Shown here: positions 1-54,583 of the stretch, one piece after another
How positions within the stretch are numbered: the stretch's first letter is position 1
Layout of the letters: each line of letters starts with the position of its first letter
Assembly: GCA_036001465.1 (NCBI GenBank)
Contig: DASYUH010000008.1
Span: forward strand, 1 to 54,583
Direction of reading: 5' to 3'
From: Candidatus Polarisedimenticolia bacterium
GTDB taxonomy: Bacteria > Acidobacteriota > Polarisedimenticolia > Gp22-AA2
DNA: 54,583 nucleotides
The notes under the pieces: model-generated
The model's input: the letters and a program-made list of their open reading frames with translations, nothing else
Told to the model about the DNA's origin: nothing
The model's database searches: none
Position numbers and translations under genes: made by a program

Positions 1-206
1 GTCTCGGTGCTCTTAAGAATCGCGGCCGCCCGGTCTGGCGATAGGGGCCAAAGCAAGAGCTTACAGGCTGGGTCGTCCCTGATGTCCGGTGGTGGAGGAG
101 GAGCCTTCTCCGCGTTCCCAGTCGTCAGGCTTGCCGGCGGAGCGACAGCTTCTACCGTGCAGGCCAACAATGCTGAGGCAACGATGACCACGACGATGGT
201 CCGCAT
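1..206 (-). CDS. Partial cassette-encoded lipoprotein, unknown function
   Basis: An open frame starts at ATG 206-204, 13 bases inside the cassette boundary, and runs off the left edge without a stop after 68 codons. The N-terminus is basic then hydrophobic and ends in a lipobox (L-L-A-C, lipidation at Cys16), followed by a proline-rich stretch (five Pro near residue 40). It should be a secreted lipoprotein anchored in the membrane. I do not recognise a family. It is the fourth cassette of the array and its attC site lies outside the window. Confidence 0.6.
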   Translation of the reverse strand, partial: MRTIVVVIVASALLACTVEAVAPPASLTTGNAEKAPPPPPDIRDDPACKLLLWPLSPDRAAAILKSTE

Positions 207-218
207 AATGTCCTGTCC

Positions 219-312
219 GGCTAACGCCCCGGCTAAGCTGCGGCGCGCGTGCTCAGCCTCTCACTCCGCCACCGGCCTCCCGCGCGCCGCCAGCTTCAGC
301 CGGTTGTTAGAC
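219..312 (-). other. attC recombination site 1
   Basis: Plus strand reads GGCTAAC at 219-225 and GTTAGAC at 306-312, a matching pair of simple-site boxes. Between them the arms GGCTAAGCTGCGGCGCGCG and CGCGCGCCGCCAGCTTCAGCC pair except for two extra bases in the second arm. These correspond to the extrahelical bases that set strand choice in folded attC hairpins, and they lie on the side expected for cassettes read on the minus strand. It belongs to the cassette of the gene at 321-893. Confidence 0.88.
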
Positions 313-320
313 CGCTCCGC

Positions 321-893
321 CTACGCATAGCCATTTGAGTCGAATTCCATGAACTGACCGGTGTCCACATCGTACTGAATGCGCCAATAGCGGAACCCGC
401 CATCAAGAACCAAGACTGGTTGCTGGCGCCAATAGGCGTAGAAATCTGATGGGTCAACACTCGGCCCGGGAAAACAATTTACTAGAATCCTTCTGCTCCC
501 ACCGTCTACGACGATGCCGATGTACTGTCGCCTGTACGTGACAAGCTCATCAAGAATCTTGCCAACCTCCCGTGTCAGGTATGAACGGCGCTGTGGGGAG
601 GCTTCGGAGGATGGGTCAAGCAACTCGGGGTCCGTCAACCCAAGCTCTAGGGCGCCTCGAAGGCTCACTTCGAGACTGGCGATCATATCTGGGCTGGGGG
701 TCCAAAAAGCTGATGCTCGGACGCCCAACACCGTCGACCTGCCTTCCAAGCTCTCCTTCGGAAAGATGACTCCGGTGTATGAGGGCCCCTCAAGGACCGG
801 AAGGTCATGCGCGAAGCCTGTACGGACGGGCGACACAACCGCGGGCGCACAGCCCACGCTAATGAGAATCGCAGCCAATCCGACACGAAGCAC
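321..893 (-). CDS. Cassette-encoded lipoprotein, unknown function
   Basis: This 190-residue protein starts at GTG 893 with a G-rich stretch a few bases upstream, inside the cassette whose core lies at 922-928. The N-terminus is a lipoprotein signal: short basic start, hydrophobic core, lipobox ending in V-G-C with Cys15 as lipidation site. The mature part is rich in Trp, Tyr and Asp, with a C-terminal motif like VLDGGFRYWRIQYDVDTG that suggests beta strands. I do not recognise the family. It lies just upstream of attC site 1, the normal place for a cassette gene. A plus-strand frame over the same bases has no comparable signal. Confidence 0.7.
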   Translation of the reverse strand: MLRVGLAAILISVGCAPAVVSPVRTGFAHDLPVLEGPSYTGVIFPKESLEGRSTVLGVRASAFWTPSPDMIASLEVSLRGALELGLTDPELLDPSSEASPQRRSYLTREVGKILDELVTYRRQYIGIVVDGGSRRILVNCFPGPSVDPSDFYAYWRQQPVLVLDGGFRYWRIQYDVDTGQFMEFDSNGYA

Positions 894-921
894 TGTTCCC
901 CCGCGACCAAATGATTTGTCG

Positions 922-1023
922 GTCTAACGCTCCGGCTAAGCTGCGGGCCGCCCCGGCGCGGGCCTTGCGATTTCTGCAAGGCACGTGACGGGGTGGACCG
1001 TCAGCTTCAGCCGGTTGTTAGGC
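922..1023 (-). other. attC recombination site 2
   Basis: Boxes GTCTAAC (922-928) and GTTAGGC (1017-1023) flank arms that share the outer sequence of the other two sites (CCGGCTAAGCTGCGG and GTCAGCTTCAGCCGG), but the centre is different and longer. The outer arms keep an unpaired base in the same place. The stop codon of the gene at 1018-1485 lies within the GTTAGGC box, as is common in compact cassettes. Confidence 0.85.
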
Positions 1024-1485
1024 TGCAAGTCGTGCATAGACCCGCCGCCACGCGTGAACAGCCCACCAATGGAACCCACCGAGTAAGAAAGCAGCACCAA
1101 GTGCCTGCACCAGTGCGACCCGGAGTGTCGCGTCAGGTCGCACGGTGCCGCTGACCAGACCAGCCAGCCCACCGGCCACGATGAACCAACACACGCTCGG
1201 AGCCTGTGACACCGTCACGGCGCGCCGTCCGATCGATGGCCCACCAGCGAGTACGACGAGATAGATTGCACTGGCAAGACCAACGCGTAAAGCCTTCGGC
1301 CAGTTCGCATCGACAATCAGCAGAAGCGTCGCCGTGAAGCCCAACAAAGCGAATAGGCCGAGGCTCGCGGCAAATTCGATCGACCCGATGTTGGCTAGTC
1401 GGCCGCTCAGGATGCACCAACGAGTCGCCTTACTATGACCACCGTCTTGACTCGCGAACATGTTGATCGACTTCCCCTGATCCAT
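1018..1485 (-). CDS. Cassette-encoded membrane protein, unknown function
   Basis: This 155-residue protein has about four hydrophobic segments (roughly residues 35-58, 66-84, 97-114 and 121-142) with short loops, so it should be an integral membrane protein. ATG 1485 lies only ten bases from the cassette recombination point and has no Shine-Dalgarno sequence, so translation may rely on readthrough from the cassette upstream or on the internal Met9. The TAA stop is formed by the attC box. I recognise no family motif. Confidence 0.65.
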   Translation of the reverse strand: MDQGKSINMFASQDGGHSKATRWCILSGRLANIGSIEFAASLGLFALLGFTATLLLIVDANWPKALRVGLASAIYLVVLAGGPSIGRRAVTVSQAPSVCWFIVAGGLAGLVSGTVRPDATLRVALVQALGAAFLLGGFHWWAVHAWRRVYARLAA

Positions 1486-1489
1486 TGCA

Positions 1490-1583
1490 GCCTAACGCCC
1501 CGGCTAAGCTGCGGCGCGCGTGCGCCGCCTACCACTCCGCCACCGGCCTCCCGCGCGCCGCCAGCTTCAGCCGGTTGTTAGCC
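1490..1583 (-). other. attC recombination site 3
   Basis: Boxes GCCTAAC (1490-1496) and GTTAGCC (1577-1583) flank arms almost identical to attC site 1 over all 94 bases. Differences cluster in the outer boxes and a short central patch. The same two unpaired bases are present in the arm. It terminates the cassette that carries the gene at 1620-2024. Confidence 0.88.
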
Positions 1584-1619
1584 GGCATGTCTCGACTTAC
1601 TCGGTTCTTTGCCGACATT

Positions 1620-2024
1620 CTAGCTCTCGCGGCGCGCAGGGACGAGATATTCCAAGCATAGTGCTATCGCCACGTATTCACCGCCAGCGAGAGCGCCCAA
1701 GAGGATTAACGGGAAGGCCGAGAGTCGCCATACCACATAGATGCCCATCGCGAGGTGGCCCACTGCTAGCACGCCCAGTGCTACCCAAAATTTCGGGTTC
1801 CGCCAATTTCGACGCTGCCCCTTAATCACGTACCCGAAGGCTATGGCGGTTACAGCTGCGAACGCGAACCACTTCATCGGCGGGTCGGGCGGGCCGCCTG
1901 TCTTGGCTTGATAATAAGCCCACCCGATCATCGCCCCGACGGCCGCTACGCCAATCAGAATGTAGAGAATGAAGTCCCTGGCGCGTGCGAGCGTTGCGCC
2001 GCGATTCACTTTTCTATCCGTCAT
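1620..2024 (-). CDS. Cassette-encoded membrane protein, unknown function
   Basis: This 134-residue protein starts at ATG 2024. A longer TTG-started frame would begin upstream of the cassette core at 2037-2043, so the ATG is preferred. It has four hydrophobic segments (about residues 18-40, 50-68, 80-100 and 104-126), with charged Arg/Asn-rich linkers between the second and third. I do not recognise the family. It is the cassette nearest the orphan core site, so if that core is the integration end it would be the most recently captured and best expressed cassette. Confidence 0.65.
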   Translation of the reverse strand: MTDRKVNRGATLARARDFILYILIGVAAVGAMIGWAYYQAKTGGPPDPPMKWFAFAAVTAIAFGYVIKGQRRNWRNPKFWVALGVLAVGHLAMGIYVVWRLSAFPLILLGALAGGEYVAIALCLEYLVPARRES

Positions 2025-2036
2025 AACTATCTGTCC

Positions 2037-2043
2037 GGCTAAC
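2037..2043 (-). other. Orphan integron core site (attI-like or attC remnant)
   Basis: The minus strand reads GTTAGCC preceded by GGC, the same as the outer end of attC sites 1 and 3. No complementary arm follows at higher coordinates, so this is one half of a recombination junction. It marks the boundary between cassette DNA and the flanking chromosome. Bases 2044-2266 next to it hold no gene and no integrase. It could be an attI site or a truncated attC. Confidence 0.55.
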
Positions 2044-2266
2044 GCCAATTATCTCGTTCGAGAAAAGCCAATAAATCTGCGAAATTGCGATCTAGTTCGG
2101 AAAAGGGCGGTCGGCCTCTTCCAGTTATGACTGCAGGACTGTCGATTCGTTGACGAGTTGCGTGCCATCCACGGGCGCGCCTGAGCCCCGAACCTCTCGC
2201 TGACCACGGGGAGATTCATGGAATCACGCTCCTTGAGGACGCTTGGCCGATGGCGCTTGGGCGTGA

Positions 2267-3157
2267 TTATAGGCCCGGCGGAGGCCCTTCATCAAGATTC
2301 CGCTCTGCCCGGGCCTTGAGGGCGGCGTTCATCTGCTCGAAACCGGTTCGCGTGGCGGTGAGGTGTGTCCGCCTCAATATCGGAACGAGCAGGCCCCGGA
2401 ACCTCTCTCGCTGGGAAAAGCGCACGCGGCCCGGCTCGAGGGGGGCGATGTTGAAGACGTGCTCCCCTTCGAACATACCCGGGACGCGCGAGCGGCCCCA
2501 CCAGCGCAGTTCCCGGCGCGGGTCGGCTCGCAGGATGAGCGGACTGAATCTCATCAGGCGGCCGTCGGGGAATCGCGTCGCAACGGCGAGTCTCGTCCCG
2601 GGCCGGAGATCGCCTTGAATGGCGATCAGGAACGGGTTCCAATCCGGATAGGCGGTGAAGTGGGTCAGCACCTCCCACACGCGGCGAGCGTCGGCGGCGA
2701 TCTCGATGTGGGTATGGATGGCGCCGGACCAGAGCCGCGCGGGCGGAGCGGGGAGGACGGGGAACGCGGCGGGGTCGTGATCGATCGCGCCCGTCGCCGC
2801 CATCCGGCGGGCCATGTCCTGCCGCGCCCCGACCGAGGCGAGCAACGAACGAAGATCGAGGCGGCGCGCGAGGTCCGGACCGACGGCGGCCAGCTTCTCC
2901 GTCCCCTTGCTGAAGAGGGCGACGGCGCCCCCGGGCCGTCCGCACTGGAGCTTGTGAAACCCTGCGGCGACCTGGATCAGGCCGTGAAGCAGGAGGCGGT
3001 CTTCTCCATCTGCGGTGCGCCAGGCGTCCTCCCAGACTTCATGGGCTTCGAAGAACTGGCGCTCGTTGAACAGGGCGATCCCTTCATCCAGGGCCTCGAT
3101 GAGGGAAGTTGGCAAGCGGGAGCCCTCGGCCGGCGGCGCGCGCGACGTCCATCGCAC
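2267..3157 (-). CDS. DUF309-SRPBCC fusion protein
   Basis: Two domains are joined in 296 residues. Residues about 18-120 match the DUF309 helical family, with the motif F-N-x5-F-E-A-H-E-V-W-E-D-x-W near residues 30-46. Residues about 146-285 look like an SRPBCC/START-like ligand-binding domain (H-I-E-I start, Y-P-D-W-N-P-F, then alternating strands and a long C-terminal helix). Such domains bind hydrophobic ligands; no reaction can be named. The start is GTG 3157, close to an extended -10 at 3170-3178. The gene is divergent from the ACT-domain gene at 3229 and ends 223 bases from the integron array. Confidence 0.75.
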   Translation of the reverse strand: MRWTSRAPPAEGSRLPTSLIEALDEGIALFNERQFFEAHEVWEDAWRTADGEDRLLLHGLIQVAAGFHKLQCGRPGGAVALFSKGTEKLAAVGPDLARRLDLRSLLASVGARQDMARRMAATGAIDHDPAAFPVLPAPPARLWSGAIHTHIEIAADARRVWEVLTHFTAYPDWNPFLIAIQGDLRPGTRLAVATRFPDGRLMRFSPLILRADPRRELRWWGRSRVPGMFEGEHVFNIAPLEPGRVRFSQRERFRGLLVPILRRTHLTATRTGFEQMNAALKARAERNLDEGPPPGL

Positions 3158-3169
3158 GGGTCGCGGCGG

Positions 3170-3178
3170 ATTGTATCA
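3170..3178 (-). promoter_or_regulatory. Extended -10 promoter element for the DUF309-SRPBCC gene
   Basis: The minus strand reads TGATACAAT, an extended -10 (TG-N-TACAAT). The predicted transcript start is near 3163, six bases before GTG 3157. No good -35 hexamer stands 16-18 bases upstream, as is typical when the TG extension is present. Confidence 0.4.
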
Positions 3179-3213
3179 GGAGGCTCCTGGGGCGGCGCGA
3201 CCCGATCCTGATC

Positions 3214-3219
3214 TACAAT
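3214..3219 (+). promoter_or_regulatory. -10 element for the ACT-domain gene
   Basis: TACAAT ends ten bases before GTG 3229, which predicts a transcript start about three bases before the codon. No convincing -35 element is present, so the call rests on the hexamer and its position. Confidence 0.3.
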
Positions 3220-3228
3220 CAGCGCACC

Positions 3229-3765
3229 GTGAGACGCCACTTTGTACTGACCGCCATCGGAAAAGACCGGCCCGGGATCGTCGCGGACCTGGCGGAGATG
3301 GTGTTCGATCTCGGCTGCAATCTCGAGACCAGCAGCATGATCAATCTCGGGAGCGAGTTCGCCACCATGATGCTGTTCTCGGGCCAGGGCGACGACCTGG
3401 GGCAGCGCCTGCACATGGCGTGCAAGCACCTGGAATACGAGAAGGAGATGACCATCTTCGTCAAGCCGGTCGGGGAGGGGGCGTCTCCCGCCTCGCCTCC
3501 GGGGGGGCGCGCCTTCCGCATGCGAACCATGGGGGAGGACAAGGCGGGTATCGTGGCGCGCACGGCGCGGCTGATCGCCGATGCCGGCGGCAACATTCTC
3601 GAGCTGACGTCTCATCTGAAAGCGGCGCCCGCGTCGGGGACGCCGCTGTACGAGATGGAGATCTTCTTCGAGCTGCCGCGCACGGCCGATATCGAGTCGC
3701 TGCGCGGGCGCCTGGCCGCCATCGAGCAGTCCCTGCACATCGACATCACGCTCTCGCCCGCCTGA
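3229..3765 (+). CDS. Tandem ACT-domain protein (GcvR-like)
   Basis: This 178-residue protein holds two ACT domains (about residues 1-85 and 95-175), each opening with a strand and a D-R-P-G-I-V or D-K-A-G-I-V ligand-binding turn. This layout is that of GcvR, the accessory repressor of glycine cleavage in enterobacteria, and of related ACT-ACT sensors that bind amino acids. It lacks a DNA-binding or catalytic domain. GTG 3229 is chosen because the first ACT strand starts right after it and a -10 hexamer lies just upstream; a longer frame from 3109 overlaps the divergent gene. The acyltransferase gene follows seven bases after the stop, so the two are probably one operon. A regulatory role for that lipid locus is inference. 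Confidence 0.72.
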   Translation: MRRHFVLTAIGKDRPGIVADLAEMVFDLGCNLETSSMINLGSEFATMMLFSGQGDDLGQRLHMACKHLEYEKEMTIFVKPVGEGASPASPPGGRAFRMRTMGEDKAGIVARTARLIADAGGNILELTSHLKAAPASGTPLYEMEIFFELPRTADIESLRGRLAAIEQSLHIDITLSPA

Positions 3766-3772
3766 TCGCTGC

Positions 3773-4732
3773 ATGACGAGCGACGGGGTTCCGGCGCCGG
3801 CGGAAGACCGCGGCGCGCGGCCTGGGCGCTGGTACACGCACGGCTGGAACCGCGACCTGTCCTGGCGCCTGATCCACGCCATCATCCCGCGCGTGCCGCG
3901 CGTCCTGCGGCCCCCCATCCACCTCGTGACCACGCTCATCTGCTTCGCCGCCATGTCGCGCGAGAGGAGTGCGGTGCGGCGGAACCTCGAGCGGGTCACC
4001 GGACGCACGGGGCCGGGATCCATGCTGCAGGCCTTCCGGCTGTTCTACAACTTCAGCAAGTTCATGGTCGGCTACACGGATCTCATGCGCCTGAGTCCCG
4101 AAGAGCTCCGTCTCCGGATCGAGTGCGGCGAGGAGCTGACCCGCCGGTTCATGGCACTCCTTTCGGAAGGGCGCGGCCTGATCGTGCTGACCCTGCACCT
4201 CGGGAACTGGGAGGTGGGGCTGGCGCACGTGGCCGGCCTGGGGCCGCCGGTCAACGTCGTGCTGCGGCAGGAGGACTCGGAGGCGGCCCCCTTCGAGGCT
4301 GAGGCGCGCGCCCGGGCCGGCGTGCGCGTCGTGTCGGCGGGGGAGTCGGCCTGGAACGGGCTCGACCTGCTCCTGTCGCTCCGGCGCGGCGAGATCGTGG
4401 CGATCCAGGGGGACCGGCCATTCGGCCCGCAGACCGAGCGGATCGATCTGTTCGGCGCCCCGGTCGATCTGCCGGCCGGTCCGTTCGTCCTGGCGCAGGC
4501 GAGCGGCGCGCCGATCCTTGCCGTCAGCGTGCCAATTCGGGGGCACTCCCGCTACCTCATCGCCCTGGAAGGGCCCCTGCGCGTCGGGCCCGGCCCGGAA
4601 GGGGTGCGCGCCGCCATGGAGGCGTTCGCCCGCATGATCGAGCGGTTCGTCGGCGCCTGGCCGACGCAGTGGTTCAATTTCTATGAAGTGTGGGGCGGGC
4701 CGCGCGCTGACGGACCGGAAGGACGGCGCTGA
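3773..4732 (+). CDS. LpxL/HtrB-type lysophospholipid acyltransferase
   Basis: This 319-residue protein has the acyltransferase signature H-L-G-N-W-E (His142 and Glu147, the HX4E catalytic pair) and a downstream I-Q-G-D-R-P-F motif typical of the LpxL/lauroyl transferase family. A hydrophobic helix near residues 48-62 would anchor it to the inner membrane. Such enzymes move acyl chains from acyl carrier protein to a lipid acceptor. Relatives occur in aryl polyene gene clusters, and here it shares a locus with an acyl carrier protein, ketosynthases and a glycosyltransferase, so it may attach the finished chain to a lipid. Its last 59 bases overlap the tail of the convergent ligase gene. Confidence 0.82.
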   Translation: MTSDGVPAPAEDRGARPGRWYTHGWNRDLSWRLIHAIIPRVPRVLRPPIHLVTTLICFAAMSRERSAVRRNLERVTGRTGPGSMLQAFRLFYNFSKFMVGYTDLMRLSPEELRLRIECGEELTRRFMALLSEGRGLIVLTLHLGNWEVGLAHVAGLGPPVNVVLRQEDSEAAPFEAEARARAGVRVVSAGESAWNGLDLLLSLRRGEIVAIQGDRPFGPQTERIDLFGAPVDLPAGPFVLAQASGAPILAVSVPIRGHSRYLIALEGPLRVGPGPEGVRAAMEAFARMIERFVGAWPTQWFNFYEVWGGPRADGPEGRR

Positions 4733-6224
4733 CGAGCGCCCGGTACTCGGTCTTGCCCCGGGCGTTGGTGGGGATGCGGTCCAGGAGCTCGATGTGGCGC
4801 GGCACCTTGAACGGCGCCAGCCGCACGGCGCAGGCGGCCAGGAGCGCCTCGCGCGTCAGGCCGCGCGCTCCCACGATGCAGGCGCAGACGGCCTGCCCGC
4901 GATGGCGGTCGGGGACGCCCAGGACCACCGCCTGGCGCACGCCGGGCACGGCGCGGAGCACCGACTCCACCTCCGCCGGATTCACCTTGCGGCCGCCCAC
5001 GTTGATCATCCGATCGACGCGGCCGACGATTCGAATGCGTCCCTCGGCGTCGATCCGCCCGAGGTCGGAGGTCAGGAAGCGCCCCGGCTCCAGATCGGTC
5101 CCATCCTCGGGGTAATAGCACTCGGCCACGGCCGCGCTCCGGACGCAGACGCGCCCCGTCCCCTCCTCGTGGCCGCGCTCCGGGCGCACCGTGACCTCGA
5201 CTCCGTCGAGAGGAGTGCCGACCCAGCCGTCCCCGACGATCCCCTCACGCGATCGATCGTACGAGATGCCGCCGCACTCGCTGGCGCCATAGAAGGTCCG
5301 GAGCGGCAGCCCGAAGCGCTCCTTGAAGGCGCGCGACAGCTCCTCGGGCAGGAGGGCCCCGGCCGACACGCACAGGCGCAGCCCCTTGAAGCTCTTCCGC
5401 CCCGCGGACTGGAGCAGCAACTGGAACAGGTACGGCGTGGCCGGCATGACCAGGGGGCCCGGGGACGACAACGCCTCGACGAGGAGCGCCGGCAGGGGCT
5501 GCTCCAGGAGGATCGGCCGCGTCCCCTGCAGGACCAGCATCATCAGGACGTGCGTGAACCCATAGGCGTGGCCGAGGGGGATGGCGGTCACGAGCGTGTC
5601 GTTCGGCCGGATGCCGACGGTGCGGGCGATGTGCTCCGCGTCCGCCAGGAGTTGATCGGCGGTGACCACGATGCCGCGGGGCCGGCCGGTCGTTCCGGAG
5701 GTCAGGCGGACGATGGCGGCGCCGGGACGGCCGTCGGGCCGCGCCCCGTCGCGCCCGTCGTCCGGCCTGGCGCCGCGGCGCGGAGGGATCCAGGCGTGCA
5801 GGCCGGGGAGGGAATCGCCCAGGGGCTCGGTCTCGCCCCCCTCGGGGTCGACGCGCCGATCGAACAGGCAGAACCCGGGGCGGAAGGCGCGGACGAGGCG
5901 GGAGACTTCCTCGCGCGCCAGGTCCGCGTCGGCCAGAAGCGGCACGAAGCCGCGCTTCCAGAGGGTCGCGATCGCCACGAGGTAGGCGTCGATGTTGCGG
6001 CAGGAGAGCAGGACGAGCTGACCGGAGTCGGGCTCGGCCACCTGGCGCCCCGAGGCCGTGCCGGCGCGCACCAGGCGCCGCTCGGCCCCCAGGACCAGCC
6101 GCTCGAACGAATCGACGTCGAACGCGCGTCCCGCGGGCAGAAAACGGGCCGCGTCCCTCCGGGGGGAGGCCGCGAGGCCGGTCATCAATTTGTCGTGGAG
6201 CGCCCTCGTGGGCACGCCGGACAT
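4674..6224 (-). CDS. AMP-dependent acyl/aryl ligase
   Basis: An ANL-superfamily enzyme of 516 residues. It shows the P-loop T-S-G-T-T-G-R-P-R-G near residue 174, G-A-S-E-C-G-G near 311, the hinge region D-x-G-R-I-x-I-V-G-R-x-D-R-M-I-N-V-G-G-R-K, and a C-terminal A-R-G-K-T-E-Y with the catalytic lysine near 491. It should activate a carboxylic acid as an acyl-adenylate and load it on CoA or carrier protein. With the ACP and KS/CLF genes nearby, it may supply a starter unit. ATG 6224 is preferred over ATG 6233, because the latter overlaps a TATAAT box. Confidence 0.85.
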   Translation of the reverse strand: MSGVPTRALHDKLMTGLAASPRRDAARFLPAGRAFDVDSFERLVLGAERRLVRAGTASGRQVAEPDSGQLVLLSCRNIDAYLVAIATLWKRGFVPLLADADLAREEVSRLVRAFRPGFCLFDRRVDPEGGETEPLGDSLPGLHAWIPPRRGARPDDGRDGARPDGRPGAAIVRLTSGTTGRPRGIVVTADQLLADAEHIARTVGIRPNDTLVTAIPLGHAYGFTHVLMMLVLQGTRPILLEQPLPALLVEALSSPGPLVMPATPYLFQLLLQSAGRKSFKGLRLCVSAGALLPEELSRAFKERFGLPLRTFYGASECGGISYDRSREGIVGDGWVGTPLDGVEVTVRPERGHEEGTGRVCVRSAAVAECYYPEDGTDLEPGRFLTSDLGRIDAEGRIRIVGRVDRMINVGGRKVNPAEVESVLRAVPGVRQAVVLGVPDRHRGQAVCACIVGARGLTREALLAACAVRLAPFKVPRHIELLDRIPTNARGKTEYRALVSAVLPVRQRAARPTLHRN

Positions 6225-6246
6225 GGGGCGCATTATAGGGTATTAT
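6218..6246 (+). promoter_or_regulatory. Promoter for the PHP phosphoesterase gene
   Basis: CGGACA (6218-6223, four of six consensus bases) and TATTAT (6241-6246, five of six) are 17 bases apart. The predicted transcript start is base 6253, the first base of the GTG start codon, so the mRNA would be leaderless. Confidence 0.55.
6232..6237 (-). promoter_or_regulatory. -10 element for the AMP-ligase gene
   Basis: A perfect TATAAT on the minus strand ends eight bases before ATG 6224, predicting a transcript start at about 6225. The -35 position is poor. The element lies inside the spacer of the opposite promoter, so RNA polymerase could not occupy both at once. Confidence 0.45.
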
Positions 6247-6252
6247 CAGCCG

Positions 6253-7236
6253 GTGAGCGAGATCTCCAGCGGTCCCCTCCACGCCTCCGCGCTCCGACGT
6301 TGCGACCTCCACGTGCATACCCGCCACTCCTGCTGGCGGTCCGGCCGCATCCTGCGCGCCCGGGATTCGCATGCCGATCCGATCGAGGTCTACGAGCGCG
6401 CCAGGAGAGCCGGCATGGACTTCGTGGCGATCACCGACCACGAATCGATCGACGGCTGCCTGGCCCTCCTCGATGCGCGACCCGAGCTGGAGCCCGAGGT
6501 CATCGTCGGGGAGGAGGTGGAGACCCGATTCCCCGATACCGGGCAGTGGGTCCACGTCAACGTCTTCGGCTTGGACGAGGCGTCGCACCGCGAGGTGCAG
6601 CGCCTCCGCCCGAGCGTCTACGACCTCGTCGGCTACCTGCGCCGGCGGCGCTTCCTGCACGTCCTCAACCATCCGTTCCTGTCGTACCGTTTCCAGAAGC
6701 GGCCGCGGGCCTATGTCGAGGAGATCCTGGATCTGTTCGATCACTTCGAGGCAGGCAACAGCACGATGTCGCCCGGGCACACCGAAGCGGCCGAAGCGAT
6801 GCTGGCCTACGCGCGGGCCGTCGGTCTGCGCAAGACGGCGGTCGCCGGGAGCGACGCGCACCAGCCGGACGACATCGCGACATCGTTCACCCTCGCTCCC
6901 GGCGTCACGGCGGCGGAATGGCTCGCGAGCGTGGCGCGCGGCGAATGCTTCATCTCGACCGCCCCCATCGGGTTCCCGCGCCTCCTCGGCAACGTCTACC
7001 GCGCGGTGGGCTCGTACTACCTCGATCTCGCACGGGGGCCGGGGCGCGCCGGCATGACACCGGGCAACTACCTGGCGGCCGCCACCTTCCTTCCCGCCGC
7101 GACCGTCCTCGGTCTCCCGGCGATCCTGACCTGCCTGAACGAGGCGAGGCAGCGCAGCGTCCTGGCGCTGACGCGCAGGAGCCTGGCCCGGATGGCCGCC
7201 TCCGAGTCGCCGGCCCCCGCCGAAGCGCTGGACTGA
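6253..7236 (+). CDS. PHP-domain metal-dependent phosphoesterase
   Basis: This 327-residue protein opens with the PHP motif D-L-H-V-H-T (His20, His22), followed by A-I-T-D-H-E, a H-V-L-N-H-P motif and a late G-S-D-A-H motif, together the metal ligands of the PHP phosphoesterase fold. Family members hydrolyse phosphoesters or nucleotides; the substrate here is unknown. A hydrophobic stretch near residues 275-300 is unusual for a soluble PHP protein and may bind membrane. GTG 6253 is favoured by the promoter spacing; ATG 6223 would add ten residues. It is divergent from the ligase and lies inside the lipid locus. Confidence 0.8.
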   Translation: MSEISSGPLHASALRRCDLHVHTRHSCWRSGRILRARDSHADPIEVYERARRAGMDFVAITDHESIDGCLALLDARPELEPEVIVGEEVETRFPDTGQWVHVNVFGLDEASHREVQRLRPSVYDLVGYLRRRRFLHVLNHPFLSYRFQKRPRAYVEEILDLFDHFEAGNSTMSPGHTEAAEAMLAYARAVGLRKTAVAGSDAHQPDDIATSFTLAPGVTAAEWLASVARGECFISTAPIGFPRLLGNVYRAVGSYYLDLARGPGRAGMTPGNYLAAATFLPAATVLGLPAILTCLNEARQRSVLALTRRSLARMAASESPAPAEALD

Positions 7237-7247
7237 TCCGCTGTCCG

Positions 7248-8618
7248 TCAGTACAGGTAGGGGTGTCTCCCGGCCCGCTGCATTTTTCGGAAGATCAGGT
7301 TCGCCGTCAGGTAGTGCATCTGGATGGCGAGGTTGCGCGGGGCGGGCGGGAAGAAGCGGCGCAGGATCGAGCGCATGCTGAAGAAGTCGCGGTAGGTGGC
7401 CCAGAATTTCAGCTCGGCCATCTCCGGCGTCATGCGGTTCGGACGGATGACGGCGCTGCCGTAGTGGTAGCGGTTCCAGTCCCGCGTCAGGATCCGCCCC
7501 TCCTTCTCCATCCGGTCGTGGAACGGCGTCCCGGGATACGGGATCGGCAGGTGGAACTTCGCCATCGGCACCTTGTTGCGGATGAGGAACTCCAGCGTCC
7601 GGTCGAAGTCGGCGGGGTCGTCGTCGTCCAGGCCGATCATGATGAGGGCGACGATCTGGATGCCGCGGCGGCGCAGCAGGCGGATGAGGCGGGCGTACTC
7701 GCGCGCCGTGGCCCACGGCTTGTTGATGCCGTCGAGGTTTTCCTGCTTGATGGTCTCGAAGCCGATGGAGAGGAGAAAGCATCCGCTCTTCGCCGCGAGG
7801 TCGAGCATCTCCTCGTCCTCGGCGACCTGGACCGTGCACTGGCTGCACCAGCGCATCTCCTTCGGGATCATGGCGCGGAACAGCTCCTTCGCGTACCGCC
7901 GGTCGGCCACGGGGTTATCGTCCATGAACAGGATGTTGCGCGACCCCCTGGCGCGGATGGCGTCGACGTCCTGGAGCACGTCGCCGATGGGCCGCTTGCG
8001 ATAGGTCCCTTCGTGGAACTGGGTGATGCAGCAGTAGTCGCAGCGGAACGGGCAGCCGCGCGTCACGTAGAGCGGGAACTGGAAGTAGTAGTCGCGGTAC
8101 ACCTTCTCGCGCATCAGCTCGGGGCGCCAGAGCGGCAGGTGGTCCAGGTTCGGCCGCGGCAGGCCCGCGAGGTCGTGGAGCTTCTCTCCCCGGTAGACGC
8201 GGCGGGCGAAGCCGCCGCTCTGGAAGTCGGCCAGGAGAGCCGGCCAGGCGAACTCCGCCTCCCCCTTGACGACGGCGTCGCAGTGCTCGAGGGCCTGCTC
8301 CGGGTTGAGCGACACCCATTCGCCCCCCATGACGACGGGGATGCCGCGCGCGCGGTAGCGATCGGCCAGCCGGTAGGCCCGGCCGATCTGGAGCCCCATC
8401 GCCGTGATGCCGACGAGGTCGGCGTCGGTGTCGAGCGGGGGCTCGCGCATGAAGTCGTCCACCATCTCGACCGCGAAATCGGGCGGGGTGAGCGCCTCGA
8501 GGTGCACCAGCGTGAGAGCCGAGGTCCAGTAACGCTCGACGCGCGCCACCCGGCCGTCCGCCTCGAAGTGGCTCGCCGAGATGAGGAGGATTCTCGGCCG
8601 GCCACGGCGGGCGTTCAT
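7248..8618 (-). CDS. B12-binding-domain radical SAM protein
   Basis: This 456-residue protein has an N-terminal cobalamin-binding-like Rossmann domain (about residues 8-135, with V-V-M-G-G-E-W near 95) and a radical SAM domain with C-P-F-R-C-D-Y-C (Cys189, Cys193, Cys196) for the 4Fe-4S cluster. A C-terminal helical part carries the P-Y-P-G-T-P motif seen in this class. Members do methylations, ring closures or other radical chemistry on unactivated carbons; the substrate cannot be read from sequence. The start ATG 8618 overlaps the stop of the glycosyltransferase by four bases (ATGA), so the two are translationally coupled and probably act on the same lipid product. Confidence 0.83.
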   Translation of the reverse strand: MNARRGRPRILLISASHFEADGRVARVERYWTSALTLVHLEALTPPDFAVEMVDDFMREPPLDTDADLVGITAMGLQIGRAYRLADRYRARGIPVVMGGEWVSLNPEQALEHCDAVVKGEAEFAWPALLADFQSGGFARRVYRGEKLHDLAGLPRPNLDHLPLWRPELMREKVYRDYYFQFPLYVTRGCPFRCDYCCITQFHEGTYRKRPIGDVLQDVDAIRARGSRNILFMDDNPVADRRYAKELFRAMIPKEMRWCSQCTVQVAEDEEMLDLAAKSGCFLLSIGFETIKQENLDGINKPWATAREYARLIRLLRRRGIQIVALIMIGLDDDDPADFDRTLEFLIRNKVPMAKFHLPIPYPGTPFHDRMEKEGRILTRDWNRYHYGSAVIRPNRMTPEMAELKFWATYRDFFSMRSILRRFFPPAPRNLAIQMHYLTANLIFRKMQRAGRHPYLY

Positions 8619-9319
8619 CGGCGGCCCATCCAGAGACGCAGGACCGTCCCGACGATCCGGAACGTGTCGCGCAGCGGGCGATAGTGGCTGGTGGCCCTGC
8701 CATCCACCACGCGCAGCCGGATCGGGACCGAGGCGATCGGGAGCTTTCGGGCCGTCGCCTGCATGAGGGCCTCCATCTCCGCCTCGTAGCGCCGTCCCGA
8801 AAGGCGCAGGTCCTCGAGAAAGCCGGCGTCGTAGAGGCGGAAGCCGCTCTGCGAATCGGGCAGGTTGGCCCCGGTGAAGAAGCGCAGCGACGCCGAGGAG
8901 AATCGGTTCATGGCGCGGCGCGGCCCCCACATCTCGGCGAACTGGCGGTCGCGCGATCCGACGATGATCGCGGGGCGCTCGCGGCGGTGGAGCTCGACGA
9001 ACGCGGGGATATCGTCCGGATCGTGCTGGCCGTCGGCGTCGAGCGTGATGACCGCGTCGAGCGCCCGCTCCCCCCCGGCCCCGCCGGGCCGCGGGGCGCA
9101 ACTCTCCGCCCGCAACGCCTCGAAGGCGGTCGTCAGCGCGGCCCCCTTGCCGAGATTGGATGGATGGCGGATGACCTCGGCCCCGGCCCGGCGGGCGGCC
9201 TCCGCCGTGTCGTCGGCCGAGCCGTCGTCCACCACGATGGTCCGGGGGACATGGCGCCGGGCCGCGGCGACCACGGGGCCGATGGTCTCCTGGGCGTTCA
9301 ACGCCGGAATCACGACCAC
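8615..9319 (-). CDS. Family 2 glycosyltransferase
   Basis: A GT-A fold glycosyltransferase of 234 residues resembling dolichyl-phosphate mannose synthase. It has V-V-I-P-A-L-N at the N-terminus, V-V-D-D-G-S-A-D-D-T, the metal-binding D-A-D-G-Q-H-D near residue 90, and a Q-S-G-F-R-L-Y motif. No membrane helices are present. It should transfer a sugar from a nucleotide donor to a lipid. GTG 9319 is the only reasonable start after the ACP gene, 34 bases upstream. It lies between the ACP and radical SAM genes in one minus-strand operon. Confidence 0.83.
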   Translation of the reverse strand: MVVIPALNAQETIGPVVAAARRHVPRTIVVDDGSADDTAEAARRAGAEVIRHPSNLGKGAALTTAFEALRAESCAPRPGGAGGERALDAVITLDADGQHDPDDIPAFVELHRRERPAIIVGSRDRQFAEMWGPRRAMNRFSSASLRFFTGANLPDSQSGFRLYDAGFLEDLRLSGRRYEAEMEALMQATARKLPIASVPIRLRVVDGRATSHYRPLRDTFRIVGTVLRLWMGRR

Positions 9320-9353
9320 GAGGTGTCTGTCCGCGTGGGGCCTGCGGCCGGGA

Positions 9354-9626
9354 TCAGGAATCGGCGCGCTTCCCGGCCACGAACTCGGCGAGGCTGTCGA
9401 CCGATTTCAGGATGCGCCGGCCCTCCGCGACGTCGGCGATCTTCAGGCCGTACTCCTTCTCGATCCCCACGACGAGCTCGAGGAGATCGATCGAGTCGAG
9501 GTCGAGCCCGCCGCCGACCAGGGGCGCGTCGTCCGCGATGGATTTCGGATCGACCTGCTCCAGGCGGAGCCGGCGGACGATGAACTGCTTGAGCTCTTCG
9601 TGGAGCGCACCGTTGTTGCCCGACAT
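9354..9626 (-). CDS. Acyl carrier protein
   Basis: A 90-residue carrier protein with four predicted helices and the phosphopantetheine site D-L-D-S-I-D-L-L-E-L, where Ser45 would carry the prosthetic group. It is distinct from a housekeeping AcpP in sequence around the site and in its setting beside ligase, KS/CLF and glycosyltransferase genes, so it is probably dedicated to this pathway. It heads the minus-strand operon ACP-GT-radical SAM and has its own promoter at 9639-9667, only about six bases of leader before ATG 9626. Confidence 0.85.
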   Translation of the reverse strand: MSGNNGALHEELKQFIVRRLRLEQVDPKSIADDAPLVGGGLDLDSIDLLELVVGIEKEYGLKIADVAEGRRILKSVDSLAEFVAGKRADS

Positions 9627-9638
9627 GGCGGAATCGCC

Positions 9639-9667
9639 CTTATACCAGAGACGGCGGGCGGTTGCAA
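9639..9667 (-). promoter_or_regulatory. Promoter for the ACP operon
   Basis: On the minus strand TTGCAA (9667-9662) and TATAAG (9644-9639) are exactly 17 bases apart. The predicted transcript start is near 9632. The -35 hexamer is a perfect palindrome and is shared with the opposite promoter. Confidence 0.6.
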
Positions 9668-9690
9668 TGACGCCGACCGTCGTCTAGACT
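9662..9690 (+). promoter_or_regulatory. Promoter for the dehydratase-KS-CLF operon
   Basis: TTGCAA (9662-9667) and TAGACT (9685-9690) are 17 bases apart, giving a leader of about 52 bases that includes a strong Shine-Dalgarno sequence. The -35 element is the same six bases used by the ACP promoter on the other strand. Confidence 0.5.
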
Positions 9691-9748
9691 GGCACGCGCC
9701 TCTCCGAACGCCCGCACAGGCTCCGGCCGGGGCGCGGGAGGTCCGCGC

Positions 9749-10201
9749 TTGAGCCAGGCCGCCGGTCCGCCGCACGCCCACCCGTTCCGGATGATCGACC
9801 TCGTGCTCGAGCTCGATCACGGCATCTGCACCACCGTGAAATCGGTCACCTCCGGCGAGGGGGTGCGGGACGACCCCGCCTCTCCCGCGGGCTACCCCTT
9901 CTCGCTGCTGCTCGAGGTGATGGCGCAGGCGGCCATCCCCCTGGCGGGCGAGGACGGGACCGGACATCGCGGCGAGCGCCCTCCGGGGTCTCCGGCGGGC
10001 GGAGCCCTGGTCGCCATCGACGAGGCGCGGCTGCTGGGGCCGGTGCACTACGGCGATCGACTCCTCGTCACCGCGTCCCTCGTCGGGGAATTCGGCGACA
10101 TGATTCGCCTCAAGGCCCGGGCCGAGCGATCGGACGCTCCGCCGGGGGAGGGGATCGTGGCCGAAGCGGAGTTCACCATCGCCCTGGAGGGGGCGTCTTG
10201 A
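9749..10201 (+). CDS. Hot-dog dehydratase-like protein (FabZ/ApeP type)
   Basis: This 150-residue protein has the hot-dog fold of 3-hydroxyacyl-ACP dehydratases: H-P-F-R-M-I-D near the start and L-L-L-E-V-M-A-Q-A in the central helix, with the expected Glu. The usual G-H-F-P stretch with the catalytic His is replaced by A-G-Y-P-F, so it may bind or dehydrate by another route, as in the ApeP-like branch found in aryl polyene clusters. GGGAGG at 9736-9741, seven bases before, selects the TTG start at 9749. Its stop overlaps the ketosynthase start (TTGA). Confidence 0.68.
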   Translation: MSQAAGPPHAHPFRMIDLVLELDHGICTTVKSVTSGEGVRDDPASPAGYPFSLLLEVMAQAAIPLAGEDGTGHRGERPPGSPAGGALVAIDEARLLGPVHYGDRLLVTASLVGEFGDMIRLKARAERSDAPPGEGIVAEAEFTIALEGAS

Positions 10202-11412
10202 CGCGGCGCGTGGCGATCACCGGCGCCGGCGTCGTGTCGGCCCTCGGCGCGACGGCCGCCGCCACGTGGGAGGGGATCGTCGCCGGCCGGACCGGCATCG
10301 GCCCCGTGACGCTCTTCGACACCTCGGCGGATCGCACCCACACGGCGGCCCAGATCACCGGCTTCGATTTCGACGGGCCGTTCACTCCGCGGGAGCGCGC
10401 CCGCCTGTCGCGCGGGGACCGGCTCGGGCTCCACGCCGCGCTCCGGGCGCTCGAGGACGCCGGGCTCGACCCGGCCCGCGTCGGCGGGCGCCGATCCGGC
10501 TTGCTGATGGGGGGCGGCGGGACCGGACTCCCGCAGGGGGAGGAGTACTTCAGAAGGACGCTCGCGGGGGTTGAGCCGAGGCCCTCGTCGGCCCTCGGGT
10601 TTTTCCAGGCGGCCACCGCCGACGTCATCGCCCTGCGGCTCGGCCTGCGCGGCCGGGTGCAGACGATCATGAACGCCTGCTCCTCGTCCACCATCGCGAT
10701 CGGGGTGGGCGCCTCCCTGATCGCCCGCGAGGTCCAGGATCTCGTCGTGGCGGGTGGAGTGGAGACGCTGTCGCGCACGACGTTCTCGGGATTCAACTCC
10801 CTGCGGCTCGTCGACCCCGATCCGTGCCGCCCCTTCGATCGCGACAGGCGCGGGCTGTCGCTGGGGGAATGCGCGGCCTTCCTGATTCTCGAGCCGCTGG
10901 ACGCTGCGCGGAAGCGCGGGGCCCGGGTCTACGGCGAGGTGGCGGGAAGCGGCATGTCGGCGGACGCCTATCACCCGACCGCGCCCGACCCCGGTGGGGC
11001 CGGCCTGGTCCGCTCGATGCGCGCCGCGCTGCAGTCCGCGAGGGCGGGCCCCGGCGAGGTCGACCACATCAACGCCCACGGAACCGGCACCGAGCAGAAC
11101 GACGCCGCCGAGGCCTGCGCCATCAGGGCCCTGTTCGGCGCCCGGGCGCCGCGCATCCCGGTCGTCTCGATCAAGGGGGCTGTCGGTCACTGCCTGGGGG
11201 CCGCGGGGGCGATCGAGGCGTTCGCCGCGGTGATGTCGCTCCACCACGGGATCATCCCGCCGACGACCGGGCTGCGCGAGACCGGTCCCGACTGCGATCT
11301 CGATGGCGTCCCCGGAACGTCGCGCCCGGCCGCGCTGCGCCTCGTCCTGTCGAACTCGTCGGCCTTCGGCGGCAACAACGGGACCCTCGTCCTGCGGCGG
11401 ACCGAATCGTGA
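10198..11412 (+). CDS. Beta-ketoacyl-ACP synthase (FabF-like, active)
   Basis: A thiolase-fold condensing enzyme of 404 residues with the full catalytic triad: Cys161 in N-A-C-S-S-S, His294 in N-A-H-G-T-G-T and His331 in K-G-A-V-G-H-C-L-G. It should extend an ACP-bound chain with malonyl-ACP. Start TTG 10198 overlaps the previous stop and has a GGAGGGGG sequence just upstream. A second, triad-less homologue is encoded two genes on, so this is the KS half of a probable KS/chain-length-factor pair, as in aryl polyene and type II polyketide systems. Confidence 0.88.
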   Translation: MTRRVAITGAGVVSALGATAAATWEGIVAGRTGIGPVTLFDTSADRTHTAAQITGFDFDGPFTPRERARLSRGDRLGLHAALRALEDAGLDPARVGGRRSGLLMGGGGTGLPQGEEYFRRTLAGVEPRPSSALGFFQAATADVIALRLGLRGRVQTIMNACSSSTIAIGVGASLIAREVQDLVVAGGVETLSRTTFSGFNSLRLVDPDPCRPFDRDRRGLSLGECAAFLILEPLDAARKRGARVYGEVAGSGMSADAYHPTAPDPGGAGLVRSMRAALQSARAGPGEVDHINAHGTGTEQNDAAEACAIRALFGARAPRIPVVSIKGAVGHCLGAAGAIEAFAAVMSLHHGIIPPTTGLRETGPDCDLDGVPGTSRPAALRLVLSNSSAFGGNNGTLVLRRTES

Positions 11413-11858
11413 AACCCAAGCAGCGGCCGTTCACCGTTCTGTTCGTGTGCACGGGAAACGCGGCCCGCAGCCAGATGGCGGAAGGGCTCGCCGGGCACCT
11501 GGGGAAGGGGCGCATCGAGGCGCACAGCGCCGGCACGCGGCCGGCCGGCATGGTCATGGCGGCCGCCCGGGCCGTCATGAAGGAGCGCGGCATCGAACTG
11601 GTCAGGCACTTCTCCAAGGGGCTCGACGCCGTGCCGGGGCCGTTCGACCTGGTCATCACGCTCTGCGACTCGGCGGTCCAGGAATGCCCCGCCGCACTCG
11701 TCGACGGGGCGCACGAGCACTGGTCCACACCCGATCCGACCTTCACCGAGGGCGGCCCGGACGAGGTCCTCGAGGCGTTCCGGCAGGTGCGCGATCGCCT
11801 GGAGGCGCAGATCACGGCGCTGATCCAGAGGGTGCGGCCCCAGGAGAAAAAATCGTAG
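11409..11858 (+). CDS. Thioredoxin-type arsenate reductase / LMW phosphatase fold protein
   Basis: A 149-residue protein with the phosphate-binding loop C-T-G-N-A-A-R-S (Cys14, Arg20) and the aspartate loop D-P near residue 109. Cys86 and Cys93 in L-C-D-S-A-V-Q-E-C-P have the 72- and 7-residue spacing of Cys10, Cys82 and Cys89 of staphylococcal ArsC, so all three redox cysteines are present. By family it reduces arsenate using thioredoxin. GTG 11409 overlaps the KS stop (GTGA) and the CLF gene follows after 17 bases, an odd place for an arsenic gene. Confidence 0.82.
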   Translation: MKPKQRPFTVLFVCTGNAARSQMAEGLAGHLGKGRIEAHSAGTRPAGMVMAAARAVMKERGIELVRHFSKGLDAVPGPFDLVITLCDSAVQECPAALVDGAHEHWSTPDPTFTEGGPDEVLEAFRQVRDRLEAQITALIQRVRPQEKKS

Positions 11859-11875
11859 GCGATCGGGGCGGAGCC

Positions 11876-13102
11876 ATGAGACCGATCGGATGCCGGGTGA
11901 TCGTCACGGGGGGAGGTGCGGTCAGCCCGTTCGGGGCCGGCGTGGAGCCCCTCGTCCTCGGTGTGTCGTCTGGCCGGAGGGCGCAAGGGCGGACCGACGG
12001 CGGGCGCGTCGCCCGCGTGCCACCGGCCGCGGTCGCCGCCTGTCCGTTCGGGGCGAACGCCTGGCGCCGCCTCGACCTCGGATCGAAGATGGCCGCCGCC
12101 GCGGCGTACGAGGCGCTGCAAGCGGCCGGATACCCGGCGGAGATCCCGCGCCCCGCGGACGACGCCGGGATCGCCACCCTCCTCGGAACGATGACCGCCG
12201 GGATCGAGACGCTGCGCGCCTTCCTCGGGGCCCTCTTCCGCGAAGGGCCCGAGAGCGTCTCTCCGATGCAGTTCCCGTTCACGGTCCCGAACGCTCCGGC
12301 AAGCCAATGCTCGATCCTCCTGGGACTCCAAGGGCCCAACCTGACGATCTGCGAGATGGAAGCCTCGGGACTGGCGGCGGTCGCCACGGCCGCCGACCTG
12401 ATCCGCAGCGGCGCGATCGAGGCGGCCGTGGCCGGCGGCGTGGACGAGCAGTCGGAGACCTTCGGCCGCGCCTGGGCGCGTCTCCGCCTGACGCACCGCG
12501 GCAACCCGGAGACATTCCCGGGCCCCTTCGCCAAAATCAGGCGGGGCTTCATGCCGGGGGAGGGGGCGTACCTCCTGGTGCTCGAATCCATCGATCGGGC
12601 GCGCCGGCGCGGCGCCGAGCCCTGGGCGGAGGTGGTGGGGGAGTCGATGACCCACGGACGCGCGGCGGCCCACGCCTGGTCGCGCGACGCCGAGGAGGTC
12701 GCCTCGGCGATCCGGGAGACGGTGACGCGGGCCGGCCTGCGGCCGCGGGAGATCGGCTATGTCGCGGCGAGCGCCAACGGCACCCGCGACATCGATGCGG
12801 CCGAGGCGCGCGCCCTGCGCCTGGCGTTCGGCGACGAAGCGCGCCGGGTGCCGGTGACCTCGGTGAAGGGGTCGATCGGGGAATCGGCCGCCGCGTCGGC
12901 CTGCTCCGCGCTGGTGGGGGCGGTGTCGATCCGGGACGGCTTCATCCCGCCGCTGGCGGGCCTCGTGGAGCCCGACCCGGACCTGGGGCTCGACCTGGTC
13001 ACACGGGACGCGCGTCGTGAGCGTGTGCCGTCGGTCCTGGTCCACGCGCTCGGAACGGGCGGCAGCGCCTGCTGCGTCATCCTGACCCGCGCCGAGGCGT
13101 AG
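11876..13102 (+). CDS. Catalytically dead ketosynthase homologue (chain-length-factor-like)
   Basis: This 408-residue protein aligns with the KS at 10198 along its length, but the three catalytic positions are changed: the Cys is Glu162 (C-E-M-E-A-S-G), the first His is Asn301 (S-A-N-G-T) and the second His is Glu336 (K-G-S-I-G-E). Loss of all three shows it cannot condense by itself. In type II polyketide and aryl polyene systems such a partner (CLF) forms a heterodimer with the KS and shapes chain length, though classical CLFs carry Gln at the Cys position. ATG 11876 follows a GGGGCGGAG sequence. Confidence 0.82.
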   Translation: MRPIGCRVIVTGGGAVSPFGAGVEPLVLGVSSGRRAQGRTDGGRVARVPPAAVAACPFGANAWRRLDLGSKMAAAAAYEALQAAGYPAEIPRPADDAGIATLLGTMTAGIETLRAFLGALFREGPESVSPMQFPFTVPNAPASQCSILLGLQGPNLTICEMEASGLAAVATAADLIRSGAIEAAVAGGVDEQSETFGRAWARLRLTHRGNPETFPGPFAKIRRGFMPGEGAYLLVLESIDRARRRGAEPWAEVVGESMTHGRAAAHAWSRDAEEVASAIRETVTRAGLRPREIGYVAASANGTRDIDAAEARALRLAFGDEARRVPVTSVKGSIGESAAASACSALVGAVSIRDGFIPPLAGLVEPDPDLGLDLVTRDARRERVPSVLVHALGTGGSACCVILTRAEA

Positions 13103-13138
13103 GGCTTCTAGGAGCGTGTCCTCGGGGCGAACGAGTCC

Positions 13139-13504
13139 TCAGGTCCCCGCCTCGGTGTCGGGCCGCTCACGGCGGGCGTCTTCCAGGATCTCCCCCGAGT
13201 CCTTCGCCTCCCCCTCCGGCACGTAGATGGCGAACGAGGTGGTGACCGGGACCATCAGGCCGGCGGACAGGAGGAAGTTCTCCTCCGCATCGATCGGATG
13301 GGGGACGCCGCTCTCGTCGTAGTAGGCGAGGACGGGGTGGAGCCCGGCGCTCTGCAGGAGACCGTAGGCGACGGCGGCCTCCTCGCGCAGCGACTCGACG
13401 GCGATCGGAAGCGAGCCTGCCAGCAGGCTGCCGCAATCAGGGCAGGGGGTCACGCTGCGCGGAATGGAGGCATCGCAGGTGGGACAGCGGCTGCCATTCT
13501 CCAT
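13139..13504 (-). CDS. Zinc-ribbon protein with DUF2007-like C-terminus
   Basis: A small protein (121 residues from ATG 13504; ATG 13513 adds three). Two Cys pairs (C-P-T-C and C-P-D-C) near residues 6-24 form a zinc ribbon. The rest, with an alternation of A-Y-G-L-L-Q-S-A-G and V-P-V-T-T-S-F-A-I-Y-V-P, resembles the DUF2007 putative signal-transducing fold. It is the last gene of the metG-tatD group, about 27 bases after the tatD stop. Function unknown. Confidence 0.6.
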   Translation of the reverse strand: MENGSRCPTCDASIPRSVTPCPDCGSLLAGSLPIAVESLREEAAVAYGLLQSAGLHPVLAYYDESGVPHPIDAEENFLLSAGLMVPVTTSFAIYVPEGEAKDSGEILEDARRERPDTEAGT

Positions 13505-13531
13505 GGACCGCATGCTACGCCGCGCGGCGCA

Positions 13532-14299
13532 TCACGTCAATCGGAAGGCCCGCTCCAGGTTGCGGGTGGTCGCCTCGCCGACCTGCCCGGGGGAGAGGCC
13601 CTTCAGGGCCGCGAGCTTCTCGACGACGTGGACGACGCGCGCCGGCTCGTTGCGCTTGCCGCGAAAGGGGTGCGGCGTCAGGTACGGCGCGTCGGTCTCG
13701 CACAGGAGCCGATCGATCGGGGCGCGGGCGGCGGCCTCGGCGAGGCTCCCCGCGTTCTTGAAGGTCAGGGGCCCGGCGAACGACAGGTAGAAGCCGAGGT
13801 CGAGGCAGCGCGCCGCCTCGTCGGGCCCGCCCGAGAAACAGTGGAAGACGCCGCCGATCTCCGAGCCGCGCTCGTCGCGCAGGATCGACAGCGTGTCGTC
13901 CCACGCCTCGCGGGTGTGGATGACGATCGGCAGGCGCACCTCCCGCGCCAGGGCGATCTGATCGCGGAAGGCCCGGCGCTGGTCCTCGCGGGGCGAGAAA
14001 TCGTAGTGATAATCGAGGCCGATCTCGCCGATGGCGACCGCCTTGGGGCGCGCCGCCGCCTCACGGATCGTGGCCGCGATCGCGGGCGTCCAGTGCTTCG
14101 CCTCGTGCGGGTGGACCCCGGCGGTGAAATGGATGAAGTCGTGCCGCGCCGCCAGGTCGGCGCACGCCGCCGCGTCGCCGATGAACGAGGAGACCGTGAC
14201 CAGGCGCTCGATCCCCGCCGCCCGAGCGCGCGCGATCACCTCGTCGCGGTCGGGGTCGAAGTGCTCCAGCGTCAGATGGGCGTGGCTGTCGCTCAGCAA
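13532..14299 (-). CDS. tatD: TatD family metal-dependent hydrolase
   Basis: This 255-residue TIM-barrel hydrolase starts D-S-H-A-H-L (metal ligands His6 and His8) and has G-E-I-G-L-D-Y near residue 95, I-H-T-R near 126, the H-C-F-S-G segment near 152 and E-T-D-A-P-Y near 205, all characteristic of TatD. TatD acts as a 3'-5' exonuclease in DNA repair and D-aminoacyl-tRNA quality control has been reported for relatives. It begins six bases after the metG stop, a pairing seen in many bacteria. Confidence 0.92.
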   Translation of the reverse strand: MLSDSHAHLTLEHFDPDRDEVIARARAAGIERLVTVSSFIGDAAACADLAARHDFIHFTAGVHPHEAKHWTPAIAATIREAAARPKAVAIGEIGLDYHYDFSPREDQRRAFRDQIALAREVRLPIVIHTREAWDDTLSILRDERGSEIGGVFHCFSGGPDEAARCLDLGFYLSFAGPLTFKNAGSLAEAAARAPIDRLLCETDAPYLTPHPFRGKRNEPARVVHVVEKLAALKGLSPGQVGEATTRNLERAFRLT

Positions 14300-14305
14300 C
14301 GGGCG

Positions 14306-16279
14306 CTACTTCACCTTCCAGCCGGGCGGCACCGGCTCCTCGGTCGTCAGGATGTAGGGCTGGCCCCCCGCGTCGGAGGCCGCGAGCAGCATGCCCTGCG
14401 AGACGACGCCCCGGAGCTTCGCCGGCTTGAGGTTCGCGACGACGACGATCGTCCGCCCCACCAGGGACTCGGGGCTGTAGCGGGCGGCGATGCCGGCCAC
14501 GATGGTGCGCGTCTCGCTGCCGATGTCGACCGTGAGCTTGAGCAGCTTGTCGGCCCCCTGGACCTTCTCGGCGGCGACGATCTTCGCCGTGCGCAGGTCG
14601 ACCTTCGCGAAGTCGTCGATGGCGATCTGGGCCGCGCCTGTCCCCGCCGCCTGCGGGCCGGGCGCCGCCGGCATCGCGGGAGCGGGTGCGGGGGGTTGCG
14701 GCGTCGTGCCTCCGGGCGTGTCCATGGGTGCCTCCTTCAGGTACGCGGCCTTGTCGATGCGCGGGAAAAGCGATTCGCCGCGGGCGATGGCGATCCCCGG
14801 CTTCAGCTCGCCCCAGGTGACGTGCTCCAGGCTGGCGGCCCCCGGGTCGGAGCCGAGGCCGAGGCGTTTCCACAGCTCGGACGCCGAATGCGGCATGACC
14901 GGCGCCACCAGGACGCCCACGATCCGGAGCCCCTCGGCGACCGTGTAGAGAACCGAGTCGAGCGCCCAGCGTCGTCCGGGGTCCTGGGACAGTTTCCACG
15001 GCTCGTTCTGCACGATGAAGCGGTTCAGCAGGCCGATGAAGCTCCAGACACGCGCCAGGCCGGTGCTGAAATCGAGCGCCTCGAACCCCTTCACCAGCCC
15101 GGCGACGGTGTCCTTCGCCGCCCCCTTGAGCGGCTCGTCTTCGCGGAAGCGCGGGTCGGACCGGGGGATCCGCCCGCCGCAGTAGTCCTCGATCATCTTG
15201 AGCGTCCGGCTGAGCAGGTTCCCCAGGTCGTTCGCCAAGTCGGTGTTGACCCGATCGATGAACGCTTCGTCGGAATAGTTCGCGTCCTGGCCGAACACCA
15301 TCTCGCGCATGAGAAAGTAGCGCACGGCATCGACGCCGAAGGCCTCGATGAGCGGGATCGGATCGACGGCGCCGCCGCGCGACTTGGAGATCTTCAGGGC
15401 GTCCCGCAGCCACCAGCCATGGGCGACGATCCGTCGGGGCAGGGGCTCGTCGGCCGACATCAGGAAGGCGGGCCAGTAGACCGCGTGGAAGCGCAGGATG
15501 TCCTTGCCCACGAGGTGCATGTCGGCCGGCCAGTATCGCGCGTACAGCTTACGGTCCGAGCCATAGCCGAGCGCGGTGATGTAATTGCTCAGCGCGTCGA
15601 ACCAGACGTAGAAGACGTGCTTCGGGTCGCCCGGAAGCGGGATCCCCCAGGTGAAGCTGCTGCGGCTGATCGACAGGTCGCGGAGCCCCGACTCGACGAA
15701 CGACACGACCTCGTTGCGCCGCGACTCGGGGAACACGAAGCCGGAGTTCGCCCGGTAGTGCTTCAGGAGCGGCTCCTGGTATTTCGACAGCCGGAAGAAA
15801 TACGACTCCTCCTCGGTCCAGTCGACCTTGTGCCCCTGATCGGGGCAGCGCCCGTCGACGATCTGGCTTTCCGGGAAGAAGGACTCGCACGACGTGCAGT
15901 ACCAGCCCTTGTAGGCGTCCTTATAAATGTCCCCCTTCGCCACGATCTTCTGGTACAGCTTCTCGACACCGCGGCGATGGCGCTCCTCGGTCGTTCGAAT
16001 GAAGTCATTGTGGCTGATCCCGAGCGTCCGCCAGAGGCCCCGGAATCGTTCGACCACGGAGTCGGCGAGCTCGATCGGCTTCAGCCCCTTCCCCCCGGCG
16101 GCGCGCTCGACGTGCTGACCATGCTCGTCGGTGCCGGTCAGGAAGAAAACGTCCTGCCCGACCATGCGGTGAAAGCGCGCGATCACGTCGGACACCACGG
16201 TCGTGTAGGCGTGGCCGATGTGGGGAACGTCGTTGACGTAATAGATCGGCGTGGTCAGGTAGAAGTACTTGCGGGCCAC
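14306..16279 (-). CDS. metG: Methionyl-tRNA synthetase
   Basis: A class I synthetase of 657 residues with H-I-G-H at 20-23 and K-I-S-K-S near 300 in place of K-M-S-K-S. The knuckle contains C-T-S-C and a second C-P-x-x-G-H half, so one of the four zinc ligands is probably a His. The last 110 residues form a tRNA-binding domain (V-D-L-R-T-A-K-I), joined by a Pro/Ala-rich linker near residues 520-545. The start is GTG 16279 with GGAGAGGGG upstream. It charges initiator and elongator tRNA-Met and is surely essential. Confidence 0.95.
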   Translation of the reverse strand: MARKYFYLTTPIYYVNDVPHIGHAYTTVVSDVIARFHRMVGQDVFFLTGTDEHGQHVERAAGGKGLKPIELADSVVERFRGLWRTLGISHNDFIRTTEERHRRGVEKLYQKIVAKGDIYKDAYKGWYCTSCESFFPESQIVDGRCPDQGHKVDWTEEESYFFRLSKYQEPLLKHYRANSGFVFPESRRNEVVSFVESGLRDLSISRSSFTWGIPLPGDPKHVFYVWFDALSNYITALGYGSDRKLYARYWPADMHLVGKDILRFHAVYWPAFLMSADEPLPRRIVAHGWWLRDALKISKSRGGAVDPIPLIEAFGVDAVRYFLMREMVFGQDANYSDEAFIDRVNTDLANDLGNLLSRTLKMIEDYCGGRIPRSDPRFREDEPLKGAAKDTVAGLVKGFEALDFSTGLARVWSFIGLLNRFIVQNEPWKLSQDPGRRWALDSVLYTVAEGLRIVGVLVAPVMPHSASELWKRLGLGSDPGAASLEHVTWGELKPGIAIARGESLFPRIDKAAYLKEAPMDTPGGTTPQPPAPAPAMPAAPGPQAAGTGAAQIAIDDFAKVDLRTAKIVAAEKVQGADKLLKLTVDIGSETRTIVAGIAARYSPESLVGRTIVVVANLKPAKLRGVVSQGMLLAASDAGGQPYILTTEEPVPPGWKVK

Positions 16280-16310
16280 GACAATACCCCTCTCCGGGAG
16301 GCGACGGCGA

Positions 16311-16619
16311 CTACGAGCGGTCGCCCGGCTCCAGGTAGATCTTGAACAGACGGTAGAACTCCGACTCGAAGCTCTTGTGATGGTGCCGCTCGAGGCTCGT
16401 CCCGAGCGTCGGCCCCAGCCGCAGGAGCTGGAGGTATTCGTTGTACATGGCGTCGACGTCCCCCTTGGCGGCGAAGGTCCGCATCGTCTTTTCCGCCTCC
16501 ATGGCGGGCAACCGCAGCGCCATGTCCCCGCCCGCCCGGGTCGCCAGGTCGAGCGCCCCCTCGGTCACGTCGAGAACGACCCGCATCATGCGCGCCGCCC
16601 GTGTCTTGTCGTAGATCAC
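16311..16619 (-). CDS. Hypothetical protein between larC and metG
   Basis: A 102-residue, mainly helical, charged protein. GTG 16619 overlaps the larC stop (GTGA) and has a perfect AGGAGG five bases upstream, which argues strongly that it is translated. No signal peptide or membrane segment is visible. A stretch H-H-H-K-S-F-E-S near residue 80 is His-rich, which may be chance or may bind metal, and it would suit a neighbour of the nickel-insertion gene. I do not recognise the family. Confidence 0.65.
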   Translation of the reverse strand: MIYDKTRAARMMRVVLDVTEGALDLATRAGGDMALRLPAMEAEKTMRTFAAKGDVDAMYNEYLQLLRLGPTLGTSLERHHHKSFESEFYRLFKIYLEPGDRS

Positions 16620-17878
16620 CGGTTCCTCCTGCGATGCTCTCCGCGGTCCCGGCCCAGGGGCTCGGGCGGCAGGGCCCAGGCGGCGAGCGTTGTGGGCGTC
16701 CCCCGCGGGGGCGTGTAGGCCGCCGCGGCCTGCCGCATGACCTCCTTGAGCGGCGCGCCCGCCTTCAGCGCCGCGCGGCGGCAGTCCTCGTATTCGGGCG
16801 TGACCTGCACCACCTCGCCATTGTAGACGGACACCTTCATCCGGATCGGCCCGTAGGGCGTCTTCGCCGTCACGGTGCGCCGCGCCAGCTCGATCCGCCC
16901 CATCGGCTGGTAGCGGAAGCCGATCGTCGTCGTCTCGCGAAAGATGACCGCGGAGACCTCTTCGAGCTGTTGCTCGGGACAGATGATTTTCACCATGGTG
17001 CCGGGGCGGCTCTTCTTCATCTGGATCGGCGTGTAGAAGACCTCCAGGGCCCCCGCGTCGAACAGGCGCTCCATGAGATGGCCGTACAGCTGGGGGTTCA
17101 TGTCGTCGATGGTCGTCTCCAGCACCAGGACGGTCTGGCGCAGCACCGCTTCCTTGAGCAGGTCGCCGTACAGCGCGCGCAGCAGGTTCGGGTGGTGATC
17201 GAACTGCTTCGAGCCGGCGCCGCAGCCCACCTTGATGATCCGCATGGGCGGCAGGGGGCCGAAGTCGGCCGAAAGCGACGCGGCCAATGCCGCGCCGGTC
17301 GGGGTCACCAGCTCCCCTTCGACGTGGGTGGCGTACATCGGGCGTCCCTTCAGGATCTCCACCACGGCGGGTGGAGGGACGGGAAACGTGCCGTGCTCCA
17401 TCGTCGTCATCCCGCGCCCGACGTGCAGGGGGGAGCAGACGACGCGAGGCCAGCCGAGCTTCTCCAGCCCGATCATCGTGCCGACGATGTCCACGATGGC
17501 GTCGGTCGCCCCGACCTCGTGGAGGTGGACCTTCTCCCTGGAGATCCGGTGCACGCGGGCCTCGGCGTCGACCAGCGTCGTGAAGGCCGCCATGGCGCGG
17601 CGGCGCACTTCGGGCGAGAGCCGGCTGCGCTCGACGATGCGGGCGATGTCGGCGAGGCGCCGCTCCGGCTGCCGTCCGGCCGCGACCTCGACGTCCACCT
17701 TCGTCCCCGACAGGCCGCTGCGCGTCACCCGGCGGGCCGACAGCGTGTACCCTCCGACTTTCAGCAGGCGGAGCCGGGATCGCAGCCAGGCCGGCTCGAC
17801 CCCCAGGTCCACGAGGGCCCCGAGGAACATGTCGCCGCTGATGCCCGAGAAGCAGTCGAGATACAGTCCGCGCATCAT
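16616..17878 (-). CDS. larC: LarC, nickel insertion protein for the pincer cofactor
   Basis: A full-length LarC (420 residues). The N-terminal Y-L-D-C-F-S-G-I-S-G-D-M-F-L-G-A motif and the central H-E-V-G-A-T-D-A-I-V-D motif are hallmarks of the family (former DUF111). LarC inserts nickel into pyridinium-3,5-bisthiocarboxylic acid mononucleotide to make the cofactor of lactate racemase and related epimerases. The gene is a single frame here, without the programmed frameshift known in Lactobacillus. ATG 17878 overlaps the sirtuin stop. No larA, larB or larE lies in the window. Confidence 0.92.
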   Translation of the reverse strand: MMRGLYLDCFSGISGDMFLGALVDLGVEPAWLRSRLRLLKVGGYTLSARRVTRSGLSGTKVDVEVAAGRQPERRLADIARIVERSRLSPEVRRRAMAAFTTLVDAEARVHRISREKVHLHEVGATDAIVDIVGTMIGLEKLGWPRVVCSPLHVGRGMTTMEHGTFPVPPPAVVEILKGRPMYATHVEGELVTPTGAALAASLSADFGPLPPMRIIKVGCGAGSKQFDHHPNLLRALYGDLLKEAVLRQTVLVLETTIDDMNPQLYGHLMERLFDAGALEVFYTPIQMKKSRPGTMVKIICPEQQLEEVSAVIFRETTTIGFRYQPMGRIELARRTVTAKTPYGPIRMKVSVYNGEVVQVTPEYEDCRRAALKAGAPLKEVMRQAAAAYTPPRGTPTTLAAWALPPEPLGRDRGEHRRRNR

Positions 17879-18603
17879 CAGGCTCCAAGCAGATCCGGCA
17901 GGGCTTCGGCCGCCGGCGCCCTGATCACCTCGTCGGCCAGCGAGGACAGGGGCGTCGGCTCGATGTTGATCTCCACCAGGTAGGCGCCGCTCCCCCCGGC
18001 GATCTCCGGAAGTGACGCGGCAGGATACACTACCGACGAGGTCCCGACGGAGAGGAAAAGCTCGGCCTGCCCCGCCGCCAGGGCCGCGTCGCGCACGGCG
18101 TCTTCGGGCAGGCGCTCCCCGAACCAGACGACGTCCGGGCGCAGGAGCGCGCCGCAGGCACAGCGGGGCGGGATCTCGGGAAGCGGCACCCGGCGGTCCT
18201 CGCCCGCCGTCCCCTCGCGCGTGCAGCGGACCCGGAAGATGTCGCCGTGCAGCCGGATGACCTCGGCGCTCCCCGCCGCCTGGTGCAGGCCGTCCACGTT
18301 CTGCGTGATCAGCCTGAAATCGGGATGCCCCGCGCCATAGCGCGCCAGGGCGAGGTGCCCGGCGTTCGGCGCGCAGGCGCTGATCTGCCGCCGCCGCGCG
18401 TCGTACCAGGCCCAGGCTCTGGCCGGATCGCGCGCGAAGCCTTGAGGGGTCGCGAGGGCCATGAGAGAGTCGTTCTCCCAGAAGCCGTCCTGGCTTCGGA
18501 AGGTCGGGATGCCCGACTCGGCCGAGATCCCGGCGCCGGTGAAGGCGACCACGCGCCGTCCGCGGGCCACCAGATCCCGCAGACGCTTTGATATGGCGAC
18601 CAT
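17878..18603 (-). CDS. Sirtuin NAD-dependent protein deacylase (CobB-like)
   Basis: A class III sirtuin of 241 residues with [22 protein letters not shown] and L-H-G-D motifs. A Y-x-x-R pair (W-Y-D-A-R near residues 66-70) is the signature of enzymes that remove succinyl and malonyl groups. The zinc site is incomplete: the second Cys of the first pair is replaced (C-T-R-E) while C-A-C remains in the second half. It sits four bases after the molybdenum hydroxylase large subunit and overlaps larC. Confidence 0.88.
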
Positions 18604-18607
18604 GGGT

Positions 18608-20785
18608 CTACCCCGAGCCCAGATCGCCGGCGCGCAGAGGCAGACGGCGGACGCGCTTGCCGGTGGCGGCGAAGATGGCGTTGAAGACGGCGGGGGCGAC
18701 GACCGGGACGCCCGGCTCGCCGACGCCGGTGGGGGGCGCGCCGCTGGTCACCACATGGGTCTCGACCTGGGGCATCTCGTCGATGCGCAGCATCTCGTAG
18801 TCGTCGAAATTCCCCTGGGTCACGTGCCCCTTCTCGATGGTGATGCCCGACTTCAGGGAGGCGGTCAGGCCGAAGACGACGCCCCCCTCCATCTGCGCCG
18901 CGATGATGCCGGGGTTGATCGGCCGCCCGCAGTCGACGGCCGAGACCACGCGGTGGACCCGCACGTTCCCCGGGCCGTCGACAGAGACCTCGGCGACCTG
19001 GGCGCAGTAGCTCTGGTACGAGAAGTGCGCCGCGATGCCGCGGGCGCGGCCCTTGGGAAGCGGCGTCCCCCATCCTGACTTCTGGGCGGCCAGCTCGATG
19101 CAGGCCCTGAGGCGCCCCGTCTCCAGGACCAGGTGCCCGCCGGCGGAGCGGACCTTGCGGCCGCCGGAGAGAAGGTCGAGGCGCAGCCGGCAGGGGTCCC
19201 TGGACGCGGCGGCGGCCAGCTCGTCCAGGAAGCACTCGACCGCGAAGGCGTTGAACGAGTTCTCGACCGATCGCCACCAGCCGCGCGGCACCATCGATTT
19301 CGCGGCGGCATACTCGACCCGCACGTTGGGGATGGCGTACGGCAGGTCGTCGGCGCCTCCGGTCTCCTGCTCCTCGGGGTTCTTCGCATCCGGCTCGTAA
19401 TACGTCTGGATGGCGGTCGAGACGATCCGGTGACGCCACGACACCGGGACGCCCGCGGCATCCAGGCCGCCGGCGAGGCTGTGAAGGCTGGCGGGGCGGT
19501 AGAAGTCGTGCTGCAAATCCTCCGTCCGCGTCCAGGTCGTCTTGACCGGAGCCCCCACGGCCTTGGAGATCTCGACCGCCTCGACGACGTAGTCGGGGTT
19601 GATCCGCCGGCCGAAGCCGCCGCCGAGCTGGGTGATGCGCAGCGTGATGGCCGACTGGGGAAGCCCGGTGGCGCGGGCCACGTCCTCGAGCGCCCAGCTC
19701 GGCGTCTGGACCGGGGCCCAGATCTCGCATCGATCCTTCTGGACGAAGGCCGTGGCGTTCTGCGGCTCCATCGTGGCGTGCGCCTGGAACGGGAGCTCGT
19801 AGACCGCTTCGATTTTCCTGGCCGCCTTCGCGAGCGCCGCGGCGGCGTCACCGTCGCTTCGCACCGCCCGCCCCGGCTTGCGCGCCAGGTCGGCGAGCTG
19901 TCGCCCCAGCGACTCCGTGCTCTCGGTGACGCCGGGCCCTTCGTCCCATTCGACCGTGAGCGCCTCGCGCCCCTTGAAGGCGTGCCAGGTGGAATCGGCC
20001 ACCACCGCGACGCCGTTCGATATCGGGACCACCGCCTTGACCCCGGGTGAGGCCCTGGCCTTGGTTTCGTCGAAGCGGACCATTTTGCCGCCGAACACGG
20101 GGCAGCGGGACACGACGGCGTGGAGCATCCCCGGGACCCTGACGTCCATCCCGTAGATCGCGCTGCCGTCGACCTTCGACGGCGTGTCGCTGCGCGGCAG
20201 GGGCTTGCCGATGATCCGGAAGTCCCGCGGGTCCTTGAGCAGCGCGTCCTGCGGCACCGGCAGCGCCGCGGCCCTGGCGACGAGGTCGCCGAAGGGGATC
20301 CCACGGCCGCTCGGCGAGTGGATGACCCGCCCCTTCTCCGCGCGGCAGGTGTCGGCGGATACCCTCCACGCTTTCGCCGCGGCGGCGATGAGCATGGCGC
20401 GCGCCGCCGCCCCCGCCTTGCGCATCGGCTCGTACTTGGTGCGCACGCTCGCGCTGCCGCCGGTGTCCAGATCGCCGAATTTCGGATCGGCCCAGGCCTG
20501 CTCGACGCGCACGCGGCTCCAGTCGGCGTCCATCTCCTCCGCCACGATCATCGGCAGGGCCGTCCGGACGCCCTGGCCCATTTCCGACTTGCTCGCCCAG
20601 ATCGTCACGTCTCCCGTCGCGTCGATCTGGAGGAACGCGTTCGGCGCCAGCGATCCCGCCGCCGCGCCGGCCGCCTCGGCCCCTTCGAGATCGCCGCCAA
20701 GGCGCACCCCCAGGACGAGGCCGGCCCCCGCGGTGGGGACGATGATGAGAAAATCGCGGCGGCTGACCCTCGTGAGGGCGCTCAT
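18608..20785 (-). CDS. Molybdenum hydroxylase large subunit (IorB-like)
   Basis: A 725-residue xanthine-oxidase-family catalytic subunit of the isoquinoline 1-oxidoreductase beta type. The N-terminus carries a twin-arginine signal (S-R-R-D-F-L, Arg9 and Arg10), so the folded enzyme is exported by Tat. The molybdopterin-binding part shows G-G-G-F-G-R-R and [10 protein letters not shown] motifs, followed by S-K-S-E-M-G-Q-G-V-type contacts near residue 55. These enzymes hydroxylate N-heterocycles or oxidise aldehydes. ATG 20785 overlaps the small subunit stop (ATGA). Two-subunit form: no separate FAD subunit is present, as in IorAB. Confidence 0.88.
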
Positions 20786-21246
20786 CGTGTCCGTCCCCGG
20801 GCGGCGCGGTGCACCGCCATGCGGATTCGCTGGTACGTGCCGCAGCGGCAGATGTGGGTGCCCAGCACCGCGTCGATGTCCTCGTCGGTGGGCTTCGGCT
20901 TCTCCGCGAGGAGCGCCGCGGCCGTCATGATCATGCCGGATTGACAGTAGCCGCACTGGGGCACGTCCTCCGCCACCCAGGCCTGCTGCAGCGGATGGCT
21001 GCGGTTCGACGACAGTCCCTCGATGGTGGTGATCTTCTTTCCGCCGGCCTCCGAGATCGGCGTCACGCACGATCGGATGGCCCGGCCGTCCAGGTGAATG
21101 GTGCACGCCCCGCACAGCGATGCCCCGCAGCCGAACTTCGTCCCCGTGAGGCCCAGGCTGTCGCGCAGGACCCAGAGGATCGGCGTCTCCGGCTCCGCCT
21201 CCAGGGTGCTCTTCTTGCCGTTGATCGTGATGTTGAACGAAGCCAC
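20782..21246 (-). CDS. Molybdenum hydroxylase 2Fe-2S subunit (IorA-like)
   Basis: This 154-residue protein carries two 2Fe-2S clusters: C-G-A-S-L-C-G-A-C with a fourth Cys (Cys40, 45, 48, 60), and C-G-Y-C with C-R-C (Cys98, 101, 133, 135). It transfers electrons from the molybdopterin subunit to an acceptor. GTG 21246 is chosen because GGAGG lies seven bases upstream and the plant-ferredoxin-like strand begins at once; a longer frame would extend to 21309. It is the first gene of the minus-strand operon that runs to 13139. Confidence 0.9.
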
Positions 21247-21335
21247 GGAACCCTCCTGCCCGCGTTGCGCCGTGTGAACCAGGTTCCCCGCGCCGTCCGA
21301 CTGTGGCAAGGATGGGCTATCGTGTCAAGTGACGC

Positions 21336-21358
21336 GACCGCCGGGCGATCCCGCGGTC
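21336..21358 (-). terminator. Hairpin downstream of the giant VCBS/TSP3 gene
   Basis: GACCGC at 21336-21341 and GCGGTC at 21353-21358 can pair around an eleven-base loop just after the stop at 21365. No T tract follows, so it may only weakly end or pause transcription before the molybdenum hydroxylase genes. Confidence 0.3.
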
Positions 21359-21364
21359 GGGAGG

Positions 21365-24300
21365 TCAGCGCTTCCTATGATCGCCGCCCGATGTAACGAA
21401 GTTACCCTCTTCGCCCGGGCAACCCTCTTCACACGATGAGGGCTCGGAGGGCATCGGCACCACCTCCGTTCCGAATCCGGTCGGTCCGTGGCCGTCCCGG
21501 TACTGAACGAGGTAGAAGAGCGCCCGACCGGCCGACGGAGTCGCGCCCGAATCCTCGAACGAAGTTAGGAGAGTTCGCCGCGCAGGGACGCGCACAGCTC
21601 CCAGGGAGATTCGGTTGCTCTCCGCCCGCAGGGAGGACACGTCTCCCGCGATGAGGTCGTACGAGGCCGCCCCAGTGACGGCATTCCAGTAGATCCGGGC
21701 CGTGCCCGCGGATGCTCCGGGCTCCAGCCGGAGGTGCAGCGGCTCCGGCCCATCCCCCTCATCGTGGGGCACCCGCACCACGGAGAGCGCCGTGGTGGAG
21801 TTCCCCGATGCGTCGGTCGCCGAGTAGAGCAGCTCGTATGTCCGTCCCGCACCGTCCCCCGAACGCTCGGCGCGCAGCAGAAGCTCCGCATCGGGCAAGC
21901 CGGCGTCCATTCCGGCGACGTCCCCCGTCGTCCGACCGTCTCCGTCGCCGGGGGCGTCATCCGGCTCGGAGCCGGCCACTGAGACGAGTCGCACGCTCAC
22001 CGCCCCGTCGCATCGGTCGCCGGCCTGCCACCCCACGCGCACAGGGACGAGACGGTGATTCGGCGGCCACAGGACCGACGGGTCCGTGGCCAGCGTGAGC
22101 GAAGGGGGAATGGTGTCCTGCACGACGATCTCCGTCTGGACCATCCCCGTCGCGCCCGCGTGGTCCGTGACCCGGACCCCGATCGCATGCCTGCCCAGCG
22201 GCAACGTGGTCTGGAGGACCTGGCCCGTGCCGATAGCCTGCTCGTCCGCCTGGCCAGGGTTTCGCAGCCACTGGAACAGCACGATGTCGTCGTTCGTGCC
22301 GGGAGTCGAGTCCGCGTCGGTCGAGGCCGAACCGTCGAGAGTGATCGCCCCGCCCGCCGGGCCGGTGCACTCGATGGTCGTGGGCGCAGCGATGGCCGCG
22401 AGGGGCGGGGCGTTCGGTCGCACGAACACCAGGCGCGACTCTCCCTGCGACTCGAAGGTTGTCTCGACCTTCACGGGGACCGTGTTGCCGTCGGTCAGCG
22501 TGAGCACCAGGTGGTAATGGCCGCCCGCGTGAAGGCTCGAAATGTCGATCTGCGACGGCAGTCCGGAGTCCAGGATCACGCCGAGGACGCTCGTCTCCTC
22601 CTGGGTCGTCATCCGGAGCGAGGAGTCGTCGAAGCTTTCGATGATCAGGTCGATGTCCGCCGCGCTGCCACTGGTGGCACGCGCGCAGATCGCCGCAGGC
22701 AAGGGCCGATCAGTGAGGGGCATGACTGGGTCGAACACCGCGCCCGGGTCGCCGCATGGGCCGGGCGCCAGGAGATAGTCTGGGACCCGATCCCCGCAGC
22801 CGAGAATCGAATCGAGATCGAACAGGTACGGCGCTCCCGTCGCGCCGAAGGTGAATCCGATGCCTTGTCCCGAGACCCCCGACGGAAGGAGTCCGTGGCT
22901 GCAATCCGGAATGGCCAGGACGTCCGGGAGGACCACCGTGTGCGGAGCGAACGCCAGGATGTCCAGCGATCCTCGGAGCGTCTCGTTCTGTGGATCGGTC
23001 GCGGTCAGGGAGACTTTCAGGGCGTCTCCCGCGTGCTCGATGCCGAAGAGGACGAGTGTCGGCTGGCACGCGTCTCCGGACCCGTCTCGATCGGCATCGG
23101 CCTGATCGGAGTTGGCGGCCGCTGCGCAGTTGTCGCAGGCGTTTCCCAGGCCGTCGCCGTCCGTGTCGAGCTGGTCGGGGTTCGGCACCGGGCAGTTGTC
23201 GACCTCGCCGCACGCGCCGTCGCCGTCCTTGTCGTCGAACGGGTCGTGCGGGCAGGGGTCGCACGCATCGCCGAGGGAATCAGAGTCGGCGTTCTCCTGG
23301 CCTGCGTTGGGCACCAGAGGACAATTGTCGGATGGGCAGGAATTGTTGATGTACCTCGGGTCGTGCAGGCCGTCCCCATCCCTGTCGGTGCACGGGTCAC
23401 AGGCATCCCCGAGGCCGTCCAGGTCTCCGTCCATCTGGTCCGGGTTGTAGTGCTGCGGGCAATTGTCGGCAGGGCAGGTGTTCGCGGGAACCGAGGGATC
23501 ACCACGTCCGTCCCCGTCGCTGTCCGAGCAGGAATCGCAGGCGTCACCGATCTGGTCATGGTCGCCGTCGGCCTGGTCGGGGTTCGGCACCGTCGGGCAG
23601 TTGTCGCGTGCGCAGGTCATCCCGATAAAGCCTGGATTGCCGAATCCGTCACCGTCGGTATCGGTGCAGGAGTCGCAGGCATCCCCAACACCGTCACGGT
23701 CGTTGTCGTCCTGGGACGTGTTCCTGACGTTCGGGCAGTTGTCGAGGTTGCAGGTTCGTCCGGTGGACGGATTTCCGAACCCGTCCCCGTCCGGGTCGGT
23801 GCAAGGGTCGCAGGCGTCCCCGATGGTGTCGTGGTCGGTGTCCTCCTGCTGAGGGTTGGTCACGGCCGGGCAGTTGTCGAGCATGCATGTCCGGCCCGCG
23901 CCCGGGCTGCCGAACCCATCGGCGTCCTGGTCGTTGCAGGGGTCGCAGGGGTCCCCCGTGCCGTCCTGATCGGCATCCTCCTGCTGGGGATTCGCAACCT
24001 CCGGACAATTGTCCGGCGCGCAGGTCAGGCCGGGGCCGGGGCTTCCGAGACCGTCGCCGTCCGGGTCGTTGCAGGAATCGCAGGAATCTCCCGTGCCGTC
24101 GTGGTCCGAATCCTCCTGTCCGGAATTCGTGATGGCGGGGCAGTTGTCGCAGGCATCGCCTGTTCCGTCACCGTCCGTATCGGCCTGCGATGGATCCGCC
24201 GCCGTAGGGCAGTCGTCCGCTGGACATGTATTGGCCGGGAAATCCGCATCGCCGAATCCATCTCCGTCCTGATCGGTGCAGGGGTCCATCCCGTCCGGCA

Positions 24301-27300
24301 GACCGTCGTGGTCGGTGTCCGCACCGTTGTTGACGAGCACCATTCGAGCCTCGTCGCGATAGAGGAAGGACTTCTGCGAGGTTATCGCGGGGGTCGTTCC
24401 CTCGAGGAGCGTGATCTTCAGAGAGACGTACCCGGGGGGTGTCATGCCGGCCCTAAGGGCGGAGAGGTCGACGGTTCTGGGTAGCCCCGAATCAAACTGG
24501 ATGCTCACGTACGGATCGAATCGCGTGAGGGAAACGATCCCGGAAGGGTTGTTGGGGTTCGTGTCGATCCTGAAATCGTATGTCCCGCCGTTTGGCCCAA
24601 GCTGCTTGATGCAGAACTGCTCGCGAAGGGACGCGGCCGTCGAGCCGAACGTGATATTGGTGCTGTTGGCGCAGGTCTGGGAGGTCATGACGAAGTCGGT
24701 CTGGCCGTCTTGGCAGATCACGCCCCGTGTCGCCAGGAGCGCATCGATGTCGAACAGCGTGTAGACCGTATAGCCGAACGAAGTGTCCTTGCTCAGCCCG
24801 ATCCCTGCTTTTCCGCCATGGGGGAAATACCCCGTCGTGCAGTTGGGGCTGACGAGCCCCTGGGTCGGCATCTGGAAGGCCCCCCCTCCGGTCGACAGGA
24901 TTGACAACGACCCCTTGAGGGGACGCTGGTACGGGTCGCGCGCGAACACCGTGACTTCCAAGTCGGAACCGCCGTCCTCGTTGATGCTCTGGATGACCAG
25001 GGTCAGGTGGCACGCGTCACCGTGGCCGTCGTGGTCGGTGTCAGTCTGGTCGAGGTTGGCGACGTCCGGGCAGTTGTCGCAGGTGTCTCCGATGAGATCG
25101 TGGTCGGTGTCCGTTTGCGAGGGGTTGGCGAGCAGCGGACAGTTGTCCACATCGCCGCAGATTCCGTCCTTGTCGGTGTCGTTGAGGCGGTCATGAGGGC
25201 ACGGATCGCAGAGGTCACCCAGGCCGTCATGGTCCTCGTCCGCTTGATCGGGATTCCCGATCAGCGGGCAGACGTCGCATTCGTCGCCGAGTCCGTCCGC
25301 ATCACCATCCCGCTGAGCCGGGTTGAATGCCGACGGGCAATTGTCCACGGCGCAGGTATTCGGCGGGAAGAGCGGCGAACCGAACCCGTCACCGTCGGCG
25401 TCCACGCACGGGTCGCACGCATCCCCCAGGCCGTCGCGGTCCAGATCCTGCTGCGAGGAATCCGGATCAGCGGGACAGGAGTCGCACGCGTCCCCGACAC
25501 CATCGTGATCGGCATCCGCCTGGGAGGTGTTCGACGTCCCGGGGCAATTGTCCGGCGCACACGAAAGGGGGGAGTAGGCGGGATCCCCGAAGCCGTCGGC
25601 GTCGGTGTCGGTGCAGGAATCGCAGGCGTCTCCCGCCCCATCGCCGTCGGCGTCCTTCTGGAGCCGGTTGGAGGCGCCCGGACAGTTGTCGCACGCATTT
25701 CCGAAGCCGTCGGTGTCGGTATCGTCCTGGGCAGGGTTCGCGACACCCGCGCAGTTGTCCGGCGGGCAGGTATTCGCCGGGAATCCCTGGTTGCCGAATC
25801 CATCGTGATCGGCGTCCGTGCACGGGTCATCCGGATCGAGGATTCCGTCACCGTCCGTGTCGCCCGGGTGGACCGTGTTCAAATGGATCGAGACGACTCC
25901 CTCGTCTCCAAATGGCGAGGTCGCAATCGCCAGGTCCGGTCTCCCGTCCAGGTTCAAATCGGCGGACGTCATGAATCGACCGCCGTCCCCGGTGACGAAC
26001 ATCGCCGGACGGCCGAAGTGCCCATCTCCTGTTCCGAGGAACAGCGCGATCTCGCTCCGCGGGTTGTAGCCCCCGTCGGAAGCGAGGACGGCCAGATCGT
26101 CCCGGCCGTCAAGATTGAAGTCACCGACCGTCACCGACCAGGCGAAACGGTCCACCGAGAGCACCAGTCCCGGGACGAAGGTTCCGTCGCCGCGCCCCAT
26201 GAGGAGAGTGATGTCGCCCGATCCTGACTGATACGGCCCCCCTCCGCAGGACACGGCCAGGTCGACGGAGCCATCACCATCGAAATCGCCCACGGCCATC
26301 GAGGAGGGACTCCAGCGCGCCTCGTACCTGACGGGATCGGAGAATGTCCCATCTCCCAGCCCCATCAGGATCGACACGCTGCTCGATTCGGCGTTGGCCA
26401 GCGCGAGATCGATGCGACCATCCCGATCGAAATCATAGGCCGTGGCGAAGCTCGGAGCGTCGCCGTCGGCGGTCGGTAGCCGCAACCGCGCCTGGAACGT
26501 GCCGTCGCCAAGGGCCAGAAGGATCCACGCCTCGATCCCTGACTGGAATCCGCTCAGGGCCACCAGGTCCGATTTTCCGTCCCCGTTGAAGTCGGCCGCC
26601 GCAACGGAGAAGGGGTTGGTTCCGGCCAATACGCGGGGCGTGGGGGTGAAGATGCCATGGCCGTCACCGAGCTCCACGGACAGGTCAGCGGAGAGGACAT
26701 TGGCCGTGGCTACGTCTTCATGACCGTCGCCGTTGAAATCGGCCACAGCAACGGAGAACGGATTGTCGCCGGTCGGGGGGGCCTGCGGGTGGTCAAACGT
26801 GCCATCCCCTCTGCCGATCAGAATCGAGAGGCCTCCCGTGGTGTACTCGCCGCCCAGGCCCGAGTTCGATACCACGAGATCAGGAACACCATCGTGGTTG
26901 AAATCTCCATTGGCCAGGGCAATCGGACCGATCCCCGCTGCCTCCTCGCGCAGGGACCCGAGGGCCATGTTCCCCAGGTTCAGGAAGCTGACGAGTCTCC
27001 AGTGGCTGTCCGATGCGCCAGCCCAGACAGCCGCCACGTCCCTTCTTCCGTCGCCGTTCAGGTCGGAGATCGCCAGCTCGCCCAGATATCCGCCAACGGG
27101 GAAGCGGCCCGTCTCCTCGAAGGTTCCGTCACCCACGCCACGCAGGACGACCAGGTCAACGGGAAACCTCGTGCTCAGGACCAGATCGATCGTTCCGTCT
27201 CCGTCGAGGTCACCGGCTGCGGCCGAAATGACATATCCATTGAACACCACAGAGGGCGGGCCGAAAGTCCCGTTGCCGTTGTTCATCGATACGGCGTTGT

Positions 27301-30300
27301 ACCCGGGGAGTAGAGAATCCGGTGCCCCGTCGCCGTTGAAGTCGGCAAAGATCACCGGCTGTCCATTGTCCCCCCCCCAGGACGCATGGGGACCCAGGGT
27401 TCCATCACCTCGTCCAGGGAAGAACAGGACGTTCCGCCCGAAGATACCGGATTGTTGGCGAGGTGCGGCCACGACGTCCTCCGCCCCATCAAGATTCAGG
27501 TCGATGATCGTGAGGGAATCAATCGGGTCCTCGGCGTTGAATGGCCCGACGGAATGAAACGTCCCGTCCCCCTGGCCCAGGAGGACGAGGATTTCGGCGA
27601 GCAATCCACCGCTCGTGAACACACCGGAAACCACTAGGTCTTCGTTGCCGTCACGATTCAGATCGCCTGCCGCGACCGCGTACGGTGGATACAGCGATAC
27701 TGAGATGGGGCGGGGATCCTCGAGTAAGCCCGATGAGGTTCGTAAATGGAGCCTGAGCTCATTTGACCACTGGGCGACGACCAAGTCGATCCTCCCGTCT
27801 CCATTGAAGTCCCCGCGCGCCGCGGAACTCCCAGGCAACGACTGCCGGGGCTGGAATGTGCCGTCGCCATTCCCAGCGAGTAGAGAGATGTTCAAGACGT
27901 AGCCCCCGTAATATTCCCGATTCAACACGAGCCCATCCTCGGCGCCGTCTCCCACAGCATCACCCAGCTGAAGTCGATAAGGCTGGATCCCGGCATCGAA
28001 TGCCGGAGCGGGGAACAACGGGCCCGTCAGCGCAGGTTCGCAGGCGTCTCCGATTCCGTCGGCGTTGTCGTCCACCTGGGCCGGGTTGAAGTCAGCCGGG
28101 CAGTTGTCGCACGTATCCCCCTGGCCGTCGCCGTCCCGATCCTCCTGGCCGGCGTTCGGCTCATCCGGACAGTTGTCCTGATCGGAGCAGGCGCCGTCCG
28201 CATCGGCGTCGTTGCCGGGGTCGAAGGGGCATACATCGCACGCATCCCCCTTCCCATCCAGATCGATGTTCTGCTGCTGGGGATTGGCGAAGGTCGGGCA
28301 GTTGTCGCAGATATTCCCGAAGCCGTCCTGGTCGGTGTCGGTCTGGGTCGTGTCCTGGACGCCCGGACAGTTGTCTCTCGGGCACGTGTTGGCCGCGTAT
28401 CCCGGATCTCCGAACCCGTCCCGGTCGGAATCCGTGCACGGGTCGCAGGCATCGGCGAGGCCGTCGGAGTCGAAGTCCGACTGGGAGGGATTGAAGGCCG
28501 AGCAGTTGTCGCAGGCGTCGCCGACCCCGTCGCCATCCGAGTCCGACTGCGAGGCATTGGCCCTATACGGACAGTTGTCGGTGGCGCAGGTGCTGGCGGG
28601 GAAGCCGGGCTCGCCGAAGCCGTCGCCGTCCGGATCCGTGCAGGGGTCGCAGGCGTCGCCCGTACCATCATGATCCCGGTCGGCCTGCGAGGGGTCGGAG
28701 GCCTCGACGCAATCGTCGCAGGCGTCTCCCACGCTATCCCCGTCGCGGTCGGCCTGCGAAGCGTTGCCCAAGGACGGGCAGTTGTCGCGCGGACAGGTGC
28801 TGGCCGGGAATCCGGGTTCCCCATATCCGTCGCCGTCGAGGTCGGTGCATGAATCGGATCGGTCGTCCACGCCGTCGTGGTCGCCATCGGGGAACGGTCC
28901 GCGGTTCAGAAGGAGCGAAATTCCATTCTCGTGCGCGACGACGAGGTCGGCCCGGGTATCGGTGTTGAAATCGGCCGAGAAAATTGCCGCGGCCCCAGCG
29001 GAAACCGCGTAGCGCGCGTTCGGATTTAACGTACCATCTCCCTGTCCGAGCAGGATCGGGATGTCTCCGGATACCGTATCGGCCAGGGCCACATCGAGCG
29101 TGCCGTCGCCGTCGAGGTCGGCCACGACGATCCCCCGCGACGACCCTGCCAAGGGATACTGGACGATGGGGTCAAACGTGCCACCGCCGCGGCTCAGGAA
29201 TACGGAGACCGTCGAGGCGACCCCGGCGATGTCCGAGCTGGAGACAATAAGATCGAGCAGGCCGTCCGAGTCGAGATCGCCCAGTGCCGCGCTCCGGGGA
29301 ATTGCGGGCAAAGGGATGAGGCTCGCGGCTGCGAATTGCCCGCCACCCATCCCGGGGAAAATGGCGATCGCGTCACCCGGCGAATTGATGGCGACGATAT
29401 CCATGCGGCCGTCCCCCGTCACATCGCCGAGAGTCACGGAGCTTAGAAAGTTGCCGGCCGCATAGTCGACTCGCGGCATGAACGTCCCGTCCCCCCGGCC
29501 AAGGAGGACGGAGACCGTGTTCCTGCTCGTCCCCGAGCCGGACGTCCCGCCGTTGGCCGTCACCACGTCCGGAGCCCCATCTTCGTTCAGGTCACCGACC
29601 GCCAGGCCGATCGCCGTCGCCGGGACGATTGAATTGCCGTATGGCGAGAAATACTCGTCGCCGCGGCCGAGCGAGACCTGGATGTTCTTGGGTGATCGCT
29701 GCAGCGTCACCACGTCTTGATGGCCGTCCCGGTTGAAATCACCCGTTCCGAGCGCATCGAACGAGCTCGAATAGAACTGGAGCCCGGGGGATCGGAAGGT
29801 GCCGTCCCCGTTGGAAAAGTGAACGAAGAAGAAGTTCCCACTCCCCACGACCAGATCGAGCCGGCCGTCAGCGTCGAAATCAGCGGAGGCGATCGATGCA
29901 AGGATGCCCTTGAACGTCAGCAGGCGCCCCTGGTCGAGGTGGCCGTCAGCAGTCGCTGAAAGAATGAAGACGTTGTTCGAGACCAGGTTCGAAACCGCAA
30001 GGTCCGCATGCCCATCCAGGTTCCAGTCCGCCACGGCCAGGGAGATGGGGCCCCTTCCGGTTAGAATGGAGTCAAAGTCATCGAAGGAGCCGTCGCCTCG
30101 CCCGATGAACACTGTGCCCGAGTTGTCACCCGCACCGACCGTGAGCAGATCGAGCTTGCCGTCCGCATTCCAGTCGGTGGCGCGACAGAAGGTCGGAAAC
30201 TCCCCTGAGGAAAGCGGCAGCAGCGATGCGTACGAGCCGTCGCCGCGCGAGGTCAGCACGAGAATCTGTCCCTGAACTGTGGCGAGCGCGACGTCCAGGA

Positions 30301-31096
30301 GTTCGTCGGAATTGAAATCGCCCCCCGCAGCGCACGCCGGAGGCTGGAACGTGATCACGCCGTTCCCCGGTCGCAAACTGCCGGTCCCGTCCCCGATGAA
30401 GACGGAGAGGGTCCCACGATTCACCGTGACGAGATCGGCCTTCGAATCACCGTCCACGTCACCGATCAACGCGGTCACGGGGCTCACGCCGACAGGGAAA
30501 AGCGACGGGGGCCCGAACGTTCCGTCGCCCTGTCCCAACAGGACGGAGACGCTCCCGTTCGCGCAGGAGGAGTCCGCGCAACCCTGCAACAGCACCAGGT
30601 CGGTGTGCGCGTCGGAGTCGAGATTTCCCGCAACGAGGGCGGCGGGCATCCGGTCGGCGGCGATCAGATTCACCGGATCAAAAGTCCCGTCCCCCCGGCC
30701 CTGAAGGATCGCGACGACCGGTGCGTTCGACACCATGTTGCTCACCGCCAGGTCGGGCCTGCCGTCACCATTGAAATCGGCGGATGTCTGAACGGCGGAT
30801 AGGGTTGCGAGAGCGACTGGAGGGCGCGAGGTGAACGAGCCGTCGCCGTTTCCGAGAAAGATCAGGACCTGGCCGAAAGTGAAGGACTGGTCCAGGCTGA
30901 GCACGGCGAGATCGGGCACGCCGTCCCCATTGAAATCAGCGGTGAGCGTGGCGCTCGGGCGGGTGATCCCCTCGAGGACCGGGTTCGCGAAGAGCCCGGT
31001 TCCCTGGCCACCGGCCGAGGACCCTCGAGGGGAAGTGAACAATGCCAGCGAAAGGCAAAGTGCCGCCAAGGCCGGCCTACGGAGCCTGGGTCCCAT
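21365..31096 (-). CDS. Giant secreted VCBS / thrombospondin type 3 repeat protein
   Basis: A 3243-residue protein with a cleavable signal peptide (about residues 1-28). In order: VCBS/FG-GAP repeats (30-735, with D-F-N-G-D-G-x-x-D-L calcium loops), thrombospondin type 3 repeats (735-1022), VCBS repeats (1030-1742), TSP3 repeats (1742-2029), an unknown domain (2029-2257), TSP3 repeats (2255-2675), a second copy of that domain (2676-2893), a PKD-like domain and a W-P-P-N-H region (2895-3090), then a fibronectin III-like C-terminus. The many D-x-D-x-D-G loops must bind large amounts of calcium. No PEP-CTERM, T9SS or LPXTG signal is visible. A structural or adhesive role outside the cell is likely. 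ATG 31096 has GGAGG upstream. Confidence 0.85.
22400..23070 (-). repeat. Second copy of an unknown ~220-residue domain in the giant protein
   Basis: Residues about 2676-2893. It opens L-V-L-F-G-I, has [16 protein letters not shown], and ends with [14 protein letters not shown] and E-S-R-L-V-F-V. All of these line up in order with the copy at 24325-25008, so the two are an internal duplication. Confidence 0.65.
23075..24325 (-). repeat. Thrombospondin type 3 repeat block C
   Basis: Within the giant gene, units of about 20-45 codons repeat with the pattern D-N-C-P-x-x-x-N-x-x-Q-x-D-x-D-x-D-G-x-G-D-A-C-D. The alternating form P-C-T-D-x-D-G-D-G-F-G recurs about every second unit. This is the longest of three such blocks and codes for a calcium- and disulfide-bound rod. 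Confidence 0.85.
24325..25008 (-). repeat. First copy of an unknown ~228-residue domain in the giant protein
   Basis: Residues about 2029-2257. It opens L-V-I-Q-S-I, has [16 protein letters not shown] and ends with [14 protein letters not shown] and E-A-R-M-V-L-V. Several conserved Cys differ between the copies, so they have diverged well beyond recent duplication. Confidence 0.65.
25010..25870 (-). repeat. Thrombospondin type 3 repeat block B
   Basis: The same D-N-C-P and G-D-A-C-D units as block C, between the second VCBS block and the first unknown domain. One unit has a shortened form ([15 protein letters not shown]) that also occurs in blocks A and C. Confidence 0.85.
28030..28890 (-). 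repeat. Thrombospondin type 3 repeat block A
   Basis: The first of three TSP3 blocks, separating the two VCBS blocks of the giant protein. It has the D-N-C-P and G-D-A-C-D units and ends in P-A-L-T-G-P at the second VCBS block. Confidence 0.85.
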
Positions 31097-31171
31097 GAGT
31101 CCTCCGCTCTGCGGGGCACTGCCGCGCGGGCTTTATTCCTCGGGAGCAATGATTCAGGATGACCTGGAGGG

Positions 31172-31199
31172 AATCTACCCCGTTTCCGGTCCGCTGCAA
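31172..31199 (-). promoter_or_regulatory. Candidate promoter for the giant gene
   Basis: On the minus strand TTGCAG (31199-31194) and TAGATT (31177-31172) are 16 bases apart, predicting a leader of about 70 bases before ATG 31096. Confidence 0.35.
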
Positions 31200-31222
31200 A
31201 GGGAAATCAGATTGGCCTGCCC

Positions 31223-31252
31223 TTGACCTTCCGGAATGGCAGCGGCTAGGCT
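31223..31252 (+). promoter_or_regulatory. Candidate promoter for the methyltransferase gene
   Basis: TTGACC (31223-31228) and TAGGCT (31247-31252) are 18 bases apart. The predicted transcript would begin near 31259 and include the GGAGG at 31266-31270. Confidence 0.4.
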
Positions 31253-31278
31253 CCGGCGCGGACGTGGAGGCGCGTGGC

Positions 31279-32100
31279 GTGGAAGCGAAGGATCGGACGG
31301 TCAGAGTCTGGGGAGCGTCGCCGGCCGGGGCGATCTATGCCGGCGGGGCCGAGCCGGGGACGCGGGAGTTTTTCGAGACGGCGCGGCGGCGCCGGAACGA
31401 TTACGAGATTCCGTGGCTGGCGGAGCTGGTGCCGTTCGGCGCCACAGCCGGGCGGGACGTCCTGGAGATCGGCTGCGGCGCCGGCTTCGACGCCTACGAT
31501 TTCTGCAAGGCGGGGGCGCGCTACACCGGGATCGACATCACCCCCGAGAACCCGCGGCGGACGCGGGCGCACCTGGCTCTCTACGGACTGAAGCCGAGGG
31601 TCGCGCGGGCCGATGCGGAAGACCTGCCGTTCGGCGCCGACGGCTTCGACGTGGCGTTCTCGAACGGGGTGCTGCACCACACGCCCGACATCGCGAAGAG
31701 CCTGCGCGAGCAGCACAGGGTCCTGAGGAGCGGGGGGGAGATCTGGGTCATCCTGTACCACAGGAACTCGGTCTACTACTGGTTCACGCTATTCCTCGTG
31801 GAGCACCTGCTCTATCGCGGCTACAGAACGCGGAGCTTCCGGGAGCGTCTGTCGATGATCGAGTTCACCACGAGCGATGCCCGCCCGCTGGTCAACGTCT
31901 ACAGCCGGGGGGAAGTAAAAAGACTGCTGCGGGACGCCGGCTTCGCGGTCGAGTCGCTCCGGGTGAGAAAGCTCGTGGTCGAGGACCTGCCGGGCCTGCC
32001 GCTCGTGGGAAGGCTCTGGAGGCACGTCCCGCGATCGTGGCTCGACGCGCTCGGAACGCTGTTCGGCTGGTACGTCATCGCTCGGGGGCGGCGGCCGTGA
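31279..32100 (+). CDS. Class I SAM-dependent methyltransferase
   Basis: A 273-residue Methyltransf_11-type enzyme. The SAM-binding motif V-L-E-I-G-C-G-A-G-F is at residues 61-70, the acidic loop I-D-I-T follows near 92, and N-G-V-L-H-H-T marks motif IV near 136. The C-terminal half has hydrophobic segments that may touch the membrane. GTG 31279 is chosen for the GGAGG eight bases upstream; GTG 31264 would lengthen it by five residues. Its last 26 bases overlap the tail of the convergent GT-C gene. Substrate unknown; the setting suggests a sugar or lipid-linked glycan. Confidence 0.8.
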   Translation: MEAKDRTVRVWGASPAGAIYAGGAEPGTREFFETARRRRNDYEIPWLAELVPFGATAGRDVLEIGCGAGFDAYDFCKAGARYTGIDITPENPRRTRAHLALYGLKPRVARADAEDLPFGADGFDVAFSNGVLHHTPDIAKSLREQHRVLRSGGEIWVILYHRNSVYYWFTLFLVEHLLYRGYRTRSFRERLSMIEFTTSDARPLVNVYSRGEVKRLLRDAGFAVESLRVRKLVVEDLPGLPLVGRLWRHVPRSWLDALGTLFGWYVIARGRRP

Positions 32101-33445
32101 TGCCCGAGGCGAAGAGGGTCCACACCAGGGCGGCCGGAAGCAGGTAGCGCCCCTCGAGGTGCAGAAGGACGGCCGTAGAAATGAAGGCCGCTGCGACGCC
32201 GAGAGTCGGCAGGAGATCCCGCCAGCGCCGCTGGTGCATCCACAGGGATAGGCACGCCATGCCGAGCAGGAGCGGGCCCCACAGCCGCTGCAACGCTTTC
32301 ACCGCGGCCGCCAGCGGCTCGGCGGCGGCGTAGGCGAGCGGGCCTCCGCCCGTGCGGGCGCGGAACTCGGCGAGACTGTGGCCGGGTCGCTCCGCGGAAG
32401 GGATCCCCCAGCGAGCGTCGGGCATCAGGAGGCCGCGGAGCAGCCTGTGCACCGCGAGCCGGACGAGAAAACCGGGCCGGGTCCTCAGGACCTCGAGCAC
32501 GTGCGGACGGATCAGATCGTCGTACTCGGGCGAGGCGTAGGCGATCTCCGGATGGCCGGCGGTCATCGCGGCGTAGGTCGCCCGGTCGTCCAGGACGGCG
32601 CCGAAGTCGTTGCCGATCTCCCCGAACCCCTCCCACACCGTCGCCCAGAAGAAGGTGTTCGTCAGGATCGGCCGGTGGTAGATCCGCTCGTTGCGCACGG
32701 CCCACGGAAGAAGCGCGAGGAGCGGCAGACCCGCCGCCAGGGCGCCGCGGAGCGCCGCCCGGCGCAGGCCGAGTCGCGGTATCGTCGCGGCCGCCACGAG
32801 CGGCGGCAGGATGAGAAAGGTGGACTTGAAATAGACGCCGGCCGCCGCGGCCACGCCGATCCACGTCCAGTCCACGAGCGGCTGGCCGCGCCCGTGGGCT
32901 CTCGCCAGAAGCCAGATGACCAGTCCGGCCACGAGCAGGACGAAGCCGTCGTAGAGCGGTACGACCGACAGCCACGCCAGGGGCGGGTTGAGGGCGGTGA
33001 TCGTCCCGGCGATGACGCCTGCCGTCCCGCCGAAGAGCCGCCTGCCGGCCCCATAAAGAAGAAGGGGCAGCATGGCCCCCAGGACGACCTGCACCCACTG
33101 GGCCGGCAGGTACGTTTGTCTCCCGGTGAGACGCCACACCGAGGCCAGGAAGAGCGGATATCCGGGCATCCTCTGGATGAGCGGCTTGGTCGGCGGATCG
33201 GCGGGGTCTGGAAACTCCTCGATGTCGATCAGCCGCCCCTCCGCCTGCTGGCGGTCGTACAGGCGCAGGATCTCGTCCGGGCCCATCGTCTCGACGAGCC
33301 CGCGGCCGGCGAGAACGTTCCGGGCCACGAGCCCCATGGCGGTGGTGATTCCGCCCGAGGCGTAATCGTCGTGCTGCGTGAGGAGCATGGGGACGCGGAC
33401 GGCGAGCGCCAGGAGGAAGAGCAGAGCCGGAATGCGGCGGCTCAT
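32075..33445 (-). CDS. Membrane GT-C glycosyltransferase (ArnT/GT39-like)
   Basis: A 456-residue membrane protein with a short N-terminal helix, an acidic periplasmic loop (T-Q-H-D-D-Y-A near residue 24) and about ten further hydrophobic segments. This is the layout of GT-C enzymes that use polyprenyl-phosphate sugars as donors in the periplasm. The GT2 at 34216 would make such a donor. ATG 33445 overlaps the upstream methyltransferase stop by four bases, so GT2, methyltransferase and GT-C form one operon. Confidence 0.72.
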   Translation of the reverse strand: MSRRIPALLFLLALAVRVPMLLTQHDDYASGGITTAMGLVARNVLAGRGLVETMGPDEILRLYDRQQAEGRLIDIEEFPDPADPPTKPLIQRMPGYPLFLASVWRLTGRQTYLPAQWVQVVLGAMLPLLLYGAGRRLFGGTAGVIAGTITALNPPLAWLSVVPLYDGFVLLVAGLVIWLLARAHGRGQPLVDWTWIGVAAAAGVYFKSTFLILPPLVAAATIPRLGLRRAALRGALAAGLPLLALLPWAVRNERIYHRPILTNTFFWATVWEGFGEIGNDFGAVLDDRATYAAMTAGHPEIAYASPEYDDLIRPHVLEVLRTRPGFLVRLAVHRLLRGLLMPDARWGIPSAERPGHSLAEFRARTGGGPLAYAAAEPLAAAVKALQRLWGPLLLGMACLSLWMHQRRWRDLLPTLGVAAAFISTAVLLHLEGRYLLPAALVWTLFASGITAAAPER

Positions 33446-34203
33446 GTCGCGGAGTTCCGGCCGTCCTTGCGCGCGACGGCCAGAAGGGACACTCCGAAAG
33501 GCAGGTCGATCAGCCGCAGGAAGACCCGTTCGCCGCCGAACAGCCCCGCCAGGAAGGCGTTGAGGGGGCCGGGGACCACCTTGAAATCGGACTCCCCTTC
33601 GGTCGACGCGGCCGCGTCGCGGCGGAGCAGCCGCGCGAGCAGCACGGCGGGAAACAGGAACATGTTGAAGTAGGAGACCCGCTCGACGCCGAGCCCGGCC
33701 TCGCGGATTCGGTCGCGCAGCTCGCGGCGAGCGTAGCGGCGGCGATGGTGATTGATGACGTCGTGCGGGGACCAGAGGAAGCGGTGCGCCGGCACCGTGG
33801 CGATCAGCAGGCCTCCGTCCGCCAGGAGCGATGCGGCGCGGCGGAGCGCCAGGACGTCGTCATCGAGGTGCTCGAGAACGTCGAACAGGGCGACGACGTC
33901 GTAGCCTCCGCCCGGCGGCATCTCGGCGGGGAAGTCGACCCGAAGAAGCTCGGCGTCCCGCCCGTGTCGCTGCGCCGAGTAGCGGATGGCGTCTTCGGAG
34001 GGATCGATCCCGGTCACCCGGCCATGGGCGGCAAGAATGGGGAGCATGCCGCCGGTGCCGCAGCCGATCTCGAGGAGCTTCAGGTCGTTCCGGCCGCCCA
34101 GAAGCGATCGAAGGAGCGAGGCGACGATGCGGCGTCGCCCCTTGAACCACCAGTGGCGTTCCTCGTGGACCTCCGCGAAGTCGCGGTACATCGAGAGGTC
34201 CAT
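33442..34203 (-). CDS. Class I SAM-dependent methyltransferase
   Basis: This 253-residue enzyme has L-L-E-I-G-C-G-T-G-G near residue 44, G-I-D-P-S-E-D-A near 66 and L-F-D-V-L-E-H-L-D near 107, the standard motifs I, II and IV. The N-terminal H-W-W-F-K-G-R-R-R segment is typical of methyltransferases in polysaccharide loci. A hydrophobic stretch near 180-195 may attach it to the membrane. It lies 12 bases after the GT2 gene, with AGGAG in the intergenic stretch, and is coupled to the GT-C gene. Confidence 0.82.
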   Translation of the reverse strand: MDLSMYRDFAEVHEERHWWFKGRRRIVASLLRSLLGGRNDLKLLEIGCGTGGMLPILAAHGRVTGIDPSEDAIRYSAQRHGRDAELLRVDFPAEMPPGGGYDVVALFDVLEHLDDDVLALRRAASLLADGGLLIATVPAHRFLWSPHDVINHHRRRYARRELRDRIREAGLGVERVSYFNMFLFPAVLLARLLRRDAAASTEGESDFKVVPGPLNAFLAGLFGGERVFLRLIDLPFGVSLLAVARKDGRNSAT

Positions 34204-34215
34204 TGAGGCGGGCTC

Positions 34216-35205
34216 CTAGGATCGAGTCTCGGTCGTGTGCGACACCGGCTGGGGCGCCTCGTGGGGAAAGCCGATCGCCTCCTCGACGATGTAGAGCGGG
34301 CGCTGCTTGACCTCCTCGTAAATCCGCCCGACATATTCGCCCAGGATCCCGAGCAGGATCAGCTGCGTGCCCCCCAGGAACAGGACGATGGCCGCCAGGG
34401 ACGTCCACCCCGCCGGGGTCTGGTACAGGAGATGGCTGATGAAGGCGAACAACAGGTAGAGGAAGCCCAGCCCGGCTGCCATGAACCCGATCCAGGTCGA
34501 CACCTGGAGAGGCACGGTCGAAAAGGCGAAGAACCCGTCGAGCGCCAGCTTCATCAGGTGCCGGATGCGGTATTTAGGCTCGCCCGAGCGCCGCTCCATC
34601 CTCTCGTACTCGATCTCGGTCCGCCGGAAGCCGACCCAGGAGCGCAGGCCGCGCACGAAGCGGTTGCGCTCGGGGAGCGAGCGCAGGTGCCCCACCACGC
34701 GCGCGTCGAGGAGCGAGAAGTCGCCCGAGTCGAGCGGGATGTCGATGTTGCTGATGCGACGTAGCAGGCGGTAGAAGATCGCGTACGCGGCGCGCTTCAG
34801 CGGCCCTTCCTTGCGCTGGCGGCGCACCGCGCACACGACGTCGTACCCCTCGCTCCACCGCGCCAGGAGGTCGGGGACCACCTCGGGAGGGTCCTGCAGG
34901 TCCGAGTCCATCACCACCGAGGCGTCGCCGTCGGCGTGCGCCAGCCCGGCGCTGATCGAAATCTGGTGGCCGAAGTTGCGGGAGAACGACAGCACCCTCA
35001 CCCGCCGGTCGGAGGCCGCAAGGGCCCGCAGCCGATCGAGGGTGCCGTCCCGGCTGCCGTCGTTGATGAAATAAAAGACGTACGGGATGCCGCGGCCGTT
35101 CAGGGTCTCCGACAACCTCCGGTACAGCTCGGCGACGTTCTCCTCTTCGTTGTAGAAGGGGACGACGACACTGAGGTGCGAGGCCAGTCGGCGCGGCGGA
35201 TTCAT
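34216..35205 (-). CDS. Polyprenyl-phosphate glycosyltransferase (GtrB/ArnC-like GT2)
   Basis: A 329-residue protein with a GT-A domain (V-V-V-P-F-Y-N-E-E-E-N near the start, N-D-G-S-x-D-G-T, D-S-D-L-Q-D-P-P) followed by two transmembrane helices (about residues 235-258 and 268-292). GtrB and ArnC relatives move a sugar from a nucleotide donor to undecaprenyl phosphate on the inner face of the membrane. The start ATG 35205 has AGGAG upstream and a perfect TATAAT at 35237-35242. Confidence 0.87.
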   Translation of the reverse strand: MNPPRRLASHLSVVVPFYNEEENVAELYRRLSETLNGRGIPYVFYFINDGSRDGTLDRLRALAASDRRVRVLSFSRNFGHQISISAGLAHADGDASVVMDSDLQDPPEVVPDLLARWSEGYDVVCAVRRQRKEGPLKRAAYAIFYRLLRRISNIDIPLDSGDFSLLDARVVGHLRSLPERNRFVRGLRSWVGFRRTEIEYERMERRSGEPKYRIRHLMKLALDGFFAFSTVPLQVSTWIGFMAAGLGFLYLLFAFISHLLYQTPAGWTSLAAIVLFLGGTQLILLGILGEYVGRIYEEVKQRPLYIVEEAIGFPHEAPQPVSHTTETRS

Positions 35206-35236
35206 CCAGGCTCCTAGGCTCCCGGCGAAGCGGCTG

Positions 35237-35242
35237 ATTATA
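35237..35242 (-). promoter_or_regulatory. -10 element for the GT2-methyltransferase-GT-C operon
   Basis: A perfect TATAAT on the minus strand predicts a transcript start near 35230 and a 25-base leader that includes the AGGAG of the GT2 gene. No clear -35 element is present. Confidence 0.45.
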
Positions 35243-35275
35243 GCGTGCCGTCCCTGCGGACTCCCCCTGTCTATC

Positions 35276-35304
35276 TTGCTTCACCGGGGGCGAAGGCCTA
35301 TCTT
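35276..35304 (+). promoter_or_regulatory. Promoter for the flippase operon
   Basis: TTGCTT (35276-35281) and TATCTT (35299-35304) are 17 bases apart. The predicted transcript start is near 35311, two bases before ATG 35313. Confidence 0.5.
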
Positions 35305-35312
35305 GAACGGGC

Positions 35313-36662
35313 ATGTCGCCGGCTCCCTCCCCGTCGCAAGAGAGATTCCCCGGGATCCCCGGGTTGTCCCTGCCTTCCCTGTGGTCGGCGGGGGCGGCCT
35401 TCTGGCAGCGGGCGTTCGCCTCCGACTTCGCCTGGAAGGTGGGGGAGACCTTCGCCACCCGGGTGTTCCTGCTCGGCGCGGGGGTCGCCGCGGGCGTGCT
35501 CGTGGCCCGGAGCCTCGGCCCGGAGGGGCGAGGGCTGTTCGCGGTGGCGACGGCGCTCGCGGGGATGTGCGTGCAGTTCGGCAATCTTGGCCTGCACACG
35601 GCCAACGCCTACTATGTCGCCCGCGACCGCAGCCTGATGCCGCGCCTCGCCGGCAACAGCCTGGCGGTGAGCGCGGTCGTGGGAGGCCTGGCGATCGCCG
35701 GTCTCTGGGCCCTCGCGTCGTTCCGGCCGGACATCGCGCCGCTCCGGGGGGCCCTCCTGGTCCTGACCTGCGTCTCGGTCCCGGTCGCTCTCGGCTACAT
35801 GCTCCTGCAGAACCTGCTCATGGGCGTCCAGGACGTGCGCTCCTTCAATCGCATCGAGATCCTGGTGCGCCTGGTGTCCCTCACCCTCATCGTGCTGGTC
35901 ATCCTCGAAAAACGGGTGACGCCGGAGGCCATCTTCGCCGCCGGGCTCCTGGCTTCGGGCGTCGGCCTGGTCCGCGTCCTGAGGCGGCTCGGCCGCTTCC
36001 TGCCGGAGCGGCCGAGCCCGTCCCTGGGGCTCCTCCGCGAGCACATGGTGTACGGCCTGAAGTCGTACCTGGCGTGCTTCTTCGCCTACCTGGTCGTACG
36101 CCTCGATCTCCTGATGGTGTCCTCCATGCTCGGGACGAAGGAGGCGGGGTACTACTCCATCGCGGCCTCCATGGCCGACCTGGTCTACATGCTGCCGTCG
36201 GTCATCGGCACGCTGCTGTTCCCCAGGCTGGTGGCGCGCCCCACGCAGGAGGAGAAATGGCGGCTGACCGCCGGCGTCGGGGCCGCGGTCCTGGTGGTGA
36301 TGGTGGGCGTGTCGTCGTTGTCGGCCCTCCTGGCCCGGCCTCTCATCCAGATGCTCTTCGGCGCCGATTTCCTGCCGGCGACCCCGGCGTTCGTGGTCCT
36401 CGCCGTCGCCATGATCTTCTACGGCGTGAACAACATCGTCTCGAGCTACCTCGCTTCGATGTCGTTCCCCTGGTTCTCCGTCGGCGTCTGGATCGCGGCC
36501 GCCGGGCTGAACGTCGTCCTCAACCTGCTCCTCATCCCGGCCCGCGGCATCCTGGGCGCGTCGATTTCCTCGCTGGTGTGCTACGTTCTCGTCCTGGTGG
36601 CGCATGTCCTCTATTGCGCGAGGACGGCCACCTGGAGGCGGCGCCCGGCCCATGAGAGTTAA
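35313..36662 (+). CDS. Wzx-like oligosaccharide flippase
   Basis: A 449-residue integral membrane protein with 12-14 hydrophobic segments of the MATE/polysaccharide exporter type. The first segment follows K-V-G-E-T-F-A-T-R and conserved charged residues lie in the loops rather than the helices. Wzx flippases move lipid-linked oligosaccharides to the periplasmic face. It is divergent from the glycosyltransferase operon and its end overlaps the next gene by 11 bases. Confidence 0.83.
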   Translation: MSPAPSPSQERFPGIPGLSLPSLWSAGAAFWQRAFASDFAWKVGETFATRVFLLGAGVAAGVLVARSLGPEGRGLFAVATALAGMCVQFGNLGLHTANAYYVARDRSLMPRLAGNSLAVSAVVGGLAIAGLWALASFRPDIAPLRGALLVLTCVSVPVALGYMLLQNLLMGVQDVRSFNRIEILVRLVSLTLIVLVILEKRVTPEAIFAAGLLASGVGLVRVLRRLGRFLPERPSPSLGLLREHMVYGLKSYLACFFAYLVVRLDLLMVSSMLGTKEAGYYSIAASMADLVYMLPSVIGTLLFPRLVARPTQEEKWRLTAGVGAAVLVVMVGVSSLSALLARPLIQMLFGADFLPATPAFVVLAVAMIFYGVNNIVSSYLASMSFPWFSVGVWIAAAGLNVVLNLLLIPARGILGASISSLVCYVLVLVAHVLYCARTATWRRRPAHES

Positions 36663-39417
36663 GCGGGACTTCAACCAGATCTACCGGGACGAGGACGATC
36701 CCTGGGCGATCGGCGCGGCCGACTCCGATCGCTATGCCCTGTACCGCAGCTACATCCGCGAGCGCAAGCCGTCGGGGGGCGCGGTGCTCGACATCGGCTG
36801 CGGCTTCGGGGCGTTCCTGGCCCACTACAAGGACGCGTTCCAGAGGCTCGACGGTGTCGACGTCAGCGCCCTGGCGATCGAGAAGGGGCGGCGCCGCTTT
36901 CCGTTCCTCCGCTTCTTCCAGGGCTCCGCCGCCGGGCTCGATCGGATACCCGGCCTCGCCGGACGCTACGACCTGATCGTCTACAGCGACGTCATCTGCT
37001 ACCTGAACGAGGCCGACCGGAACGCGTCCCTCCGCTGGATCGCCGATCACCTGGCGGACGACGGCCTGGCCTTCGTGGCCGCCTGGACCCCCGGCGGCAA
37101 CTACCTGGCCCCCGACGAGCTCGAGCGGCTGGTGCGCCGGCACCTGCGGCTCGAGCAGGAACGCATCCTCCGGACCGGGCATGCCGTCTTCCTGGCCCGG
37201 CGCAGGCGTCGCCTGGTGGCCGTGACCCTGGACTACGAGACCTGGCACCCGATCCCGGAGGGGCGGACCATCGACTGGGAGTCCGACGTCTTCCGCCCCA
37301 CGACCGAATTCCTGAGGGTCGCCGGCGGCGCGAAGGCGCCTCTCACCCTGATGGCCGAGGCCGGGGAGTACCTCTGGCTGCGAAAGAACGAGCCCGCCAT
37401 CGCGAGAAGGATGGAAACCCAGTGGCAGGAAGCCCTTCGCGGAGGGCACGACGTCCAGCTGCACCTGCATCCCTCCTGGCTTCCCGAGCTCGGGGCGCGG
37501 CATGAAGGGGACGTCTGGACCTGGGACTGGTCGAAGGCGAAGGCGGCCGACTACCCGTTCGACCTGGGGGCGAAGATCGCGGAGTGCCGGACGGCCCTCG
37601 AGTCGACGCTCCGTCCGATCGATCCCTCCTACCGCGTCGTCGCCTTCCGGGCCGGCGGCTACCAGGCGCAGCCGTTCACCCGACTGTACGACGTCCTGAC
37701 GGCCGCCGGGATCTCCTGCGACTCCTCGGTGCACGCGGGCGGCCACTCGACCGAGCGCGGCTACGATTACCGCCTGGCCTTCTCGCGCCACCAGCCGTAC
37801 TTCGCGGCCCGGCACGACCCGCAGCTCCTGGCCCCTCCGGACGAGCGGGGCATCGTCGAGCTGCCCCTGTTCGCCTGGCGGCCGGGGGAGAGGTGGTCGC
37901 TCGACGGCCCGGAGGGAGGGCGGTTCGCCGACCGACTGCTGCAGCATCTCGAGGACGAGAGCGCGAGCTTCCGGCCGACCGAAGCCTATCGGCGGGCCCG
38001 AAGAATCCGGGCCTGGCTGGGCCTCAGGTACGCCTCGCTGAGGCCGCTGCGCGGCGTGCTGAACCGCCTGATCCCGCGCGGGCTGGCGCACCTCCTGCCC
38101 GACTATCCTCCGTCCGCCGTGGGGCACGAGTACTTCGTGCTGATCGGACACACCAAGGGAGAGCACGACTTCGAGGCGATCGCGGCCGGGTTGCGGCGCC
38201 TGGAGCGCGATGGCGGCGCCGAGATCGTGTCGCTGTCGGACATGGCGCGCATCGCCCGGGCCGAGCTCGTGGACTCGTCGCCCGACGATGCGAGCGACAG
38301 CGCCGCCTGGCAGGTGCGCCGCGAGTACCAGTCGATCATGGGGAGCGATCGCAACGAGACGCAGTCCCGTCGGCTGCAGGACATGATCCCGCTCGATCGG
38401 GAGAGGATCCTCGACCTCGGCTGCGGCGCGGGCTACTGGACGTCGGCGATCGCGCGGCGTTACCCGTGGATGCAGGTCGAAGGGATCGATTACGGGGCGG
38501 AGTTTCTCGCCAAGGCGGGGCGGGAGCAGCGCCTCGACCGCGCCCGTTTCCTGCGCGGGGACATCGCGCGGCTGCCGTTCCGGGACGGCGCCTTCGATTG
38601 CGTCTACGCCGACAACACACTGGAGCACTCGTTCTCGGTGAGCGCGACGCTGTCGGAGTCCCATCGCGTCCTGCGCCCGGGCGGAGTCCTGGTGGCGGCG
38701 CTGCCGAGCGACGCCCGGAATCCCCGGCGCATCTGCGACAACCACACCTGGAAGACCGCCCCGGACGACGTGCGGACACGGCTTCTCGTGGCGGGGTTCC
38801 GCGATCTCTTCATCGAGGAGGTCGACACCTACCGCGACCTGGGCATGCCCCCCTACCCGCCGGCGGACGACCGGATGATCTACCTGCGAGCCACCCGAAG
38901 GCCCTCGGACGCGACCCGGCTGGAGCGAGCCAGGGAAGCGACCGCCTGGGTCTACCGGGCCCTCAGCCCCGAGAAGTCCTCGGAGGGGAACGATCCCGTC
39001 GCCATCCTGTCCGGCGGCGTGGCCTTCTGCTGGGGGTACGCGGTGGTCCTGGGCGCCCTCCTGCGCCGGGAAGGGTTCGACGTGCGCTGGCTGTCGATGC
39101 TCGCCCGCGATCACCCGCGAGGCCGCGGGAAGGAACGGACCGACTCGCACGAGGTGGTCCTGGCGCGCTGCGACGGAGCCGAGGTGATCCTCGACCCGAT
39201 GTCGAACACCGTCATCCCGCACCCGTTCCTGGAGGTCCTGCGGCGTCCGGCGCTGGCCGCGCCGAAACCGGACCCCGACGAGCGCTATGCCGCCCGCGGC
39301 TACTCTCTCTATTCGACCGCCTTCTGGTACGAGCGGATCTTCGAGTACGCCCTGCGATCCGATACGTCCGAAAGGCCCCGCTGGCGCCGCCGTCCCATCG
39401 AGGCGGCGCCGCGCTGA
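36652..39417 (+). CDS. Four-domain protein: methyltransferase, deacetylase-like, methyltransferase, transglutaminase-like
   Basis: A 921-residue fusion. Residues 35-190 are a SAM methyltransferase (V-L-D-I-G-C-G-F-G near 44). Residues 190-540 resemble a NodB-like polysaccharide deacetylase: T-L-D-Y-E-T-W near 192, H-L-H-P-S-W near 272 and F-R-A-G-G-Y near 333. Residues 560-760 are a second methyltransferase (I-L-D-L-G-C-G-A-G-Y near 586). Residues 765-900 look like a transglutaminase-type fold with Cys793, His833 and Asp848 in the order of a catalytic triad. ATG 36652 overlaps the flippase end. A role in modifying a lipid-linked glycan fits the context; the last domain has no obvious substrate. 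Confidence 0.78.
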   Translation: MRVKRDFNQIYRDEDDPWAIGAADSDRYALYRSYIRERKPSGGAVLDIGCGFGAFLAHYKDAFQRLDGVDVSALAIEKGRRRFPFLRFFQGSAAGLDRIPGLAGRYDLIVYSDVICYLNEADRNASLRWIADHLADDGLAFVAAWTPGGNYLAPDELERLVRRHLRLEQERILRTGHAVFLARRRRRLVAVTLDYETWHPIPEGRTIDWESDVFRPTTEFLRVAGGAKAPLTLMAEAGEYLWLRKNEPAIARRMETQWQEALRGGHDVQLHLHPSWLPELGARHEGDVWTWDWSKAKAADYPFDLGAKIAECRTALESTLRPIDPSYRVVAFRAGGYQAQPFTRLYDVLTAAGISCDSSVHAGGHSTERGYDYRLAFSRHQPYFAARHDPQLLAPPDERGIVELPLFAWRPGERWSLDGPEGGRFADRLLQHLEDESASFRPTEAYRRARRIRAWLGLRYASLRPLRGVLNRLIPRGLAHLLPDYPPSAVGHEYFVLIGHTKGEHDFEAIAAGLRRLERDGGAEIVSLSDMARIARAELVDSSPDDASDSAAWQVRREYQSIMGSDRNETQSRRLQDMIPLDRERILDLGCGAGYWTSAIARRYPWMQVEGIDYGAEFLAKAGREQRLDRARFLRGDIARLPFRDGAFDCVYADNTLEHSFSVSATLSESHRVLRPGGVLVAALPSDARNPRRICDNHTWKTAPDDVRTRLLVAGFRDLFIEEVDTYRDLGMPPYPPADDRMIYLRATRRPSDATRLERAREATAWVYRALSPEKSSEGNDPVAILSGGVAFCWGYAVVLGALLRREGFDVRWLSMLARDHPRGRGKERTDSHEVVLARCDGAEVILDPMSNTVIPHPFLEVLRRPALAAPKPDPDERYAARGYSLYSTAFWYERIFEYALRSDTSERPRWRRRPIEAAPR

Positions 39418-39448
39418 AGCGGTCCCGCCGCCGGCGCCCGGCTGATTG

Positions 39449-39477
39449 TTGACTCCCCCGGGGCCCTCGCGTATATT
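39449..39477 (+). promoter_or_regulatory. Sigma-70-type promoter for the APC permease
   Basis: TTGACT (39449-39454) and TATATT (39472-39477) are 17 bases apart, each five of six consensus bases. The predicted transcript starts near 39484, giving a leader of about 45 bases. It is one of the two best promoters in the window. Confidence 0.7.
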
Positions 39478-39528
39478 TCCGCGGCCATTCGCTTTCCATC
39501 GACAAGAGATGCTTGGGGGATGCAGGGG

Positions 39529-41340
<1,812 letters not shown>

Positions 41341-41356
41341 CAGGCCGGAGGTTGCC

Positions 41357-42673
41357 ATGAGGAACGCCCTCGGTGCGACACTCGTGCTCGGCGTACTCCT
41401 TCTCGCCGCGTCCGCGTCGAGCCCGGCCTCCGCCGCCCCGCCCCCCGCGCCGGCCGCCCCCTTGCGGACGATGGTGATCCGCTGCGGCCGCCTCCTCGAC
41501 GTGCGCACCGGGGCCCTCAAGGAGGGGGCCCAGGTGGTCGTCGTCGGGGATCGGATCGAGCGCGTCCTGGACGCCTCCGCGAAGGCCCCGGACGGCGCCG
41601 TCGTCCACGACCTGTCGGCGTACACCGTCCTGCCCGGCCTGATCGACGCGCACACCCACACTTTCCTGCAGCCCGGCGATTACGACGTGCAGCTCCTGAA
41701 GCAGTCGCTCCCGCGCCGCACCCTGCAGGCGGCCAACTCGGCGCGGGCGCTGCTCCTGGCCGGGTTCACCGCCATCCGCGACCTCGAGACCGAAGGGGCG
41801 ATGTTCGGCGACGCCGCCCTGCGCGATGCGATCACCGACGGGATCACGCCGGGACCCAGGATGCAGGTGGCGACCCGCGCCATCTCGACCACCGGGAACT
41901 ACGCCCTGCTCGGCTATGCCCCGGGCGTCGCGGTGCCGAAGGGGGTGCAGATCGCCGACGGCCCGTGGGAGATCCGAAAGGCGGTGCGCGAGCAGATCGA
42001 GGGGGGCGCAGACTGGATCAAGTTCTACGCCGACTACCGCAAGTTCCAGCCGACCGGCGAGATCATCGACCTGCGCGTCACCATGACCCAGGAGGAGATG
42101 GACGCATTGGTCGACGAGGCCTCCCGCCGGCACCGCCCGGTGTCGGCCCACTGCTACGGCGACGAGGCGACTCGCGCCGCCGTCCGCGCGGGAGTGCGAT
42201 CCGTCGAGCACGGCCTGTTCCTCGACGACACGACACTCAAGATGATGCTCGACAAGGGGGTCTACTACTGCCCGACCCTGACCGCCTACCAGACGTCCTA
42301 CGACGAGACGCCGACCCCCGCCTGGAAGAAGGTCGTGGACGGCCACCGCGACACGTTCCAGCGCGCCCTGAGGATGAAGCTGAAGATCGCCTCCGGGAGC
42401 GATGCCGGCGACTTCCCGCCGGGGGACGCCGCCCGCGAGCTCGTGCTGATGGTCGAAGCCGGCATGCCGGCGCTCAAGGCGATCCAGGCCGCCACCATCG
42501 TGGACGCCGATCTGCTCGGCTGGCAGGACCGCATCGGCGCCGTCGAGCCGGGTAAGCTCGCCGACCTCATCGCCGTCGAGGGGAACCCGCTGGCCGACAT
42601 TTCCGCCGTCCGCCGCGTCCGCTTCGTCATGAAGGGCGGCGAGGTCTACCTGAATCCCTCAGGAATTCGCTAG
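41357..42673 (+). CDS. Secreted amidohydrolase (Xaa-Pro dipeptidase/imidazolonepropionase-like)
   Basis: A 438-residue metal-dependent hydrolase with a signal peptide (hydrophobic core at residues 8-22, A-S-A cut site near 26). It shows G-L-I-D-A-H-T-H (the H-x-H pair), W-I-K-F-Y with the bridging Lys near 220, S-A-H-C-Y-G, V-E-H-G and G-S-D-A-G-D. All five metal-ligand motifs are intact. Relatives cleave dipeptides such as Xaa-Pro. GGAGG at 41347-41351 sets the start. It follows the amino acid permease, so peptide use is likely. The stop TAG overlaps the stop of the next gene on the other strand. Confidence 0.87.
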   Translation: MRNALGATLVLGVLLLAASASSPASAAPPPAPAAPLRTMVIRCGRLLDVRTGALKEGAQVVVVGDRIERVLDASAKAPDGAVVHDLSAYTVLPGLIDAHTHTFLQPGDYDVQLLKQSLPRRTLQAANSARALLLAGFTAIRDLETEGAMFGDAALRDAITDGITPGPRMQVATRAISTTGNYALLGYAPGVAVPKGVQIADGPWEIRKAVREQIEGGADWIKFYADYRKFQPTGEIIDLRVTMTQEEMDALVDEASRRHRPVSAHCYGDEATRAAVRAGVRSVEHGLFLDDTTLKMMLDKGVYYCPTLTAYQTSYDETPTPAWKKVVDGHRDTFQRALRMKLKIASGSDAGDFPPGDAARELVLMVEAGMPALKAIQAATIVDADLLGWQDRIGAVEPGKLADLIAVEGNPLADISAVRRVRFVMKGGEVYLNPSGIR

Positions 42674-44442
42674 CCTCGATCCGCCGCCGGCCGGTATCCG
42701 GGGCCGCGCAGGATGCGGCCGGGCAGGCGGTCGGTGATCTTCCCCTGGTCGACGACCGGCGCGCCGTTGACGAAGACGTGGACGATCCCCGCGGAGTACT
42801 GGTGCGCGGCGTCGAAGGTCGCGAGGTCGATGACCTTGTCCGGGTCGAACACGGTGATGTCGGCGAACATCCCCGGACGCAGCAGGCCGCGGTCGCGCAG
42901 GCCGAGTTTCTGGGCCGCGAGCGACGTCATCTTGCGCACCGCATCCTCCAGGCGCAGGACCTTGTCCTCGCGGACGTAGCGGCCGAGGATTCGCGGAAAG
43001 GTCCCGTAGGCGCGCGGATGGGTCGAGGACAATCCGAGGACCCCCTCCGGCGACACGCCGCCGGCGTCGCAGTTGAAGGCCACCCAGGGCGTCGCCATGG
43101 CCGTGCGCACGTCCTCCTCCGACATCGCGAAATAGACGCAGCTGACCGCTCCGTTCTCCTCGACCAGGAGGTCGAACATCGCCTCGAAGGGATCGACCCC
43201 GCGCATGCGGGCGATCTCGGAGAGGCGCTTCCCCTGGTACTTCTTGTTGGCCTGGGTGCTGACGCCGACGACCAGGACGCCTTCGGGACCGCCGACGTTG
43301 TGGAACAGGCTCTCCCATCCGCCCGCGGGGTTTTCGATCTCCTTGCGGATGCGGTCGCGCTCGGCCGGGTCCTTGAGTCGGGCCACGAGCCTGGCGACGC
43401 CTCCCTCCGACGCCGTCGGCGGCAGGCTGGCGGCGAGGCCGGTGGCCGCCGCGGGATAGGGATAGATGTCGGCGGTGATGTCGATGCCGCGCGCGCGGGC
43501 CGATTCGATTTCGGCGATGATCTCCTTCATCCGCCCCCAGTTCTGCCGGCCGGCCGCCTTGAGGTGCCAGACCTCGACCGGGATCGAGGCCTGCTCGCCG
43601 ATGGTCTCGGCCTCCTTCAGGGCGGGGATGATCTCCTCCGCTTCGTTCCGGATGTGGGAGGCGTAGATGCCGCCGTACTTCGCGGCGACCTTCGCCATCT
43701 CGACCAGCTCGTGCGTGTCGGAGAAGCTGGCCGGCGGGTAGATCAGGGAGCTGGACAGGCCGAAGGCGCCGGCCTCCATGGCGCGCGCCACGTGGCGCTT
43801 CATGGCTTCGAGCTCCTCGGCGTTCGGCAGCCGGTTGTCGCTCTTGATCACCGCCTGGCGGACCTGGGTGGCCCCGACGAGGTGGGCAAAGTTGATCGAG
43901 GATCCCTTGGTCTTCAGGCGCCTGAAGTAGCCGTCGAAGTCGCGCCAGTCGATGGTGAGCCCGTACTCGGCGATGCCCGGCATCATGTCCTCGATGGTGA
44001 ACGCGGTCTGCGGCGCCACCGAGCCCCCCTCGCCGGTCAGCTCGGTCGTGATCCCCTGGGTGATCTTGCTCCGCACGTGCGGGTCGACCAGGACGGTGAT
44101 CTCGGACTGGCCGAGGAGGTCGATGAACCCGGGCGCCACGACCAGCCCGCGCGCGTCGATCGTGCGGCGCGCCCGGGCCTTTCCGAGGCCGCCGACGGCG
44201 GCAATCCGATCGCCTCGAATCGCCAGGTCCCCCGTGAACCAGGGGTTGCCGGAGCCGTCCACGATCCGTCCTCCGCGCAGGATGACGTCGTAGGTCTCGG
44301 GGGGCCTCGCGGCGTCGGTCACGCCCGCACGGGCCGCGGCGGGAGCCGCCCCGGCCGGCGCCTCGGCGCGCGCCCCCCCGACTGTCGTCGCGGCGGCGAG
44401 CAGGACGAAGGGAATCACCGCGTTCGCTGTCCTTGGCCTCAT
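42670..44442 (-). CDS. N-acyl-D-amino-acid deacylase-like amidohydrolase
   Basis: A 590-residue protein of the D-aminoacylase branch with a signal peptide (first 26 residues). The start of the catalytic domain reads G-F-I-D-L-L-G-Q-S-E, where H-x-H is expected, so the usual metal pair is missing. Other parts are retained: E-L-T-G-E-G-G, S-S-S-L-I-Y-P-P, Y-A-S-H-I-R-N-E, V-W-H-L-K and the N-C-D-A-G-G segment. It may use a single zinc or another arrangement. ATG 44442 overlaps the M16 stop (ATGA). Confidence 0.8.
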   Translation of the reverse strand: MRPRTANAVIPFVLLAAATTVGGARAEAPAGAAPAAARAGVTDAARPPETYDVILRGGRIVDGSGNPWFTGDLAIRGDRIAAVGGLGKARARRTIDARGLVVAPGFIDLLGQSEITVLVDPHVRSKITQGITTELTGEGGSVAPQTAFTIEDMMPGIAEYGLTIDWRDFDGYFRRLKTKGSSINFAHLVGATQVRQAVIKSDNRLPNAEELEAMKRHVARAMEAGAFGLSSSLIYPPASFSDTHELVEMAKVAAKYGGIYASHIRNEAEEIIPALKEAETIGEQASIPVEVWHLKAAGRQNWGRMKEIIAEIESARARGIDITADIYPYPAAATGLAASLPPTASEGGVARLVARLKDPAERDRIRKEIENPAGGWESLFHNVGGPEGVLVVGVSTQANKKYQGKRLSEIARMRGVDPFEAMFDLLVEENGAVSCVYFAMSEEDVRTAMATPWVAFNCDAGGVSPEGVLGLSSTHPRAYGTFPRILGRYVREDKVLRLEDAVRKMTSLAAQKLGLRDRGLLRPGMFADITVFDPDKVIDLATFDAAHQYSAGIVHVFVNGAPVVDQGKITDRLPGRILRGPGYRPAADRG

Positions 44443-45704
44443 AGGGTCTCCTTGTCGAACTTCGGGCCCGACACGACGAGGACATGGCGGCCGAGCGTCA
44501 GGTACCGTTCCGCCGCGTCCTCCACCTGCGCTCTGGTCACCTCGCGTATGAGGCGGGGGAGTCTCTCGGGATAGTCGATCCCCTGGCCGAAGAACTCGGC
44601 GTCGGCGAGGACCGACGCCGACTCGGGGTTGGTCTCCATGCGGCGCGGAATCGAGGCGGCGAGGGCGCTCTGCGAGTCCTTCATCTCCGCCGCGGTCACT
44701 CCGCGGCGCCGCAGCCGCCCGATCGTCTTGCGCATCAGATCGATCGCCTTTCTGATGCCCTGGGGCGCCACGCCGGCCCGGACCGCGAGCGGGCCCGCCC
44801 CGATCCCCGCGGTGAAGCGGGAATAGACATAGTAGGCGAGGCCGGCCCGATCGCGGATCGCGTTCCCGAGGCGGCCGCCGAGGGCGAACTCGCCCAGGAT
44901 GTTGTTCAGCACCAGGACCGCCGGCAGGTCGGGCGACAGGCGCCTGATTCCCGGGAAGCCGAGGCCGATATCGGCCTGCGTCTTCCCCTCGATCGGGCGC
45001 GACACGACGATCTCGCGCGTCCGCGCGGGCGGGTCCGGGATGGCGGCGCGCACCACCCTGGCCCCCGCCCAGGAGCCGAACAGTCCGGCGACCAGATCCA
45101 TGGCCCGGCGCGGATCGAGGTCCCCCACGAGGCTCAGGACGGAACCCCCGGGGCCGATCCGGGCGCGGTGGAAGGCGGCCAGGTCGCGACGCTCGATGCT
45201 CTCGATGCTGGCGCGCGTCCCGAGGCGCGGGCTTCTGTAGGGGTGCCCTTCGGGGAAGAGCGCCTCGGCCAGGGCCATCTCCGCCACGGCCGCGGTGTCC
45301 TGGTCGCGCTCGGCGATCGAGGTCAGGACCTGTCCCTTCTCGCGCCGCAGCTCCTCCTCGGGAAAGGTCGGCTCGGCGATCAGGATGCGCAGGCGCTCGA
45401 GGACGCCGGGCAGGTGCTGCGCCAGCAGGCGGATCTCGACCTCGAGCGTGTCGCGCCGTGCGCCGCACTCGAAGGCGACCCCGAGGTAGTCGAAGTAGTC
45501 GGCGATCTGCTCGGCGGTGAGCGACCCGGCGCCGCGATCGACCAGGTCCCCCGCCAGGGCCGCCGTCCCCTCCCTGCCCGGAGGATCGAAGGCGGCGCCG
45601 GCTTCCAGGACCAGCCGGATGGCGATCGACTTCGCGGCGGGGTTCTGGCGTGCGACGACGACGAGGCCGTTCGAGAGGGCGGCGCGCGACGTCTCGGCGC
45701 TCAT
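44439..45704 (-). CDS. M16 peptidase homologue without the zinc site
   Basis: A 421-residue member of the M16B (mitochondrial processing peptidase-like) family. At the place where H-x-x-E-H should be (after the A-A-F-D-P-P-G-R segment) it reads A-L-A-G-D-L, so it cannot bind zinc there. Such subunits partner an active M16 chain, and the gene is coupled to one by a four-base overlap at 45701-45704. The C-terminal half keeps the G-L-A-Y-Y-V-Y-S motif found in these partners. Confidence 0.88.
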   Translation of the reverse strand: MSAETSRAALSNGLVVVARQNPAAKSIAIRLVLEAGAAFDPPGREGTAALAGDLVDRGAGSLTAEQIADYFDYLGVAFECGARRDTLEVEIRLLAQHLPGVLERLRILIAEPTFPEEELRREKGQVLTSIAERDQDTAAVAEMALAEALFPEGHPYRSPRLGTRASIESIERRDLAAFHRARIGPGGSVLSLVGDLDPRRAMDLVAGLFGSWAGARVVRAAIPDPPARTREIVVSRPIEGKTQADIGLGFPGIRRLSPDLPAVLVLNNILGEFALGGRLGNAIRDRAGLAYYVYSRFTAGIGAGPLAVRAGVAPQGIRKAIDLMRKTIGRLRRRGVTAAEMKDSQSALAASIPRRMETNPESASVLADAEFFGQGIDYPERLPRLIREVTRAQVEDAAERYLTLGRHVLVVSGPKFDKETL

Positions 45705-47104
45705 CCGCGCGGTCCCCGGGACGGGCCGGCCGCCGGAACCTCCGAAGGGCCGGCCGGCAGGAGGATTCCCACGGTCCGCCCGTCGGCCCGCAGCCGGGCG
45801 CGGGCCAGCCGGGCGACGTCCTCGACGCGGACGGCGGCGACCCGGCGCGGCAGGTCCAGGAAGATCGTATGGCTGGCCACGGTCTCGAAGAAGCCGAGCT
45901 GGTGGGCCGCGTCGGTGGCGCTTTCCGACTCGAGCGCGTAGCGCGCCTGGAACTGGTTGACGGCCCGCTCCAGGTCGCGGGCGGGGATGTCTCCCTTCGA
46001 CAGGCGATCGATCTCGGCCGAGAGGGCCGCCTCGATCCGCCCGGGATCGACCCCCTCCTTCGCCGTCGCCGCGATCCGGTAAAGATAAGGATGGCGCGTC
46101 GGCAGGACCGAAGTCGAGACGTCGCTCGCCAGGTTCCCTTCGATGAGGGCGCGATACAGGCGCGACGACTTGCTCGACCCGCGGCCGCCGTGCCCCGCCC
46201 AGGGGTTCACCGTCGGGCCGCCCGCGAGGATGCCGTCGAGGGCCAGCATCACGGCGAAGTCCGGGTCGGTCACGGCCGGGGCGTGGAACGCGACGTCCAG
46301 ATAAGCGGCGCCGGAGGGGCGGCGAAGGGTCAGCCGGCGCTCCCCCTCCTGCCGCGGCTCGACGGTCCGGACCGCCGGGAGATCGGCCCCGCGCGGCAGG
46401 CGTCCGAAAAGGCGCCGCACCAGACGCAGAGCCTCAGGCGTTGCGAAGTCGCCGGCGACCACGAGGATGGCGTTGTTGGGCACATAGTACCGGCGGTAAT
46501 GCGCGTACAGGTCGTCGCGCGTGATCGCCTGCAGGTCCGACAGGTAGCCGATCGTCGGCCAGCGGTAGGGATGCGCCTGCAGGGCGGTCCCCGAGATCTC
46601 TTTCTCGAGAAAGGAGCGCGGGTCGTTCTCCCCCCCCTGCAGCTCGGAGATCACCACGGTGCGCTCGCGATCGACCTCGGTCTTCGAGTACAGGCACTCG
46701 GTCATGCGGGACGCCTCGAGTCGCAGCATCGCCTCCAGGGAGTCGCTCTGGACCGTCTCGAGATAGGTCGTGACGTCGAGCCAGGTGTATCCGTTCCAGG
46801 TGCCGCCCGCCAGCTCGATCAGGCGGGTGATGTCCTTCTTGGGGATCGTCCTCGTTCCCTTGAAGTTCATGTGCTCGACCCAGTGGGAGATGCCGGTGAT
46901 CCCGGGCCGTTCGTCGCGCGAGCCGACGCGGTACCAGCACCAGACCGAGACGACCGGCGCCTGGCGCATCTCGCGCAGGATGACCGTCAGGCCGTTGGGG
47001 AGCCTGGTCGCGGTGATCCCGCCCGGCTTCCCGCGCGGTTTCGCGGCCCTGGCCCCCGCCCGCAGGCCGCCGCGTCCCCTCGTCCGCCTCCTGCGGCTGG
47101 TCAT
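45701..47104 (-). CDS. M16 zinc peptidase, active subunit
   Basis: A 467-residue M16B peptidase with the inverted zinc motif H-W-V-E-H at residues 74-78 and a downstream Glu in V-V-I-S-E-L-Q. The first 30 residues are unusually basic, with no hydrophobic core, so they do not make a normal signal peptide. With the inactive neighbour it should form a clamp that digests peptides or signal-type fragments. The start ATG 47104 overlaps the MFS stop (ATGA). Confidence 0.9.
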   Translation of the reverse strand: MTSRRRRTRGRGGLRAGARAAKPRGKPGGITATRLPNGLTVILREMRQAPVVSVWCWYRVGSRDERPGITGISHWVEHMNFKGTRTIPKKDITRLIELAGGTWNGYTWLDVTTYLETVQSDSLEAMLRLEASRMTECLYSKTEVDRERTVVISELQGGENDPRSFLEKEISGTALQAHPYRWPTIGYLSDLQAITRDDLYAHYRRYYVPNNAILVVAGDFATPEALRLVRRLFGRLPRGADLPAVRTVEPRQEGERRLTLRRPSGAAYLDVAFHAPAVTDPDFAVMLALDGILAGGPTVNPWAGHGGRGSSKSSRLYRALIEGNLASDVSTSVLPTRHPYLYRIAATAKEGVDPGRIEAALSAEIDRLSKGDIPARDLERAVNQFQARYALESESATDAAHQLGFFETVASHTIFLDLPRRVAAVRVEDVARLARARLRADGRTVGILLPAGPSEVPAAGPSRGPRG

Positions 47105-48513
47105 GGGTGTCTCCCCGTCGGGGCCGTGGCGAAGCGGGCGGCGCCGCTGCGCCGCGCCAGCACGCCGGCGTGCAGCGTCAAGGCGAAGTAGATGCAGCCG
47201 CCGATCAGGAGCGTCGCTCTCAGGTCGATCGCCGTCAGGGCCCCGCACAGGATAGGCCCGAGGGCCCCGCCGAGCATCGCCGTGCTCGACAGGACGCCGT
47301 ATCCCAGGGCGCGCGAGGCGCGCGGGATGAGGCTGCCGCCGAGCGTGTATCCCAGGGTCATGGCTCCGCCGACCGCCAGCCCGAGCAGGACGCGCAGGAT
47401 GGCGAACGAGACGATCGAGCGGCAGAACGCCATCGGCACGATCAGCAGGGACGCCGCCCCCAGGCTGAGGCGCAGCAGGCCGGCCGGTGCGGCCTTGCCG
47501 GCCTTGCGGCCCAGGGCGTAGGCGGACGCGGCGCTGGCGAGGGCCCCGGCCGAGACGACGATGCCCGTGAGCGCCTCGGCCCCCTCCCGTCCGCCTTCCA
47601 GGGCCGGCACGAAGAGGGGCACGACCAGGAACAGCGACCGGTCGACCAGGTTGATGAGGAAGAGCTGCGGCAGCAGATGCAGGAACAACGGCAGCGCCAG
47701 GATGCGGCGGAACCCCAGCGGGGCGGGGGAGGCCGCCGCGACGGCCGGCGCCCCGGACACGACGGCGCGCACGCCGGCCGAGACCGGCCCCTCCTGCTGG
47801 ACGACGATGGTCTCCGGCTCCGCCGGGTCGGTCTCCGGGCCGGTGTCGCGATAGAGCGCCAGGACGAACAGGAACGCGGTCGAGCAGAGGACGCAGGTGA
47901 TCAGGAAGGCGCGCTGGATGCCGATGGTGTCCGCCAGGACCCCGCCGACGAGCGGCCCGACGGCGGTGCTGACGATCTGGGTGGCCTGCAGGAGCCCGAC
48001 CGCCCGGCCGATCCGGTCCCCCGGGCAGCCGTGCGTCACGAGCGCCACCGACATGGTGCCGAAGCCCGAGAACAGCCCCAGGAAGATTCGCAGCCCGAGC
48101 ATCTGCCAGACGTTCGTCACGAAGTACATGAGTCCCCAGTGGATCGCGATCACCAGGAGGATTCGCTGCACCATGATCTTCATCCCGACGCGGACCGCCA
48201 GGCGGGCCCACAGTGGCCCGAGGATCGCCGCGAGGAGCGGCGTCACCGTCAGCATCACGCCGGACCAGAGGGCGACCTGCCGGACGCCGTGGATGCCGAG
48301 GGTCTCGATGTAGAACGGCAGGAAGGGCGTGACCAGCGTGAAGCCGAGAAAGACCATCGCGGCGGCGACGTTCACCGCCACCTGGTTGCGGCGCCACGGC
48401 TCGCGCGGCAGCAATGTTCCCGCTCGGGCGGGACTCGATCGCGTACGGGTCAACGGGCTCCCTGGACCGCGGCCCCCGGGCTTCGGAGTCGCGGGGCTGC
48501 GAGGCGGGCGCAT
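47101..48513 (-). CDS. Major facilitator superfamily transporter
   Basis: A 470-residue MFS protein with 12 hydrophobic segments, a long cytoplasmic loop between helices 6 and 7 (about residues 245-300, Glu/Pro/Ala-rich) and a basic N-terminal tail of about 45 residues. The conserved loop after helix 2 reads G-P-L-W-A-R-L-A-V-R-V-G. It looks like a drug/efflux or peptide-type transporter; substrate cannot be named. It heads a four-gene minus-strand operon in which all junctions overlap by four bases. ATG 48513 is the best start, though the protein could begin later. Confidence 0.83.
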   Translation of the reverse strand: MRPPRSPATPKPGGRGPGSPLTRTRSSPARAGTLLPREPWRRNQVAVNVAAAMVFLGFTLVTPFLPFYIETLGIHGVRQVALWSGVMLTVTPLLAAILGPLWARLAVRVGMKIMVQRILLVIAIHWGLMYFVTNVWQMLGLRIFLGLFSGFGTMSVALVTHGCPGDRIGRAVGLLQATQIVSTAVGPLVGGVLADTIGIQRAFLITCVLCSTAFLFVLALYRDTGPETDPAEPETIVVQQEGPVSAGVRAVVSGAPAVAAASPAPLGFRRILALPLFLHLLPQLFLINLVDRSLFLVVPLFVPALEGGREGAEALTGIVVSAGALASAASAYALGRKAGKAAPAGLLRLSLGAASLLIVPMAFCRSIVSFAILRVLLGLAVGGAMTLGYTLGGSLIPRASRALGYGVLSSTAMLGGALGPILCGALTAIDLRATLLIGGCIYFALTLHAGVLARRSGAARFATAPTGRHP

Positions 48514-48591
48514 GGTATTACACGGGCCTCTGCACCGGCAACCAGCGGTCGGCGGCCAGCGACTCCACGCACCTTGCCGGTTCAGATGCCC

Positions 48592-48597
48592 TAGAAT
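48592..48597 (+). promoter_or_regulatory. -10 element for the asparaginase gene
   Basis: TAGAAT, five of six consensus bases, predicts a transcript start near 48604 and an 18-base leader that includes GGGGAGA. There is no good -35 element. Confidence 0.3.
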
Positions 48598-48621
48598 GAA
48601 CCTCGCTCTGGGGAGATTGGG

Positions 48622-49674
48622 ATGCCGGGTTCGTCGAAAGTTGCCGGAGAGCCGGGACATGGCTATGTCCCGCTGGTCGAGGTGCGCCGCGGCGGGACCG
48701 TGGAATCGCTCCACTTCGGGGCGATCGCGGTGGTCGACGCGGAGGGCCGGGCCATCGCCTCGGCCGGCGATCCCGCGATCCAGGTCGTGCTCCGCTCGAC
48801 GGCCAAGCCGGTGCAGGTCCTGCCGCTGCTCGACGCCGGCGGGGCGGAGCGTTTCGGCTTCAGCGAACCCGAAATCGCCGTGATGATCGGCTCGCACGGA
48901 GGGGAGCCAGTCCACGTCGAGGCCGTCCGCTCGATCCTGAGGAAGGTCGGACTGGACGAGACGGCGCTCCTATGCGGCTCCCACGCGCCGACCCACAGGC
49001 CGGCGGCACTCGCGTTGCGCCGGCTGGGCCAGGAGCCCTCGGTGCTGCACAACAACTGTTCCGGGAAGCATGCCGGCATGCTGGCGCTGGCGGTCCACCT
49101 GGGCGCTCCGGTGGCCACGTATCTCGATCCCGGGCACCCGGTCCAGGAGCGCATCCGGGCTCGGCTCGAGGCGCTTGCAGGCCTGCGTCCGGGAACGGCG
49201 GCGATCGCCATCGACGGCTGCTCCGCCCCGACATTCAGCATGGCGCTCGGCAGCCTGGCGCTGCTCTACGCCCGGCTGGTGGCGGGGGCGGGCAGGAGAG
49301 GGGCCCCGGACGCCGCCCTGCCCCGCGCCGTGGGGGCGATGCGGCGCCACCCGGAGATGATCGCCGGCACCGATCGCCTGTGCACCGAGCTGATGCGGCG
49401 GGGCCGCGGAGGCCTGATCGCCAAGATCGGGGCGGAGGGGATGTACGGCCTGGCCTTCGAGCGGAAGGGGCAGGACATCGGGATCGCCCTCAAGATCGCC
49501 GACGGCGACGGGCAGCGGGCCCGGTTCAGCGCGGCCCTCGAGGCGCTGTCCCAGCTCGGGGCTCTCGCCGCAGGGGACGCGGCCGAGCTCGGCGGACGGT
49601 TCGTGGGGGAAGTGCGCAACCACCGGAACCTGAGGGTCGGGGAGATCGCCACCACATTTCAACTCGCCGGATGA
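48622..49674 (+). CDS. Asparaginase II-type (rhizobial ReAV-like) amidase
   Basis: A 350-residue protein of the PF06089 asparaginase family, unrelated to AnsA/AnsB. It shows R-S-T-A-K-P-V-Q near residue 56, H-N-N-C-S-G-K-H near 141, the D-G-C-S-A-P segment and K-I-G-A-E-G near 270. These include the two Ser-Lys pairs used by ReAV. No signal peptide, so it acts in the cytoplasm, splitting asparagine to aspartate and ammonia. GGGGAGA upstream of ATG 48622. It is divergent from the peptide transport/peptidase operon and fits its theme. Confidence 0.88.
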   Translation: MPGSSKVAGEPGHGYVPLVEVRRGGTVESLHFGAIAVVDAEGRAIASAGDPAIQVVLRSTAKPVQVLPLLDAGGAERFGFSEPEIAVMIGSHGGEPVHVEAVRSILRKVGLDETALLCGSHAPTHRPAALALRRLGQEPSVLHNNCSGKHAGMLALAVHLGAPVATYLDPGHPVQERIRARLEALAGLRPGTAAIAIDGCSAPTFSMALGSLALLYARLVAGAGRRGAPDAALPRAVGAMRRHPEMIAGTDRLCTELMRRGRGGLIAKIGAEGMYGLAFERKGQDIGIALKIADGDGQRARFSAALEALSQLGALAAGDAAELGGRFVGEVRNHRNLRVGEIATTFQLAG

Positions 49675-49684
49675 ATGCTATAAT
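49656..49684 (+). promoter_or_regulatory. Extended -10 promoter for the thioredoxin operon
   Basis: TGCTATAAT (49676-49684) is a perfect extended -10. The -35 position 17 bases upstream reads ATTTCA. The predicted transcript begins near 49691. It overlaps the last codons of the asparaginase gene. Confidence 0.6.
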
Positions 49685-49744
49685 CAGTGCTTCCGCCACA
49701 AGCCCATGGAGGCCCGGCTTTCGTCGGCGGGGAAGGTGCTGCCC

Positions 49745-50068
49745 ATGAAAGGCGCGGTCGAAGTCGACGATACCAACTTCGAGAGCGAGGTGTTGCTCTC
49801 ATCCCTGCCGGTGCTCCTCGATTTCTCGGCGGAGTGGTGCGCGCCGTGTAAACGGCTCGCCCCCGTCGTCGAGTCGATCGCCGGCGAGTACTCCAGCCGC
49901 CTGAAGGTCGCCCATCTCGACATCGACCGGGCCCAGGCGACGGCCGTGAAATACGGCATCATGTCGGTCCCGACGGTCCTGTTCTTCAAGGGGGGGAAGG
50001 TCCTCGACCAGCTCCTGGGCTTCGTCCCCAGGGAGAAGCTGGTCGAGAAGATCGATCGCATCCTGTGA
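49745..50068 (+). CDS. Thioredoxin
   Basis: A 107-residue thioredoxin with W-C-A-P-C-K (Cys32, Cys35; Ala replaces the usual Gly) and the cis-proline motif S-V-P-T near residue 75. Length and Cys positions match Trx when ATG 49745 is used, which has GGGAAGG upstream; ATG 49706 would add 13 residues. It could serve the arsenate-reductase-like protein or the TlpA-like protein encoded next, whose start overlaps its stop (GTGA). Confidence 0.88.
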   Translation: MKGAVEVDDTNFESEVLLSSLPVLLDFSAEWCAPCKRLAPVVESIAGEYSSRLKVAHLDIDRAQATAVKYGIMSVPTVLFFKGGKVLDQLLGFVPREKLVEKIDRIL

Positions 50069-50667
50069 CGACACCTCCAGCGTCCCCCGCCAGACGGGCT
50101 GTCGCCCGGTCGACCCGCGCGCTCCTGCTTCCGGCACTCGTCCTGCCATCGCTCCTCCTCCTGGCGCCCGGGACGGCCCGGGCCCAGAAGATCCCGGCGA
50201 TACCACCCTCTCCCGGACACAAGGTCGGCAGCGTGGCGCACGATTTCGTCCTGAAGGACCTGAACGGGCAGAAGTTCAGCCTCAAGGAGATGCGCGGCCA
50301 GCGCGTGGTGCACGTGGTCTTCTGGGCCACCTGGTGCGCACCGTGCCTGCAGGAGATCCCCCACATCAGGGAGACGTACGCCAAGTACCGGGACCGCGGG
50401 TTCCAGGTCCTGGGGATCGTGGTCGAGATGAACCAGACGCCCGATGTCGTGCGGGGGGTGGCGCGCGATCTCAAGGTCAACTATCCCGTCCTGTGGGACG
50501 AGGGGGGCACGGTCCAGGACCGCTACAGGGTCTCCTACATCCCCCAGAATTTCCTGGTCGGCAAGGACGGCATCATCCGCTACGCCGGCACATCGCTGCC
50601 GTCCAACTACGATGCGCTCGTCGAGTCCCTGCTCAAGGACGGCGACTCCCGTCCCGCCTCCCGCTGA
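50065..50667 (+). CDS. TlpA/ResA-like secreted thiol-disulfide oxidoreductase
   Basis: A 200-residue protein with a signal peptide (basic N-terminus, long Leu-rich core, A-R-A cut site near residue 40) and a thioredoxin fold of the TlpA/AhpC-TSA type. The active site is W-C-A-P-C at Cys91 and Cys94, and a Y-I-P-Q-N-F segment supplies the cis-proline. It should reduce or oxidise periplasmic disulfides, for example in cytochrome c maturation. It is coupled to the thioredoxin gene. Confidence 0.86.
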   Translation: MTTPPASPARRAVARSTRALLLPALVLPSLLLLAPGTARAQKIPAIPPSPGHKVGSVAHDFVLKDLNGQKFSLKEMRGQRVVHVVFWATWCAPCLQEIPHIRETYAKYRDRGFQVLGIVVEMNQTPDVVRGVARDLKVNYPVLWDEGGTVQDRYRVSYIPQNFLVGKDGIIRYAGTSLPSNYDALVESLLKDGDSRPASR

Positions 50668-50705
50668 CGGACGGGCTCCCGGGCCCCGATCCGGCCGCGC
50701 TCCGA

Positions 50706-50734
50706 TTGACGATCCCCCCTGCCGAGATTAAGAT
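50706..50734 (+). promoter_or_regulatory. Promoter for hflX
   Basis: TTGACG (50706-50711, five of six) and TAAGAT (50729-50734) are 17 bases apart. The predicted transcript start is base 50741, the first base of the GTG codon of hflX. Confidence 0.55.
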
Positions 50735-50740
50735 CGCCTG

Positions 50741-51892
50741 GTGAATCGTCTCGAAAGGGCCATTCTCGCCGGAATCTGCCGTCATCGCCGGGAGCGGGCC
50801 GAGGTGGATGAGCACCTGCAGGAGCTCGGTCTGCTGGCCGGGTCGGCGGGGGCCCAGGTCGTCGGGACGGTGGTGCAGGACCGGGGGCCGCTCCACGCGG
50901 CCACCCTGGTGCGGCGGGGGAAGGTCGAGGAGCTGGCCGCCCTGGCCCGGGAGCAGGCCGCCGACCTGCTGATATTCGACGAGGACCTGTCGCCGGCGCA
51001 GATCAAGAACCTCGAAAACGAGATCCCCGTCAAGGTGCTGGACCGATCCGGGCTCATCCTGGACATTTTCGCCCGCCGGGCGCGCACGCGGGAGGCCCGC
51101 ACCCAAGTCGAGCTGGCGCAGCTGCGCTACCTGCTGCCCCGCCTGACGCGGCATTGGACCCACCTGTCGCGGCAGGCCGGCGGCATCGGTCAGCGGGGAG
51201 TGGGGGAGACGCAGCTCGAGACCGACCGCCGGCTGATCCGGCGCCGGATCGCGCGCCTGGCGTCCGACCTGAAGGATATCGAGAAGGAGCGCGGCGAGCG
51301 CCGCAAGCGACGCCTGGAGCTGCCGCGTGCCGCCCTGGTCGGCTATACGAACGCCGGCAAGTCGACCGTCATGAACCTGCTGACCGGCGGCGGCGCGCGG
51401 GTGGAGGACCGTCTGTTCGTGACTCTCGATCCCCTGGTCAGGCGCTGCGAGCGTGGCGGGCGACCGCCGTTCCTGGTCACCGACACAGTCGGGTTCATCC
51501 GCAAGCTGCCGCACCACCTGGTGGCCTCGTTCAGGAGCACGCTCGAGGAGGCGGCGGAGGCCGACCTGCTGGTTCACGTGATCGATTCCGCCTCCTCCGC
51601 CCTGGAGGACCAGATGAAGAGCACGCGCGAGACGCTCGACGACCTCGGGCTCTCGTCGTATCCCGTCCTCCTGGTCTACAACAAGATCGACCTGGCGCCG
51701 CAGGGCGTCCTCGACCGGCTGCGGGGGGAGCATCCGCAGGCGGTCTTCATGTCGGCGATCGACGGCGCCCAGGCGGGCCGGCTCGAGGAGCGGGTCCGGG
51801 AGGAGCTCCGTGCCTGCCGGCGTGGCTCCGGCTCGACCCCCTTGCCTGAGCCCGAGCCGGCCTGGGTGGCGGCGCGCGGGGGAGAGGCATGA
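50741..51892 (+). CDS. hflX: Ribosome-splitting GTPase HflX
   Basis: A 383-residue HflX with the family N-terminal domain (L-V-R-R-G-K-V-E-E-L near residue 58, then R-A-x-T-R-E-A-x-x-Q-V-E-L-A-Q-L), the linker G-G-I-G-Q-R-G-V-G-E-T-Q-L-E, and a G domain with G-Y-T-N-A-G-K-S-T (G1), D-T-V-G-F-I (G3) and N-K-I-D (G4). HflX binds the 50S subunit and rescues stalled ribosomes after stress. The GTG start has no Shine-Dalgarno sequence and lies at a predicted transcript start. ddl overlaps its stop (ATGA). Confidence 0.94.
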   Translation: MNRLERAILAGICRHRRERAEVDEHLQELGLLAGSAGAQVVGTVVQDRGPLHAATLVRRGKVEELAALAREQAADLLIFDEDLSPAQIKNLENEIPVKVLDRSGLILDIFARRARTREARTQVELAQLRYLLPRLTRHWTHLSRQAGGIGQRGVGETQLETDRRLIRRRIARLASDLKDIEKERGERRKRRLELPRAALVGYTNAGKSTVMNLLTGGGARVEDRLFVTLDPLVRRCERGGRPPFLVTDTVGFIRKLPHHLVASFRSTLEEAAEADLLVHVIDSASSALEDQMKSTRETLDDLGLSSYPVLLVYNKIDLAPQGVLDRLRGEHPQAVFMSAIDGAQAGRLEERVREELRACRRGSGSTPLPEPEPAWVAARGGEA

Positions 51893-53133
51893 CGGCGAAG
51901 CGGGCGGCCAGCGGACGATCGGGGCGGCGAGCCCCGCCGGTAAGGAGCGTCTCGACGGCGCGGCGCGGGCCGCGCGTGCGGGTGGGGGTCGTGTACGGCG
52001 GGCGATCGGTCGAGCACGAAGTGTCGCTGATCTCGGCGCGCGCCATCATGCAGGCCCTGGACCCCGCTCGCTACGACGTGGTGCCGATCGGCATCACCAG
52101 GCAGGGACGCTGGGTCATCGGGAAGGCGCACTGCGCGCTGCCGCCCGATCCTTCGGTGCGCGGCCTGGTCCGGCTGCGGGACGGCGCCGAGGCGCGTGCC
52201 CTGCCGGCCGCCCGCGGCAGGTCGGCCTTGAAGGCGGGTGGCCGCTCCGCCCGCGGAGCCGCGGGGGAGGGCCTGCGCGGACGGCTCGACGTGGTCTTTC
52301 CCGTGGTGCACGGCACCGGCGGCGAGGACGGCTCCCTCCAGGGGCTCCTGGAGCTCGCCGGGCTCCCCTACGTGGGCGCCGGCGTCCTCGGATCGGCTCT
52401 CGGCATGGACAAGGCGCTGATGAAGGTCGCCTTCGCCCAGGCGGGGCTCCCGATCGTCGACCACCGCGTCATCAGGAGCTCCGATCTGAGGACGGATCGC
52501 GAGCGCTTCATCCGCACGGTCGAGAGCGCCTTCGGCTATCCCTGCTTCGTGAAACCGGCGAATGGCGGCAGCAGCGTCGGCGTCAGCAAGGCCAGGGACG
52601 TCCGGGGCCTGGCGGACGCGATCGGCCTGGCGGCCCGCTACGACCGCAAGGTGATCGTCGAGCGGGCCATCGACGCGCGCGAGATCGAGTGCAGCGTCCT
52701 CGGCAACGACAGGCCCGAGGCGTCGGTGCCGGGTGAAATCGTCCCGGCGAACGAGTTCTACGACTACCGGGCGAAGTACATCGACACGGACTCGCGCCTC
52801 CTGATCCCGGCCCCGCTGGGCGCGGAGCAGACCTCGAGGATCCGCGACCTGGCGGTCAGGGCCTTCCGGGCCCTGGATCTGTGCGGCATGGCGCGCGTCG
52901 ACTTCTTCCTTGATCGCACGACGGAAGCGATCTTCGTGAACGAGGTGAACACCATCCCGGGTTTCACGCCGATCAGCATGTACCCGAAGCTCTGGGAGGC
53001 CAGCGGCCTGTCGTTTCCGGCCCTCGTCGACCGCCTGGTGCGGCTGGCGCTCGAGCGCCACGCCGAGAAGAAGCGCCTGATCACGACGTACAGCCCGGAG
53101 CGGAACGGGCGTCGCACCTTGACAAAGGGCTGA
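51889..53133 (+). CDS. ddl: D-alanine-D-alanine ligase
   Basis: An ATP-grasp enzyme of 414 residues. V-V-Y-G-G-R-S-V-E-H-E-V-S near residue 40 is the Ddl signature, followed by the F-V-K-P-A-N-G-G-S-S-V-G lid and the metal-binding N-E-V-N-T-I-P-G-F-T near the end. It makes the D-Ala-D-Ala dipeptide of peptidoglycan. About 35 extra basic residues precede the fold, so the true start may be later than ATG 51889, though the overlap with hflX supports it. Confidence 0.95.
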   Translation: MTAKRAASGRSGRRAPPVRSVSTARRGPRVRVGVVYGGRSVEHEVSLISARAIMQALDPARYDVVPIGITRQGRWVIGKAHCALPPDPSVRGLVRLRDGAEARALPAARGRSALKAGGRSARGAAGEGLRGRLDVVFPVVHGTGGEDGSLQGLLELAGLPYVGAGVLGSALGMDKALMKVAFAQAGLPIVDHRVIRSSDLRTDRERFIRTVESAFGYPCFVKPANGGSSVGVSKARDVRGLADAIGLAARYDRKVIVERAIDAREIECSVLGNDRPEASVPGEIVPANEFYDYRAKYIDTDSRLLIPAPLGAEQTSRIRDLAVRAFRALDLCGMARVDFFLDRTTEAIFVNEVNTIPGFTPISMYPKLWEASGLSFPALVDRLVRLALERHAEKKRLITTYSPERNGRRTLTKG

Positions 53134-53147
53134 GACGATCATATTTT
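53119..53147 (+). promoter_or_regulatory. Strong sigma-70-type promoter for the HNH gene
   Basis: TTGACA (53119-53124, perfect) and TATTTT (53142-53147) are 17 bases apart. The -35 element lies inside the last codons of ddl. The predicted transcript starts near 53154. Confidence 0.7.
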
Positions 53148-53195
53148 TTTCCGTGTCGCGGGGAGGCTGCAGGCCCCGCGGCCCGATGCCTGGCC

Positions 53196-53786
53196 ATGAT
53201 TGATACCAACGTTCTCGTCCTGAACCGCCTGTTCCAGGCCATCCAGGTGACGAGCGTCCGCAAGGCGTTCTGCCTGCTGTACAAGGGGCATGTGCGGGCG
53301 GTCGCCCCCGACTACACGACCTACGACTGGGAGGACTGGGTCGACATCCCGCCCCAGTCGCACGAAGACTCGATCGTCACGCCGACGCTGCGCATCCGCA
53401 TCCCGCGCGTGGTCCTGCTGGTGGATTTCGACCGCCTGCCGCGGCACGAGGTGCGGTTCACCCGCAAGAACATCTTCTACCGCGACCGCAACCGCTGCCA
53501 GTACTGCGGCCACAAGTTCCAGACGCGCGACCTGAATCTCGACCACGTCGTCCCCCTGTCGCGCGGCGGCAGGTCCACCTGGGAAAACGTCGTCTGCTGC
53601 TGCATCAAATGCAATTCCAGGAAGGGCGGTCTGCTACCCGAAGAGGCCGGCATGCACCTCGTCCGCTCGGCCGTGAAGCCGCGCTGGCACCCGCTGGTCA
53701 AGATTTCCTTCACCACCGGCCAGTACGAGGCCTGGAAGAACTTCCTCGACATCGCCTACTGGAACGCCGAGCTCCGCGAGGAGTAA
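53196..53786 (+). CDS. HNH endonuclease family protein
   Basis: A 196-residue protein of the widespread stand-alone HNH family found next to housekeeping genes. The zinc-bound HNH core has C-Q-Y-C (101-104), L-D-H-V-V-P-L-S-R-G-G with His117, and C-I-K-C-N (136-140). It has no signal peptide. Target and role are unknown for these relatives. The start ATG 53196 lies about 40 bases after the predicted transcript start. Confidence 0.87.
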   Translation: MIDTNVLVLNRLFQAIQVTSVRKAFCLLYKGHVRAVAPDYTTYDWEDWVDIPPQSHEDSIVTPTLRIRIPRVVLLVDFDRLPRHEVRFTRKNIFYRDRNRCQYCGHKFQTRDLNLDHVVPLSRGGRSTWENVVCCCIKCNSRKGGLLPEEAGMHLVRSAVKPRWHPLVKISFTTGQYEAWKNFLDIAYWNAELREE

Positions 53787-53834
53787 GAGGCCGCGCTGCG
53801 GGCGTGCCGGGCACGCGCGGCACGCGCTCCCAGG

Positions 53835-53863
53835 TTGCAGTTCCCCGGACCGTGTGCTACCTT
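53835..53863 (+). promoter_or_regulatory. Promoter for the rhomboid gene
   Basis: TTGCAG (53835-53840) and TACCTT (53858-53863) are 17 bases apart. The predicted transcript start coincides with A of ATG 53870. Confidence 0.45.
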
Positions 53864-53869
53864 CCGAGG

Positions 53870-54583
53870 ATGGCCTACTACCGCACGCCGTACAGCCCGC
53901 AGGTCGGCCTCGGCGGGCGGATCACCCCCGGCGTCAAGGCGCTCCTGATCGCCAACGTCAGCGTCTTCGCCCTCCAGGTCCTGGCGCAGTTCCAGGGAGT
54001 AGTCCTGGAGCCGTTGTTCGGCCTGAGCCCAGTAGCGGTCATGAAGAGCTGGTTCCTCTGGCAGCTCTTCACCTACATGTTCCTGCACACGACGGGCTGG
54101 CTCGGGCACCTGCTCCTGAACATGCTCATGCTCTGGATGTTCGGCACGGAGGTCGAGAAGGGCTGGGGGACGCGGCTGTTCTTGAAGTACTACTTCATCT
54201 GCGGCATCGGCGCGGGGATCACCACGTGCCTGTTCAATTTTCCGTTCGCTCCGGGGAGCCTGACAATCGGCGCATCCGGTGCCATCTACGGGGTGATGCT
54301 GGCCTACGGCCTGATGTTTCCCAATCGCCAAATCCTCTTCTGGTTCATTTTCCCGATGCGGGCGATTAGTTTCGTCCTGCTTTGCACCGGGATCCAGATG
54401 TTCTCATTGCTAAGCCTGCAAGACGGGGTGGCCTACATCACGCACCTGGGCGGGATGCTCTTCGGCTATCTCTACCTGAAGCGCGTCTGGAGGCTGAAGG
54501 ATTTCTGGAACGGCATCGTATGGCGCCTGCGGCGCCGCCGTTTCCGCGTGATGCGGGACGACGAGAACTACCCTTTCCACTGA
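53870..54583 (+). CDS. Rhomboid family intramembrane serine protease
   Basis: A 237-residue membrane protein with six hydrophobic segments. The catalytic pair is Ser136 in G-A-S-G (helix 4) and His192 in H-L-G-G (helix 6), and the N-terminal H-x-x-x-N-M pattern appears as H-L-L-L-N-M near residue 80. Rhomboids cut single-pass membrane proteins within the bilayer. ATG 53870 starts 83 bases after the HNH stop. The gene ends with TGA at the last base of the window, so it is complete. Confidence 0.88.
   Translation: MAYYRTPYSPQVGLGGRITPGVKALLIANVSVFALQVLAQFQGVVLEPLFGLSPVAVMKSWFLWQLFTYMFLHTTGWLGHLLLNMLMLWMFGTEVEKGWGTRLFLKYYFICGIGAGITTCLFNFPFAPGSLTIGASGAIYGVMLAYGLMFPNRQILFWFIFPMRAISFVLLCTGIQMFSLLSLQDGVAYITHLGGMLFGYLYLKRVWRLKDFWNGIVWRLRRRRFRVMRDDENYPFH

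Follow-up and report, generated by a model that had tools for sequence, protein, structure and literature searches.

A compact aryl-polyene-like gene set of a soil-type Acidobacterium that includes a conserved B12-type radical SAM enzyme

Gene content and layout of the locus

The window analyzed is a stretch of 54,583 nucleotides from a Candidatus Polarisedimenticolia genome (contig DASYUH010000008.1). At positions 3773-13102 we found, by Pfam/NCBIfam scans and alignments, every gene of the set that had been predicted there: those for an acyltransferase (AT), an AMP-forming ligase, an acyl carrier protein (ACP), a dehydratase-like protein, an intact and a dead ketosynthase (KS), a B12-type radical SAM enzyme (rSAM), a glycosyltransferase, a PHP protein and an ArsC (Table 1). 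The original prediction had placed the left end at 3229, the start of a gcvR-like flanking gene; this ACT-domain gene is a conserved neighbor and probably lies outside the pathway. It flanks the locus in L042 and L040 as well, and genome G006 has it at the corresponding site.

The locus is not a single operon but comprises four transcription units: the AT gene (+), the divergent ligase (-) and PHP (+) genes, ACP-GT2-rSAM (-), and a unit of the dehydratase-like protein, KS, ArsC and the dead, chain-length-factor-like KS (CLF) (+). The last two units point away from an intergenic region in which no sigma-70-like site was found. The ligase and AT genes overlap tail to tail by 59 bases, and the start codon of the PHP gene is uncertain within 6187-6253.

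Table 1. Features at the locus, with positions in the window.
Feature	Position	Strand	Evidence or comment
gcvR-like double-ACT protein	3229..3765	+	Pfam ACT_6/ACT; flank conserved
LpxL/HtrB-type acyltransferase (AT)	3773..4732	+	Pfam Lip_A_acyltrans 72.8 bits; ApeJ C-terminal half
AMP-forming acyl/aryl-acid ligase	4674..6233	-	Pfam AMP-binding, AMP-binding_C
PHP-domain metallohydrolase, CehA/McbA type	~6208..7236	+	Pfam PHP above cut-off, NCBIfam CehA_McbA slightly under cut-off
Cobalamin-type (class B) radical SAM enzyme (rSAM)	7248..8615	-	Pfam B12-binding + Radical_SAM
GT2 glycosyltransferase, polyprenyl-phosphate-sugar-synthase type	8615..9319	-	Pfam Glycos_transf_2
Acyl carrier protein (ACP), ApeE type	9354..9626	-	NCBIfam PRK09184 70.4 bits, cut-off 70
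Intergenic region, presumed site of both divergent promoters	9627..9748	.	ORF layout
FabZ/ApeP-like hot-dog protein	9749..10201	+	FabZ-like E=3e-9; family profile 5e-14
Ketosynthase (KS), ApeO clade, Cys-His-His intact	10198..11412	+	Tree and alignment
Thioredoxin-type ArsC (LMWPc)	11409..11858	+	TIGR02691 below cut-off; CX5R retained, as are two other Cys
Dead KS / chain-length-factor-like protein (CLF)	11876..13102	+	Cys-His-His replaced by Glu-Ser-Glu

The absences that had been predicted also held: no ketoreductase, ammonia-lyase, thioesterase or MMPL exporter was found by Pfam/NCBIfam scans of 2267-14299 or by eye among its other ORFs. RND/MMPL and Lol-like export genes were likewise missing from the window scans and ORF lists, though such functions, like the ketoreductase and thioesterase, may be supplied in trans. 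Neither a second KS (ApeR) nor an aromatic-starter gene lies in the locus.

Position between KS and CLF had raised the idea of an arsenolipid for ArsC. It is however the sole ArsC of the genome, most genomes of the class carry one, and in G006 its ortholog occupies the same site without KS/CLF. The arsenolipid idea was therefore dropped, and ArsC is probably a resident gene that is co-transcribed with the pathway genes and is not a pathway enzyme.

Relation to aryl polyene clusters

Aryl polyenes (APEs) are membrane-bound yellow pigments, among the most widespread of bacterial natural products. The likeness of the locus to APE clusters had been proposed originally, and the KS tree supports it: the window KS, its five orthologs, the KSs of cousin clusters and E. 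coli ApeO form one clade (100/99), and FabF sequences form another (100/99) that excludes the window KS, in a tree limited by a long ApeO branch and few references. A housekeeping FabF identity for the KS is thereby rejected; the fabF model scores 364 bits on it against a cut-off of 494. The CLF groups with the CLFs of the cousin clusters. The two-KS complex of PDB 9s5h served as a reference. The Cys-His-His active site was found in 6/6 KS orthologs; in the four CLF copies read at these positions, the residues are Glu, Ser/Gly and Glu.

The genome has a second KS/CLF locus, on contig 71, together with FabG and a third KS. Within the class this third KS has one close (63%) and two weak (37-40%) matches, while G003, G004, G005 and G006 have none. 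The window locus therefore does not depend on it, and a model joining the two loci was dropped.

Several other genes have APE counterparts. GT2 aligns with residues 8-233 of E. coli ApeJ (E=5e-14) and the acyltransferase with 293-558 (E=2e-13), that is, with the N- and C-terminal halves of a standard APE protein; the acyltransferase is moreover 40% identical to that of an ammonia-lyase-containing APE-like cluster in G030. The ACP is 44.6% identical to ApeE, and the KS aligns with ApeO. The AMP ligase is 24% identical to ApeH and 64% identical to the G006 ligase encoded at the corresponding site. In alignments the FabZ-like protein keeps the Glu and lacks the histidine of the FabZ GHFP motif, and the locus has no ApeI partner for it, leaving the ApeI/ApeP dehydratase pair incomplete. 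The PHP protein has invariant His/Asp/Glu metal-ligand positions in seven relatives, and a PHP hydrolase also lies within a chorismatase-containing APE-like cluster of G006.

Known APE clusters, such as E. coli CFT073 apeA-R and that of Xenorhabdus doucetiae (PMC8253772), thus share with the locus an ApeO-type KS and a dead KS, an ApeE-type ACP, an AMP ligase, ApeJ-half GT2 and LpxL-type acyltransferase, and a FabZ/ApeP-like protein. Compared with them, the locus lacks ketoreductase, thioesterase, MMPL exporter, LolA, ApeR, ApeI and methyltransferase, adds the B12-type rSAM and PHP hydrolase, and encodes GT2 and acyltransferase as separate genes. The original contrast with known polyene clusters was therefore overstated: among the parts called unusual the rSAM remains so, whereas GT2, together with the acyltransferase, represents the ApeJ halves, ArsC is probably a resident gene, and PHP recurs in the G006 APE-like cluster. 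What truly sets the locus apart is the absence of those APE functions, the FabZ/ApeP-like protein without its catalytic His, and the rSAM.

Cousin clusters of the same class, with related ACP, KS, CLF, GT2 and/or AT, bear clear APE markers: G030 has an aromatic ammonia-lyase together with ApeP- and ApeI-like dehydratases, G006 has chorismatase and FabG, and G024 has MMPL and FabG. G006, of the same family, recalls xanthomonadin-type clusters with chorismatase starter supply (XanB2 type; e.g. PMC3949708), having chorismatase, ACP, KS, CLF, FabG, AT and PHP; besides this set it carries an orthologous ACP and AMP ligase at the genomic site of the window. The window's genome, unlike these systems, gave no chorismatase match.

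The radical SAM enzyme and conservation in relatives

The rSAM belongs by its domains to the class B cobalamin radical SAM enzymes, with B12-binding and Radical_SAM above the Pfam cut-offs and an invariant CxxxCxxC; cobalamin binding itself is predicted. Its structure model is of moderate quality (mean pLDDT 72), and the predicted fold matches AprD4, CysS, MgmA, TsrM and TokK. Two of these, the cobalamin rSAM enzymes CysS and TokK, have structures determined with pantetheinylated substrates. For CysS of the cystobactamid system, which acts on carrier-bound aminobenzoate, the predicted common fold gives Z 23.6 at ~15% identity. That system resembles the locus also in pairing a cobalamin rSAM with a ligase and a carrier.

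Clusters of the ladderane/PUFA-like type in anammox bacteria (PMC2649909) share with the locus KS plus KS-like paralogs without the active-site Cys, and genes for B12-type rSAM, CoA-ligase and GT. The locus differs in having no phytoene-desaturase genes, and its rSAM scores 79.8 bits against TIGR04072, the ladder-type family of lipid-biosynthesis B12 rSAMs, far below the cut-off of 360, so membership in that family was rejected.

In G009 and G011, of a sister family, rSAM (72-73% identity), GT2, ACP and AMP ligase lie in one run with no KS/CLF nearby. This module can therefore exist apart from a polyene synthase, which suggests that the rSAM substrate is the ligase-loaded ACP or a glycolipid, and not the elongating chain. 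The same module gives weight to an unlikely reading in which no polyene is made: AMP ligase, ACP, GT2 and rSAM would convert an ordinary or branched fatty acid into a modified acyl-glycolipid, the KS/CLF would only adjust chain length, and the FabZ-like protein would no longer be a dehydratase. Loss of the catalytic His, absence of ketoreductase from the window and of chorismatase from the genome, and a CLF that is the least constrained gene and is broken in two relatives all fit this reading; the place of the KS in the ApeO clade, its intact active site, the purifying selection on the gene and the APE-like cousin clusters in the class argue for a polyene-type pathway instead.

We consider it improbable that the rSAM performs a reaction other than methylation on a lipid (ring formation, dehydration or cross-linking), possibly tied to a homolog of the Tes tetraether synthase, to give an unusual membrane lipid. 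AprD4, its best fold match, is not a methylase but a dehydratase; BchE and HpnJ are among its family matches, all below cut-off; and a Tes-like protein occurs where rSAM, GT2, ACP and ligase lie together in G009 and G011, as well as within the G030 cluster of KS, CLF and GT2. In the window's genome, however, Tes has LpxC- and NtrY/NtrC-like genes as neighbors on a different contig, and the examined members of the family show the same arrangement. Most genomes of the order have a Tes, so that the neighborhood may be incidental.

Five other genomes of the family share the gene order and flanks, as would be expected from the original view of the locus as a unit, with losses in some. Every gene measured has a dN/dS of 0.14-0.45; together with the synteny this indicates that the locus is more than a chance assembly. 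The rSAM is its best-conserved gene (85-88% identity and dN/dS 0.14-0.19 within the genus), under about the same constraint as the neighboring metG; the search of genome contigs with the rSAM as query yielded only four relatives. The CLF is the least conserved gene, and is damaged in G003 and G004. G004 also has a stop close to the end of the acyltransferase gene, and in G005 GT2 is gone, as is most of the rSAM. These damaged copies are from metagenome assemblies in which errors are possible, so either the parts of the locus are not strictly interdependent or the assemblies are at fault.

Such damage, and the missing APE functions, would also suit a relic of a former APE cluster decaying in the family. 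We regard this as the least probable explanation, since every reading frame in the window is intact, all the genes are under the selection given above, rSAM and ACP are highly conserved, and the damaged copies have the source just noted.

Proposed pathway and its meaning

Our main reading, to which we assign a probability of about 55%, is that the locus encodes a reduced and divergent lipid pathway of the aryl-polyene type (type II KS/CLF) in gp22-like Acidobacteria, in which an acid that the ligase loads onto the ACP undergoes modification by the rSAM and is anchored to a glycolipid. From the gene set and its relatives we infer each chemical step, as well as which acid enters and what product results. 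The AMP ligase would charge a carboxylic acid onto the ApeE-type ACP, and the B12-type rSAM would modify the bound acid, most likely by C-methylation. The KS/CLF pair would then extend it with malonyl units, with ketoreduction by the fatty-acid-synthase FabG in trans and dehydration by the FabZ-like protein and a partner, or by housekeeping FabZ. Following the roles proposed for the ApeJ halves, GT2 may supply a sugar-lipid acceptor and the LpxL-type acyltransferase may shift the chain from ACP onto it. The PHP hydrolase would trim a phosphate or ester intermediate.

The glycosylated acyl lipid originally named as product is plausible. More tentatively, a cobalamin rSAM within an APE-type pathway could modify the ACP-bound starter or chain and so yield a polyenyl or acyl glycolipid that is C-alkylated or otherwise tailored by radical chemistry, which would be a previously undescribed class of lipid. 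A literature search for aryl polyene with radical SAM gave no paper on this combination, and the literature searched held no description of an APE variant without the usual partners and with a conserved B12-type rSAM.

This soil-type Acidobacterium thus has a compact, inherited aryl-polyene-like gene set that lacks several standard parts and has gained a conserved B12-type rSAM, so that its product is probably a chemically modified relative of the aryl-polyene lipids. Should the ACP-bound acid be the substrate of the rSAM, radical chemistry on carrier-bound substrates could be studied here in a small and testable system from a largely uncultured phylum.

Organization and conservation

We found in the window all the genes that the original prediction had named, arranged in four transcription units. 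The predicted start of the locus, 3229, is that of a gcvR-like gene, which we regard as a neighbor. As predicted, no ketoreductase, ammonia-lyase, thioesterase or MMPL gene was seen within the window. The KS and ArsC genes overlap by GTGA. The acyltransferase and AMP-ligase genes share a 59-base tail-to-tail overlap (4674–4732), coding on both strands. Elsewhere, a 3243-aa open frame (21365–31096) rich in aspartate-containing repeats (DxDGxGDxCD type, FG-GAP-like) probably encodes a giant surface protein.

Genes of the locus, with window positions
Gene(s)	Position	Strand	Remark
Acyltransferase	3773–4732	+	Directly after gcvR-like gene
AMP ligase	4674–6233	−	Start region common with PHP hydrolase
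PHP hydrolase	about 6208–7236	+	Start region common with AMP ligase
ACP, GT2, radical SAM	9626 to 7248	−	Leftward unit, in that order
FabZ-like protein, KS, ArsC, dead KS (CLF)	9749 to 13102	+	Rightward unit, in that order

The genes are kept together in relatives: the block is conserved in order in five further genomes from this family (G001, G003, G004, G005 and G007, the last on a short contig), as are its flanks wherever the contig extends to them. Identities to genus mates are 85–88% for the radical SAM enzyme, 78–86% for ACP, 73–80% for KS, 71–75% for GT2, 72–74% for the acyltransferase, 71–73% for the AMP ligase, 67–70% for PHP, 56–60% for the FabZ-like protein and 55–64% for CLF. Since dN/dS is 0.14–0.45 throughout, purifying selection is general in the locus, and the value for the radical SAM gene (0.14–0.19) about equals that for metG. 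Some copies are degraded, in metagenome assemblies where errors are possible: in G005 the radical SAM gene is cut to about its first 53 residues and GT2 is gone, G004 has a frameshift in CLF and a stop close to the acyltransferase end, and the CLF of G003 is both shortened and frameshifted. The G003 copy (L043, 3962–8149) has a 1395-aa subtilase with carboxypeptidase-regulatory-like and carbohydrate-binding domains inserted between PHP and radical SAM genes.

Relationship to aryl polyene systems

KS retains the Cys-His-His active site in six orthologs. In the four CLF copies read at these positions, Cys is replaced by Glu, the first His by Ser or Gly, and the second His by Glu. In a tree of 41 sequences, the window KS, its orthologs and those of cousin clusters group with E. 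coli ApeO (support 100/99), outside a separate FabF group (100/99) that includes the genome's own; a further group (95/93) holds the two Streptomyces KSs with PDB 9s5h chain B, and the window CLFs cluster with cousin CLFs (95/93). A KS placed within FabF, which would have refuted the original prediction, was thus not the outcome. The same genome has a second KS/CLF locus (L044, contig 71, 28.4–33.6 kb), with ACP, KS, CLF, FabA-like protein, FabG, third KS and DUF1702 genes alongside LolA-like and ABC genes; its dehydratase-reductase-third KS order is that of E. coli ApeP-ApeQ-ApeR, and its distribution among relatives is patchy. On contig 53 (L001, L003), two open frames (2836 and 2136 aa) carry KS domains, which suggests modular type I PKS.

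Against the E. coli cluster, the window ACP is 44.6% identical to ApeE, KS 34% to ApeO and the AMP ligase 24% to ApeH. GT2 aligns to ApeJ residues 8–233 and the acyltransferase to residues 293–558. ApeJ is listed as a glycosyltransferase/acyltransferase, proposed to assist anchoring of the polyene to a lipid (PMC8253772); the glycosyltransferase, predicted to be a departure from aryl polyene clusters, is therefore a standard part of them. The FabZ-like protein retains Glu and lacks the GHFP His, as in ApeP, and has no ApeI-like partner at the locus.

Three cousin clusters in the class place the locus among aryl polyene-type systems. That of G030 has an acyltransferase (40% to the window's), ACP (52%), KS, CLF, GT2, AMP ligase, polysaccharide deacetylase, tetraether lipid synthase (Tes)-like radical SAM, aromatic ammonia-lyase, and ApeP- and ApeI-like dehydratases; this stretch (L107, contig 26, 2.6–13.5 kb) holds the only Tes homolog found in our search of that genome. 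G024 has ACP, KS, CLF, GT2, FabG, MMPL and AMP ligase, and G006, of the window's family, has ACP, KS, CLF, FabG, methyltransferases, acyltransferase, chorismatase and PHP (51%) at one locus. The G006 site that corresponds to that of the window locus carries ArsC (69%), a FabZ-like gene (38%), ACP (79%), AMP ligase (64%) and a halogenase-like FAD enzyme, with no KS, CLF, radical SAM, GT2, PHP or acyltransferase. ArsC, predicted to be an unusual pathway member, thus belongs to the site and not to the KS/CLF pair. The site is a gene-turnover hot spot: in G006 (L083, contig 81, 3.5–8.7 kb) the halogenase-like enzyme, a polyketide-cyclase-like protein and DUF1330 replace KS/CLF/radical SAM.

The radical SAM enzyme and a possible pathway

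The enzyme has B12-binding and radical SAM domains and an invariant CxxxCxxC motif; all named NCBIfam families scored under cut-off, BchE and HpnJ best. Two sister-family genomes (G009, G011) have it (72–73% identical) in a run with GT2 (53–55%), ACP (63–65%) and AMP ligase (about 40%), with no KS or CLF; a PHP paralog and a Tes-like radical SAM gene lie close by. Since the enzyme stays with ligase and ACP even where KS/CLF are missing, its proposed substrate is either the ligase-loaded ACP or the glycolipid. The Tes-like gene has its own conserved neighborhood in this bacterial order (L101, L102, L103, L105, L106, L066, L067), of LpxC-like, NtrY/NtrC-like, Rrf2-like and often PHP-like genes; on its other side are AMP ligase and GT2 in G008, G009 and G011, and also ACP and the radical SAM gene in G009 and G011.

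An AlphaFold2 model (mean pLDDT 72), also searched with Foldseek, had fold matches to AprD4 (Z 27.0, rmsd 3.4, 397 aligned), CysS (23.6, 3.8, 403), MgmA (22.6, 3.6, 365), TsrM (21.6, 3.6, 392) and TokK (17.6, 4.3, 410); the solved structures of CysS and TokK contain pantetheinylated substrates. Because most of these cobalamin-dependent relatives are methylases, methylation would be the likeliest reaction; AprD4 is not a methylase.

In the pathway that we propose, the AMP ligase would load an acid onto ACP, the radical SAM enzyme would modify it, KS/CLF would extend it, reduction and dehydration being supplied partly in trans, and GT2 and the acyltransferase would put the chain on a sugar-lipid. 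In the main rival reading, the module would decorate a fatty acid and no polyene would form. For the proposed combination of aryl polyene-type extension with a radical SAM step, our literature search found no paper with aryl polyenes and such an enzyme in one pathway. Several defining aryl polyene features that we tested were absent, so the locus is not filed as an aryl polyene cluster. Its core is of a known kind and its composition is new, and we describe it only as working like an aryl polyene cluster.
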